This document shows, in pieces, positions 1-64,000 of a stretch of DNA of 64,000 nt. Source of the DNA: Cornus controversa (lineage: Eukaryota > Streptophyta > Magnoliopsida > Cornales > Cornaceae); assembly GCA_026545225.1 (NCBI GenBank), contig CM048845.1:61632033-61696032 (forward strand), written 5' to 3'. The stretch's first letter is position 1, and each line of letters begins with the position of its first letter. The translations under genes and the position numbers were made by a program. The notes under the pieces were generated by a model. That model had not been told where the DNA came from. It saw only the letters and a list, made by a program, of their open reading frames with translations, and did not search any database.

Positions 1-762
1 GTTTCAACCCCTAGCCATGTAAACTTGTTCATCTTTGTAGCTCTTGGGATTTGTAATTAAATGTTGATTATTTAGCCTAGTGATTATGTACACAAATACA
101 TCTCTTATATATATTCATTTGATATGAAATTTATTCTTGTCTTAGAGTAGATTTTGTCACTTGAATGCACAACATTTGTATATTCCACAAGAAGTGCGAA
201 TGATGGCTAGATAATGGTGTTTAAATGAATGTGTGATGTTAGTTTGTATAGACCATGCCAAGACAAGGTAGTTTGGATGCATGTAGTGTTCACTTAGAGA
301 GTAGAGTAATTAGGTAGTTAGTTAGGTTGAAGAGCTATGCTTATTGAAGATGGATTATGATAGGTTAGCACACACATTGATCTTTTGATATGTCATTGAG
401 GTCACAAGCCTAATGACATTGTTAGACATTTAATTAATGAATCCCATGCTTGCTACACTTATGAACATGTGAATGGCTAGTGGTGGAAACTAACCCTAGT
501 TCTCTCTCCCAACTTTAAACTCTTTACTTTTCTTGTCATTTCATTCATGCAATAGTTTATAAACACAAATTCAAAAATCTGTTTTTCGAATTAAAGTAGA
601 ATTAATCTTCCTTTAAGACAATTGCGACTAGTCCTCGTGGGATCGATACCCTCTATATAGAACCTTATCTACAAAGATTCGTGCTCTTGCGAGTGGTTAA
701 ATTATATTTTGATAAAAAGGGCAAAATTAAGCTTACAATATAATTTAGTTCCGACCACATCA
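1..762 (+). mobile_element. 3' part of an Athila-like LTR (window edge)
   Basis: This stretch is the reverse complement of the distal half of the LTR at 39096-40530, alignable by eye from the segment that begins in GTTTCAACCCC through the conserved GGGATCGATACCCTCTA and AAAAGGGCAAAATTAAGC blocks to the terminal CCACATCA. The copy at 39096 continues into a tRNA-Asp primer-binding site, but here the LTR end runs into CACCATCACCACCC with no primer site. I therefore read it as the 3' LTR of a plus-strand element lying mostly left of the window, or as a solo LTR. The 5' half of the LTR is outside the window, so no target duplication can be checked. Confidence 0.75.
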
Positions 763-1101
763 CACCATCACCACCCTGTGGCAGTAGCAACCACCCAAAC
801 ACCACCACCACCACAACATGCAAGAGAACAACCACCATTCCCACCACACAACTAAATTACTGTTCATCATCTTCTTCACAAAATCTCAAATCTTGTTCAT
901 CTAAACAACAGAAGACCAACCCAACCACCACCATTGACCGCCAACGCCACAACCACTCTTTGCCAAAGACCAACCCAACTGTCACCATTTGCAAGTAAAA
1001 TCCCCATAGCCACCACTAACAAAGTCACCTCTTGGAGCCCTAATTTGAGTTTGCAATTTTAAAACCCTAATTTGATTATCCAAAATCCCTATAGCCACCA
1101 C
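763..1101. other. non-coding spacer, CCA/CCAAC-rich
   Basis: The stretch is rich in CCA and CAAC triplets (CACCACCACC, CCAACCCAACC). Open frames here are by-products of that low complexity. No gene or element boundary is recognised apart from the LTR end on its left. Confidence 0.5.
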
Positions 1102-1420
1102 CGACGTTTGTTTTAAGTACCAATTATCGGACAAAGATCTCGACACGTTGATATCAGTCACCAATGAAGACAATATCGACTACATGATGCATGAGTACGA
1201 TCAGTTATATCGGGCTTCGATGAAGCTAGCAAGGCTGAGATTATTTCTCTTCTCGATGAATACAATGGCAGTGACGCCGTCTAGTTTTGGATTGAATGAG
1301 GGGAAGTCAGATCAGGAGCAGTATGTGGATGCTTTGAATTCTATTTTGGTGCAATCGTCAATACCGCCATCGACGGTGGCGCCGCCTCCGAATCATAATA
1401 GCCTTATCTTCTTCTCTTAG
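1102..1420 (+). pseudogene. PB1-domain protein fragment (partial, decayed)
   Basis: The plus frame reads through residues resembling the second half of a plant PB1 (Phox/Bem1, octicosapeptide) domain: KYQLSDKDLDTLISVTNED, then IDYMMHEYDQLY, then the basic LARLRLFLF segment and the downstream GKSDQEQYVDALNS motif. In plant PB1 proteins the order is LKYQLP-EDLDALISVTNDEDL, a two- to four-hydrophobic-residue linker and then ARLRLFLF, so order and spacing agree. The N-terminal half of the domain (the basic lysine strand) and the rest of the protein are missing. The frame is open from about 1102 to a TAG at 1420. It is probably a gene fragment carried or stranded by a transposon; there is no sign of a promoter or intron structure. 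What the parent protein does cannot be told from this piece. Confidence 0.6.
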
Positions 1421-2440
1421 TCGATTTTCACATTCCTAGAACTCAGCTATTTTTTCTAGAGATACAAATCCCAAATCATCACTATGATTCTCTCTCTAAA
1501 ACTACCATTTTCTCTCTCCTCATTTTCATGTATTCCATTTTTGTCACGTTCTTTCTTCCTCTCACCAATACTGGGCTCCAAACCCTAACTTTTAATCACT
1601 CACCTAGACTGTTGTGTTTCGTCTCTATGGCCACTACACTAGCTTTTCTTTAACAGTTCAATTCTCTGGTAAAGATGATTGATCAAAAGGTTCGACGTTT
1701 CGCACTTTCATTTCTAAATTTGTCAAATTTTGGGCTCTGTTTTTGTTAAATAGAAAATTTTGGAGAAAACGAAATTAATGTTAAATCTTTCTCTTTTTTC
1801 ACCTAATTATAGAAGGGCATTTTGGGCATTTTTTGGCTACTATTTGTATATGATGTAAGCAATCTCACTATTGACAATGACATGAGGGATTAAAGTGATA
1901 TATAATTTCAAACCTCAGGGGTATAAAAGTTGATACACAAACGTGGGAGGATCAAATTGACATATGGATAAACCTCAGGAGGTCAAATTGTAATTTGCCA
2001 TTCTTCTTTTATATATGATCGTAGAAGACATGGGCATCTGTCTCAAACAGGGAGGACCTGCATGTAATTTTTTAAAACTAAGGAATGATATTTTTAATTT
2101 AGCATATTATAGGAGAGGTCAATGTAATTATCCCTTATTTTTAATATACTTAGTAATTACTTACTTAAATTGCCACACACGGTGGACTTTAAATTATCTA
2201 ACTTGGCCTTTATTTAAATGGTAATTTGTACTATTGTTTTGCATTTTAAACATTTAATTAAGGGAGGCGATATTCGCACTCCACTTTTCTACTATTGTAC
2301 TTCATTGTCTTTTTCTTTTAAATAAAATGACAAGATGATCCTTAAACTCATTAATGCATCATCTCTAATTTAATTTATAATATCATAACTACCCTTTAAA
2401 CTATCCAACTCTTTTTACTTCGTTTAATGCTTTTTTTTGG
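1421..2440. other. AT-rich intergenic sequence
   Basis: No gene is recognised. Around 1880-2000 the text carries the 'aacctcagggg...aaacctcaggaggtcaaattg' type of interspersed repeat that is common in plant intergenic DNA and resembles, without matching closely, the sequence at 5607-5790. Confidence 0.4.
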
Positions 2441-2845
2441 TTCCCGCTAAAAGAGAACTTTTTATTGAGTATTTTTTTTTTATCCAGACAAAAGAAATAA
2501 TTTATTCAAAAGAGATAACTTTTTTTTTTGGTCATGTCAGAAAGATAATTAATACTCTATTTTTATTTTTTTTTGGATTTTGTCAAAATTAAGAGATAAT
2601 TCATTCAATAGAGAGAACTTTTTTTTTTTGCATGCCACATTTTTTCCCAATGCTGTCAAAGGAGAAAATTTGTTCAACAGAGATAACTTATTTTTGGATT
2701 TTTTTTTTTTGTGTACCATTCTTATTTTTTTCTATTTCTCTCAAAAGAAATAATTTAGTTAACAGAGATAACATTTTTTTTAGTATTGTTTTCTGTCAAA
2801 AGATAATTTATTCAACAAATATAACATTTTTTTGAGTCCTTTATT
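2441..2845 (+). repeat. diverged T-rich tandem repeat
   Basis: At least five diverged units follow the pattern GTCAAAAGAGATAATTTATTCAA, then CAGAGATAACT, then a run of eight to twelve T. The period is roughly 65-90 bp because the T runs vary in length. No coding function is apparent. Confidence 0.55.
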
Positions 2846-2936
2846 TTTTTTACGCATTATACTCTTTTTTTATCCTATAGAGAAAAAAAAAATTGGGTCC
2901 TTTTTTTTCGTTCCTATAAAATCCCCTCCCCATAGT

Positions 2937-3965
2937 TTAAAAAATGTGCAAAAAATTTTCTTCATGTTCACTTTGTATTCTTATAATTTGTATTTTGTTC
3001 AAATCAATTCTTCTGACCTAAAAAACACATTTGAAATTTTAATTTTACCCTTCTACTTAATTTCTTAATATTTCCAACAATAACAATTTTATTATTTTTA
3101 TATACTTTTTTTAAAATATTAATTTAATTATAAATTAAATATTCTTGTTTTATTATCATTTCATGGCCGAGCCAAAAAAAAAATTTTCTTCATTAGTTTT
3201 TTAAATATATATATTTTTGCATTGTTTAAAAAAATGGCTTTTTTTTTAGCAGTGATTTTTTTTTATTTTAAAAATGTTGTTTTTCAAAAATGTTGTTTTT
3301 TTTTTTTCACTTCTACAACTTATGTATAACTCCTTCCTATCATTGCAACAATGATCTAATTTATTTTTCATGACATTAAAACAATGATATGTTAGTCGAA
3401 GAGCCAATTTTAGCAGCAAAATGCTGTGCCAAATGACAATTAGGTCTTTGTCGAATAGGGTTTAAGAAGAAAGAGGTGAAATAATTTTAAATGAAATTTG
3501 ATATAAAATTTTAATAACTCAATCTTTACATGTGTTTTGTGTATGTGGGATGGAAGAATTCCATGTGTTTAGTGGTGAATTATGGGGTGATGTAGCAGAC
3601 CGACACCACAGTCATCGACAAAGAAATAAAAAAAAAAATCTTCATTGTTAAAAAAATATATATATTTGGCATTGTTATTAAAAAAGACATTTTTTTAAAA
3701 ACAATGCAAAAAAAAAAATTTAAACTAATGAAGAATTTATTTTGGCTCGGCCACTAAATGATAATAAAAAAATAATATTTAATTTATAATTAAATTAATT
3801 TTTTAAAAGAAGAATAAAATTGCTATTATTGGAAATATTGGTAGAAGGAAAAAATTAGAACTTCAAAAGTATTTTTATCTCAGAAGAGTTAATTTACACA
3901 AAATACAAACTACAGCAATGCAAAGTTAAAATAAAAATAAAATTGCGCATTTTTAAAATTATAAG
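2937..3965. repeat. long inverted repeat (fold-back element)
   Basis: The left arm (about 2940-3290) is matched in reverse complement by about 3640-3965. The clearest paired blocks are GGCCGAGCC with the following AATGAAGAA text (3164-3205 against 3722-3755), AATATTTCCAACAATA against TATTATTGGAAATATT, and ACAAAATACAAA near the outer end. The arms are AT-rich and about 300 bp long, separated by about 350 bp. Candidates are a fold-back or Mutator-like non-autonomous element, or two copies of one MITE in opposite orientation. I could not define exact ends or a target duplication. Confidence 0.6.
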
Positions 3966-5159
3966 AAATATTATGCACTTTACCCTCTTATAAACATTTG
4001 AAACTGTAACCCTATTTTTATAAAAGAATCTATGGTAAGTTGAAAGGGCTTGGGGTTTGGACCCATTTTTTATTCGTTTTGATTCATATTCCCGCACCTG
4101 TCTCAAGTGCAGTCCTACTTTATTGATGGTATTCGGCTTTCAGTCCAAACATTGTACTATCTGAAATGTCATATCTGAGCATATAATGATGGTTGTTTCT
4201 CTTGCAGAGATGCCCGCTTACGGAAATTAATTGGAAAAAATGTCCGCTTCTATAACTGGTAAGGATAAAATGACCAAGCAAATGTACATTTTTTGGAAAG
4301 CACGTAGAGTTACGAATTTTTGTCACTTTTTGAAGGAACCGGGAATTGCAATACAATTTGACTTTATTATTATTATTATTATTTTTTTTTTTTGTAAACT
4401 TATTTCCTATGTTTTAAAATTTTTGAAATTATTTAAAGTTTCAACTTTTTAAAAGAACAAACATTTAAAATACTATTTTTTTTAAATTACAAAAATATTC
4501 ATTTAAAGTTAAGAAGTATAGACATGAACACGAAATACGAATACGACATGACACGAATACAACGATACATTAAATTCTAAAGAAACAAGTCACAAACACG
4601 TTTATAATATGACTATAAAATAATAATATAATATATATTTATTATTTAACAAAAAAAAAACTACATTAAAAAAATACTTCAATTCATCATCAAGCAATTA
4701 AGAACTAACAAATTTTTTAACAAAAATAGACAAATAGATTAAAGAATTAGACTTATTTAGTTATCTACTTATATTTAGCTTAGATTGTTAATCATAACTC
4801 GCATATAAATTTCTTTTGAAATACTAGAATATATATCATTGCTACCAAGTGTTTGATTAGCAATGAATATCCGTCACCAAAGACTTTTAGCCAATGCTAT
4901 ATAATCTAGGAAGCATAGATACGGGTACGAATACAGGACATAAGTATGATACGATACGGGTACGGTGATACGACAGATCTCAAAAAAATAGGATATAGAT
5001 ACGACAGGATATGTTAATATAAAAATAACAAATTATATTTTTATATATACAAAAAATAGATTTATTTACATTTCTTTATAAAATATTATGATTAATAAAT
5101 AAACTAAGAGTTAAGAATCATATTGCATAATTTGCATGGATAAATTTTGTACTAAATTA

Positions 5160-5195
<36 letters not shown>

Positions 5196-5480
5196 ACACT
5201 TCTTTTTTAAATAAATGTAAACTTTTCTTAACAATTATACTATAATATTATTGTTAAAAATATGTTATAAAATATTCGAGAAGTATTAGATATATGATCG
5301 AAGTATCTTATAAGTATCGGATACGTGTTATAAATAAAAAATATATTATAAAATTATGGACACGTTTAGGAAGTATCGGACACTTGTCCACAACTATTCG
5401 AGAAGTATCGATATCTGATATGTATCCGATAAAGATACGTTACTCTTGTAGAAGTATTCGTGCTATCTAGTATATAACAT
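3966..5480. other. AT-rich spacer with degenerate GTATCGGATACG repeats
   Basis: From about 4520 to 5470 the sequence repeats diverged words such as ATACGGGTACG, AAGTATCGGA and GATACGTG with irregular spacing, a recognisable plant intergenic repeat. It includes a perfect TA dinucleotide run at about 5162-5193. No open frame of interest is present. Confidence 0.45.
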
Positions 5481-5565
5481 TTCCATTCTCAAAAAGAGGG
5501 GAAGGGAGGGAAGGGTTCCACCCTAAACGTGGGTGAGTACTTGTTAGATAAAACATAAAACATAA

Positions 5566-5568
5566 AAC

Positions 5569-5606
<38 letters not shown>
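5566..5606. repeat. (AAT)n microsatellite
   Basis: About thirteen uninterrupted AAT triplets. Confidence 0.9.
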
Positions 5607-6414
5607 TAGGGATAATATCTTTGACCTCTTCTGAGGTATGTCAATATCCCTCGAACTTTCCCTTTACATTTCATAATTCCACTTATCTTTCCTATCAGTG
5701 AAGACCGTCCAACTAAATAATGGTATGGTGTGATTTTACCGTTATGTCCATCAACTATATATTAATATAAATAAAAAAAATCTTTAGCTAAAATGAAAAG
5801 ACTAAAATGTCCCTTTCTCTTTTATTGAACCAATCCAAACATGCAAGTCATTTTCTGTGATACCATATAGAGAGAGAGGCAAAGACACAGTGATACCATG
5901 TAGAGAGAGAAAGAGGCAAACACACAGAGAGATTAAACCATGTCATCACTTGTTCTTTTACCATTGAATTGAATCTAGATGAAGTCTTTTATGTCCTCCT
6001 TGACCCACCCGAAACACAAACTCTTCAGTAATTCCACAATTTCGATCCTCGAAAATTCTCCATCCGATGAGCTATCTATGTCAAATTTCGGGTAATATAA
6101 CGACAAGGCATTATATCTTTCCATTCCCAGTATAGTGTTCATTATGTTGGCTTAAAAATACATATACATACATATGGACTTCTGCTTCTTCTCCAACACC
6201 AGACTCCAAAACTATCGTCAGAAATTACTTCTCGTGGGTGTTCCAAGGTTTGATCGTGAAAGGCTTTCTCTCGCCAGAATGCTGAGCCTTTGATTACATT
6301 GATCCAAAACAAAATGAAACCGTTGAAATTTATGCAATTGAGGCCTTATGTTCTGTTCCACGCAACAGAAGTGATATTAGGGTCAGTTAGGAAACTCTTA
6401 ATGGATTGAGGAAT
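5607..6414. other. unrecognised sequence flanking the Tat element
   Basis: The start (TTAGGGATAATATCTT and following) matches, in opposite orientation, the end of the block at about 20640-20885, so both look like copies of one short interspersed repeat. The remainder up to the insertion site contains a direct duplication of GTGATACCATRTAGAGAGAGA (5855 and 5889). It has some codon-like stretches but no frame I can assign. Confidence 0.4.
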
Positions 6415-6419
6415 GTAGT

Positions 6420-7613
6420 TGTTTGCAGTAGGTTCTGTTAAACTGAAGTCAAACTTTCCACGATGATGGTTGCCAGAAAACGGGTCCCGGTGGGAGTCCA
6501 AGCTGTCACAGAGGAGCCCACTGTTCTATGTGGATTGTAAGAAGAGGGGAGGGATTTGATAGGAAAAAGAGGAAATCTGGGGTTGTATAAGGAAAAGGTT
6601 CTTTTTGTCCTGTCCCTCTGTCCCGATCCCGGTTCTCTACATTTCTCTCATTATTTATAGGCAAAAAGTCTTTCCTCACCAATGGTCGAGGTTTTGCGGT
6701 GCTAAATATCTGTGGTAAATATCTGTGGGTCAAGGGTTGAGATTATACTTGTCAGAAAAGGGTATTCGCTCACCTCACCTGGTTATCTTCTTTCCTATGT
6801 GACAGGCCAATCCATGATGCAAGGTCCTCATCCTAGCTAGAAATGAGGTCCGTCACGGATTTAGCGTACCTTGGACTCCAGCCTCCGAACCCAAGCCCTT
6901 GGTTCCCATAAGGCAGTGATCCGAGCTCTTACCCCCCATAGGAGTGCGGAGTGCCACGAGGTTTATCCGTAGGGAGGAGCTCCTCGAAAAAAGAGGTTTA
7001 TCCGTAGAGAGGAACTCCTCGTAAAAATGGAGGTTGATCCGTAGAGAGGACCTCCGCGAGGTTTTATCCGTAGAGAGGAGTGCCTCCCCGCTTTGGGGGA
7101 AATTGATCCGGAGAGAGGATTTCCCGTGATGTTTATCCGTAGAGAGGAACTCATCACCATCCGAGCTGTATCCAAATGAAAGGATAGAGACTCGTTTGAG
7201 GTTTATCCGTAGAGAGGAACTCCTCGCAAGGCTTTATCCGTAGAGAGGAGTGCCTCCTTGCAAAATGGAGGTTGATCCATAGAGAGGACCTCCGTGACAT
7301 GTCATTAGCAGAGAACAACTTGCCCAAGAAAAACAATCACCCCTCTGAGGCGTGCCCTTCACAATAAGGGAAGGAGCTCGAAGGTAAATTTCTCTTACCG
7401 GAGGAGCTCGATTAAAATCCTCTATCCGAAGAGGGGCTTGATGGAGACTCTCTCTCCTCGGAGGAGCTCGATTAAAATAGGAGAAAAGTCAAAGTGGGAC
7501 CGTTGCCACCTGGAATGGCTGAAGGAGCTCGAAATGGAGGAAAAGTCAAAGTGGGCCCTGCCACGTGGACCCACGTGAAAGACCCTAAATGGCCTGAGTG
7601 GCCCATACCAACA
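6420..7613 (-). repeat. Tat 3' LTR
   Basis: The 3' LTR in minus orientation. Positions 6950-7320 hold about nine imperfect tandem units of the type GGTTTATCCGTAGAGAGGA followed by CTCCTCG, about 30-40 bp each, and 7370-7530 holds repeated GGAGCTCGA words. The same arrays are present in the 5' LTR. Confidence 0.93.
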
Positions 7614-7626
7614 ATTAGCCCCCTTG
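7614..7626 (-). other. Tat polypurine tract
   Basis: On the minus strand CAAGGGGGCTAAT directly precedes the TGTTGG start of the 3' LTR, the position expected for the plus-strand DNA primer. Confidence 0.8.
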
Positions 7627-7896
7627 TGCGAGGTCCTAGATGTAGGTCCTCGTACACAACTCGGAATGCGAGCTCGAACCCCTTTCTGCAAAAGTATCAT
7701 GTGTAACTATCTCGAGGTGTCCCCTCGACTTCCTCGAAAACTGTAAAGTCGCCGACCTTTCAAATCGTCATTAATGACTGACAATGATTCAGGCCACCTT
7801 TTGGCGCTTCGTATTTCGTGCTTTGCGACGGTTCAACGCCTCGGATTTTGGAGCCTTGCGTCGCTTCGGTGTCCTGTCGATCAAAATTCTCCCTAC

Positions 7897-7903
7897 TATA
7901 AAT
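7897..7903 (+). promoter_or_regulatory. TATA box of the antisense accessory gene
   Basis: TATAAAT followed by GGGGGA lies 117 bp upstream of the ATG at 8020, in the 406-bp stretch between the LTR end and the gene. It is the best promoter candidate for the plus-strand gene, which is transcribed against the retrotransposon. Confidence 0.5.
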
Positions 7904-8019
7904 GGGGGACTTAGAAAATTTTCATTTTCCACATTTCTCTTGCCTTGCATCTCTAAGTTTCCAGAGCAGACTTTGAATTTTTATTGCAATTCCCCTCTGC
8001 TTCCGAACTCATTCAAGAC

Positions 8020-10312
8020 ATGTCGAAGGCTAGCTCTCATGATGTCCCCGAGGTACCCCCTCTCGAAGAATGGAGAACAGCCCCCTTCTTTGGCTCTGAA
8101 GACCTTTTCTGGGAACAAACCAAGTCCCTATCTGACACCAACGAGCTGGTGGGCGAGCCCCTCACCATAGACTCAGGGCCTCCGGTTATGGAAGGCCCTC
8201 GACTTCCCTCCGATTCCATCATTCGACTTAGGATCGAGCGAGGAGATTTTCCTTACTCATTTTTGTACCTCCCCATTCCCACCACTGCTTGCATAGGGTG
8301 GGAAGAATGGACAGATTTCATCTTCTCCATCCCTGCCTATGAAACACGCTTAAAGAACGCAGGGATCTTCGAGGCCATTGCAGGCACTCGAAGCCTTACG
8401 ATAAACAGAGATACAGTGGGTCTCCAGGTCCTTCTCTCGAGGTGGAGCACTCACTCTCATACTTTTGTCACCTCTTGGGGTGAATTTGCTCCTACCCTCG
8501 AAGATGTTAACGTTCTCATGAGGCTTAACATTTTTGGCACGACTGACCCCTCAACCTGGACTTTCTCCGAGGTCGAGGAGAGACGTGTGGCCGCTCTTCG
8601 AGCGGAAATCCAAGCTGCCGGTAAGTTGGCAACTCGCTTCAACAAGAAAGGCGAGGTGGTTCATGAGTCCCCACCTGAAACTGGAGGGAAATGCACTTGG
8701 GTTTCTCTGCTCCGTCATTTCTTTAGAGACTTTTCTCACAATGATACGAGCAAATGGGTGTCTGGGCCTCAGAGTGAAAGTCCTTTACGTTTGGCAGCCT
8801 ACATCCTTTCTTGGCTGTCTCGCTCTGTTTTCCCAGGACCTCCTGAAGACACTCCGAGCCCTGACCTTGTCCCGCTCGCGGTGAAACTCGCTCGAGGAGT
8901 GCACCTTCCTCTTACCCCTCTATTCTTGGGCACCCTCTACCATGCCTTAGACAACTTTCATACATGCCACGAGCAGAGTATGGCCAGGCTTCATGTTGCT
9001 TGGTTTGGTTCAGTCACCTTCCTCCAAATGTTCATGTATGAACATTTCCCCCCGTACGCCCCTCGAATGAACCCTGGAAGTGGTGGCCATCGCTCGGCTA
9101 GGTGGAATAAAGTAGCCACTCCTCAGAAGAAATTTTCACAATTTATTGACAACGAGCGCCACTTCAGAGCTCGAGTTATCACTGGTCCTCCCCCGCCTTT
9201 TTACAGCCTAACAGTTGGCCAAGTTTTTAGAGGAACTGACCTGTATTCCAATGCGGCCCTTACCAATCTAGCATTCATTGTGCCAGGGTACCTACCAGGC
9301 TTCGCCTCTCCAGAAGCAACAATTAGCACCATTTACCGCCCTGACCGGGTAGCTCGCCAATTTGGCTATGATCAGACTATCCCCAGGGGCCATAATGCAT
9401 TTGAGGTCCAAAACTTCTCATCTGCCATAGCTCGGTTCTTAGAACCTCAAGTCGAGCTCTTGGTACGCAATCGAACGGAATTGGTGGTGCCCTCAAGTAC
9501 GAGGAGAGGACTATGGGCAGTGGGATCGAGGGCCTACTGGCGAGGCGTGCTAGACAGATTCCAAATCTTCATTACCAGTGAGGTTCCTCAGCGCCCAGTT
9601 CCTGTTTTGCAAAGGAATTCTATCTTCCGCAATAGGGCGGATCCAACTTCTCGAGGGCATCTATGCACAACTCAAGGGCTCTTGCCTTTGGGCCACACTT
9701 CCTCTCAGCCAGACATAAACACAAGTGCTCCCACTAATGTGGTTATTCCGAGAAGCTCCGTGCCGCCAAAAGGCCCTGTAGCTCCTCGAGTGGGTAGGAG
9801 CAAACGAGGAGCTGAAGCCAATGTTGCCTCATTTGTCCCTGCTTCTGGACTCTCCAAGAAGGCTAAGGTAAAATAACCTCAACTAACTTTCACAAACTTC
9901 CCTTATTTTATCTGAAAACGAGTTTAAGATAAAAACTTTTTATGTTCTGACCTTTCAGGTAACTCAATCGGTCCCCCCTTTAATTGACCCCTTGGAGTCT
10001 CCTCCTCCTCCTCAAGTATCTGAAGCGATTTCAGGAGTTCAAATCCCTCCCCTCTCGAGCTTACCTCCTGAAAGTGGCCTGGAGGTGCCTCGGGATGACT
10101 TAAACACCTTGGGGGTGTTATCAAATCCTCCTGACCAAACTCTGGGCTTATTGGATGAGCTCGCTCCTATTCCGAGCGCAGGGGTGTCCGTTAGCCTTTC
10201 GAGGCATGGCAGGGGGAAAGAGCTTGCTCACGTGCAGGCGTCTCTTCGAGACGAATCAGACAGCGAGGCTAGTCCATCTCCATTAAGCCTTGGCAGAGGT
10301 AAAAGCCATTAT

Positions 10313-10360
<48 letters not shown>

Positions 10361-11445
10361 TTCCCCTTTTGCTTTCAGAAGATAGAGATGTCCCTTTTGA
10401 GGGACTTGTTGGAGACTCACTGTCACCCCGCGAAGATTCAGCTCGAGCTGAGGAACAAGGCTCTTTTCAATCTCTGGAATCAGAGGAGGACACTAATAGT
10501 AGAAGGGGTGAAAGCCCAAGCATTGAAATTCTGGGCCTCCAATCCAGGGTCACCGAGGAGGTGCCTCAGCCTCCTACTTATGATCCTCTAGCGAGCCCTC
10601 CAGCTATTCCTGCAACCACTTCGAACGCAGGCGCCACAGCCTCGCTTCCAAAGTCTCCTCCCAGGCGCCGCATTCTCCTCAGGCCTTCTGGACAACTGTT
10701 CTCCTCTGCTCCTCAAACCTTTGGGACTATTACTACTCCTCGTCCCATTGGAGCAATGGTGAGTCCCAGGTTGGGTAGGAATGTAGGTCCTCGCCCAGTT
10801 GGATTGATCTTGACGCCAAGGCCTCCCCTCACACTTTCCAGACCTTCAGCCTCAGCTTCAATTTTCATTTCTGTACCTGAAGATAATCCACCCGAGCCTA
10901 CAAATTCTCTAAGTGTTGAAGCCTCATCGGAACCATGGGGGGGTGCCCTCGTTACGCCTTCTCGTGCTCTACTCCTTGCCCAAATGAAAGCTAACCACCC
11001 GGAGACTTTTGAAGATTTGGACTCTGATGCAGAATTTTTAGTCTTTGTATATAACAAATTGTGCCGAGGAGTCTTACTTCTTCGTCAGGCTTCGTCCAAA
11101 CATCTCGACGCCTCGGATTTCGACCAACTTGATGGTATCGTTCGGGTTCTTGAACGGGCTCAAGTAAAAATAGAATGGTTGAAACAAGGGCTCGAAAAGG
11201 CAAAAAAGTACGAGCAAAGAGAAGTCGAGCTGAGGCACCTGCGTGACTTACGCGATGAACTTGGCGATAAAGAGACCCTCCTTAAGGTCAAAGAATTGAA
11301 GTTGAAAGAGCTCGAGCTAGGGGTTAGAAATTACAAAGCTGAGGTCGAGAAAGACCAAGCTGACATCCAGCAGTTGAAGCTCGACATTGATGCCGTGATG
11401 GCCAGAATGGGGCCTGCCGAGATGTCTCCTACAGACCTTCCCTAG
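8020..11445 (+). CDS. antisense three-exon plant-mobile-domain gene inside the Tat element
   Basis: Three exons join in one frame: 8020-9867, 9959-10298 and 10379-11445. The introns are GT-AG (donor AAG|GTAAAA with acceptor TTTCAG|GTAAC, and AGAG|GTAAAA with TTTCAG|AAGAT). The second intron contains a run of about 38 T. Spliced length is 3255 nt, 1084 residues. Residues about 70-480 resemble the plant mobile domain (PMD, 'aminotransferase-like'): HTFVTSWGEFAPTLEDVNVL is the recognisable core. A basic cluster SKKAK closes exon 1, the middle is Pro/Ser-rich and low complexity, and the last 100 residues form a charged coiled coil. It ends 289 bp from the pol stop, convergent with pol. Extra ORFs, including antisense ones, are known in Tat elements; their function is not established. 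The first ATG of the frame is used; TTG at 7984 was not. Confidence 0.75.
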
Positions 11446-11733
11446 TCTAATGTACTCAGTTTTTTTTTAAGCAATACAAGCTCATTTGTAGACAAACCTT
11501 TGATTTTCAATACAGCAAGATTTCCTTTTACTATTTGTGCATATCCATATTGCTTTCAGTACACGAACCTATTTATGCAACATTCGCTATTCAACTCATG
11601 AGCTCAAAGCACAAACATTGCACTATCATTGGAAGGTACAAAAGTTTACATAACTTCTCTTTTAAAACTCAAAATTCCAACAACAAAAGGAACTAATGCA
11701 CTACATAGATCAAGCCAAGGCAACTTTATCATT
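11446..11733. other. convergent gap between accessory gene and pol
   Basis: 288 bp, AT-rich, holding the 3' ends of two convergent transcription units. No hairpin or gene is recognised. Confidence 0.5.
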
Positions 11734-14700
11734 CTAACTAAAATACGCCTTAAGCCACTTGACATTTAACATAGTTGTTACCATTTCAGCTCCTAGCTCG
11801 CCTATTTTGTAATATCCAGCCTCGAACGATTGCTTGACTTCATAAGGTCCTTCCCATTTAGGTGTAAACTTCGGAGCCGCGAGACCTCTCATTACATGAG
11901 GGGCGGCTTTTAAAACGAGATCACCTTCTCGAAAACTTCGAGGTCTTACCAAGGCGTTGTAAGCTCGAGCTACCCTTGCTTGATATACCTTCGTGTGCTC
12001 ACTAGCTCGCTCTCTACGCTCGTCCAATACTTCGAGCTCTGCTTCGCGCTCTAACTGACTTCGCTCAGCGAGACTCGCTGAGGGGACAACAAGCTCGGCT
12101 GGCAATACGGCCTCGGTCCCATATACCAGTGAGAACGGCGAAGCGAGTGTAGAGCGCTTGGACGAACTCCGATATGCCCATAAGGCGAGGATGAGGTGGT
12201 CGGCCCATTTGTGTTGGAAATCCTCCAAAGTCCGGCTGAGGATTCGAAGGAGGATCTTGTTAGTAGCCTCAGCCTGGCCATTTCCCTGGGGATAGTAAGG
12301 GGTAGATCGATGATGAAGAATGTCATATTGGTCCATCAAACGCCCAACTTGATTATTGACGAAAGACGTCCCATTATCGCTCAAAATGACTTTCGGAATC
12401 CCAAAACGACAGACAATGTACTCTTTTATAAAATTTGCGATAGCGGGTCCTGTCGCCTTCTTTAAAGGTATCGCTTCCACCCACTTTGTATATATTTCAG
12501 TTGCGGTGAGGATCCACATATTCCCCTTTGACTTGGGCGAAATTGGTCCAATCAAATCCATACCCCAAGTATGAAATGGCCATGGGGTTGAAATCGGATG
12601 AAGCTCTGTAGCCGGAGCGTGGATTCGATGATCATGGATTTGACATGAACGACATCGCTTGGTATGCTCCTTGCAGTCCTTCTCCATGGTGGGCCAGTAA
12701 TATCCCAACCTTATGAGATGCGTATAGAGCTTCACACCTCCTTGATGCTCCGCGTTATGCAACTCTTCCATGACGTGTTGGTCATCAGTCTTGCCGAGAC
12801 ATCGAAGGAGTCTTTCGCCAAATCCTCTTCTAAAGAGTTGGCCATCGATCAACTCGAATCGTTTAACCCTCCTTTTTATCTTTAAAGCATCGCCACGATC
12901 CAGAGGCAGCGATCCCGTCTGAAAGAAAACAAAGAACGGAGCTCGCCAATCCTGGTGCTCCAAAGTCACGAAACATTCAAGCTTATCTCGCGCCTCTGCG
13001 CAGTCTAAGCAAGTCTCCTGCTTAGCCTTGGCCTCCTCGGCCATTGATGGCCAATAATAGCCCCGTCTCTGAAGCCGCCTATAAAGACTTATTTCCATTG
13101 CCCCACAAGAATGCTCATGAACCAGGTCCAGGATAGAACGACCCTCCATCTCACCGACGCATTTCATGAGCAGCCCTCCCAGGGCTCGGTAGTAAAGGAT
13201 TCTTTGGTAGATCAGGAAGTCTTTGAGGGCTGAGAGAGGGATTCCTGATGGGCTTCCTCCAAGCTGTGCCTCGATAGGAGCTCGCCAATCGGACTCCTCG
13301 AGGTCCCTTTCCTCGCTACTTTGACACGGAGAGGTCTTCTTTTGAATTTGTATCGAAACGACCTCGCTTGGAATTTCCATCTTGGATGCCAAAGTTGCCA
13401 ATGCGTCAGCATGTCGATTATTAGAACGAGGTGCGTACTCCACTAACAGCTCCTCGAAACTCCAGCTCAATTTCTGAAGTATGCCTCTATAAGCCGCCAA
13501 TGATGGCTCTCGCACAGCGTACTCCCCGTTAGTTTGCTTTATCACCAATTTTGAGTCCCCTTTGACTCGTAACCTTCTGATACCGTGCTCTCGCGCAGCC
13601 AAGAGACCAAGGATGAAAGCTTCGTATTCTGCCTCATTGTTTGTGCACGCAAAGTCGAGTTTGTATGAAAAACTTTTCTTTTCACCGGCCTCAGATGTCA
13701 GGACCACTCCGGCTCCTCCTCCACTGGAGGTCGAGGACCCGTCGAAAGCTAAGGTCCATTCCTCCTCGACTTTAGCCAAACATGAACAATTCAGCTCCTC
13801 GCCTGGCAGATCATCATCCAGTGGCCCGAGCTCCTCCGAAGGAAATTGAGCAATGAGGTCCGCCAGAGCTTTGCTCAATATGGCCTTAGGAGTGAGGCAT
13901 TTGATTTCAAACTCAGCTAGCAAGAGGAGCCATCGCGCCATGCGACCTGACAGGATGGGCCGGGACAACATGTATCTCAAAGGATTGCATTTTGTCATGA
14001 GCTCGACCGTATGCGACAAAAAATAATGCCGAAGCTTTCTGGCTGTGAAAATGAGAGATAAACAATGTCTTTCAATGGGCGAGTACCTTGTCTCAGCATC
14101 TTTTACAATTCTACTGATGTAGTAAACTGGGCATTCTTGACCTCCAAATTCTTGGGCTAACAACGCACCGATCGATCTCGAAGTAGAGGTTAAGTAGAGC
14201 TTCAGAGCCACCCCCGCCTTAGGAGCGATCATGGTAATTGGCGAAGAGATAGCGATCTTCACTCGCTCAAATGTCTTTTCATGCTCTGGGAGCCAACGAA
14301 AGGGCCCTTTTCCCTTCATTAACGAGCCGAACGCATGAGACATCTCTGCCAAGGCGGGAATAAAACGCCGAAGATAGGAAACTTTCCCGATAAAGCTCTT
14401 TAACTGCTTTAAGGTCTGAGGATGAGGCATATCTATGACGGACCTTGCTTTCGTACGATCAACGTCGATTCCCCTCTCGTGCACAACGAATCCTAAGAAT
14501 TTTCCCGCGCTTACTCCAAAAGCACATTTAAAAGGGTTCATCCGCAAATTATAAGCCCGACATCGGCAGAAGACGCGCTCCAAATCGACGAGGTGTGCAT
14601 CTCGATGATGTGATTTAACCACTAAGTCGTCAATGTAATCTTCCACACTTTGATGAAGCATATCATGGAAGATAGCTGTCATAGCTCGCTGGTATGTGGC

Positions 14701-15387
14701 ACCTGCATTCTTCAAACCAAATGGCATTACTGTAAAATAAAAGTTGCCCAACGGAGTCCGAAACGCTGTCTTCTCCGCATCTTCTTGAGCCATCCTAATT
14801 TGGTTATACCCGCTGTACCCATCCATGAATGAAAACATCTTAAGACCCGCCGCGGAGTCTATCATAGTGTCAATGTTCGGTAATGGGAAATCATCTTTTG
14901 GGCATGCGGCATTCAAATCTCGAAAGTCTACACATACTCGAATCGTACCATTCTTTTTCTTCACCGGTACAACGTTGGCGAGCCAAGTAGGATGTAAAAT
15001 GGGCTTGATAAACCCTGCGGCCAGGAGCTTCTGCACCTCCTCCTTGATTTGGAGCTCCAACTCTGGCCTGAAATTCCTCGAAGATTGTTTAATCGGTGTG
15101 GCACCGTGCCGAACGTTGAGATGATGAGAGACCAACCGAGGGTCTAATCCTGGCATTTCTTCATATGTCCAGGCAAAAACATCTCTATACTTCTTGAGTA
15201 ATAACACCAGCAAGTCTCGCGTCTCTTTCTTTAAGTGTTTACACACATACGTAATCCGCGGGACTCCATCATCAGCCAGGTCAACTTCCTCGAGCTCTGA
15301 CGCATCATGAAGCTCTTGTGTCGCCCAGCTTTCGTTGGCCTCGAAGGGATCAGATATTCCGGGGAGGAATTCGGACCCCTCGCACCG
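11734..15387 (-). CDS. pol: Tat pol: RT, RNase H, second RNase H, integrase
   Basis: Open for 1217 codons after the gag-pro UGA at 15388-15390, in the same frame. Numbering from the GTG codon at 15246: reverse transcriptase about 60-260 with FRDLNAACPKDDFPLPNID, FSFMDGYSGYNQI and catalytic YIDD at 204-207; RT-linked RNase H about 320-450, in which the usual first acidic residue is not evident (LYLTSTSRS); a second, archaeal/plant-type RNase H about 495-620 with D502, E538/E540, D564 and D614; integrase with HHCC-like zinc region about 829-869 and D897, D957 and E993. A second copy of the linker and zinc-like module lies at about 653-748. The enzymes copy the element RNA to DNA, remove RNA and insert the DNA. 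No in-frame stop occurs within this frame. Whether it is made by readthrough or is inactive depends on the UGA. Confidence 0.93.
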   Translation of the reverse strand, partial: RCEGSEFLPGISDPFEANESWATQELHDASELEEVDLADDGVPRITYVCKHLKKETRDLLVLLLKKYRDVFAWTYEEMPGLDPRLVSHHLNVRHGATPIKQSSRNFRPELELQIKEEVQKLLAAGFIKPILHPTWLANVVPVKKKNGTIRVCVDFRDLNAACPKDDFPLPNIDTMIDSAAGLKMFSFMDGYSGYNQIRMAQEDAEKTAFRTPLGNFYFTVMPFGLKNAGATYQRAMTAIFHDMLHQSVEDYIDDLVVKSHHRDAHLVDLERVFCRCRAYNLRMNPFKCAFGVSAGKFLGFVVHERGIDVDRTKARSVIDMPHPQTLKQLKSFIGKVSYLRRFIPALAEMSHAFGSLMKGKGPFRWLPEHEKTFERVKIAISSPITMIAPKAGVALKLYLTSTSRSIGALLAQEFGGQECPVYYISRIVKDAETRYSPIERHCLSLIFTARKLRHYFLSHTVELMTKCNPLRYMLSRPILSGRMARWLLLLAEFEIKCLTPKAILSKALADLIAQFPSEELGPLDDDLPGEELNCSCLAKVEEEWTLAFDGSSTSSGGGAGVVLTSEAGEKKSFSYKLDFACTNNEAEYEAFILGLLAAREHGIRRLRVKGDSKLVIKQTNGEYAVREPSLAAYRGILQKLSWSFEELLVEYAPRSNNRHADALATLASKMEIPSEVVSIQIQKKTSPCQSSEERDLEESDWRAPIEAQLGGSPSGIPLSALKDFLIYQRILYYRALGGLLMKCVGEMEGRSILDLVHEHSCGAMEISLYRRLQRRGYYWPSMAEEAKAKQETCLDCAEARDKLECFVTLEHQDWRAPFFVFFQTGSLPLDRGDALKIKRRVKRFELIDGQLFRRGFGERLLRCLGKTDDQHVMEELHNAEHQGGVKLYTHLIRLGYYWPTMEKDCKEHTKRCRSCQIHDHRIHAPATELHPISTPWPFHTWGMDLIGPISPKSKGNMWILTATEIYTKWVEAIPLKKATGPAIANFIKEYIVCRFGIPKVILSDNGTSFVNNQVGRLMDQYDILHHRSTPYYPQGNGQAEATNKILLRILSRTLEDFQHKWADHLILALWAYRSSSKRSTLASPFSLVYGTEAVLPAELVVPSASLAERSQLEREAELEVLDERRERASEHTKVYQARVARAYNALVRPRSFREGDLVLKAAPHVMRGLAAPKFTPKWEGPYEVKQSFEAGYYKIGELGAEMVTTMLNVKWLKAYFS

Positions 15388-15390
15388 TCA
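15385..15390 (-). other. UGA-CGG stop between gag-pro and pol (same frame)
   Basis: The minus strand reads TCG TGA CGG TGC with gag-pro and pol in one frame (codon starts 17841 and 15246 are both multiples of 3). UGA-CGG is a known leaky stop context in plant virus readthrough. A short hairpin (ATTCC, loop TCCCC, GGAAT) begins about 17 nt downstream. The alternative is a simple CGA-to-TGA mutation. Confidence 0.6.
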
Positions 15391-17841
15391 CGAACGATAC
15401 GCCACTCTTCCATCCGGGAGGAAGTAACGTTTGACGGTGTATGCTGTTTTACGTGGGGGTATCGTGAGCTTTGCCGCAGCCTGCTGGGGTTTGAACTTGT
15501 CAGGGTTCGACTTCGTTTTCTTCGCGCTTCGCTTGGGCTCGGGCTGCAAATCCTTCCACTTGGGTAGCGGAGTAGCGCGAAATTTCGTGGGTACACCATC
15601 GTCTTCGTCGAGCTCTTGGAAGAATTTGGCTTCGGCCATGTGCACCTCACCAGCCAAAAAGGGTCGGTCCGAGCACGGGACCGTAATACTTTTCCCTTTT
15701 AGTGTCCCTTTCATGCACTGATGATATGACGACGGGACCACCCCGAATTCGTGCATCCACCCTCGCCCGATCAACAGATGGTACGAAGTCTCCGCATCTA
15801 TAACATGAAATTTGGTAAGAGCTGAGAATTTGCCAATCTTGAGTTGGGTCACCACGTAGCCCTCGGTTCTCAACGAGCTGCTCGTAAATCCCATGATTTC
15901 AATGGGTTTTTGTACCAGGCGATCTTTTCGCAAACCAACTCTTTCAAAAACGGACAAAGGCATGACATTCAAAGATGAGCCGTTATCCATGAAAGCTCTC
16001 TTCAACTCAACCCCGTTAAGAACAGCAGGAACATACAACGGCCGATTGTGTGGTACTTGGACCTGTTTGTCTGACTCCGTGAATGTAACTGCCCCTTTTG
16101 TTTCGAGCTGTTCAAGTACCTCACATACCGAAGGTGTTTCTCGCACTAGCTCGCCCATAACCCGCACGAGGACCCTCGCCACTTCTCTCTGAGCGATACA
16201 TGACAGTCCGAGCTGGTCCAGAACTACCCTGATGCGCGGTTCCTCTAATAAATTAAAGGCCCGGCTATACTCCTCATCCACCAGCGCTACCGCCAATGCC
16301 TGGGGGTCAAGTCCTTCATCTTCTTCGTGTGATACCAACATTGCCGTTACATTCTGCTCATGAGTGGGGTATGGGTTACTCCTGATATCGGGTGGATCCA
16401 GAGTTAGCTCTTTTCTGGCGATCCGCTGCTGAAACATGTTCCTTAGGGCCCAACAATCGTACGTCAGGTGGCGACAATGGCGATGATACATGCAGAAGCG
16501 CGGATGGCGCTCTTGTTCGGGTGTGGGTAGGACCTCCACCTCAGGAAGTGTAATCGACCCATCAGTTATCCATTGGTTAACAATCGCCACTACCTGCTCG
16601 GGGGGGCAAGGAAAAGGCGGTGGCAAGGAATCTGGATGTCGAGGCGCTCGTCCCCTTGTTGCTCTTTTAGGGTTACGCTCCTCGGCGACTAAAACCACAG
16701 GCCTTCGCCTCCCTCGATTTTCCTCTGCTATCAAGTTTCCGGCGACAGCAGTTACATCTTTTGCCAGATTCCTGGCCGCCATGATCAGTTCGGCGAACGA
16801 GTGCAGTTTGAGATTCACCAAATGAATTCGGTAATCTCTTTGCATCCCCTGGACACAAATTTTAGCCAACTCTTCTTCATTGGTATTTTCATAACATTCC
16901 ATAGCTTGATTATGGAAGCGTCGAACATAATCGGACAGAGCCTCCTGCTGCCCCTGGACCTCCTTTATCAACGAAAGAGTAATAATCTTTTCCTCTGCCT
17001 GGAAGAACTTGGCGTGGAAGCGTGCAACCAGTTGTCCCCAAGTAACAATAGAGCCTGGCTCTAAATTAACATACCACTTATAAGCTCTGTCCGTCAGAGT
17101 TTTAGAGAACTCCCGCAGACGAAGATTATGATCGTGGGCGTGTCTCCCCAGAGATTCGATGAATCTTACCACGTGCTCACGCGGATTTCCTTTTCTTCCA
17201 TCAAATTTCAGAAATTTGGGTTGCAAATAGCCTTCAGGATAAGGGAGGGCAGCTACAGCTCGGGAATACGGTGGCTCGGCCTCTATATCCAAAACTTGAC
17301 TATTCCGCTCTGCACTCAGAAGGGCTCGAACCTCTGCTACCGTGGCATAGGGTGCTATTAGGGGGTCCGGCTCAACCCTGGCGGCGGGGCATGTCACTCT
17401 GCGGGTTTGCTCATACGGATGCTCCGCGTCCAGGGGAGTAATAAACAAAGCTCGTCGTACCGGACCGCGGCGCGGAGCCGGGACTCTTTGGGAGTCGTGA
17501 AATGATGATTCGGGCATCACGATTCTGGAACGCCTCGGAGAGTCTGCATAGGCGAATGCTCGCGTCGGCGTGACCACTTCTCGCTCGTCATCAACCCTTT
17601 GCCTATTGACCGCCATACTATGAAGGGCAGTCAAAATCTGGGCTTGATTTTGCTCGAGCTGATCCATACGGTGGGATAACTCGGCACTTCCTCCTTGAGA
17701 CGATCGCGATGTGGAACGAGCCCGAGACACAGAGCGGGCTTCATGCTCTGGCACAAGCGGTATGTTGCTCGCGCTCTGTTCCGGGGGGACCTCGCGGTCA
17801 ACGGGTTGTGCTTGGCTCGCTGGCCGGTTTTGCAAACTCAT
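15388..17841 (-). CDS. gag: Tat gag-protease polyprotein
   Basis: 817 codons from an ATG at 17841, only 16 nt beyond the primer site, to the UGA at 15388. A disordered Arg/Ser-rich N-terminus is followed by the retrotransposon gag domain (about 205-315; FDGRKGNPREHVVRFIE, then YKWYVNLEPGSIVTW), a Cys/His knuckle-like stretch (FCMYHRHCRHLTYDC), and an aspartic protease near residue 619 with the active site DNGSSLN. That is the DNGS form seen in Tat proteases rather than the classic DTGA. Gag packages the RNA in cytoplasmic particles and the protease would cut the polyprotein. The frame has no breaks, consistent with a young copy. Confidence 0.92.
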   Translation of the reverse strand: MSLQNRPASQAQPVDREVPPEQSASNIPLVPEHEARSVSRARSTSRSSQGGSAELSHRMDQLEQNQAQILTALHSMAVNRQRVDDEREVVTPTRAFAYADSPRRSRIVMPESSFHDSQRVPAPRRGPVRRALFITPLDAEHPYEQTRRVTCPAARVEPDPLIAPYATVAEVRALLSAERNSQVLDIEAEPPYSRAVAALPYPEGYLQPKFLKFDGRKGNPREHVVRFIESLGRHAHDHNLRLREFSKTLTDRAYKWYVNLEPGSIVTWGQLVARFHAKFFQAEEKIITLSLIKEVQGQQEALSDYVRRFHNQAMECYENTNEEELAKICVQGMQRDYRIHLVNLKLHSFAELIMAARNLAKDVTAVAGNLIAEENRGRRRPVVLVAEERNPKRATRGRAPRHPDSLPPPFPCPPEQVVAIVNQWITDGSITLPEVEVLPTPEQERHPRFCMYHRHCRHLTYDCWALRNMFQQRIARKELTLDPPDIRSNPYPTHEQNVTAMLVSHEEDEGLDPQALAVALVDEEYSRAFNLLEEPRIRVVLDQLGLSCIAQREVARVLVRVMGELVRETPSVCEVLEQLETKGAVTFTESDKQVQVPHNRPLYVPAVLNGVELKRAFMDNGSSLNVMPLSVFERVGLRKDRLVQKPIEIMGFTSSSLRTEGYVVTQLKIGKFSALTKFHVIDAETSYHLLIGRGWMHEFGVVPSSYHQCMKGTLKGKSITVPCSDRPFLAGEVHMAEAKFFQELDEDDGVPTKFRATPLPKWKDLQPEPKRSAKKTKSNPDKFKPQQAAAKLTIPPRKTAYTVKRYFLPDGRVAYRS

Positions 17842-17857
17842 AGTGGCAAAGCTTGCT

Positions 17858-17875
17858 TCCCCAGTGGAGTTGCCA
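17858..17875 (-). other. Tat primer-binding site (tRNA-Arg type)
   Basis: On the minus strand, TTGGCAACTCCACTGGGG begins two bases after the 5' LTR. It resembles TGGCGACTCCGCTGGGG, the tRNA-Arg site known from Ogre/Tat elements, with two or three substitutions. Confidence 0.65.
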
Positions 17876-17877
17876 AT

Positions 17878-19071
17878 TGTTTGCAGTAGGTTCTGTTAAA
17901 CTGAAGTCAAACTTTCCACGATGATGGTTGCCAGAAAGCGGGTCCCGGTGGGAGTCCAAGCTGTCACAGAGGAGCCCACTGTTCTATGTGGATTGTAAGA
18001 AGAGGGGAGGGATTTGATAGGAAAAAGAGGAAATCTGGGGTTGTATAAGGAAAAGGTTCTTTTTGTCCTGTCCCTCTGTCCCGATCCCGGTTCTCTACAT
18101 TTCTCTCATTATTTATAGGCAAAAAGTCTTTCCTCACCAATGGTCGAGGTTTTGCGGTGCTAAATATCTGTGGTAAATATCTGTGGGTCAAGGGTTGAGA
18201 TTATACTTGTCAGAAAAGGGTATTCGCTCACCTCACCTGGTTATCTTCTTTCCTATGTGATAGGCCAATCCATGATGCAAGGTCCTCATCCTAGCTAGAA
18301 ATGAGGTCCGTCACGGATTTAGCGTACCTTGGACTCCAGCCTCCGAACCCAAGCCCTTGGTTCCCATAAGGCAGTGATCCGAGCTCTTACCCCCCATAGG
18401 AGCGCGAAGTGCCACGAGGTTTATCCGTAGGGAGGAGCTCCTCGAAAAAAGAGGTTTATCCGTAGAGAGGAACTCCTCGTAAAAATGGAGGTTGATCCGT
18501 AGAGAGGACCTCCGCGAGGTTTTATCCGTAGAGAGGAGTGCCTCCCCACTTTGGGGGAAATTGATCCGGAGAGAGGATTTCCCGTGATGTTTATCCGTAG
18601 AGAGGAACTCATCACCATCCGAGCTGTATCCAAATGAAAGGATAGAGACTCGTTTGAGGTTTATCCGTAGAGAGGAACTCCTTGCAAGGCTTTATCCGTA
18701 GAGAGGAGTGCCTCCTTGCAAAATGGAGGTTGATCCGTAGAGAGGACCTCCGTGAAGTGTCATTAGCAGAGAACAACTTGCCCAAGAAAAGCAATCACCC
18801 CTCTGAGGCGTGCCCTTCACAATAAGGGAAGGAGCTCGAAGGTAAATTTCTCTTACCGGAGGAGCTCGATTAAAATCCTCTATCCGAAGAGCGGCTTGAT
18901 GGAGACTCTCTCTCCTCGGAGGAGCTTGATTAAAATAGGAGAAAAGTCAAAGTGGGACCGTTGCCACCTGGAATGGCTGAAGGAGCTCGAAATGGAGGAA
19001 AAGTCAAAGTGAGCCCTGCCACGTGGACCCACGTGAAAGACCCTAAATGGCCTGAGTGGCCCATACCAACA
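17878..19071 (-). repeat. Tat 5' LTR
   Basis: Partner of 6420-7613, same length, about a dozen differences by eye. It is followed on the right by the target duplication GTAGT. It would carry the element promoter, but I see no unambiguous TATA box. Confidence 0.93.
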
Positions 19072-19076
19072 GTAGT

Positions 19077-19379
19077 CAATGTAGAAAAGCTAAATTATGA
19101 GACAATAGTGTTAATACATAGTTGCAATGTAGCTATTTTGTGACCGCATTTCACTGACCCAGGCATCAACCACATGAAGAAATTATTATATATCACGAGA
19201 ATTTCGTGTGTTGGGGGAATCCCACCTCTAATAACACTTCATGTTTTTTGATTTTCTACAATAATGAAAAACAGTGTTCTATACTAGTGGAATTCCTACG
19301 TTTAAGGAATCCCTGGGGTAATCATTCACGGGGTGGATTGTCGAGGCATGTCAGGATTGTTGCGGGGGTTTGTTAGGAT
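19077..19379. other. unrecognised spacer right of the Tat element
   Basis: Old target sequence. Its last part (GGGGTGGATTGTCGAGGCATGTCAGGATTG at 19331-19360, approximate) is duplicated at 19561-19590, on the other side of the first TRIM LTR piece. Confidence 0.4.
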
Positions 19380-20476
19380 TGCTCAATTCCACATCGCTTG
19401 GGTGTGGAGAAGGGGATATGCTTATACGTAGTGTGTTCTCTTCAAATGGTATGAGGCCTTTTGGGGTAAAACCCAAGAGCAAAACTGTGCGGGCTTAGGC
19501 CCAAAGCGGACAATATCATACCATGTGTTGGAGCGGGGTATTACAGTATTGTAATCACCCGTGGGGTGGATTATCGGGGCATGTCAGGATTGTAGTAACC
19601 CTTGTGGACGGGTGTTAGTGGGTTGGTGCGAAGACAGACACTAGGCTGAGCTACCACACTAATAGGGTATAGGGTGCTCAATCCCACATCGCCTGGGCGT
19701 GGAGAAGGGGATGTGCTTATAGGTAGTGTGTTCTATTCAAATGGTACGAGGCCTTTTGGGGTAAAACCCAAGAGCAAAACTGTGCGGACTCAGGCCAAGG
19801 CGGACAATATCATACCATGTGTTGGAGCGGGATATTACAGTTGGTATCAGAGCCTGAACCCAGCCGAAAGTGTGTCGACGAGGACGTCGGGCCTCATAGG
19901 GGATGGATTGTAGTAACCCTTGTGGATGGGTGTGAGTGGGCGAGTACAAAGACAGACACTGGGCTGCGCTACCACTTTGACAGGGTACAGGGTGCTCAAT
20001 CCCACATCGCTTGGGTGTGGAGAAGGGAATGTGCTTATATGTAGTGTATTCTCTTCAAATGGTATGAGGTATTTTGGGGTAAAACCCAAGATCAAAACTG
20101 TGTGGGCTCAAGCCCAAAGCGGACAATATCATACCATGTGTTAGAATGGGGTATTACAAGTATTGCTCAATCCCACATCGACTGGGTGTCGAGAAGGGGA
20201 TGTGCTTATATGTAGTGTGTCCTCTTCAAATGGTATGAGGCCTTTTGGGGTAAAATTCAAGAGCAAAATCATGCAGGCTTAGGCCCAAAGCGGATAATAT
20301 CATAGCGGGGTATTACAGTTGGTATCAGAGCCTGAACCCAGCCGGAAGTGTATGTAGTGTGTTCTCTTCAAATGATCAAGAGCAAAACCGTGCGAGTTTT
20401 GGCCCAAAGCGTGCAAGCTTAGGCCCAAAGCGGACAATATCATACCATGTGTTGGAGCGGGGTATTATAGTAGAAT
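19380..20476 (+). repeat. cluster of TRIM LTRs
   Basis: Four to five LTR pieces of one family are lined up head to tail: 19380-19545 (short form starting TGCTCAATTCC), 19591-19839 and 19909-20158 (full), 20165-20317 (short) and a scrambled piece at 20350-20476. They share CCCACATCGCTTGGG, TGGTATGAGGCCTTTTGGGG and GCGGACAATATCATACCATG. A primer site TGGTATCAGAGCC follows 19839 and 20317. Confidence 0.8.
19591..20158 (+). mobile_element. TRIM (terminal-repeat retrotransposon in miniature)
   Basis: Two LTRs of 249 and 250 bp (TGTAGTAACCC...TATTACA) enclose only 69 bp (19840-19908). Those 69 bp hold a tRNA-iMet primer site TGGTATCAGAGC at 19842-19853 and a purine-rich AGGGGATGGAT before the second LTR. 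It encodes nothing and must depend on other elements for movement. No target duplication is evident (AGGAT against AGTAT). Confidence 0.8.
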
Positions 20477-20516
20477 TACTCCAACTATAACCACACAGTG
20501 TGCGTATGGTTTTGAT

Positions 20517-20520
20517 ATAT

Positions 20521-20555
<35 letters not shown>

Positions 20556-20556
20556 C
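20517..20556. repeat. TA-rich microsatellite
   Basis: A run of AT/AC dinucleotides (ATATATAC, ATACATAC, then about eleven AT units, then ACGCACACACG). Confidence 0.8.
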
Positions 20557-21320
20557 GCACACACGTGTGTAGTAAGGGGAAGAGGGCATTGAAGTAAATT
20601 TAAGTTAATAATAGGTCAATGGTATATTAGTAATATTTTTGGATCAACAAGGTTAAAAAAGTCATTTCATTAATAAGAAGGCCAAAAATGATCATTAATC
20701 CAATTACTATAGCTAACATCGTCAGATTCTGTTTGTCTCCGTCAGTTGCCGTAACGGGAGAAAGAAATGCATTACACGAATCAAAATCTCAAAAAAGAGG
20801 TAAGTGAAATTATGAAACTCAAAGAAGAAGTAAGTGTTATTTCGACAAACTTGTCTAAGATATTATCCCTAATAATTAATATTAGTCTAAAGTGCAATGT
20901 GATATGCCATATAGTACAAGTACAGTTTTTAGAACCTGTACACTGAGTGGGAGTGTACCCACATTATAGAGGATAATGATCGGAACCTGTAATGGTGTGA
21001 TACATCATATAGTACGACTACGGGAAAGTTTTCCACTAGAGAAATTACTCACGGATATGGAGCATATATGGATAAAAGACTGTATGACACTTCACTGAGT
21101 GGGAGTGTACCCACATTAAACACACTGATGCAAGAAGAGCTCCTAAACAAAAATCATGAGACAAATCAACAATAATTCCATTAATAAAATCAACGAGTAG
21201 GAGTTCTTTTCATGTTTTTACTCCAATTTTTTTTAATGCCACACCACTGAGTCCAAAAGGAAATATTTTTCCTTATTACTCTTCGTAATGGCACACGTTA
21301 ATACACTATTACCTTTTGAT
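20557..21320. other. spacer with an interspersed repeat and a short direct repeat
   Basis: About 20640-20885 is related to the repeat that starts at 5607, in opposite orientation. The word CACTGAGTGGGAGTGTACCC and its following CACATTA occur at about 20940 and again at about 21093. No coding potential is seen. Confidence 0.45.
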
Positions 21321-21361
21321 AACCCAGCATTCGGTCCCTCTATCATTGTCCTTACAAGGCT

Positions 21362-22160
21362 TTGATGTACCTCCAAGGAGTACCAGATGAAATTATGTGC
21401 AGAGCATTTCCTACTACATTGAAAGGTTCTACCCGATCATGGTTTAATAGCTTGAAGCTTGCGTCTATACATTTCTTCAAAGAGCTGAGCCAGTTGTTTG
21501 TGAGCAACTTCATTGCTACTCGAAGGCATTGGAAGCCTGCCACCCATCTCTTGAACGTGAGGCAAACTAAGAGGGAATCATTACGAGACTGCATCAACCG
21601 GATTAACAGGGGGATGTTACAGGTCGATGCTTTGGATGACAAGGTATTACTATGTTCGTAGGGGGCCTGCTGCCCTCGAAATTCTCGTACTCAATTTCCA
21701 AACATCCTCCAAAGAGTATGTCTGAGCTACTTATGAAGGCTAAAAAGTACATGAATGTTGAGGATGCTCTAGATGCATGGAGGAAAAAAGGAGATGGTGA
21801 CAGAAAGGCAGATAGGAAAAGGGGAGGACAGTCCAAAAAAGAGGAGAAAGATCCCAAGTATGGTAGGATATCGCAAAAGGAGAGCGATAAGTCATCGCAT
21901 CATGATAAGAGATTCAATTTTATCCCTTTGAATACATCAATAAGTCAAATCCTCCTCTATATTCAAGATGACCTGATAGTGACATGGCCCCCAAAGTTAA
22001 GAACAGATCCCTCTAAGAGGTCCCGCAACAAATACTGCAGATTTTATTGTGACCATGGGCATGATACAGATGAGTGCATAAAATTGAAAAAGCAAAGTGA
22101 AAGTATAATTCGTAGAGGCCATCTACATAGATTTGTGGTCGGAGATTTGAAAATTGTTCT
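21362..22160 (+). pseudogene. Ty3/gypsy gag fragment (Tat-like), frameshifted
   Basis: Two overlapping frames together give a gypsy gag: MCRAFPTTLKGSTRSWFNSL and FKELSQLFVSNFIATRR in the first (21362-21660), then a shift near 21640 into LPSKFSYSISKHPPKSMSEL, a Lys-rich spacer and a zinc knuckle-like YCRFYCDHGHDTDEC (second frame, to about 22150). The order is that of Tat-type gag. There is no start region, protease or pol. It breaks off at about 22160 where copia-type 3' sequence begins, so this is a chimeric junction left by deletion or recombination. Confidence 0.8.
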
Positions 22161-22169
22161 AATATTTTA

Positions 22170-23480
22170 TTTCATTTGATTTAGTCTAGAAAAATTGTAA
22201 GGTCCTAGTTGATGGGACATATTGTAATTTGATTTTTTTAGTGGATAAGTTATAATTGTTTATAATTGGTTCTATTATGAAATTGTCAAAGGGGGAGATT
22301 CTGACGTATATTTTTGTAATTGGCAATCTTCAGTGTCAAAACTAAACATGATCGAGTTGTAATCTTTGATTTATATTCTTGTCATTGATCATGTAATTAA
22401 AGTCTTAGAGTGAGCATGAAGTTCTACACCAACCATTCAAATGTTCTTCAAAGAATGAAGCTTGAATCTTCGGAAGAAACTATCAATGATCTGAATAAGG
22501 ATTTGATCGATTGAAGTTTCTGAATGGTTTTGATTACTTAAGGACATCGTTAATCAAGTATAAGAGTTACGTAGTCTAGGTAAAGTGATGAGAACATATA
22601 TATTTCAAACCAGGAGGTTCCAACCTTGAAAAATATAGTTTTTGAGCATATTTTCAAATTATTCAAGGTTGAACCGGTCCTGGATTTAAGCTGGACTGGT
22701 CCATGAGGTCTCAGGGCTTGGAATTCTGCAGGTAGAAGCCTGGACCAGTCCAAGGGATAGGCTGGACCGGTCTAAGCCCCCCTGATGGCAGATTTTGGCT
22801 CTGCAGCACTCCTGTTTTAACCGGGACTAAACTCTGAAATTTCCTAAAATGTTGAGACTTGTTTTGAATTAATTTTTAACTTGTTTTACAAGAAAAATTA
22901 TGATTTTTAATCTCTATAAAAATCTCATATAATTTCTCTCTCATTACGCTTTCAATAGACAAGAAATTCATATTCTAAAGAGAGAGAGCTTTGAGATATT
23001 TTCTAGTAGAGAATTTTTTCCTTAATTATTTATTTATATTTATTTGAGAGATCACACATATATACACTATGAGTGATTTAGGCCGTATCTCTCTCTTTGC
23101 TCAATCAACTATTCAAAGACTGTTTCAAAGATTTCTTCTTGATCAAGTTACTGGATTGATTTTTTCTACAACTGTTCGTTGGTGAGGAAGGAGAAGAAGA
23201 TCACACTATAAAAGGGACATAATACTTGCTGAGTGTTCGTGTTCTTTCAGTTACCCTTCTACAAGGATTTTGACGTTAGCCGGGAATCTGTAGCATTCGT
23301 TTACTTTACTGCACTTTATTTATTTACTTGCTGTGTAGGATTACTTAGATTTTTAATTAGACTTAAAATTGGATAATTTAAAAGATTAAGCAGAAAGTGA
23401 GTAAACCTAATACCCCCCTGGTCCCCCCTCTAGGTTTTAAATATAACTTTTGCAGCTGCTTCCGCACCACGCAACTCACA
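22170..23480 (+). mobile_element. 3' end of a copia element: tail, polypurine tract, LTR
   Basis: The LTR at 22302-23480 (1179 bp, TGACG...CTCACA) is a diverged relative of the 1182-bp LTRs at 30214 and 36748, here in plus orientation. It shares TTTGTAATTGGCA near the start, the ACCGGTCC palindromes in the middle (22670-22780) and GCACCACGCAACTCACA at the end. The polypurine tract CAAAGGGGGAGAT at 22287-22299 precedes it, and about 110 bp of 3' internal sequence is left. Upstream lies unrelated gypsy gag; downstream lies LINE sequence. Confidence 0.75.
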
Positions 23481-23483
23481 TCA

Positions 23484-25514
23484 TCTTGTATCACTTCAAC
23501 ATCTTTCACCATCTCAGTTAATGGTGAATTCCATGGATATTTTAAAGGGGTTAAAATATCATCTTAAGTTGATCCTCTATCACCCTTTCTTTTTTTCATT
23601 GTTATGCAAGTTTATTCCTTTATTTTGAATAAAGCCAGCTCCGAAAATAGTGTTTTCAAACATCATTGGAGATGCAAGAAGCTGTCCTTAACCCACTTGA
23701 TTTTTGTTAATGATATCCTGCTTTTTAGTTATGGCAGCCTCTCATCCATCCAAGTTCTCATTTCTGCTATTGACTAGTTTTCATTCCTCTCTGGCCTTCA
23801 GATTAATCAAAGGAAAAGCCACATTTTCTTTTCTGGTATCAGTACTTTAGTTAAATCTAAAATCTTATCTACAATTGGTTTCAAAAAAGGTTCTCTATCT
23901 ATGAGGTACTTAGGGATTCCACTTATCTCTACCAGACTCAATTTGTGGATTGCAAACTTCTCACTAGAAAAATTGGTTCTAAAATCAGCCATTAGACTAG
24001 CAAATGTCTCTCCTTTGTAGGTATGTTGTAGCTCACTATAACTATGCTCTTTAGCACCCACAGATGTACTGGAGTTCCAAGTTTATCCTACCAATAAGCA
24101 CTCTAACAGAGCTCATAAGAACTTTTAGAGCATTCCTATGGTCTGGCACAGAGCTGAAGAAAAAAAGTGCCAAAGTCACTTGGTCTGCAATATGCCTACC
24201 AAAGAAGGCTGGTGGGCTTGGGATCCCTAACCTCCATCTGTGGAATAAACGTGTTCTCAAACATCTTTGAAATTTGCTTGTTGCAAAGGATAACATGTTG
24301 TGAGTGAAGTGGGCCTACACTAATCTACTAAGAGGTAGAAGCATTTGGCAAGTCAAAATACCTGCTCAATGCTCATGGTGCTGGAGAAAATTGCTACAAC
24401 TAAGGCCTGCCATTATACCTCTTGTCAAGCTTTAAATTGGGAATGAGTGCAATTCTAATTTTTAGTTTGATAGTTGGTCTTCTCATGGTCCTCTACACTG
24501 CAAAGTTTCCCATCAACAACTACAAAACTCCCCATTTGACACCAAAATTTACCTCAGTATTTTTATTGATGGCTACACATGGTCCTTTCCCCATCAATCC
24601 TTGCCATCCTTCCACAATTATGCAACAGAACCTCACTCGCAACGCCTTGTCTAAACAAAATGACAGATATAAATGGCTTCCATCCTCATCTAGCAGATTC
24701 TCCATTGCCCAGACTCTTAAAATAATTAATTATCACTGCCCTTCCCTTCCTTGGCATCATCTTATTTGGTCACAACCAACTATCCCAAAACATAATTTTA
24801 TTCTATGGTTGGCCTCCCATAATCATCTTTCCACCCTTGATAGGAGTTCAATGAGCTTTTTGATTTCACCAAATATATGCTCGCTTTGTTCAGTTTGTCC
24901 AGAGTCACATGAACCTATTTTTTCATTGTTGGTTTGTCACCCCTCATTTGGGCATTTATACAATCACGTTGTGGCTCTAATATCCAACCATCATCTTAGG
25001 GAGTTCAGCACTGGAAAGGTGGGCCAATCAACTATAAAGCCACCATTTGCAAATTGTCTCTTGCTTTTGCTGTGTACAATGTTTGGCGTGAGAGAAATCA
25101 GAGGATTCTCTAGTGGAAATCTCTCTCTTGAAAAATGGTTCTTCAAATGACTCTTCATTCTATTAGACTAAAACTGGTGTCCTTTCCCATCTCTGATTCT
25201 CCCACTGTGAGACATATCGTTAGTGAATGGGAATTGCGCCCTTGTGTTCTTCGTTCTCCGTCGAGACCACCTACTAACAGAAATGCAGGGCACGATCCTG
25301 CTAAGTTCAGTGTTGCCAGAATATGGGACCTTCCAACAGTCATGGTTTTCCAAATCGATCTATAATAGACCTCCTTCCAATCGGGTATAGGTCTGGTCTT
25401 TCAGTTTCACTTTGTCTCTATCCCATTGGGCATTGATTGCCTTTTCGCAAATTTCCTTTTGGGCCTCTACAATTACATTTTTTATACAATTAATTAAACT
25501 TTCAAAAAAAAAAA
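23484..25514 (+). pseudogene. truncated L1-type LINE (RT and zf-RVT remnant)
   Basis: Plus-strand frames, broken by many stops, spell a plant L1 reverse transcriptase: SVNGEFHGYFKGV, VDPLSPFLFF, THLIFVNDILLFS at about 23690-23735 (the usual FADD is FVND, so a catalytic Asp is lost), then LSMRYLGIPL. An open stretch near 24750-24980 matches the zf-RVT region (HNFILWLASHNHLSTLDR and CSLCSVCPESHEP). A run of about 13 A at 25502-25514 marks the 3' end. The 5' end is cut at the copia LTR border. It is inactive. Confidence 0.8.
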
Positions 25515-25971
25515 AATTTGTAAATAGAACACTTTGTTGGTTCACTGGACATTCAAACTATTAGATGCAAAACAAGCCAGCTTTTGATTTATTTTTTTAA
25601 ACCCTTTTACTTCTTCGTTTCTTTTCCAACATAAATTAACCCTTTTTACTTCTTTTGTTCCTTCTTCATGAATGTGATACGTACAGAATTGAGTTGGTTC
25701 ACGTTGTCTATCATGCGTACATGACCTTTTGTCACGAGAAGAGTTGGTGTCAAGTTGGAGGTGATGGAACGTGAAATTTTTTATTTTTAATCTTTTGTCG
25801 ACACACTAGAGAACATCTTTAGATCTTATCTATGTTATGCTAAGATGGTGGCAGTTTTAGAATAGACTTGTTATTAGCATAAATGCTCGTTAAAAGAGTT
25901 TTGCATTACATTTTATTCAATGATATGCATCATTTGCATTTAGTAGTTGTTGTTTGTTCTTTAACATAATA
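25515..25971. other. AT-rich spacer
   Basis: Sequence between the LINE tail and the Helitron end; nothing recognised. The A at 25971 would be the host base of the Helitron A|T target. Confidence 0.4.
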
Positions 25972-25998
25972 CTAGCGTATTGCCCGTGCCTGCGGCAC
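25972..25998 (-). other. Helitron 3' terminus
   Basis: Minus strand: GTGCC-GCA-GGCAC hairpin, then GGGCAATACG and CTAG, followed by host T. This is the canonical Helitron 3' structure (short GC hairpin about 10 nt before CTRR). Confidence 0.85.
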
Positions 25999-26499
25999 TA
26001 TAAAAAAAATTATTGGACTGAAATAGAAACTGATTTTATATCATCAACATGTCAATAAACAAATATTTACAAAACACTATTTCAATTAGCTACTGTTTAC
26101 AAAAAATACAATGACCACGCGTCTCCTTCTTCTCTATGTCTTTAAAGATGAAGCATAAATTTTCTTCACTACCGAGAAGAATATCCTTGCGTCAATATGA
26201 ATGTACGTCGCTTTCAGAAAAGGACTATGTACAACAATCTACAAAATATATAACATTATATTATATGAACATTATGTAAAAAATAATAACTTAGAGTAAA
26301 CACAAAAATGAATTACCTCATTACATCCCCAATTGCGTAGTGAAGATGAATTCATATATTGGAGTTTTCTTACAACAGCATCCCAGTCCTACAAAGTTAT
26401 ATTGGATAACACACTTTGATTTGAACACTATAATAAAACTTTTGGGTAGACAATATTTGTTGTAGAATGCAGACCGTTGTCTGGAAGAATGATACTTAT

Positions 26500-28030
26500 A
26501 CATTCAGAACTGATGCATCTAGACAGTGCAACATATAAACTGCCCATGACTAAAAACTGGTGTGCTTAAATCAACCCCAACAAATTGAACAGTCTGTCCT
26601 TGAGATTTATTAATGGTCATTGCATAGGCCAGTCGAGTAGGAAATTGACGTCTTGTCCTTTTAATGGACAATTTTGAAGAGGATGGTGTCAAGGATATTA
26701 TTGGAATAAAGACAAATTACCACATTTATCTCCTGTCAGAATCTGTGCTTCAATTACGCGATGTGCACACTTGACAACCATCAGTCGTGTGCCATTGCAT
26801 AGGCCATCCTTGGGAGTAATGTTCCTCAACAACATAATCGGGCATCCTACTTTCAAATTTAGCTTAAAGGGTGGTAACCCTGAAGGATCTAATGAGTTTA
26901 AAAATTTATTAGGATATCGATTAGTAGTGGTTCGATCTACTAACTCATCTTCCAATATTTTGTTAGCTGCAAAATAAGTAACCGTCTCCCCAGGAAATAT
27001 ATTTAATGCAACATTATTGATAGTAGTAACATTATCATTTCAGACAGAAATAATTGTACGCTCATTTAAAAAATTTGGTGTAACTGTATCCGCAACACTC
27101 AACTCTGGATAAACTGCACATAGTAAGTCATTTAAATTCCTGCACTTTCGTATTGTCTACGGAAGTTTTATATTTTCTTGTGGGTTTGATCCAATCTAAA
27201 AAAAAAATTTATTAAGGTGGGATGTCAAAAAATAACACGCTACTAAAATTATTAAAAACTTGTATGTTTTCAAAAATATTACCTTCGTAAAGAAATTTGA
27301 AAAGTTCGCATTTGCAGTGTCTATGCTATTCAGGCGCATGTTCAAATTCAAAATTAGAACGTGTACCTGATTCCAGAGTCTGAAGAGTCTCAAAGTTGCG
27401 CCCACAATTTCCTCACGGGTGCCCTTTTGTATAACTGGTAAGGTCTGCCTGAAATCTTCGCCAAGAACAACAGTAATACCTCCAAATGGCTTCTCATTAT
27501 AGCAAATATCCTGAAGAGTGCGATCAATAGCTTCCACACAATACCTGTGTTGCATAGGGACTTCATCCCAAATTATTAGTTTCGTTTCCCTAAACAACTC
27601 TACATACAACGATTGCTTTGTAAACCCACAAATTGAATTTCCAACACATTTAGTGGAATGCAGAACATAGAATGTGCAATACGACCCCCTACCAATAACA
27701 GAGAAGCAATACAAGATGAAGCAACAATGATAACAATGAGTCCAAGGCTACAACATTTTGTTACAATTGTATTATACAAAAATATCTTTCCTGTTCCAGC
27801 ACCACCACTAAAAAAAAATGTTGTTCCGTCATTTTTGAGAACTGAAAAAGTAATTGCACTATAAGCAGCACATTGTCCATCATTAAGGCGGTCAACATTA
27901 AATTTAACATCTGATTGTTGTACCTCGACTTAAAGTTGATGATGTTCCTAGATAAGTCTGTTTCCAACTATCGTACTCCAATTGCTAGTTGGCAGTGACA
28001 TTGGTGGAAAATACAAAACCATAATCCGTG
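26500..28030 (-). pseudogene. Helitron helicase domain (PIF1-like), broken
   Basis: Minus-strand frames give, in order, Walker [14 protein letters not shown] (about 27770-27815), Walker B region LIIWDEVPM (about 27570), [13 protein letters not shown] (about 27450; GGDFRQ is usual), then [22 protein letters not shown] (about 26830) and [11 protein letters not shown] with [12 protein letters not shown] (about 26560-26620). These are superfamily 1 PIF1 helicase motifs of the Rep/helicase that unwinds DNA in rolling-circle transposition. Several frameshifts and stops separate the pieces, so no full protein can be made. Confidence 0.88.
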
Positions 28031-30213
28031 ATTCAAGACTCAATTGGATTGGGAATCGCAAAGTCTTTAGAAATTATGCAAGCAAGATCATCACACATTT
28101 GCATTGAAAATTTATTCCATAACACATGCGGTTGTAGTGGGGAGCAGTGTGTCAAAATAACACAGAACAAACTTCTCAACTGACGTCCATTTTTTATGGT
28201 TGCTGCTTCATTAAGGCATTGCACCCATTCTTCATCGTCTTCCAGAAGTCCCCTTCAACACATACAGATTTGAATGTTTCGTGCAATATATTGTTGACGG
28301 TCTTTAAACATTCAAAGGATCGCGGTCCTTTAACAACAATAAGTAGCAAATGCAAGTAAAATCTCTCACCTTCATTGGGGTTAGCAAAGTACATTCTACC
28401 AATGACAAATCCCCTCTGTCTTTTTGTCCACTTCTTTTCTTGAATGTGCCATACATAATGTTAGGGAAATTCTTGATAAGTAAATGCGTGGGCATCTGCA
28501 TTGGCAGCACAACATGCAAAAAAACCAGTAAGAGTTGACACTATAGCCTTAGCCCGTTCCATGATCTTATGCATTGAGTCAGCTTGATTGTAAACAACTT
28601 GATATTTGTTAGGTAAATGAAGTTGTAATCTCACAACATTTGGAAGTTCCTCGTGCATCAGATTGCCAAATATTCGCCAAGCAGCTTCTGACGGCCCGAT
28701 GTACCTTACATCAAAGTATTGCTGAATCTCATCTACGCTGCCCAAAATCATTGTTGTACGATCATGGCCCTTGTAAATATACTTGTGAATATATTTTACA
28801 CATCTCAATCCCGTATAAACTTCCACATTGATATGATAGTTGAACATTCTAGACAAATACAGATTATATAGCACATCTCTTTTATCAACATCATGTCCCC
28901 TCACAGAATAAACGTGACCATCATTGCGTCGTCTATATAGCGAGTATCCATCTTAGTCCATACTTGTTTCTTCTGAAAATTATTTAGGGTACCTCTTAGT
29001 GCATTTACCATTTCCATACACGATGCGTGTGGATTTCGAGTATCACACGGTCCATGAACCATACAACTTTTGATAGTTTCAAAAACTGTGGGATCTTCAT
29101 TTGGATATGGAAATTCAGATAACACAATTTAATCCACCTGAGCACATGTTCGAATTTTGCTTCGACCTTCAAGGAATATAAGTAAATACATGTGTGGCAA
29201 CCCCTATTTTTGAAATTCAATGGTGAAAACATGGCCAACTTTTTTTCCAAACACCTTCTTATTATCTAACTCCATCATTAGAGCGTGTTGCTTCAATTCA
29301 AAAACACAGGTAACTAAATCAGGATGATCAATGGCCTGTTGATGTGGTAATAAAGCTGAAGTAATTTTATGCCAGTTAGGATTTGCAGTCATTGTAAGGA
29401 AGATATCTGGATGTTGATTGTACCGAGTAATTGCCATTGAATCTTGAAAGATCTCAAACATATGTCTTGGACTACCCCTGAATGAAGAAGGCAAAACTAT
29501 TTGTTGCCTAACTTGATATGGTTCGAATCCATCTTCAAAAATATCTGCTAGACCCTCGTAGAGTTCTCAACGAAGTTTAGGCTGATTTAGCTTGTAGTAC
29601 GTCAGTCTATTTTGCTCAATAGCGGCCCAAACATCTACAATGAACTCCTAAAATAATTTTTGCCTCTTAAAATGGTTGAGTACTCAGACGAACGTTCAAA
29701 CAAATAATAAACATAGAACTGTAACTGGGTAAGTTTATTAGTTATATGTCTCCCATCTAGGATGTTCCACTCTTTTAACTCAGGTTCCCATCTAAGCTCA
29801 CCGTAAAGGAACAACAAAACATAATGCAAAGGCAAATAAGCAGGGTGACATTCACTAACTCGCATCAATTCATTATTTCCTCTCAAGCGCATAACAATAT
29901 CTCTCATTCCCCTGACTTGAATTTCATCTCCTGGTAATATAACTGCAACCTCATTCGTTGTCGGCAGATTATACCTACGTCCATCTGCTGTTGAAGATGG
30001 AGAGTAATGAAGATAGGCAGGTATATTTTGGTCTGCTGAATTCAATTGCTCTAGTATTGCAAATGCTTGATGGAATTTTTTTGAAAATGCGTTATACTGT
30101 AACAAATTTTTTTGAATATCTTCAAGAACATCCCTCTTTAGATGCAAATTTTTATGACTATGAATGTCTAAAGCCGCTTCAGGGTCATAAATGTACAACT
30201 GAGCATAACTTGC
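28031..30213 (-). pseudogene. Helitron Rep (HUH nuclease) region, broken
   Basis: From 30198 downward: YIYDPEAALD and the N-terminal Helitron-like region, then LPSSFRGSPRHMFEIFQDSM and DIFLTMTANPNW (29.3-29.5 kb). The HUH site follows at 29186-29194 and reads His-Met-Tyr instead of His-x-His, with a TAG at 29204-29206 just before it. The catalytic tyrosine region KYIHKYIYKGHDR is at about 28740-28800 with both tyrosines kept. Loss of the second HUH histidine plus stops means the nuclease is dead. The piece is cut at 30213 by the copia insertion and continues at 37935. Confidence 0.88.
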
Positions 30214-31395
30214 TGTGAGTTGCGCAGTACAGAAGCGGTTGTAAAAAGTATTTTAGAACCTAGAGGGGGGTGAATAGGATCACTTGCTCGTTTGCTTAAT
30301 TTTTAATTAATTCAATTTTAAGTCCAATTAATCAAACAATTAAAGCAAGCAAATAAATAACGTGCAAGTAAAGAAAAGAATGCACCAGATATACGTGGAA
30401 ACCCAAGGCGGGAAAAATCTCAGAGGGAGGCAGCACGCCTGAGGGAACCAATTCACTATGATGAAGCGAAGTAGAATAGACTCTGTCTTACTCTCACACC
30501 CCTCTTCACTCTGTCAAGGATCTGATGCGAAACACCTCAGGCTTATGATTGCGACAACACGTCCAACTGCTGCAGACTTCCGGCTAACGTCACCACCCTT
30601 ATAGAAAGGTTGTTGGAAGAACCAAAATACTCAGCAAGTATTTTGTTCCCTTCGTAGTGCAATCTGGTCACCTTTCTTCCTCAACAAGCAAGCAAGCGAA
30701 GAACCTTCAATCCAATGTTCTGATCAGCAAATCGATTTGATGCAGTCTCTGAGCAGCTAATCAGAAGTAGAACACCATCCTAAAAATCACTCATCTAGTA
30801 TGGATGTGTGTTCTTAAAAATATATAAACCCTAATTATTATGTATATACTTTCTCTCTAAAAATAATATTCCAGGGCCTCTTTTGTAGAGAAAATATGAA
30901 TACATATATATAGGCAAGGAAGTCCTAATTCTACTTGGAAAAGAAGTTGAATACCAAAATAGAACTTTCCTAGAAGTTTCAAACCCAATAGGAATCAGAA
31001 TTTCCGTCAAAATCTATTTCCTATTTGGAACAGGCTAAGTGGGACCGGTGCCAAATAAATAGGACCGGTGGGACTTTTTGAAAACCTACAGAAACTAAAC
31101 TGCCGAGAAAAGTTAGACCAATCCTAAATATTGGGGACCGGTCCTACTTTGAAAAACCCTAAAATTTTTATTTAAACCCTGATTTTTCAAAATAGGCTCG
31201 GAACTAAAAAGTGAAGAGTGTCCTCACCATACTTACCTGTACTCTATGGTGTTCATACTGATTTGTCGACTTCCATGCACTTGAGTGTCAGCTCGAAGAT
31301 GTCGATGATCGATACAAAGAATAATCCAAAAATTACAACTCTACCAATCAGGTTTTGATCACCAAAATATGCCAATTACAAATTTATATCTCACA
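30214..31395 (-). repeat. copia 3' LTR
   Basis: 1182 bp. It contains the ACCGGT palindromes at 31041-31070 and 31133-31144 that recur at 33355-33453. The TSD base run CTTGC precedes it. Confidence 0.9.
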
Positions 31396-31408
31396 GTCTC
31401 CCCCTTTG
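31396..31408 (-). other. copia polypurine tract
   Basis: Minus strand CAAAGGGGGAGAC directly before the 3' LTR; the same tract occurs in the plus-strand relative at 22287. Confidence 0.85.
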
Positions 31409-31952
31409 GCAATTTCGTGACAAAACCACCAAGATAATTATAACCTAACCCATTGAAAAAATTAGATTACAATGTTTGCCCAAAAATACATAGAAATAAA
31501 GAACTGATCAACAGAAGCTTCACTTGTGTGTTTAAGATGGTTAGAGTAAAAACCTGTTGTACCTGCACATCTCTTAAACAACACAACCTGTGAAAAACTT
31601 AATAAAGAAATATAATCATATATCAATATCTCCCCTTAATCTGATAAATATATCTCCCCCTTTGTCAAAGAACCTCATCTCACATCCTATGCATATAACA
31701 GTATCATATCTCCCCCTTTTTGGAACAAATTGACAAAGAATTAGTAAAGAGATTTAGATAAACAGAGAAATCATGAAGCACATAGAAGATAATAATGAAA
31801 CAAAAATAATCATCATCACTGATCAAATAAATATCCAAAATATATCAGTTGATGGAATAAATAGAACATAACAAAAATAAATATCTAGACATCAAGGATA
31901 AATCAATCAACAACAGTCTAGAACAAAAGATATTAAGACCTAAAGTCTAAGT

Positions 31953-33044
31953 CTAGTCAGCCTCATCAACAGACTCATCAGAAACAGCAGGGTCAAGCTT
32001 GTCAATCCTAGCATCTAAGCGATCGAACCCTTGCTGAATGAACCTGGGAACTTGGTTCATCTGATTGGCTGTCACGGGTGTGTTAGTCGCAGGAAGTTGG
32101 AAAACTCCTCGACCCCCAGACACAGCCTGTCCAGCTCCTTGACTAAGTTAATAGGCCTTTCTGTCCTTCTCCTTCTTGTTTATCGAGCGAGTAATTGATG
32201 TGGCATCAATCATCCCTTTCAGTTTCTCAATATCAGCTCTCTCTGGAATACGAACCCTAGCATCCCTCAAAATAGCCATCACTATCTGTGGAAAAGGTAA
32301 TGCTGAAGAAGACCTAGAATGTCGAGTGGCTAAGATCATGGTACGCATGATTATTGTGGGAAGATTGATCGGATCTCCTCGAACAATGTGATAACGAATA
32401 TCAGCTCTACTCTTAATCAAATTACCCTTGTGGTCATGAGGATCTAAATTGTATGAGACTATCAAGTTCAAAGCCGAGACCTCATCGGTAAGGTAGAGTG
32501 AAGGCAATCTGTCTACTAGCCGTGGGGCTTCGGGTATGCACAACTCTCTAATCATATCATCCATGCTCGGTCTGTTTGGATCCTCAACTTGATATGGCAA
32601 TACAATGCCATCTTCATTCTCTGCAATACCTAACACATTGGTAATTGTGTCCTTGGTAACCTCAACACGAACGCTATAACATTTAGTCACAAACATTAGG
32701 TCATCCAAGCTTGATGTAATCATATTGCCATAAAAATATCGGACCATGTCGGGCTTTACAATTTCTCTAAGATCACAAAGAGACTCCCAACCATTGTCTT
32801 CAAAGTATTGCACAAAATCCATCTCCCATTTGTGCTTAATTATTGCAAGATTGACTCGCCTTTCAATTCTCATAGCCCGGCACCCTATGATATTCACAAA
32901 ATTATTGAAATTGAATTCATCCTCAAACATGTCTAGGGTGAATACAATTCGATTTTCATCACTGGTAGATGCCTCAGTACGTCCCCTCTTTCGTGCCATA
33001 AGACCCATGATGAATGGGATCAAAAATATAGTCAAGAGTTCCAT
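31953..33044 (-). pseudogene. accessory ORF of the copia element, plant retroelement 'putative transposon protein' family
   Basis: Open from ATG 33044 to a TAA at 32148 (298 residues), then in the same frame for about 64 more codons to TAG 31953; the TAA looks like a CAA-to-TAA change. Met-16 (32999), starting MARKRGR, is an alternative start. Recognisable family blocks, PF20167-like by eye: the basic N-terminus, KHKWEMDFVQYFEDNGWESL, VRYFYGNM, TNVLGI, the PHDHKGNLIKSRADIRYHI segment and ALPFPQIVMAI. The last part (IQQGFDRLDARIDKLD) is heptad-like. The family occurs in the 3' regions of plant LTR elements; its function is unknown. The ORF stands alone between pol-less gag and the polypurine tract. 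Confidence 0.65.
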
Positions 33045-34596
33045 TGAGACTTTTTATTGAACACTTGGTGTGCAAGTGAAAAATCCCCAAATTTCAAATC
33101 AATTTGTTTGCACAATTTCTCCCAAATCCATAATCAATAAACACCAACTCCAATTAGAAAATCCCAATCCTCCAATATCAATCAATCTACAAAGAAATGT
33201 AGAAGAAGAGGTTGCTTGAGTGTTTGAGTGTATGAGAGTGTATGTAGAGCTTGAGAAGAGAAGTAGAGTGTAAGTGTGCATATGAGGACAATAGGCATGT
33301 TAAAGACCAAAGCACGCGCACGCAGATTGTCAAGAATCTGGGCATCCGCTAAGTGCGACCGGTCCTCATATTTGGGGACCGGTCCAACTTCTCTCGGTTC
33401 CTCAGAACCTGCAGAAGTGCGATCAGTGCTCAATAATGGGGATCGGTCCAACTTTGTGAATTATACAAAAATTACACTTTGGACCTCTAATTTACCAAAA
33501 ACACATCTTTTCAATCTGATTTAGCAATTAAGCACATAAAGAGTGAAAAATAAACACAAAATCAAAATAAACATATTTTTGAATTTTTAAAAATTTTTCA
33601 AGAGAAAAATAAAAATAAAACATGAATAATCTCATAAGAATAATCAAAAACATATTTTTCAAAGAATAATATGAGTCCTAAAATTTCTGAAAAATTTCAA
33701 ATATTTATAAATGCTGAATTTTAAAACCCATAATTTATCCATAAAATTCATTCTCAAATCCATGATCAAGACACAACTTCCAACACACAAATATTTATAA
33801 AAATTTAGAAACTCATATAATAAATCCATGTGTGTGTGTGCAATCCAACTTCATCAAAAATTAATGAAATTCCTTTGATCCATCTTCTAAAACATATTGG
33901 ATAATAAGCAAATATAACTACACATGATCAAAAAAAAAATTTCATTAAATTTCATTATTTTTTTTTATTTCTAAGACGGTGGCTTTCACTCTTACGGGCA
34001 GCCAGTTATTTTCCTCAAAACAACTCTTTAATTTTTAAAGATATCTCATTAGAGATTTACATTGTATTGGAAGCTACGAACACATCCCAAAGGTAGCCTT
34101 TTCCATTTGTCTTAGATATTCAGCAAATTTTCTATTTTCTTTTTCTTTTCATGCTGAATAAAAACATATATTTTTTCATTTTTTTTCATTGATCATTTAA
34201 GCTTTCAATGCTACTCATACAATATATTCTAGTCAACTTCACATTAGTTTTCAATCAATTCTCTCAGAGTTGGAGTAGTGCACAAATTATATGGACTCAG
34301 AAGATTTACCTCTAAAAAGAAATAAATACAGCATATTGGTCATCAATGTTTAGATCATAAAATCAAGTACTTTATTCATTTTCAAACTAAGTGTCCCAAT
34401 TATGCATTCACAAATCAAAGTGAAATTAAAAAGAAATATAAAGAAATCACATCATTTCTCAGAAAAATATAATTATCATAATCTCATATGATTATTACTA
34501 AAAATAAACAAAACCTAACCTATAAAAAAATATGGTCCAATGGAAAACAAATAAATGAACATAAGCTCAGTCCATGACCATCAAAGTCCTAATGAC
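33045..34596 (-). other. copia internal non-coding region with LTR-like palindromes
   Basis: No pol sequence is present. At 33355-33453, upstream of the accessory ORF, GCTAAGTGCGACCGGTCC, GGGGACCGGTCCAACTT, ACCTGCAGAA and GGGGATCGGTCCAACTT repeat words of the element's own LTR (31033-31144 and 37566-37680). A CTCATACACTCAAACACTC-type pyrimidine-rich leader follows on the minus strand. Confidence 0.6.
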
Positions 34597-36656
34597 CTAG
34601 TTAGGGAGTTTTGCACCCAAATACCTATTAGGAATAAATCCCACAGTATCAACATGCACAAACTTCTCCAAATCTTCCTTTTTCATCCAGATTGTTTTAA
34701 CATGCAATTTATTAGGAAAGAATTGTGGAGAAACAAAAATATTCTTCTTTTTATTTGAATTCTTTTTACCTTGAGAATTTTTGGGTTTGTTCCAATAATG
34801 TGACTTTTTAGCATGAACCCTATTCTTAGCAAAAGAATTATGCACATGAAAATCAGAATTAGAATGTCTTCTCTTTTTATAGCAATAGTATTGACTATGT
34901 CCAGTCTTACCACAAAAAGAACAATAAAGCATATTGGACACAACTTTAGCATGCACAGACTCGACTTGAGACTTAGGTTTGGGTTCAAACACAATCAAAT
35001 TCTTGGGTTTAACAAAAATAGTTTTTCCCTTAGATGATGACCCAACAAAACCTAATCCAGTCTTATCTCCTATAGGCTTACCAACACTAATCATGCTATC
35101 AAGCTTAATCTGTCCAGAAGTAAAAGCAATTAATTTCTCTTGTGATTTTTTTAATTCAGGCTCAAGAAAATTAATTCTAGCAATAAGAGAATCTCTAGCA
35201 GAAATAGCTTAACTTACCTCGCTTCCGAGAAACTTGACTTTGCCTTGAAGATTTAGAATTTCAGCTTTACTTTCTTCAATCAACTTCACTTGATTTTCAT
35301 TCTTTTTCTTCAAAGTCTCTTTCTCAGATTTTTCTTACTTAAGCTTCTCAGATTTTTTATTATAAGCTTCCAGCAATTTTTCAAAAAGTTCTGGCAGCTT
35401 GCTTTCACATGGTTCTTCATCAGACTGCTCAACTTCTGAATCGTCAGACCCTACTTGACTGAGAGTAGTGTACATCTCTGTTTCACCTACATCAGAAGAA
35501 GAATCATTAGCAATATCACCATTCAATAAAGCAACAAAAGCAAGAGAATCATTCTCAACAGAAGAATCACTATCAGAGTTAGAAGATTCAGACTCAGAAA
35601 TAATAACTTTCATAACTTTCTTGTTTGAAATTTTCTTTGCACTAAAACTATTTTTCTTAGGACATGGACATTGATTAGATGTATGATCTTTACCACCACA
35701 TGTCCAACAAGTAACCTCAATTTCCTTAGAGTCATCTTCTTTCTCTTTCCTTTCCTTACCTTTGAATGATGAGCTTTGATTCCAGAATTAAGAAGGATTT
35801 CCTTTTCTCAAATTTTTACCTTTTTCATGTTCAAGAATCTTTCTAAATTTCCTAGCAAGGAGTGCAACATCATTATCTGAATCATATTCAAACCTTTCAA
35901 TTTTTTCAACTTTAGATTTTGAAAATTTTGAACAATTTGACAAACTTGAAGACTTTGAAGTCTTTGATGTTTTTAAAGCCAAATTTTTTGATTTCTGAAG
36001 CTTTGGATATTTCATCTCAAAAGTTTGAATTGATCAACTAATTCAGCCACCTCCATGGAATCTACATCTCTGCTCTCATCTAAGGCTTCTAACTTAGCTT
36101 GGAACATATCAGGCAATGATCTCATGATTTTTCTAATAATCTGAAATGAAGGAATTTTCTCTCCAAGGTTAGCACTACTTTGAACAATATCATTAAGCCT
36201 AGAATAAAAATCAGAAAATATCTCATCTTCATCCATTCTAATTGTTTCAAATTTAGTAGTAAGCATTTGTAGCTTAGATCTCCTTACCTTGGTGGTACCC
36301 TCATGAGTTACCTGTAAAATATCTCATGCTTCTTTCGAAGTGGAACAAGCAAAAATTCTAGCAAATTCAGAAGGAACAACAGAATTAAATATAGCATATA
36401 AACCCTTGTTGTTATTATTGGCATCTTCATGTTCAGCATTAGACCATGTTGCCTTATCCTTCTCTACAGTCACAACAGCATCACCATCACCAGTGGTAAT
36501 GGTAGGACTTTTATAGCCATTCTCTACAGCCCTCCAAACTCTCTCTCCTTGAGATTTTAAAAAGGCTTTCATGCGAGACTTCCAGAAAGTATAATTTGAA
36601 CCATCAAACAAATGGGTTCGCTGAATCAATCCATCCTCTGTCATACTAGATTCCAT
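34597..36656 (-). pseudogene. copia gag, broken
   Basis: ATG 36656 (MESSMTEDG) leads into the UBN2-type gag domain: LFDGSNYTFWKSRMKAFLKS, DANNNNKGLYAIFNSV. A TGA (TGG-to-TGA) interrupts at about 36327, the frame resumes through TTKFETIRMDEDEIFSDFYS, and there is a one-base shift near 36012. Two zinc knuckles follow: CWTCGGKDHTSNQC (about 35680-35720) and CSFCGKTGHSQYYC (about 34870-34925), separated by a Ser/Asp/Glu-rich and coiled-coil stretch with further stops. It ends GAKLPN at 34597. Gag would package RNA; this copy cannot make it whole. Confidence 0.85.
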
Positions 36657-36735
36657 GATAATTTTTGAAAACAAAAATAAATTTTGATTTTAAAAATACT
36701 TTGCAAGGAACTGCTCACAAATTAGAGAACACTGA

Positions 36736-36745
36736 TCTGATACCA
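36736..36745 (-). other. copia primer-binding site (tRNA-iMet)
   Basis: Minus strand TGGTATCAGA two bases after the 5' LTR, complementary to the 3' end of initiator tRNA-Met, the usual copia primer. Confidence 0.9.
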
Positions 36746-36747
36746 AT

Positions 36748-37929
36748 TGTGAGTTGCGCGGTGCGGAAGCGGTTGTGAAAAGTATTTTAGAACTTAGAGG
36801 GGGGGTGAATAGGATCACTTGCTCGTTTGCTTAATTTTTAATTAATTCAATTTTAAGTCTAATTAATCAAACAATTAAAGCAAGCAAATAAATAAAGTGC
36901 AAGTAAAGAAAGAATGCACCAGATATACGTGGAAACCCAAGGCGGGAAAAACCTCGGAGGGAGGCAGCACGCCTCAGGGAACCAATTCACTATGATGAAG
37001 TGAAGTACAATAGACTCTGTCTCAGTCTCACACCCCTCTTCACTCTGTCAAGGATCTGATGCGGAACACCTCAGGCTTATGATTGCGACAACACGTCCAA
37101 CTGCTGCAGACTTCCGACTAACGTCACCACCCTTACAGAAAGGTTGTTGGAAGAACCAAAATACTCAACAAATATTTTGTTCCCTTCATAGTGCAATCTG
37201 GTCACCTTTCTTCCTCAACAAGCAAGCAAGCGAAGAACCTTCAATCCAATGTTCTGATCAGAAAATCAATTTGATGCAGTCTCTGAGCAGCTAATCAGAA
37301 GTAGAACACCATCCTAAAAATCACTCGTCTAGTATGGATGTGTGTTCTTAAAAATATATAAACCCTAATTATTATGTATATACTTTCTCTCTAAAAATAA
37401 TATTCCAGGGCCTCTTTTGTAGAGAAAATATGAATACATATATATAGGCAAGGAAGTTCTAATTCTACTTGGAAAAGAAGTTGAATACCAAAATAGAACT
37501 TTCCTAGAAGTTTCAAACCCAATAGGAATCAGAATTTCCGTCAAAATCTATTTCCTATTTGGAACAGGCTAAGTGGGACCGATACCAAATAAATAGGACC
37601 GGTGGGACTTTTTGAAAACCTGCAGAAACTAAACTACCGAGAAAAGTTGGACCGGTCCTAAATATTGGGGACCGGTCCTACTTTGAAAAATCGTAAAATT
37701 TTTATTTAAACCCTGGTTTTTTAAAATAGGCTCGGAACTAAAAAGTGCAGAGTGTCCTCACCATACTTACCTGTACTCTATGGTGTTCATACTGATTTGT
37801 CGGCTTCCATGCACTTGAGTGTCAGTTTGAAGATGTCGATGATCGATACAAAGAATAATCCAAAAATTACAACTCGACCAATCAGGTTTTGATCACCAAA
37901 ATATGCCAATTACAAATTTATATCTCACA
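36748..37929 (-). repeat. copia 5' LTR
   Basis: 1182 bp, partner of 30214-31395. GGACCGGTCC palindromes lie at about 37648-37680. Confidence 0.9.
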
Positions 37930-37934
37930 CTTGC

Positions 37935-38590
37935 TTCATGTCCTGATTGGGGTAAAAGCGTCCGTGTACAATGTCGCAATTCTCTATGAATAGTGAATGA
38001 TGTTAGACCCTTGGCACTAAGAACTCTGTCATCCCTTTGAACACCCAGACTTGTAAATGCATTAGCTGCATTATATTCCCAAGTATAACGACGAAACGAT
38101 TTTGATTTATCATCATCACCGTTGTATAATGATGCAAGTTTTTGAGGGGGTGTAAGTAGGGCTGGTAATTAAATCTTTCCTTGCAGACAATATGTTCCAA
38201 AAAGAGGATACCCATAAGATGAGTTTTTCAATTTTTCATCCATCCAGTGTAAGGCTTTACAATAAAGACATGCTACATTCATGTTAGCCAAAGAATGCCG
38301 ACCAAGATTATGTTTGGACCGAACATTGATCGTTGCATTGACACATGTGTTTTCTAATTCATCACTCAGAAATCATTTTGAATGATATTTGATTCATTTA
38401 ATTCCTGATCTAAGAACATACGCTGAGGCTGACGCCGAGGCAAACCAGGAAAAAATCTTGGTTATACCAGAGGGCGTTCATTTCTCTCTCTATCTCTTCA
38501 TAAACGCTAGGCAATTGCAGCTTTTGATGAAGGAGCATGTTCCAAAATTTGCTGATTTAGATTAGTAGTAAAAAACACTTGACTAAGATT
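37935..38590 (-). pseudogene. Helitron Rep N-terminal piece
   Basis: The minus strand is homologous to the plus-strand copy at about 61755-62430 (shared AGAAATCTTAGTCAAG start, ISKF/LNQQ-type text, GERNERP). It lies upstream of 30213 in the same gene, separated by the copia insertion. Multiple stops. The homology ends abruptly at 38590, where Athila-like gag sequence begins. Confidence 0.8.
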
Positions 38591-38591
38591 T

Positions 38592-38810
38592 CTAAAAGTC
38601 CATAAGCAACTCTCCTTGAGGAGGTGGAGGTGGAGGTGGTTGTTCATGATTAAAAGGAGGTAGTCCAGGAGGTTGTCTCTCATTTGGGTCCATGTTTTCG
38701 GTCCTAGGCAATATAGGGTCCCTAGAGGTTCCTCTACGTTGTCTAAGTGTTCTTTCAAGTTCAATATTACACGGAAGCAAAGGAAGTGACAATAACCATC
38801 TACCTAGCAT
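38592..38810 (-). pseudogene. Athila-like gag, N-terminal fragment
   Basis: The frame contains RTLRQRRGTSRDPILPRTEN, then MDPNERQPPGLPPFNHEQ and a run of seven prolines. The proline-rich start placed a few hundred bases after a tRNA-Asp primer site is that of an Athila-type gag. It is cut at the junction with Helitron sequence. The stretch 38811-39070 between it and the primer site is the untranslated leader. Confidence 0.5.
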
Positions 38811-39070
38811 GCATTAATAGTAGAACAACACCTCAATACGCAAAATAAACAATAATATATAAAAAAAATGAATGAACTCAAACCCATTAATTTTAGACTT
38901 TATACTCACAAAGGGTTCCACTTTAATCCTTTTAGATGCCCGCTATGTGGTATACCTAAAATCAAGAAATTTGAGAAATAAGAACAAGATATATACAAAA
39001 AAGAATGAAAGAATTTCTAGCCTAAGAATTAAACCAGATTTAATCTTCCAATGGCGACAATTAAACCGTA

Positions 39071-39089
39071 GTCCCCGGCAACGGCGCCA
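39071..39089 (-). other. primer-binding site (tRNA-Asp)
   Basis: Minus strand TGGCGCCGTTGCCGGGGAC, an exact match to the complement of a plant tRNA-Asp 3' end, 6 nt after the LTR. Confidence 0.92.
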
Positions 39090-39095
39090 AAATTT

Positions 39096-40530
39096 TGATG
39101 TGGCTAAACTCGAGTTATATTGAAAGCTTAATTTTGCCCTTTTTATCAAAATATAATTTAACCACTCGCAAAAGCACGAATCTTTGTAGATAAGGTTCTA
39201 TATAGAGGGTATCGATCCCACGAGGACTAGTCGTAATTGTCTTAAACAAAGATTAATTCCACTTTAATCCTAAAAATAGGGTTTTGAGTTTTTGTTTATA
39301 AAGCTATTGCATGAATGTAAAAACAATAAAATTAAAGAGTTTAAAGTTGGGAGAGAGAACTAGGGGTAGTTTCCACCACTAGCCATTCACATGTTCATAA
39401 GTGTAGCAAGCATGGGATTCATAAATTAAATGCCTAACAATGTCATTAGGCTTGTGGCCTCAATGACATATCAAAAGATCAATGTGTGTGCTAACCTATC
39501 ATAATCCATCTTCAACAAGCATAACTCTTCAACCTAACTAACTACCTAATTACCCTACTCTCTAAGTGAACCTACATTCATCCAAACTACCTTATCTTGG
39601 CATGGTTTATACAAGCAAACACCACACATTCATTTAAACACCATTATCTAGCCATCATTTGCACTTCTTGTAGAATATGCAAATGTTGTGCATTCACATG
39701 AAAGAATCTACTCTAAGACAAGAATAAACTCAACATCAAATGAATATATAAAAGAAGTGTATTAGTGTACATGGTCACTAGGCTAAATAATCAACATTCA
39801 ATTACAAATCCCCAAGTGCTACAAAAATGAACAAGTTTACATGGCTAGGGGCTTCAACCACACCCTAGTAGAAGAGTTAGTTGCTCATGGTTGCCTTGCA
39901 CTCTTCCATTGATGGAGAAGATGAAGCTTCTTGGTCTGGTTCAGCTCCTCTTTCTCCTCTCCCGAAGGTCTCTCCTTGTGTATTCTGATGTGTATGAGAG
40001 ATATGTGAGATATGAGGCTTCCTTGTGCTTTATGGCTCCCTTTTCAACCTTGGGGCCCACCATATATATATATATATCAATATATATATCCATTATATCA
40101 AGAAGGTCCCCAAGGGTCTTGTTCAAGTCAGACAATCCCCCTAAGTCGTGCAAAAAGGGGGATTTTGTTGCAAGTGGGAAAGCAGGTGAGCAAGTGGGCA
40201 AGTGGCTTCTGCAGAATCTCGATCAATCGAGATTGGATCTCGATTGATCGAGATTTCGATCAATCGAAATGAGATCTCGATCAATCGAGATCTCGATCAA
40301 TCGAGATCTCGATTGATCGAGATCAACATCTCGATTGATCGAGATGCCTTGGCTGCAATTTCTAACTTTTCTCTTCAGCTGCAAATGGCCTCAAACTTTG
40401 CTCCTTTTACTACAAGACCTGCAATACATCAAAAACACAAAAATATCGTAAACATATCTCGGTAAACGTAGAAATGGGACTAACATATGCAATAAAGAGG
40501 GTTCAAATGCAAAGAATTGAACACTTATCA
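39096..40530 (-). repeat. Athila-like LTR with palindrome array
   Basis: 1435 bp from TGATAAGTGTTC (40530) to GCCACATCA (39096), defined by the polypurine tract on one side and the primer site on the other, and by the matching copy at 1-762. Positions 40216-40346 hold seven copies of ATCTCGATYRATCGAGAT-type palindromes. Near the 3' end is the GATCGATACCCTCTATATAG block. Confidence 0.85.
40216..40346. repeat. array of seven TCGATYRATCGA palindromes in the LTR
   Basis: Units are ATCTCGATCAATCGAGAT or its other orientation ATCTCGATTGATCGAGAT, one variant with TTTCGAT...CGAAAT; only the central TCAA/TTGA breaks the symmetry. Confidence 0.95.
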
Positions 40531-40543
40531 CACCCCCAAACTT
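40531..40543 (-). other. Athila-like polypurine tract
   Basis: Minus strand AAGTTTGGGGGTG immediately before TGATAAG. A second AAGTTTGGGGGTG lies at about 41630-41645, after the CATTGAGGACAATGTTG stretch typical of this group's 3' region. Confidence 0.75.
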
Positions 40544-42339
40544 ACATATTGCTAGTCCCTTAGCAATGCAATATTACAAAAGTAAAATTAACTATCTTAT
40601 ACAAAAGTTTAATCATGCTCAGTCATCAACTAGATAAAGGGCGATCATCCATTCGTTTCACATTTGGCAAATGCAACAAGTATTACAGAACTATGTGGTC
40701 ATTAGCAAAAATGGACTTTCACAAGCTATAAATAAATGACGGTCCCCACATAATGGCCAATTCGAACAAAAATACAACCTCCAACCCCAAAATCCTCTTT
40801 GAAAAGTGAACATGCATTCTAACGCGTGGCTTTTGTCATATTTGGAGAAGAATAAGAACAAATCTATTTTTAAGAGAAAAACTCATTGAAAACGCTCGAC
40901 ACCGTTGTTCATTATTACAAAACATTCATGATTGCTCATGTGCGGATGACCGTGCAATGCTTAGCTCTTTTTGCTTTCTTGTAAGCCCATGTAGCGGCAT
41001 TGGGCCAATGACTCCCAAACCAATTGGTTTTAGGGCATTACGTGAAGAAACACCCCTCGGACTTAATAACCGAGCTTACAAGGCAATGAGCTTAAGCCAG
41101 CCACCCGCTTATTATTGCTCAACCTTGCACACTTATACGCGAATACTCCCTGCTTTGAGGCATAGAAATCCGGTTTATTGAGTGAGAAGGCTTATTGCAA
41201 ATTTTTCTCTTTTTCTCTCTCTTTTTTTTTTTTACAACAACCGGAAGAACTTATTCTTTAAGTTGTTCAGATAAAAACAGAAATTTACAAAATTCTCCAT
41301 CAGACTTATACCCCACAATTTAAAATGCATGTGTGCGAATTTGTGCAGTTAAGGACAAATTTAGGGCAAGAACTATACGTGCTCATATTTGGACAAAAAT
41401 GTATACCGTTCTAGCCTACTATATAGCTTGCAAAAGTGCGGGTATTTACAATGTTAAAGTTCTTAACTACCTGCTGCATTTACCTCGGACATTTATTCGA
41501 ATGATCTTCCTTTAAAAAGTAAGACATCATAGCAAGCATGCAGAAATATCAAGAAAAGAAACTTGCTCTACAATGACAATCAATATAACGACTGAACATT
41601 GCATGCATATGCAAGTGGTATAGCATACCGCACCCCCAAACTTATATGCAACATTGTCCTCAATGTTTGGACAAGAAAAACAAGGAAAGAAAGTACCGAG
41701 ACTGCAGAATGCGACAAAAATGGTATTCCAACAATAGCGGCCATCCTGCAAATAAGAAAAACCTGCACGGAACACCAACTGGATACCACGAGCATTAAAA
41801 GGAACAAAAAGTATATGAAAAGAATATAATAAAATAATAATGCACAAATGGACAATGCCAAGATCACTGCATATCTAAGGGTCTGAACTGGTGTTTCCCA
41901 ATTGTATAAGAGGTCTATGCGATAAGATATTGATTATCTAGGCACGCTAACGTATAGCATGCAAAGGGGCTGCCTTTCTTTATTAACGTCATACTGCGTT
42001 GAAGCAATCTCAACAGTATTGGGAATTTAAACCAGGCGGTAATAAATGGAAATCATCAACTGAATCGCATATAACAATTAGACAAGTGGTACTACATACA
42101 TAGTCAAAGTATAGAGAGCATTGATATGGGCAGAAAGCAAAAATAAAGACAGGAAAGATAACACAGGGTATAAAAGAAAAGATAACTGTATTCCATATAT
42201 AAAAAAAAATGAGTTCAGTACAAAGCGTACATGCATCTGGAATACTCATAAAAAGAAAAAAAATAGGGCCAACATGGCCTATAGAAAAGCAAAGAAAGAA
42301 AATAATCTAAAATAAAACATAAAAGACAAATAAAAGCAG
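40544..42339 (-). other. Athila-like 3' non-coding region
   Basis: Long untranslated stretch between the accessory ORF and the polypurine tract. It contains the imperfect CCAATTGG-bearing block near 41015-41030 and the second polypurine-like tract. No coding signal. Confidence 0.55.
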
Positions 42340-43563
42340 CTACTCGAGGGCGGGTGGTGGTGGTGGTGGCTCGGTGGGAGTAGAAGTGGAGGTGGAAGCT
42401 CGTCCTGCAAACAGGAACTGCAGGTCCTACCGGAAGGCTCGGAACTCGTCTAAAATCGCCCTCTGACCCTGTGCCAGAGATGAAATGTCCGATCTGATGC
42501 CCTCCAGCTGACTCTGCGTCACCTGGACGTGCTCCTCGAAACCCTGCTGGAGCCGCTCTACGTCAGCTGCCAGGCATGAATAGCCAGTCGACAGGATGTC
42601 ATGCCGCTCTGCAGCAACATCCATCTCCTCCTCCTCCATCTCCTCGTCAGAAGACTCACCCTCTGCAGGCTCACCCTCATCCAACTCCACCGGGGCATCC
42701 ATATCTACATCCTCTGGGGGATCACCCTGGTGGTCCTGTCGCTCTAAGTGTCACCGCACCCTCTCCCACTGAGTAGGTGTGAAGCGGGTGGGCAGTGCCA
42801 ACTGAGTGTCAGTATCACTGACCGGTATACTGGCACGACTGAGAAAAGCTGCGATCAGGAAAAGAAAAGGAAGCCACCAACTCGCTGCTCACCTCATCCT
42901 CTTATTGACAAGGTCGTCCCAGATCTTGAACATCTGCCCCCATATCAGTGACGGGACAGAAAACCACGTGCCCGTGTGGAAAGCATAAAGGCAACGGAGG
43001 AGGTCGCCCCTGCGCTCTGCCACGTGCTGCAAAGGACACGCGTTCTTGATGAGAACGGTGTCCAGGAACCATAATCTGCTAGGGCACATCGATTTGGACG
43101 TGCAGTTGTGACTGGGCATGGTAAACGCCCCACCACACATGTCCATCACGATGGAGAATAGTGTCGAGTCTACTGGAAGCGCGGCCCTGTAAAGCGGTCG
43201 ACCGTCCTGGTCAACCATATCTGGAGGCTGCTGGTGAGGGATGCCGAGCATCTGCGCAATCCGGCTCGCCGTGATAGTGATCGTCGTGGTGCCCACGACC
43301 GTCTCTAATGTGTCCGGCGCTGTGCAGGAGTAGGTCATGCGCTCGTAAAAGACCTACACCAAGCGCTCGTGTGCCACATCAGTGGGAGGCACACATAATC
43401 GATCGAGGCGACGCCGCCTGAGCTCTGCTATAGCCCACGAGCTGTCGGGACGCGTCTCGAACGTTCCCATGTCAAATATCTGCTCTGGGTGAAACTTTTG
43501 AGACCGGAAGGCTCGCCAGGGTACATCTCTAACAGAACCGGGTGCATTCTTCACCCTCGCCAT
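42340..43563 (-). pseudogene. accessory ORF of the Athila-like element (four stop codons)
   Basis: One frame of 408 codons from ATG 43563 (MARVKNAPGSV) to TAG 42340, interrupted by TAG at about 43354, TGA at about 42889, TGA near 42740 and TAG at 42427. Family blocks, PF20167-like by eye: FRSQKFHPEQIFD, VFYERM, TITASRIAQMLGIP, LVNKRMR, ASWWLPFLFLIAAFLSR and the C-terminal coiled coil AAERHDILSTGYSCLAADVE through LDEFRAFR, then a proline tail. All four stops fit C-to-T changes (CAG or CGA), as expected for methylated silent DNA. An apparent 54-nt GT-AG intron around 42839-42892 would also skip one stop, but is shorter than usual plant introns. Function unknown; same family as the ORF at 31953-33044. 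Confidence 0.7.
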
Positions 43564-43577
43564 GATCTCAGAGCAGT

Positions 43578-43965
43578 CTGCACTTTATTCCAAAAATTGT
43601 GTAAATAAAAAGAAAATAAGAGGAATGCTAAACTAAGAATAGAAATAACAGAATAAAAATGAAAATGAGGTCCTAGTCCATGGTGCTGACACATATATTC
43701 AAAAAATTCGATCTCAACGAGACAGCTTGAGCGGATGCAACCGAAATGAAGGGCTGCGGTTGCAAACCGTACATTAAGCATTCGAAGCAAAAAGAATGCA
43801 ATATCTCACTCATATATGCATTTCTACCCCCGAAACTCGCAAAATCTCATTATGAATATCGCAAATGCACCAATCCATCCCAACATCATCTGTCTATGTT
43901 TATTATGCCGTAAAACTACCAAAAATAGCGAGAAAGTACGCAAAAGATAGCCATGCATCACTTAC
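43578..43965 (-). other. probable 5'-UTR intron of the accessory ORF
   Basis: Minus strand donor CTTGAG|GTAAGTG at 43965 and acceptor AAAGTGCAG|ACTGC at 43578, 14 nt before the ATG. The intervening 388 nt are AT-rich. Confidence 0.5.
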
Positions 43966-44200
43966 CTCAAGGTGAAGATGGTGATCGGCACAAAAAGATG
44001 AAGACCCAACCCGCAGCTGCGAAGAGATGAGCGTGCGCATGCTCGCGGTGATCTCGGACTACGGCGAACGGCGGTGGATGATCGAGAATGGTAGATCAAG
44101 TGTGCGACAGTGCTCGGGGAAAGCCTTGGATCACTTAGAGAAGAGAAGGAAGTCGGATGGTCTGAGGAAGAAATGTGAAAATGAAAGGGAAGCCCAACGG

Positions 44201-44208
44201 TTTAAATA
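44201..44208 (-). promoter_or_regulatory. TATA-like box upstream of the accessory ORF
   Basis: Minus strand TATTTAAA, directly downstream of the palindrome array at 44240-44374 and followed by a pyrimidine-rich leader with a good splice donor. Suggests an internal promoter. Confidence 0.45.
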
Positions 44209-44239
44209 AGAATTCGGCTCACGTGCAGGCATCGCGTGC

Positions 44240-44374
44240 ATCTCGATTGATCGAGATGTACATCTCGATCAATCGAGATTTCGATTATCGAAATCCTACT
44301 TCGATCAATCGAGATCAGCTTCGATCAATCAAAATTTTACTTCGATCAATCGAGATTTTACTTCGATCAATCGT
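44240..44374. repeat. second TCGATYRATCGA palindrome array, joined to an LTR-start fragment
   Basis: Seven units like those of the LTR array, partly degenerate. The next 62 bp (44375-44436) match the first bases of the LTR (GTGTTCAATTC, TGCATTTGAACCCTCTTTAT, CATATGTTA). Confidence 0.85.
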
Positions 44375-44436
44375 AGAAACGGGAATAACATATGCAATAA
44401 AGAGGGTTCAAATGCATAGAATTGAACACTTTTCAG

Positions 44437-44909
44437 TAACCAAATTAACTAGACGTTAATATTGGACAACAAAGCTAAGCAATCAGCAAGAATGAATCCA
44501 AATTATCTATGCCCATGCCCATCCCTACGACACACACCACCTCCGATTTGGTTTTGGAATGAAAGAATGAATCCAAATTATACACACATAACCCAAAATC
44601 AGAGACGCAAGTGACGAGGGGAAGAAAGGGATGAACCTCTACAATGACCCTCACAACAAATTATGACAATGATTGAGACTCACCTTTACAACAGGAGATC
44701 TAGATCGACATGACAGCGCCACCATCGTCGCAAAATTGGTGTGTCCAAAGCTTTAATAATAGCGCCAGCTCCAACAGCCATTGGAGGTGCGTTGAGAGCC
44801 ACGCCAAATGACTTCTTCTTCCAGATCAAGCAACGGCCTAGAGTGGAGCAAGGCTTCTTCTTCCAAACTATCCAACAGCTACAATAGTGCCGCCACCGTC
44901 GTCCGTGGC
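44437..44909 (-). other. probable Helitron 5' region, left part
   Basis: Contains a direct repeat (GAATGAATCCAAATTAT at about 44490 and 44563) and a GTGCCGCCACCGTCGTCCGTGGC segment that recurs at 54408 and 54550, linking it to the sequence right of the TRIM. No intact gene. Confidence 0.5.
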
Positions 44910-45118
44910 TGTAGTAACCGTTGTGGACGGGTGTGAGTGGGCGGGTGCGAAGATAGACACTGGACTGAGCTACCACACTGATAGGGTACAGGGTGCTTAA
45001 TCCCATATCGCTTGGGTGTGGAGAAGGGGGTGTGCTTATATGTAGTGTGTTATCTTCAAATGGTATGAGGCCTTTTAGGGTAAAACCCAATAGTAAAACT
45101 ATGCAGGCTCGTGCCCAA

Positions 45119-46231
45119 TGTACACATAAATTTCGTGTTCAAAAATCTAGGAACGAAAATGAGTAATAAACAATCAATTTTATTAATTTAAGAAAAATGG
45201 ATACAATTCTCTGTGGTCAAATTTGTACACACAAATTTCATGTCTGAAAATCTAGGAACGAAAATGAGTAATAAACAATCAATTTTATTAATTTAAGAAA
45301 AATGGGTACAATTCTCTATGGTCAATTCTTTTACAACAAAGAACCTTTCTCTGATTTAATCTCCTTGATGTTTGGTACAAGTGCTTCAAAAGCTTGTTCT
45401 TGAACCAGTAGTGATGAGCTTTCTTCAAATCTTCAAGATTAAGGAAAGACTTGACAGGATTTTCGATCAACGGCCGATAGAGCTTAATCTTGAACGATGG
45501 ATTAAAAGTCTTCGAAGAAGAACGACACTTGTATGGTGTGCTTGTTGTTCTTCGTCTTCAGATTCTTTGATGGTTTAAGGTCTTAGATGAAGAAAGGCAC
45601 TTGTGTGGCATGCTTGTTATTCTTCGTCTTCAGATTCTTTAATAGTTGAAGGTCTTAGAAGAATAACGGCACTTGCGTGGCGTGCTTGTTGTTCTTCATC
45701 TTCAGATTCTTCGATGGTTGAAGATCTTAGATGAAGAACGGCACTTGTGTGGTGTGCTTGTTGTTCTTCGTCTTCAGATTCTTCGATGGTTGAAGGTCTT
45801 AGATAAAGAACGACACTTGTGTGGCGTGCTTGTTGTTCTTCTTCAGAACTTCGAGTGTTGGTCGAGGCGGAGGTTCGGCAGAGCTTTTGTGTTCCCTTGA
45901 TCTTTCTGTCTCTGTCTCTTACTCTCTGTCCTCCCCTCTTGAATGTGTAGGGTGACCTTGTATTTATAGGCGAAAGGGTGGGGGTTTAATTTGATAACTC
46001 CCCATTAATTCTGCCAACTTCCATAAAAAAGAGATTTTGCCTCCTTTTAAATGGAAATAAATTAAATTTAAATTTGAATTATCACAGATGTTTTTTAAAG
46101 GCCTGAACGTTCAAGATTTTGACACGTGTCCTTTGACGGGACCCCAATCGTAGAATTAAATTGATAAAAAGTGTTTGACTTATTGACCAATCGAATGGTA
46201 ATTAGACCATCACAAAATTTATGTGTCTACA
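45119..46231 (-). repeat. gypsy 3' LTR with internal tandem repeats
   Basis: 1113 bp. Begins with a duplicated segment of about 120 bp (AATGAGTAATAAACAATCAA twice, 45161 and 45264) and holds four and a half copies of a 72-bp unit (GGCACTTGTGTGGCGTGCTT core) at 45516-45845; 72 is divisible by 3, so the frame stays open. The 5' LTR keeps only two units. Confidence 0.85.
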
Positions 46232-46246
46232 AATTGCCCCCACTTC
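46232..46246 (-). other. gypsy polypurine tract
   Basis: Minus strand AAGTGGGGGCAATT precedes the 3' LTR start TGTAGACAC. Confidence 0.7.
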
Positions 46247-46319
46247 AAGTCTCGCGCTATATTGAGCTTGTCACGTTTTTAAAGCGGGACTCGAAATATT
46301 TAATTTTTGCAATTTTTTT

Positions 46320-46705
46320 TTTAAACAGAATTGGAGTCTTGAGAATTCTATTACAAATAGAGTTTTTTTTTTTTTTTTGTCCAAACAAAATTTGAAATTT
46401 GAGAATCTTATTAGAAATAGGATTTTTTTTTTCTTATCCAAACAGAATTAGAAATTTGAGAATCCTATTAAAAATAGGATTTTTTTTCCTTGTCCAAACA
46501 GAATTGAACATTTGAGAATCCTATTAGAAATAGGATTTTTTTTCTTGTCCAAACAGAATTGGAGACTTGAAAATCCTATGTCAACTAGGATTTTTTTCCT
46601 TGTCCAAACAGAATTGGAAATTTGAGAATCCTATTACAAATAGGATTTTATTTTTTTTTCGAAACAGAATTGGAGACTTAATAATCTATTACAAATAGGA
46701 TTAAT
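46320..46705. repeat. 58-bp minisatellite with a hairpin in each unit
   Basis: About seven units containing AATCCTATTAGAAATAGGATT (inverted AATCCTATT/AATAGGATT), a T run and GTCCAAACAGAATTGGA. Confidence 0.85.
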
Positions 46706-46849
46706 CCACCATTATATATATGTAGCCTACGCTTCAGAACCTTCGCATCATACAATAATTGAGAGAAGTCCCACGAACTGAGAGAAGTCCCTCAAGCTGA
46801 TACTGAAAGGAACTTGGAAGAAACTCACACTTAGCAACTGTAAGTTCCT

Positions 46850-47220
46850 CTTTTCTTTTCTTTTTTTTTCTTTTTTCACCAAATTTTTCTTCTTTTTTTT
46901 TTCTTTTCTCCTTCTTCTTCTCTTTTCTTTTCTTTTTTCTTTTTTTTTTCGCCAACTTCTTCTTTCTTTTTTTTTCTCTCTTTTCTTTTTCTTCTTTCTT
47001 TTTTTTTCTTCTTCTTCTCTTTCTTCTTCATGCCTATTTCTTCTCTTCTTCTTCTTTTTCTTTTCTTCTTCTTCTCTTCTCTTCTCTTCTTCTTCTCTTT
47101 TCTTTTCTTTTTTTTTTCTTCTTTTTTTTTTCGCCTACTTCTTCTTCTTTTTTTTTTTTTCTTCTTCTTCTCTTCTCTTCTCTTCTTCTTCACGCCAGTT
47201 TCTTCTCTCTCTCTCTATTT
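46850..47220. repeat. polypyrimidine tract (CTT/CTTTT-rich)
   Basis: About 370 bp almost purely C and T on the plus strand. Long Lys/Glu/Arg frames on the minus strand and Phe/Leu/Ser frames on the plus strand are by-products. Confidence 0.9.
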
Positions 47221-47635
47221 TTTTTCTTGTGTAAAACAAAAACAAAAAAATATATATTTCTCATTATGGTGCCTACTAGTTTTGAACTTGAGACCTCACA
47301 AAGAATTATTACAATGTCATACCATCTCTCTTGCACTACCCTATGTATCACAAATCTTTGAAAAAAATATGACATGCAACTTCAAAAAGTTTTTTTTTTT
47401 TTTTCACATGCAGACCCTTTTGTTTTTTTTTTATTGCAGAAGCTTGGAAACCAACTGACTTAAGGGAAGAAACTCTCAGCCACATAGGTATGCCCAATAC
47501 ATTTTTTTTTTGGTAAAAATATTTCTTGTAGTATGCCTCTATAACATAAATTTGTAGACTAAGATGTGCACTTATGTAACAATCTCAAAGAACATGTGAT
47601 CGCGGTTTGCACAAGTGAATTTGTGTGACTATCTT

Positions 47636-48360
47636 TGAAGTCTCTGACTGTGTGCACAATTGCGCTCTTGTGCACCAGTTTGGAAGGCGTGATTTGGAAG
47701 ACTCCAACTGTGTGCACAATTGCGCTCTTGTGCACCAGTCTGCAAGACGTGATTTGGAAGACTCCAATTGTGTGTACAATTGTGCTCTTGTGCACCAGTC
47801 TGGAAGGCGTGATTTGGAAGACTCCGACTGTGTGTACAATTACGCTTTTGTGCACCAATCTAGAAGCTGTGATTTGGAAAACTCTGACTATGTGTACAAT
47901 TGCGCTCTTGTGCACCAGTCTGGAAGGCGTGATTTGGAAGACTCCGACTATGTGTACAATTGCGCTCTTGTGCACCGGTCTGGAAGGCGTGATTTGGAAG
48001 ACTCCGACTATGTGTACAATTGCGCTCTTATGCACCGGTCTGGAAGGTGTGATTTGGAAGACTCCAACTGTGTGTACAATTGTGCTCTTGTGCACCGGTC
48101 TGGAAGACTTGATTTGGAAGACTCCAACTGTGTGTACAATTGCGCTTTTGTGCACCGATTTGGAAAGTGTTGGAAGGCGTGACTTGGAAGACTATGACTG
48201 TGTTTACAATTGCACTCTTGTGCACCAGTCTGGAATGCATGATTTAGAAGACTCCAACTGTGTGTACAATTGTGCTCTTATGCACCAGTCTGGAAGGCGT
48301 GATTTGGAAGACTCCAACTGTATGTACAATTGCGCCCTTGTGCACCAGTTTGGAAATAAT
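47636..48360. repeat. 60-bp minisatellite, about 12 copies, open in several frames
   Basis: Unit: GATTTGGAAGACTCCAACTG, then TGTGTACAATTGCGCTCTTG, then TGCACCAGTCTGGAAGGCGT. The period of 60 keeps frames in register: 198 codons on the minus strand (20-residue unit with VHKSAIVHTVGVFQITPSR) and 185 and 251 codons on the plus strand. One irregularity of a few bases lies near 48160. On the element's sense (minus) strand a repetitive peptide could be made, but no start context or homology supports it. Confidence 0.9.
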
Positions 48361-48479
48361 GTTTGGCCAAAACCACCACCATTATCTTAAAACCATATTT
48401 CATGTAAGTTTGAGTATAGAGGTAAAATTACACTTTTAATTTCAACCATGTTACCCCAACCTTTTTTGTTTTTTGCCAA

Positions 48480-49095
48480 ACAACTTATACTCGTGTTAGG
48501 GAGTAATTTTTTTTTTTTTTTTTTGCAGACCGTTTATACTCGTGTGATGGAGTAAATTTTTTTTTTTTGCAAATAGTTTATACTCATGTCAGGGAGTATT
48601 TTTTTTTTTTTTTTGCAGACAGTTTATACTCGTGTCTGGGAGTGATTTTTTTTTTTTTTTACATAGTTTATAATCGTGTGAGGAAGTAAAATTTTTTTTT
48701 TTTTGTAGACAGTTTATACTCATGTCAGGGAGTATTTTTTTTTTTTTGCAGACAGTTTATACTCGTGTCAGGGAGTATTTTTTTTTTTTTTGCAGACAAT
48801 TTATACTCGTGTCAAGGAGTATTTTTTTTTTTTTGCAGACAGTTTATACTCGTGTCTGGGAGTGATTTTTTTTTTGCAGACAGTTTATACTCATGTCAAG
48901 GAGTAATTTTTTTTTTTTTTTTTTGCAGACAGTTGATACTCGTGTCTGGGTGTGATTTTTTTTTTTTTTTGCAGACATTTTATACTCATGTCAGGGAGTA
49001 ATTTTTTTTTTGCAGACAGTTTATACTCGTGTCTAGGAGTGATTTTTTTTTCTTTTTTTTTTTGCAGACAATTTATACTCATGTTAGGGAGTATC
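48480..49095. repeat. T-run/GCAG minisatellite
   Basis: About 14 units of 40-50 bp: a run of 9-20 T, then GCAGACAGTTTATACTCGTG, then TCAGGGAGTA. Variation is mostly in T-run length. Confidence 0.9.
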
Positions 49096-49156
49096 ACAAG
49101 AAAAAAATATCCTTTTTTCTTTGAATGACTGAACTTGGAAAAAATCTCCAAGCTAC

Positions 49157-49592
49157 CTACGTACCCTCAACAGGGATCAAGTCATTTACGTAGTTCAGAT
49201 TAACAAACTCAATTTTTTTTTGGGGCCGTACACAGTTTATACTCATGCGGGCCAGGAGTGCCGCATAGTTTAGGCCCATGCGATCAGGAGCAGGAGCACT
49301 CCATCCTTGACTATTCTTCAACTCTACAAGATTTAGAAAACAGTCCAAACTTGCGTTGAAAAGTGTGAACCAACTCGGCGTCAATTTGAAGATTTTTTTC
49401 TGGCTTCGTTTCTTCATTATACTCTTCTTGTACTTGATAAGAAACACCTCCTTCAAACTCGTCTCCCCACCCAGAAGATATAGGTATTTCATTTGTCATG
49501 GTCCATGTAGGCGGATTGAACCTCACCCAGTATGTTTTCATTCCGCTGCGAGATTCAATCCAAACAGCATCTTTGGGCTTCTGTCCCCACAC
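49157..49592 (-). other. unrecognised open stretch in the gypsy element
   Basis: Overlapping minus-strand frames give WGQKPKDAVWIESRSGMKTY, FNPPTWTMTNEIPISSGWGD and an acidic DEFEGGV stretch, followed after a shift by a segment with MGLNYAALLARM. It reads like coding sequence rather than noise but matches no family I know. It lies downstream of gag, where protease and RT would be expected, and shows none of their motifs. Confidence 0.3.
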
Positions 49593-49639
49593 TTTTCCTT
49601 CCTCTAATCTTTTGATTTCTCAAGTCTCTCGTTCCATCT

Positions 49640-51090
49640 GGGATTGTAGATGATTTTGTTCTTGTTCCTTATTTTGCAGTTTCAGACTCTTACCTTGGGA
49701 AAGGCAAGAGCCTTTGCTACACTACTTGTTATGCTGAGCTCCATATCATGGGCACAAATAACCAGTTCTTTAAATGTATGAGGCCTGATTCCTTGTAGAA
49801 TGTAGAGAAGCTCCCAGTGCATACCTTGCATACACATTTCGACTGCTGAGACTTCAGAAAGATGATCTTTGCAATCAAGACTTAGCGCTCGCTAGCGGTT
49901 GATATAGTCGACCACAAGCTCACCTTCATTTGTTTAGTATTAGTGAGTTCTAGCATGTTTACTATTCTGTGAGTACTATAGAAACGGTTGAGAAACTCTT
50001 GCTCCATTTGCTCTCAACAGTCAATACTCCCAGCTTTGAGGTCTGTGTACTAACCAAATGCATTTCCTTTTGGGGAACAAACAAATTGCTTGACTAAGAG
50101 GTCCCCTTTGGTGCCAGCGTTATTGCAAGTCTCGACAAAATGAGTGACATGTTGTTTAGGATTGCCATTTCCATCGAATTGTTGAAGATTGGGAGGTTGA
50201 TACATAGCTGGCATCCTCATGTTGTCAACTCGTCTTGTGTAAGGCTTCGAATACATGAGCGAGCTTTGAGAAATACCACCATATTATGTCCTGATCCTAT
50301 TGGTGATCATGTCTTGAAGTTGTTGAATAGATAACAAAACGATAGAGGGAGCCAAACGAGTATGATTTGCCTTTTACTTGGATGTGCTTGCATGGTGAAC
50401 CTTGTTTGTTGTGATCCCTTATGGTGTGAAACCAAGAGGGTGTGAGAGTTTTTGACTTGACTCCTAAGATTTTTGAGCTTCCAACCTATTCATGAGGGCA
50501 ACAATCTCTAAGTCTTTTTTTTTAACGATTTTGGTGAGCTTTTTAATAGCGCGGGCCATGGTCGCAAGTTGTTCCTCTACGTTTGCTGTATCGGTCATCA
50601 TAACTTGCATGTTGGTTGATTGTGATTGCGTCTGGGAATCTAAGTGCCTTGGAGAAATCAACTCTCTCGGGGATCCAGGAGAAGAAACTGAGCGCGATCC
50701 CATATTCGAATTAGAATCTGACATAGAGTGAGATGAGTGCGATGACATATCTTTTGAAAAAGAGCCTTCAGAAACTGGAGTAACTTTTTCAAGACTCGTG
50801 TTGTTGAAGTTCATCATCCTCAAGGACTCGAAAGTGATAAATGAATGATGAGCTTTTGCACTTGCAGGCTTGGTCGAGTTGACATCCGCTATGCTTTGTT
50901 TCTGTGCTAGAGAAGCAGGTGCCTTTGTTTTGCTACGAGTTGTTGGTCCAGTAGAGGTGCTGCTACCACTTGTTGGAGCCATAACATTCTTAGTGTCCTT
51001 CTTAACGAGAGAGTTGTTGATTGTTGCAGCGGCAACATTCTTTACAACATTCTTTGAGCCTTGACCGACTTGAACCTTCTTGGGGGCCAT
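49640..51090 (-). pseudogene. gypsy gag, broken
   Basis: ATG 51090 (MAPKKVQVGQG) begins a basic Ser/Thr-rich N-terminus, open for 208 codons to about 50464 (ending in a coiled coil, ARAIKKLTKIVKKKDLEIVA). After stops the gag core follows at 50050-50256: SKPYTRRVDNMRMPAMYQPP and QQFDGNGNPKQHVTHFVETC, then EFLNRFYSTHR and the AHDMELSI-like end near 49740. The text is that of a Ty3/gypsy gag. The frame is broken by stops and shifts, and protease and pol are absent. Confidence 0.8.
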
Positions 51091-51154
51091 CGATGCAAGT
51101 GAGGAAAATATTTGATGAATTGATTAAGGAGATAAAGATGAGAGGTAGAGATGT

Positions 51155-51176
51155 CCCACCAGGCGTGCTAGAAATT
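51155..51176 (-). other. gypsy primer-binding-site region
   Basis: Minus strand AATTTCTAGCACGCCTGGTG and GGAC follows the 5' LTR; it resembles the TGGCACGCCYGGTGGGAC site of some plant gypsy elements. The tRNA is not assigned. Confidence 0.5.
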
Positions 51177-51447
51177 TGAATACACAAATTTCATGTCCGA
51201 AAATCTAGAAACTAAAATGAGTAATAAACAATCAATTTTATTAATTTAAGAAAAATGAGTACAATTCTCTGTGGTCAAATTTGTACACACAAATTTCGTG
51301 TCCGAAAATCTAGGAACGAAAATGAGTAATAAACAATCAATTTTATTAATTTAAGAAAAATGGGTACAATTCTCTGTGGTCAATTCTTTTACAACAAAGA
51401 ATCTTTCTTTGATTTAATCTCCTTGATGTTTGGTGCAAGTGCTTCAA

Positions 51448-53035
51448 ATCTACGAGGGAGTCTAAACCTAACTTTTATCTAGGTTTCTGGGCCTATTCTA
51501 CTTCTAAGAACCATATCAAATCATTCTGGAATTTTTTTTTTTGGGAATAAAAATATTTTTCTATCAAAAAGAAAATAAAACATAATTTGAGGCATATATT
51601 TACAATCAACACAATCACAAGGGAGACTCATCTTCACATGAAACTTAAAAGCCAGGTGCATTTTAATCCTATAAAGTTACCTAAATTTTTTCTAGAATTT
51701 TTCGGAATTTTAAAATATTTTCTAAAAATAAAATAAGGTGAAAATCCAACTTTCAGACATTTTAAAAATTAATTTAACACCAAGGGAAATTCATTTCGAG
51801 AAGAAAATTTACAACCAAGTTTATTTAACCTCCAAAAAGTTACAGTAAAAATTTGGGAATTTTTGACGTTATAAAAGTATTTTCTAAAATTACAGAAAGT
51901 GAAAAACCCAACTTTTGTACACTTTAAAAATCAATTGAACAAGAAGAAAAGATTATTTTGAGTTGAAACTTTAAACTCAAGTGTATTTAGTCTCTAGAAA
52001 CTTACAGTAAAAATTTCGGAATTTTTGGAAATTTTTAAGTATTTTCTAAAATTAAAGAAACTAAAAAATCCAATTTTTAGACACTTTAAAAATTAATTTA
52101 ATGACAATGGTAAATCATTTCGACATGAAATTTAAACCCCAAGCTCCTTAAGCACCCAGGAAGTTTACATAAAATTTTGGGAATTTTTAGAATTATAAAA
52201 GTATTTTTAAAAAATGATTTTATGAAAATTTCAAGATTTTCCAAAGATAAAAAAAATAATAATAAATCAAACAACCCTATGTAGTCCAAGACCCAGTACA
52301 TGGCTCAGCCGCTTACATGTGATGCATTTGCCGAAAAAATATAAATAAAACATATGAATTTCAAAGATTGATCAGCCGCATATGTATATATAATGTACAT
52401 GTGATGTGTTTGCCATAAAAATATATATAAATCAAATATATGTATTCCAAGATTCAATAGCTTGATCAGCCGCATATATATAATGCACATGTGATGTGTT
52501 TGCCATAAAAAAAATATAAATCAAACATATGTATTCCAAGACTTAATAGCTTGATCAGCCGCATATATATAATGCACATGTGATGTGTTTGCCATAAAAA
52601 AAATATAAATCAAACACATGTATTCGAAGACCCGTAGATGGATCAGCCGCATATACAAAAATGTGTTTGGCAAGAATATAAACCAACTATATGTACTCCA
52701 AGACCCATTGATCAGCCACATATGTGTAATGTGTTTGCCATAAAAATAAATATATAAATCAAACATATGCATGTAATTCAATTATATAAATTTTCAACAA
52801 GAACAATCATGGACTCAAAACAAATACTATGCATACGGATTCAAAGGAGAAGAGAAGAATCAAACTTGCCTCTTTGACGAATCAACTTGTTCACCCGATT
52901 GTCACTCCCTTCTCTCTTTCGTTTACTCCCTCAGTTCTGTGCATAAAGCAACGGCAAAAACCCTAATTTCTTCTTTTTCCTTTTTGTCTTAATTATTATT
53001 CTATTATTGATTTTTCTAAAACTAAATAAAATCAA

Positions 53036-53073
<38 letters not shown>

Positions 53074-53432
53074 TAATAATATAATTATAACCCTGGCCCA
53101 AGAATTTAAACATAACCTTAGCCCAATCATTCCAGCCCAAATTCCTCCCTAGCCCAAACCAAAGCATTTAAATAAAATAACACATAATCAATAACAATTC
53201 ACATAAAATGAAAAAAAAAATAAACAGAGCAATTTACATGAAATGATTTGAATCTATAAAACCTAAAAAATCCACATAAAATGATAAGATGCATATAAAG
53301 AGAAAAGCAACTCACCTACAATGATAATTTATAGAAATAAGGCATTTCAAATGAATTAATAAGATAAAGTAATACTATAAAGAAATTCAATTTCTTTAAA
53401 ATAATAGACATCTAAATTTTTCAGGGTATTAC
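51448..53432 (-). mobile_element. insertion within the 5' LTR, solo-LTR-like, with 88-bp tandem repeats
   Basis: The LTR text stops after AGTGCTTCAA (51447) and resumes at CTTCGTCTTCAGATTC (53433). The roughly 2-kb insert begins, on the minus strand, TGTAATACCCTGAAAAATT, like gypsy LTRs, but its other end (CCCTCGTAGAT) is not a clear CA and no duplication is seen; LTR sequence is also missing at the junction. It contains about six tandem units of about 88 bp at 52300-52770 (GATCAGCCGCATATATATAA with GTGATGTGTTTGCCATAAAA) and an AAT run at 53036-53082. Confidence 0.45.
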
Positions 53433-54340
53433 ATCTTCGTCTTCAGATTCTTCGATGGTTGAAGATCTTAGATGAAGAAAGGCAATTGTGTGGCGTGCTT
53501 GTTGTTCTTTATCTTCAGATTCTTCGATGGTTGAAGGTCTTAGATGAAGAACGGCACTTGTGTGGCGTGCTTGTTATTCTTCTTCTTCAAAACTTCAAGT
53601 GTTGGTCGAGGCAGAGGTTCAGTAGAGCTTTTGTGTTCCCTTGATCTCATGTCTCTGTCTCCTTCTCTGTCCTCCCCTCTTGAATGTGTAGGCTGACCTT
53701 GTATTTATAGGCAAAATGGTGGGGGTTTAATTTGGTAACTCCCCATTAATTGTGCCAACTTCCATAAAAAAGAGATTTTGCCTCCTTTTAAATGGAAATA
53801 AACTAAATTTAAATTTGAATTATCACAGATGTTTTTTAAAGGCCTGAACATTCAACATTTTGACATATGTCCTTTGACAGGACCCGCAATCGTAGAATTA
53901 AATTGATCAAAAGTGTTTGACTTATTGACCAATCGGATGGTGATTGGACCATCACAAAATTTATGTATCTACACCCAAAACGGACAATATCATACCATGT
54001 GTTGGATCGGGGTATTATAGTTGGTATCAAAGCCTGAACCCAGCCAGAAGTGTGCCGACGAGGACGTCGGGCCTCGTAGGGGGTGGTAACCATTATGGAC
54101 AGGTGTGAGTGGGAGGGTGCGAAGACAAAGACAAACACTAGGCTGAGCTACCACACTGACAGGGTATAGGTGCTTAATCCCACATCGCCTGGTGTGGAGA
54201 AGGGGATGTGCTTATATGTAGTGTGTTCTCTTCAAATACTATGAGGCCTTTGGGGGTAAAACTCAAGAGCAAAATCGTGCAGGCTCAGGCCCAAAGCAGA
54301 CAATATCATACCATGTGTTGGAGCGGGGTATTACAGTGGC

Positions 54341-54936
54341 GGAGTCCGCTACTTCAGTCCACCCCACGGACTCTAGTGGCCCACCCCCCAGCAGTCTAAT
54401 GGTCGCGATAGCGCCGCCGTCGTCATTCATGGCGGATCCAACAATCCACCCCACGGATGATCTCTAGCGGCCCACCCCTTTAGTGACAAGGATGATCTCC
54501 AGCGGTCCACCCCTCTGGCGACAAGGATGATCCCGACCGTCCAACGGCTGACAGCGCCGCCATCGTCGTCCGTGGCGGATCTAGCAGCTTTCAAAGCTAT
54601 GATGAATTTGGGAGGGTGAAGAGAAGAGAAATTCGGAGGGTGAAGAGAAGAGAAGACTAAAGAGAAAAATAAGAGACATAGAGATAGAGATGAGATAACT
54701 AGAAAGAGAAACAAAAAATAACGAGTGGATCTGTTGGAGAGAGAAAAGAAAAAAATATAAGATGTAGTGGGGTGGATTAATCATGACCATTGATTGAAGA
54801 TTAATAGAATAATTTTAGACCATAGATAGGTGTAGATATTTTGAACCGTTAGATTGATTTTTTAAACATTTATGACCGTTAGATGATGAATTTTTTTAGG
54901 GGGAAATTCAAACACAAAGGTAAAATGTTATATAGA
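54341..54936 (-). other. probable Helitron 5' end region
   Basis: 54936 downward reads TCTATATAACATTTTACC, then GAATTTCCCCC and AACCGTTAGAT-like words shared with the plus-strand Helitron start at 57006 for about 150 bp. The rest has two or three imperfect 140-bp repeats (GGCGGCGCT, CACGGACGACGATGGCG) and a pyrimidine-rich leader. No intact ORF. Confidence 0.6.
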
Positions 54937-55013
54937 TACATGTGATGCATTTTATTAGATTATTTGTGATTGTACTATTCGTATTTTGATATTCACATAT
55001 ATTTAAGTTATCA

Positions 55014-55360
55014 CACTACAAAAAAATTTTATATCACCAGTGGTTTAAACCGTCGAAAAAACTTTCACCGGCAGTTCACCAGTGATTAAAAAATCTGCTG
55101 AAAAATGTCCTGCCGGTAGATAATTATCGGTGGTTTTGCTAAACTGCCAGTAATTATTGCCAGTTTTTTTGCAGCCGCCGGAATTATACTGGCAGTTTTA
55201 TTCGCCGGTAAATACCTTTAAAGTGCCGATAATGGTTAATATTTACCAACAGTTTTCTATGAACTGCCGATAAATCACTGGCAGTTTTAGAAAAACTGTC
55301 GGTATATATTAAAAATGTTACTTTTATCGGCGGTTAACCAAAAATCACCGGTTAAAGTCT
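55014..55360 (+). mobile_element. CACTA transposon end with subterminal repeats
   Basis: Starts CACTACAAAAAAATTT and is followed by more than ten short motifs in both orientations (CCGGCAGTT, AACTGCCGGT, CGGTGGTTT and variants) within 340 bp. This is the terminal layout of En/Spm elements, whose transposase binds the subterminal repeats. The opposite TIR (…TTTTGTAGTG) is not in the window, so the element is truncated, interrupted by the Helitrons, or runs on. Confidence 0.75.
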
Positions 55361-55559
55361 TTTTTTTTTTCAGATTTAGAATCAGGTTCTGGTGCTCTTC
55401 TTCAGCTTGTGTCTTACTTGGAAGTTTCAAGGCAATTTTTTTTTTCTTTCTCCTTTTGGGTTAAATCTGTCCAACTTTGATGTAAGAAATATACAATGAT
55501 AAGAAATTCAAAAATTTCATGTATAGAAGATGATAAAAATATACACCGCCAAGCATCCA

Positions 55560-55976
55560 AGTGAAAAGCTCTAATAAAAATATATATATACATATGAAAA
55601 CGTCTGTTTGTACAATCAGGAGTTGAAATTTAAAAATACATATTATAAACAAAGAAATTAGAGCAAATAAGTCACATTGCAGAAATTTAACCAGCTCAAA
55701 TTCCCATGCAGACGGGGGAGAAAGGGAGAGAGTTCCAGAAATGGAGAAGATTGAAGAGAATCGAGACATGGGCAACTCCACTTGTTCTAGGTAGAAGTGG
55801 GGGCTATCAATATTAATCTGGAATAAAAAATTAAAAAATAAAATTACTTGTCATCATCTACAAATGTTTCCATAAATTTTGCATACATATCTTCATTTAT
55901 AAAAAGAAAGAACATGTAATGCACACACCCACCTTTGATGCTTTAGATTCAGGAAACTCAAAAGATGATACAGAAT
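55560..55976 (-). pseudogene. two exons of an unrecognised gene behind the CACTA end
   Basis: Minus strand: acceptor TTGTGCAG|ATTCTG, a 44-nt exon (55976-55933), donor CAAAG|GTGGGTG; then acceptor TTATTCCAG|ATTAAT at 55817 and an exon running to about 55640. The two join in one open frame encoding DSVSSFEFPESKASK, then INIDSPHFYLEQVELPMSR, FSSIFSISGTLS and SAWEFELVKF. The conserved frame across two consensus splice sites suggests a gene fragment captured by the transposon. I do not recognise the protein; the downstream donor is uncertain. Confidence 0.35.
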
Positions 55977-55979
55977 CTG

Positions 55980-56785
55980 CACAAGGAAAATAAGCTTTGA
56001 ATTTAAAATATGTAAACTAATTTTCAATCTAATAAATTAATGACATGCATATTAATTTATGATATATTGGTCTAAAAAACCCCTGTGGTATAGCACTAGG
56101 ATACTCTAGAGTGAGTTTAACATCTTCTAACACTTAGAGACTACTAAAAGTAACATATCCACACAGGCTCAATATCAATCTGGAATACATTCTTGCACAG
56201 GCTCGGTAGGACTCAAGGACACCTAAAACGATGGCTGACACTGATTATCCACACTTCAACATGTTTTATAACCAAACCAACTTTCTTTTAAAATGCTAGG
56301 TGATCACAATGTTTTCACTTATTTCATGGTTTCTAAATGATGAAAAAATACTGTAAGTAGTTATCACCACAAAATCAATGGTCATGCTAAAGAAATACAC
56401 AACAGTGTTCAATTAATATTGGTCTTCATTCCCTCTCTAGAATGATTTAGCATAACAAATATTGAAACCTACCCCAAAAACCACATTAACACTTTGATCA
56501 TAGATATATCAGTTGGTCATGCCAGTGTAATTATTAAAAGCTAAGACAATAAACCACCAAGCATTTGTTAATAAGCAAAGACAAAATATAGCTAAAATTT
56601 TAGCCACAACTAGGGTCTTAATTACAAATGAAAAAGACCCAAAAAGCAAGTTATTTCATGAATTATATATGTAACCGTACTTATAAGTATACAAAACATG
56701 GAAATCCAAGAATAGAAAACACTACAACCAGTTAAAGAAATTAACTAACATGAAAAGATGAGATTAAGTTATGATATATATATAT
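55980..56785. other. AT-rich sequence, nothing recognised
   Basis: No coding signal. It lies between the CACTA end and the Helitron termini. Confidence 0.4.
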
Positions 56786-57005
56786 ATAATATTTAAGCTT
56801 GAATCCTGCGGTTCAAAATGTCTTTTGCTATCGACGGTCTAAAATCACTCTATCTAACGATCACGGTTGCGAGTGCATGATAGTGTAGTAGGCACAGATA
56901 TACACTAGTATATATAGATCACGGTTGTGAGTGCATGATAGTGCCTCTAACGATCATAGTTGCGAGTGCATGATAGTGTCGTAGGCACGGGTATACACTA
57001 GTATA
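56786..57005 (+). mobile_element. Helitron remnant with two consecutive 3' termini
   Basis: GGTTCAAAATGTCTTTTGCT and the following text to 56860 resemble the Helitron 5' region at 57090-57165. Then two 94-bp-spaced copies of a 3' end follow: GTGTAGTAGGCACAGATATACACTAG (CTAG at 56904-56907, split here as GTGTAGTAGGCAC and AGATATACACTAG) and GTGTCGTAGGCAC GGGTATACACTAG (CTAG at 56998-57001). Both follow the hairpin-plus-CTAG plan of the end at 25972. Confidence 0.7.
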
Positions 57006-57677
57006 TCTATATTACATTTCAGCTTTGATTTTGAATTTCCCCCAAAAAAAAATTCATCATCTAACGGTCAAAAATACTTAAAAATCTAATTTTACGGCTC
57101 AAAATATCTATTCATATCTACGGTCTAAAATAACTCTCTCTATTTGTGATCTAACGGTCCCAATTCAACCATTACAATACCTAAAATAATATTATATTAT
57201 TATCTTTATTTATCTATTAATATATTAATATTAATAAAATAATATTATTATCCGAGTGCCCATACACAGATATTATTATCTCTGTGTTGTGTGTGTTAGT
57301 TTCCTGTGTACACGCTATCTCTCTGTCCCATCATCAGTATAAACTATCTTTCCTTATATACACACACACTTCACAGAAAGGGAAAACTTTGGTACACGTT
57401 ATCTCTCTCTGTCCCTTATATACACACACACACACATGCACTTCATAGAAAGAGAAGCTTTTGAGTTCCCATACACAGTTCCTCTTCACAGAAACTCTCT
57501 CTCTCTCTCTTCCACCGTCAACCCGTTTCCTCTCCGGCACAAACAGGTCTGAAGAAGACAACCCGTTTCCTCTCCGGCACAAATTCTCCTTCACTTATCC
57601 ACGGCGAGCTCCCTCCGACAAACGTCTGAAGAAGCACCATCGAATTCCTTCTCTCACTCTCTCCATCAATCATAGAC

Positions 57678-57892
57678 ATGGCCACTGAGGACAAATCGAA
57701 TCCATCCACGGAAAGCTCCCTCCGGCACACACCACCTGCAGTCACCATTGTGGCCACGCGATCTCTTGCCGCTGTAAGTCCGGTTCCCCCATCATCCCTT
57801 CGGCATATACCACCTGCAATCACCACTACGGCAACCCGATCTACTGCTGCTACAACTCCATTGCCCCCACCGACCGTCGTTTTCCCACCAAG
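57678..57892 (+). CDS. first exon of an unrecognised gene within the Helitron
   Basis: ATG 57678 (MATEDKSNPSTESS) opens 71 codons to a strong donor, CCACCAAG|GTACGTA at 57893. The peptide is a 26-residue imperfect duplication (SSLRHTPPAVTIVATRSLAA and SSLRHIPPAITTTATRSTAA), Pro/Ala/Thr-rich and probably disordered. A pyrimidine-rich leader precedes it, itself duplicated (CAACCCGTTTCCTCTCCGGC twice, 57520 and 57560). It could be the first exon of the Rep transcript or a captured gene; it ends in phase 2, which does not fit the phase-0 exon at 61025 directly. Confidence 0.4.
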
Positions 57893-58600
57893 GTACGTAA
57901 AATGGTTGTTATGTTATGTTATTTTGGTGGACTTTGTGGTGTTGTGATTGAATTATTTTTGGTAAACTTTTGTGGTGTTGAGATTGGATTATTTTTGGTA
58001 GACTTTGTGATAAGTGGACTTTGTGTTAAGTGGACTTGGTGGACTTTGTGTATGTATATTACTTGCATCCTCAAATCCTGGCTGTTTCGTGTGTTTGCAT
58101 GTTAATTACACCTACACTATTTTGTTACTCAAATCCTCCATCACACTGTTTTGTTACAAGTTTTTGCAAGTTTATAGCATTACAATTTCGGTCAAACTAG
58201 CCAAATAACATGTGAAAGTTTTTTTTTTTTTTGAAGAGAATATCATGTGAAAGTTGCATTTGTGGTTTACTATTTTACCTTTTAATTTGTCAAAATCAAC
58301 AGTAATATTTGCACTAGATGACATGCTAAATTGCTTACTTAAATCACGGCCGATTAATGATTGTAATATGTCTCCGATTAAAATTGAAAATGTGTTGACA
58401 TTGCTTCTGGAGGAAAATGTGTTAAAAATGTGTTGACATTGCGCATTCATAAGCAGATTCTTTGTAATTTGGAGAAATCCATAGAAGAGAAAATTATGTG
58501 AATAGGGTACTTCTTCAGTTTAAATATTTTTTATCTACACATGCCACCAGTATAAAATGTTTTAACTTCTTTTCCAATTCTGAAAAGGGAGATAAATCAA

Positions 58601-58782
58601 GGAGCAATGCTACACGTCATGAAAATATTTCATAAATTTTTATCTTGAATGATGTGGCAATTAAATGGTGAGTTAGTATTGGTGGGATTCCCCTCATACA
58701 CGGAATGTCAATGGTATTATTACTTGCCACATCATTCATGAAGGCAATTCATGATAAAATTTCATGACGTTTAGCATTTCCC
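58601..58782. mobile_element. MITE with 8-bp target duplication
   Basis: 182 bp with inverted ends GGAGCAATGCTACACGTCAT / GGGAAATGCTAAACGTCATG, about 40 bp alignable, flanked by TAAATCAA at 58593-58600 and 58783-58790. The 8-bp duplication points to the hAT superfamily. It encodes nothing. Confidence 0.85.
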
Positions 58783-60146
58783 TAAATCAAGCAATAATAA
58801 TGTTCTATTTTTAGCTTTTCGCCTTTCTCAATTTTGATGTTGGGTGTTCTTAGATGTCTTAAATGCCTTGCTAACTATTGAGTGAATTGTTTTTGAATGA
58901 ATGATGGAATTCTTATCTAATTACTTTCACAGTTTCAAAGAGTTTCTGTAATTCTTATCTAATTTCTTAATTGAGAGCTATTTTCCAAGTACATCTCAAC
59001 CAATTAAGAACTATTATTGTACAGGTTTGTTTATGTGCTAATATACAACACTACCAATTTACAACTATTTAAAGTTTTCGGGTAATTTTGTTATTTAAAT
59101 TTTGTTGTTTGTGGTTATAAATTGGAATTTAATTGCAACTCTACATTTGAATTTGTTGGAGACACTTCAATTTTAGACAATTTTCTAATAATGGGCCATG
59201 GTAAATTGGTAATTTTGGGTTTGGGGTAAATTTTGTTATATTGTATTATTTGTGGGTACAGTGGGATTAGTAAGAATTACCTATTCAATCTTCAATTTTC
59301 TGGTTTTGTTACTATCAGAGTGAATTGCATAAAGTTTTATTTGTATTAGTTCATTGGGCAAAGGAATTGAATTCAAAGTTGAAACCGACTATATAAATTT
59401 GTGCATATTGTACAAGAAAAAAAATACAAAATGAATTAGAATGACAAGAAAATTATAAAAATCTGTCCAATCTTAAATGGTCAAATTTATTTTTTTAATA
59501 GATATATTAGATGTTTAGTAGTCTGTGTTTTTGTTATTTTTAATAATATTTTAAATTCTAAACTATAAAGCTAACAAAATTTATGATTATAATTATTAAA
59601 TATTTTATTATATTTATTTATTTTCCTAAAACATTCTTTCTCAATTTATTTAGGATCGGATTTAGTTGATTAAATTACTCACAGCAGTGAGGGTTTAGAA
59701 ATTGATCTATCTTCATAGAACTAGATTGGACTAGAAGTGTTTCCTTCTATATATGTTCTCTCGGATCTGAAAGTTTAGACCTAACTATTCTTTTTAACTA
59801 TCATTTTCTTATGTTCTATTGGCATGCATGTGCAATCGACTCATTATGGCATGTGGTTTGGTACAAAGATTTTAAAGGACGACCGAAAAACAAATAACTG
59901 AATTATATATGAAATAGTGTGTAGTGACAATGTCATCTAAAGTTCTACCATAAACCCAACCATAGGTACAAAAAAATAAAAAAATAACTAATTAAATGAT
60001 AAATAGAAGAACTTTTAATTAGAAGGTAATAAGCAAAAACTCAAAGAAGACTTCTAAAGAAAAATTATCTGGTACTTAGCTTTTTTTTGGTTCATGTGCT
60101 TTACATTTATATTTATTCTAAAATTGGAGATCATTAAGCACTATCC

Positions 60147-60355
60147 TGTTAGAGTTGATTTTAGTTTTATGTAACATTTTTAGTTATTTTTGGAGGCTAA
60201 CTCAAATCACTATGCTGTTTGAGTTGATTTTAGTTTTATGTAACATTTTTAGTTATTCTTGGAGGCTAACTCTAATCACTATGCTGTTAGAGTTGATTTT
60301 AGTTTTATGTAACATTTTTAGTTATTTTTGGAGGCTAATTCTAATCACTATGCAA
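60147..60355 (+). repeat. 69-bp tandem repeat, three copies
   Basis: Unit: GAGTTGATTTTAGTTTTATG, TAACATTTTTAGTTATTTTT, GGAGGCTAACTCTAATCACT, ATGCTGTTA; exact period 69 (GAGTTG at 60152, 60221, 60290). Divisible by 3, so an open frame of 92 codons appears. Confidence 0.95.
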
Positions 60356-61024
60356 AATGCAAATGCTGACACCTTTTGGGTGAAGAAACTGATGGGTTTA
60401 GTAGGAGAGGAAACTGTGGAGGTAAGAGAGTGAAAAATATTGGTTCTTGCAGATACATAAGATAATGAAATCAAAGAGGGAGAGGGTGTAGAGAGAGGAG
60501 ACGGTTGTGAATTGTTAATTTTACAATGACTATAATATAACATTAATTTAATATAATGGTAAGAGGGAGAGTGGGTGAGGGTGTAGAGAGTAGAGACGGT
60601 TGTGAATTTAATATAACGGTTTATTTTTTACCGGTATATCTTAATTAATCTCCGAATTTTCCTTTGGTTGTGGATGGTGCTTCTAGCTTTAATTAGTTTT
60701 TCCCGTCTCTTTTTATGCAATGAATTTATCTATTCTTATAATCAAATCCCATAACTTTAATTAATTTTCTTTGTCTCTTTTTATTCAATTCAATAGTACG
60801 AATATCAAATTTAAGTTTGGTTCTCCATTTAATAAATTGACTTTATTCATTGGACTTTGTTTTTTTCTCCCCATTGATTAGTGGCACATTAGTGGATAAC
60901 TTCACCATATTTGGGAATATAAGTTAGTTTCATTATAAACTTTTTATCGATTCCATTTAGACTTATCATTTTCTATATTTGATTTTTAAATTTTTTGAAC
61001 TTTTTCATTTTGCATATTATTCAG

Positions 61025-64000
61025 GCGAATCATGATGTCAAATGCTCGGTAAGCTTATTATTTATTTATTATTTTTTTTAACATCTATAGCTTATTTACC
61101 TTATTTTTAAGATTTCACTGACTTTAATATGTAGGTTAATTTATTAATAAAAAGAAATTATTCTATTGTTATTCGCGATGAATGTGAGCTCAATATCATT
61201 GGAGCTAAAAAGGTGAGTCCACTCATTACATTTTTTTATTTGTTATAATTTTTATTTATTTTGTTTATTTTTTACTCATTTTTTTAATAATTTTAGGCGA
61301 TCAAGAAACATTCGGAGGCTTGCACTTCGCGCAAGGGAAAGGAAAAAGTGGGGGTGTGTTTTTACCATTATTTTTGTTTCAGTTACTATACACATGTAAA
61401 CATTATTTTTTTCCCATATTTTCAATTACCATCATTGAGGGATCTTTTGCTTATATTATTTTAAAAGTTTCTGTAGTTATTTGTCACATTTTTACAAATA
61501 TTTAGCATAGAATGTTAAAACCAACATTTACAATCATTTTAACAGTTTATTGACATCTTATAGGAGCTTAATTCTAATGTCTCAAAAGCTGCGTTAGCAC
61601 ATTCTATGGTGCCCTCTTTTGCAATTATTATACCAACACCTCATCAGCTGCATTCTATTCTTCCTCTGTAAAGAACTCCGATAACATTAGAGAATGTGTT
61701 GTCTAATATGCAAGCAGCACCTTACTTTGAAATGTCTTTTGATCTTTCTCCTAGAAATCTTAGTCAAGAATTTCTTACTAATTTAATCAGCAAATTTTAG
61801 AACATGCTCCTACATCAAAAGCTACAATAGCCCAACGTTTACGACGAGAAAGGGAGAGAAATGAACGCCCTCCAGTACAACCAAGATTTTTTCCTAGTTT
61901 GCCTCGGCGTCGCCATCGATCTCGGCGTGTGTTCTTGGATCAGGAATTAAATGAATCAAATATCATTCGAAATGATCATTTGAGTGATGAATTACAAAAC
62001 ATATGTGGCAATGCAACGGTCAATGTTCGGTCTAAACATAATCTTGGTCAACATTCTTTGGCTAACATGAATGTAGCATGTCCTTATTGTAAAGTCTTAC
62101 ACTAGATGGATGAAAATTTGAAAAACTCATCTTGCAAGCATCCTCTTTTTGGGACATGTTGTCTGCATGGAAAGATTCAATTACCTACCCTGCTTACACC
62201 CCCTCCAGAACTTGCATCATTATACAACGGTGATGATGATAAATTAAAATCGTTTCGTCGTTATACTCGGGAATATAATGTAGCTAATGCATTTACAAGT
62301 CTGGGTGTTCAAATGGTTGATAGAGTTCTTAGTGGCAGGGGTCCAACATTATTCACCATTCATGGAGAACTGCGTCATCGTATAGGGACGTTTTTACCCC
62401 AATCAGGACAGGAAGCAAGTTATGCTCAGTTGTACATTTATGACCCTGAAGCGGCTTTAGACATTCGTAGTCGTAAAAATTCGCATCTGAGGAAGGATGT
62501 CCTCAAAGATATTCAAAAAAATTTGTTGCAATATAACACATTTTCAAAAAAATTCCGTCAAGCATTTGCAATACTAGAGCAATTGAATTCAGCAGACCAA
62601 AATATACCTACCTATCTTCATTACTCTCCATCTTCAATAGCAGATTGACGTAAGTATAATCTGCCGACAGCAAATGAGGTTGTAGTTATATTGCCAGGAG
62701 ATGGAACTCAAGTCAGTGGAATGAGAGATATTGTTGTGCGCTTGAGAGGAAATAATGAATTGATGCGAATTAATGAATGTCACCCTACTTATTTGCCTTT
62801 GTGACAAGTGTAAAATAGTGGATGTTTGTCGTTGCTTTTCTACACTTCATACAAAAAATAATAAAACCTACAAAAACTTTACTAAAAATTGTATAGTAGT
62901 AAGCAGGGTCGAACCACCCTCAAGTGAGAATCAGTAACAAGTTTAAAATTCAAAACCTAAATCTCTTGAGATGAAAAATGAATATTTAAAAATAAAATTC
63001 TGATTTTTTTTATAATAATAAAAACTAATATTAAATGTCTTAGATCAAATGATGGGATAAATCTCAAGGAAAGAGAATTCACCACCATGGATCCATATAA
63101 ATAAAGTTTTTTACTATTCTTATCTAGTTTTTCCTCCAATAATCAATAAACTTCACCAATCCAATTAAAACTTGGAAAGATGAAGGAAAATATGGAATAA
63201 AAAAGAATAACTTGATTATATATGAGAGAGACATTATTTTACTTAATCTGATGCACATTGGCTAGGTAAATAGAGGTAGACATTCTTCGAATTAGCATTA
63301 TTTGGCAAACACGAAAAATCCTCCCTCTAATTTTAGAAAATAAAAATCCAGAAAAGAAGAGTAGAAGAATGCTCTTGGGAGGAAAAAGTAGACAAAAAAA
63401 TAAAACAACTTACTTATACTTCAGCCATAGTGGCTTCATCATTCCCTTGAGAAGGATGCTTTTGCTTGCATATTAACATAAAACAAACAAATAGAAATGA
63501 AATTACTATTCTTCATTGAATCAATAAAACAATTACACTATTTTTTTTTCTATAATGCCTCTACAATTTTCTAACCCCCTTCACCATCCCCTAAGACCTC
63601 CTATTTATAAATAAAGTAAAATAGTAATTAAAGACTTATTTTGAGATATAAAATAGCAAGTTTTGTGAACTTATCACTTTGCATTATGTTTTCTTGTTCC
63701 CTTACGGTGAGCTTGGATTGGAACCTGAGTTAAAATAGTGGAACATCCTAGATGGGAGACATACAACTAATAGACTTACCCATTTATAGTTCTATGCTTA
63801 TCGTTTGTTTAAATGTTCTTCTGAGTACTCAACCATTTTAAGAGGCGAAAAATTATTTCAGGAGTTCATTGTAAATGCTTGGGCCGCTACTGAGAAAAAT
63901 CGACTGACGTACTACAAGCTAAATTAGCCTAAACTCTGTCGGGAACTCTACCATAGTCTAAAAGGGTCTAACAGATATTTCTGTAGATGGATTTGAACCC
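61025..64000 (+). pseudogene. Helitron Rep gene, 5' exons and N-terminal region, broken
   Basis: Exons 61025-61048, 61135-61212, 61297-61353 and from 61565 have GT-AG borders and join in one open frame (phase 0). The frame then meets stops near 61670, at 61797 and at 62103 (TGG-to-TAG), and at 62648. Recognisable text: PRRRHRSRRVFLDQELNESN, CPYCKVLH, CKHPLFGTCCLHGKIQLPTL, FTSLGVQMVDRVLSGRGPTL, TFLPQSGQEASYAQLYIYDP, then after the insertion ILDGRHTTN and YSTILRGEKLFQEF. It aligns with the minus-strand gene at 29.6-30.2 and 37.9-38.6 kb. This is the domain upstream of the HUH nuclease; the rest lies outside the window. The stops make it inactive. Confidence 0.8.
62802..63676. mobile_element. 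solo-LTR-like insertion in the Helitron gene
   Basis: 875 bp, TGACAAGTGTAAAATAGTGG at the left and ACTTATCA at the right, flanked by CTTTG on both sides (62797-62801 and 63677-63681). Removing it restores the LPLHY-type reading seen in the copy at about 29830. It has no ORF, primer site or polypurine tract, so it is a solo LTR or a short non-autonomous element; orientation undecided. Confidence 0.75.

Follow-up and report, generated by a model that had tools for sequence, protein, structure and literature searches.

Palindromic boxes recur in the LTRs and upstream of PF20167-type accessory ORFs of two unrelated retrotransposons in Cornus controversa

A Sirevirus-type and an Athila-like element with their own boxes

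The stretch of Cornus controversa DNA analysed here (the window, 64 kb) contains two unrelated retrotransposons, both on the minus strand, and each has palindromic boxes of its own, placed both in its LTRs and before a PF20167-type accessory ORF. The first, the copia element Sire-A (30214-37929), has a 5' LTR (36748-37929) with TG...CA ends and a 3' LTR (30214-31395) that are 96.5% identical to each other, and is flanked by the target-site duplication CTTGC, read from the sequence at 30209-30213 and 37930-37934. The 5' LTR is followed by the primer-binding site TGGTATCAGA, which we take to be of the iMet type. At the other end, the polypurine tract AAAGGGGGAGA adjoins the LTR, with more copies upstream (31396-31720, read from the sequence), a mark of Sireviruses (PMC2829016). 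Sireviruses carry a palindromic repeated motif both in U3 and ahead of their ENV-like gene, and GGACCGGTCC-type boxes represent it at the two places here; the CGG-CCG core described for that motif forms in Sire-A (box type A, ACCGGT) only across a box pair. A gag region with an interrupted frame and a CCHC knuckle, seen by eye, occupies 34597-36654, no INT or RT lies between it and the internal box block, and pieces of Sirevirus RT and RH used as tblastn queries matched nowhere in the window at E <= 0.001. The element is of the Sirevirus type and has lost its pol; with the SIRE-type INT, RT and RH not found in the window copy, its assignment to the SIRE lineage is based on its non-coding features together with L041 and L042, two other elements with PF20167 ORFs in which RT/RH-like frames were recognised by eye.

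The Sire-A boxes (GACCGGTC) lie in the 3' LTR (31037-31149, in pairs 20 bp apart), in the 5' LTR (37571-37683) and in an internal block (33351-33454) upstream of the accessory ORF, and the pairing of LTR and pre-ORF palindromes claimed by the initial annotation is real in this element. They are accompanied by the neighbouring words GCTAAGTG and ACCTGCAGAA, with one base different in the 3' LTR. The internal block aligns collinearly with the LTR U3 over approximately 150 bp, with local scores of 88 (3' LTR) and 72 (5' LTR), compared with a maximum of 54 among 300 dinucleotide shuffles scored against the 5' LTR only. The block is approximately 96 to 98% identical in 20 further genomic copies, a conservation that is partly built in, since these copies (within L002 to L040; L001 is the window) were selected by the block itself, while L041 to L053 were selected by the ORF. 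In 11 of these 20 copies tblastn detects no ORF, and the block is still 96 to 98% identical. Between block and ORF, a CT/CA-rich leader of approximately 300 bp (33045-33350 in the window), recovered in an alignment of 21 Sire-A copies, is the putative internal promoter; the window's leader has no canonical TATA.

The second element, an Athila-like one (39096-44435), has an LTR at 39096-40531 with a polypurine tract at its start and the PBS-like TGGCGCCGTTGCCGGGGA, presumably of the Athila type, after its end. Its boxes are of the ATCTCGAT-YR-ATCGAGAT type (TCGAT-YR-ATCGA). Seven of them lie in the LTR at 40216-40345, the number first reported; the seven also reported for the internal array at 44240-44374, before the PF20167-like ORF, are reached only at relaxed stringency, with four exact boxes, six at no more than one mismatch and seven at two. 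The four box clusters hold 6, 7, 3 and 3 boxes, whereas the richest window of each of 200 local shuffles held no more than one. A TATA-like element, TATTTAAA, follows the last box by approximately 40 bp (44201-44208) and also occurs in three other Athila copies (L044 to L046). In these copies 13 or 14 boxes begin approximately 180 bp after the pol frame ends and precede the ORF, with TATTTAAA downstream. By eye, they also have the end of an integrase upstream of the array, which is absent from the window copy, and a piece of L045 matches a Ty3/gypsy integrase region of the window; the combination of PBS, polypurine tract and Ty3/gypsy integrase before a 3' accessory ORF places the element in the Athila lineage. 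The LTR start that had been described as joined to the array is present in the window (67 bp at 44369-44435, 93% identical) and absent from L044 to L046, which makes it a junction of the window copy, outside the family layout.

Accessory ORFs and their products

The Sire-A accessory ORF (32148-33044) matches PF20167 (Transposase_32) at a Pfam E value of 5e-24, and its similarity to a stop-free genomic copy, L053, extends to 31959. The Pfam cut-off of 45 bits is passed by the window copy (85.6 bits), by L053 (91.7 bits) and by representatives of two further families, Sire-B (L042, 89.8 bits) and Sire-C (L049, 94.3 bits). The Athila accessory frame (42397-43563) is broken by stops in the window, and its open piece (42889-43338) reaches a Pfam E value of only 0.068; a stop-free copy, L052, which is the same locus as L044, matches the full profile at 6.8e-6 and 26.5 bits, under the cut-off. 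The Athila ORF is a remote PF20167 relative, in agreement with the initial annotation, which had placed both ORFs in one family. Both kinds of ORF are very numerous in the genome studied: all 150 scored PF20167 matches, of 4,447 candidates, were above the cut-off, and all 150 scored matches of the Athila ORF, of 5,133 candidates, had at least 90% identity. Judging by dN/dS, which was 0.09 to 0.38 for Sire-A (36 pairs of nine copies) and 0.17, 0.25 and 0.33 for Athila, the accessory ORFs are under purifying selection.

Searches for relatives of the products gave little: none of 547 candidates in a protein search with the Sire-A ORF had an E value of 0.001 or lower, and the best hit of a PDB sequence search (E = 0.3) was not a relative. 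Two AlphaFold2 models, built on alignments of 11 rows, had mean pLDDT values of 44.6 and 45.3, and Foldseek with the first model only returned no match at E <= 0.001, both models being too poor to judge a DNA-binding fold. The Sire-A product has a hydrophobic N-terminus, which an ENV-like protein might also have, and genes of this kind are named ENV-like in the literature; both points would suit a product of the ENV-like or particle-related type that does not act at DNA and whose expression the boxes merely drive. We consider this unlikely, as the products of Sire-B, Sire-C and Athila have instead a basic stretch at the start and heptad-like tails (by eye), with a long helix in the Athila model, and as a sunflower Athila PF20167 protein is credited with a predicted nuclear signal in the accessible part of PMC11728184.

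Cognate boxes and their spacing in four families

The initial annotation had described one layout with differing motifs in two elements, and we found it in four families with four box types. Of 14 regions preceding the ORF, 13 hold cognate boxes, as do all five LTR stretches, two of them being the LTRs of a single element, and these counts used patterns chosen after looking; one non-cognate match was found among the 19 regions, and four control regions gave 0, 1, 1 and 1 box matches. In these regions the type of palindrome in the LTR matches that before the ORF, with one exception. This is L051, a stop-free ORF without boxes, which is the kind of copy that the annotation had named as contrary evidence. 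For L043, L047 and L048, with frames broken or shortened near the start, the upstream limit was placed by eye. At least six pairs of a box match and a PF20167 match, the window included, lie 1,078 to 1,099 bp apart among the 40 and 150 genome places listed for the two. All genomic counts come from one genome, and a match of boxes is on its own no proof of interaction, because a box type and its ORF are passed on as parts of a single molecule.

Neighbouring boxes no more than 60 bp apart are spaced by 20 to 22 bp in 62 of 91 cases, and such spacings occur in each of the 15 arrays. These counts, made at two mismatches, take in overlapping half-sites (8-bp spacings); they also treat as separate the spacings of a single array, which depend on one another, and include three nearly identical Athila arrays. 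It is possible, if rather doubtful, that host transcription factors read the boxes, so that both promoters answer the same host activator and the families are tuned to different factors. Such factors would accommodate the Sireviruses without ENV that keep LTR boxes and the mainly stress-related sites found in a comparison with a plant cis-element database (both PMC2829016), as well as the block retained in Sire-A copies without a detectable ORF. However, cognate arrays precede the accessory ORF, and four unrelated box sequences with one usual spacing are more easily explained by one protein family than by four families of host factors.

In Sire-B (L042), four boxes lie between pol and the ORF and eight in the LTR, with none in pol or between ORF and polypurine tract, and by eye a TATA box follows each array; TATA-like elements after boxes are thus present in two families, Athila and Sire-B. 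A bacterial-type promoter scan found nothing, its model being of an irrelevant kind for a plant element. The arrays could also be structural or related to silencing, with no activating role, either as RNA-folding palindromes that feed small RNAs or as points of recombination or template switching. In 16 of the 20 Sire-A copies, identity falls abruptly from 96 to 98% inside the block (mostly 85 to 97% upstream of it) to 43 to 59% in the next 100 bp 3', as would be expected at a recurrent exchange point. Sirevirus LTR palindromes have also been studied in connection with small RNAs in maize. We regard a purely structural role as quite improbable, given the regular spacing of the boxes, the TATA-like elements adjoining both Sire-B arrays, that of the LTR and the internal one, and the internal Athila arrays, and the lack of linker copies in published box-carrying elements without ENV (PMC2829016).

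That the internal arrays are passive LTR copies caught by rearrangement is suggested by the collinearity of the Sire-A block with U3 and by the LTR start that abuts the Athila array of the window. We give this very little credence, since the array stands without the LTR start in three other Athila copies, since Sire-B and Sire-C visibly share only the boxes with their LTRs (by eye), and since the layout recurs in four families. When upstream regions were tested for 8-mers shared with LTRs, those of Sire-B and of the three Athila rows scored above every shuffle with their own LTR, and the Sire-A region did so with one LTR of its pair; the Sire-C region did not, and its own LTR was not singled out. 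The box counts given above are the clearer of the two tests, despite their patterns having been chosen afterwards. An internal promoter, proposed at the outset as LTR-derived, has a candidate in the cognate boxes, the TATA-like elements and the leader; its derivation from the LTR is not supported as stated for Athila, as the arrays of L044 to L046 have no LTR match beyond the boxes.

A proposed mechanism and its relation to known systems

Most likely, the boxes are activating sites common to the LTR promoter and the promoter of the internal ORF. What follows on promoters, on binding and on the binder is inferred from sequence, and we hold the scheme as a whole to be reasonably probable: (i) each family would rely on one short dyad-symmetric box type as the upstream activating site for a pair of promoters, one in the LTR and another, separate and internal, after pol of the same element; (ii) the internal promoter would give the mRNA for the PF20167-family accessory protein; (iii) a dimeric protein would read the boxes at intervals of about two turns (20 to 22 bp); and (iv) the likeliest reader, ranked before a host factor, would be the accessory protein, which would activate members of its own family, or protect them from silencing, both in cis and in trans. 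Binding of the ORF product to its own boxes is plausible, and that the binder is indeed the element's own product we rate at somewhat below even chances. We counted against this mechanism the box-free L051, the 11 Sire-A copies without a detectable ORF, the window leader without canonical TATA, the hydrophobic start of the Sire-A product and the LTR boxes of published Sireviruses without ENV (PMC2829016).

The Sirevirus half of the layout is already known: Bousios et al. (2010, PMC2829016) described palindromic boxes in LTRs, upstream of the TATA, and again before the ENV-like gene, with linker boxes in nine of nine box-carrying Sireviruses with ENV and in none of four without, and proposed an internal promoter for that gene, the same idea as here. 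That comparison covered Ty1/copia only, whereas the layout is found here also in an Athila (Ty3/gypsy) family, a half for which we found no published description; all but one of the published motifs have the CGG-CCG core, while box types B, C and D lack it. The usual 20 to 22-bp spacing and the link to PF20167 are additions of this study.

The comparison with VANC proteins of Arabidopsis VANDAL elements (PMC5735166), made in the initial annotation, stands in its logic: an accessory transposon protein, fast-evolving in VANC, is coupled to short repeated motifs in the element's own non-coding DNA, and here too the motif type varies between related families. It does not extend to domains, since DUF1985 and DUF287, both carried by VANC, were not listed for the four ORF products in a Pfam scan up to E 10, in which program filters drop most weak matches; DUF1985 had no match in the genome, where the controls likewise matched nowhere. 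Furthermore, VANDALs are DNA transposons and the elements here are retrotransposons, binding and demethylation are proven for VANC whereas binding is only proposed here, and the accessible part of PMC5735166 does not mention palindromes for the VANDAL motifs. To judge by its title, a study of Grande (Gomez-Orte 2013, as cited in PMC11963269) similarly deals with an accessory gene in the 3' internal region, with its own promoter and a nuclear product, although that gene is antisense (PMC7264820), unlike those described here. The plant mobile domain proteins MAIN and MAIL1 and the 'DOWN' motif, as presented in the accessible parts of PMC7156037 and PMC5418596, likewise tie a transposon-related domain protein to a promoter DNA motif; Pfam did not list the domain (PF10536) for the four ORF products, and hhalign gave PF20167 and one such protein of the window a probability of approximately 0.1% with shallow profiles.

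Papers on Sireviruses and Athila describe the role of their ENV-like or accessory genes as unknown or speculative, and a 2026 paper asks whether Athila ORFs modulate the methylation of their elements, without settling the point (PMC12844716). The matched arrays of four families offer a direct and cheap test of each protein on its own boxes. If the proposal is true, these would be natural plant DNA-binding proteins with changeable targets, and binding of each protein to its own boxes would reveal a possible route by which large retrotransposon families evade silencing in trans.

Box arrays and accessory ORFs in the window

The window (C1:61632033-61696032 of its own assembly, from a 772-Mb genome) contains repeats of plant retrotransposon types. 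Its copia element, of Sirevirus type (Sire-A; 30214-37929, minus strand), has two LTRs of ~1.18 kb each, differing at 40 of 1181 aligned bases, a PBS (TGGTATCAGA), polypurine tracts (PPT) in repeated copies, a gag region that includes a CCHC knuckle and a CTTGC target duplication; integrase and reverse transcriptase were searched for in the element and none was found, and PIF1-helicase (Helitron-like) sequence lies nearby. The accessory ORF (298 aa; 32148-33044, minus, the element strand) matches Pfam PF20167 (5e-24), and an internal block at 33351-33454 repeats the palindromic GACCGGTC boxes present in the LTRs. This block aligns with the LTR U3 over ~150 bp, scoring 88 (3' LTR) or 72 (5' LTR) against a maximum of 54 in 300 dinucleotide shuffles compared with the 5' LTR, and the box clusters observed in the copia and Athila-like elements (6, 7, 3 and 3) compare with at most one matching box in the best window of 200 shuffles per neighbourhood. 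An LTR of a different Sirevirus family at ~22.7 kb (22307-23480) carries two pairs of GGACCGGTCC-type boxes, 22 bp apart; a PF20167 match was looked for upstream of it and none was found.

The initial annotation had counted seven boxes in the LTR of the Athila-like element and seven more upstream of its ORF. The LTR (39096-40531) does hold seven (40216-40345; type ATCTCGAT-YR-ATCGAGAT), but the internal array (44240-44374) holds four exact boxes, six at ≤1 mismatch and seven at two; the accessory reading frame (42397-43563) is interrupted by stops in the window copy. As that annotation noted, the internal array also runs into 62 bp from the start of the LTR, but three further Athila copies (L044-L046) run from the pol frame end through ~180 bp, 13-14 boxes and a TATTTAAA element to the ORF, with no LTR start between pol end and ORF, so the best reading of the join is a junction peculiar to the window copy. 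In L044 and L046, both of which by eye look pol-deleted themselves, the TATTTAAA element comes ~40 bp after the final box. A partial Athila LTR at 8-762 is 92% identical to that at 39096-40531. By eye, the latter is flanked at one end by a PPT and at the other by a PBS-like site (39078-40545 with these flanks), so the element here may be tandem or recombined, with this LTR in its middle.

A Ty3/gypsy element at 6419-19071 (LTRs 6419-7613 and 17877-19071, 98.9% identical; gag-pol on the minus strand) contains an antisense plant mobile domain (PMD) ORF at 7984-9876 (PF10536, 1.4e-32). Its LTR has nine tandem GAGGTTTATCCGTAGAGAGGA-like units ~700-1000 bp upstream of this ORF, with a TATAAA closer to the ORF (by eye), and a single LTR array could serve both promoters. 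At 47574-48423, ~60-bp units stand in tandem, with open frames on both strands.

Box types and spacing across families

Of 4447 candidates from a genome search with PF20167, 150 were scored, all above the Pfam cut-off. The loci examined were nine PF20167 places (L041-L043, L047-L051 and L053), three Athila upstream places (L044-L046) and one Athila ORF (L052, the same locus as L044). In the Sire-B locus L042, reverse transcriptase and RNase H-like frames are followed by four TTTCAG-N4-CTGAAA boxes, a TATATATA element and a PF20167 ORF (418 aa); the LTR has eight such boxes and then a TATA box, and there are none in pol or the ORF-to-PPT stretch. In the Sire-C locus L041, AAGTCGACTT boxes precede a 432-aa ORF of the PF20167 kind (at one mismatch, 11 upstream, 0 in pol, 0 from ORF to PPT), and two occur in the part of the LTR examined. 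The two loci are 88% identical in pol (973 bases compared), their accessory proteins only 40%, and their box types differ.

Four box patterns were scored at ≤1 mismatch in 14 regions that precede accessory ORFs and in five LTR stretches, two of which form one pair and two of which are partial. Boxes of the family's own type were found in 13/14 upstream regions and 5/5 LTR stretches; the sole non-cognate match was one C-type box in L042, and four control regions gave 0, 1, 1 and 1 matches, every one of the short A pattern. L043 has one cognate box at this threshold and five at two mismatches. The exception, L051, is a Sire-A copy with a stop-free 363-aa ORF and no box block. Because the patterns were picked after the sequences had been inspected, this matrix is descriptive, not a blind test.

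Box centres are 20 bp apart in Sire-A pairs, 22 bp in the 22.7-kb Sirevirus LTR and Sire-B, mostly 22 bp in Sire-C, and mostly 20-22 bp, in some cases 16, in Athila; overall, 62 of 91 neighbouring spacings of ≤60 bp measure 20-22 bp. Spacings within an array are non-independent, and the evidence therefore lies in the agreement among families. The box sequences are unrelated, yet they usually lie about two helical turns apart, which points to one putative kind of protein binding on one face of the DNA.

Possible exchange at the edge of the Sire-A block

Twenty further Sire-A copies are mostly 85-97% identical upstream of the block, some diverging, and 96-98% within it, a conservation that is partly built in, as the copies were picked by the block itself. 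In 16/20, identity falls to 43-59% over the first 100 bp past the block, with divergence setting in ≤~15 bp from the last box. In L030, the ORF shows a dS of ~1.0-1.2 against other copies beside a block 97% identical. Given this collapse at the box edge and the diverged ORF next to a conserved block, leader and ORF behave as a cassette joined at that edge. In L021-L040, a single upstream backbone is followed, directly 3' of the block, by several different leader/ORF cassettes with a sharp edge in common, suggesting repeated exchange at the boxes. No ORF was found in 11/20 copies (tblastn, 1e-5), some of which, by eye, retain a decayed relic.

Accessory proteins as candidate box readers

The layout in the copia half is already covered by Bousios et al. 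2010 (PMC2829016), which, comparing Ty1/copia elements only, describes palindromic repeated motifs in 13 Sireviruses and linker copies of the motif in 9/9 ENV-bearing ones (77/79 upstream of ENV), and argues in favour of an internal promoter. Among the open-access papers listed, no title or abstract opening mentions such arrays ahead of the accessory gene in Athila; a sunflower Athila accessory protein is reported to have PF20167 and a predicted nuclear signal (PMC11728184).

The PF20167 region is common to the Sire-A, Sire-B, Sire-C and Athila products, the last as a remote match over the whole profile (26.5 bits, E 6.8e-6). The N-terminus has a basic stretch in Sire-B, Sire-C and Athila and a hydrophobic one in Sire-A, and purifying selection is evident in Sire-A (dN/dS 0.09-0.38; nine copies, 36 pairs) and Athila (0.17, 0.25 and 0.33 in three comparisons). 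The Athila model predicts a single long C-terminal helix (best 30 residues at pLDDT 70-80), which would suit a coiled-coil dimer able to read a dyad; apart from this helix, the structure models are of too poor a quality for use.

The boxes are most likely activating sites supplying two promoters in each element. The accessory protein is the candidate reader, since one protein family occurs in all four element families, differs as the boxes differ and keeps one usual binding geometry; a host factor as reader is the main rival. The VANC proteins, with their motifs and DUF1985/DUF287 domains (PMC5735166), offer an analogy, by which the accessory proteins might act in VANC-style anti-silencing; among the matches listed for these proteins, DUF1985 was absent, and their profiles showed no significant similarity to that of a PMD protein.
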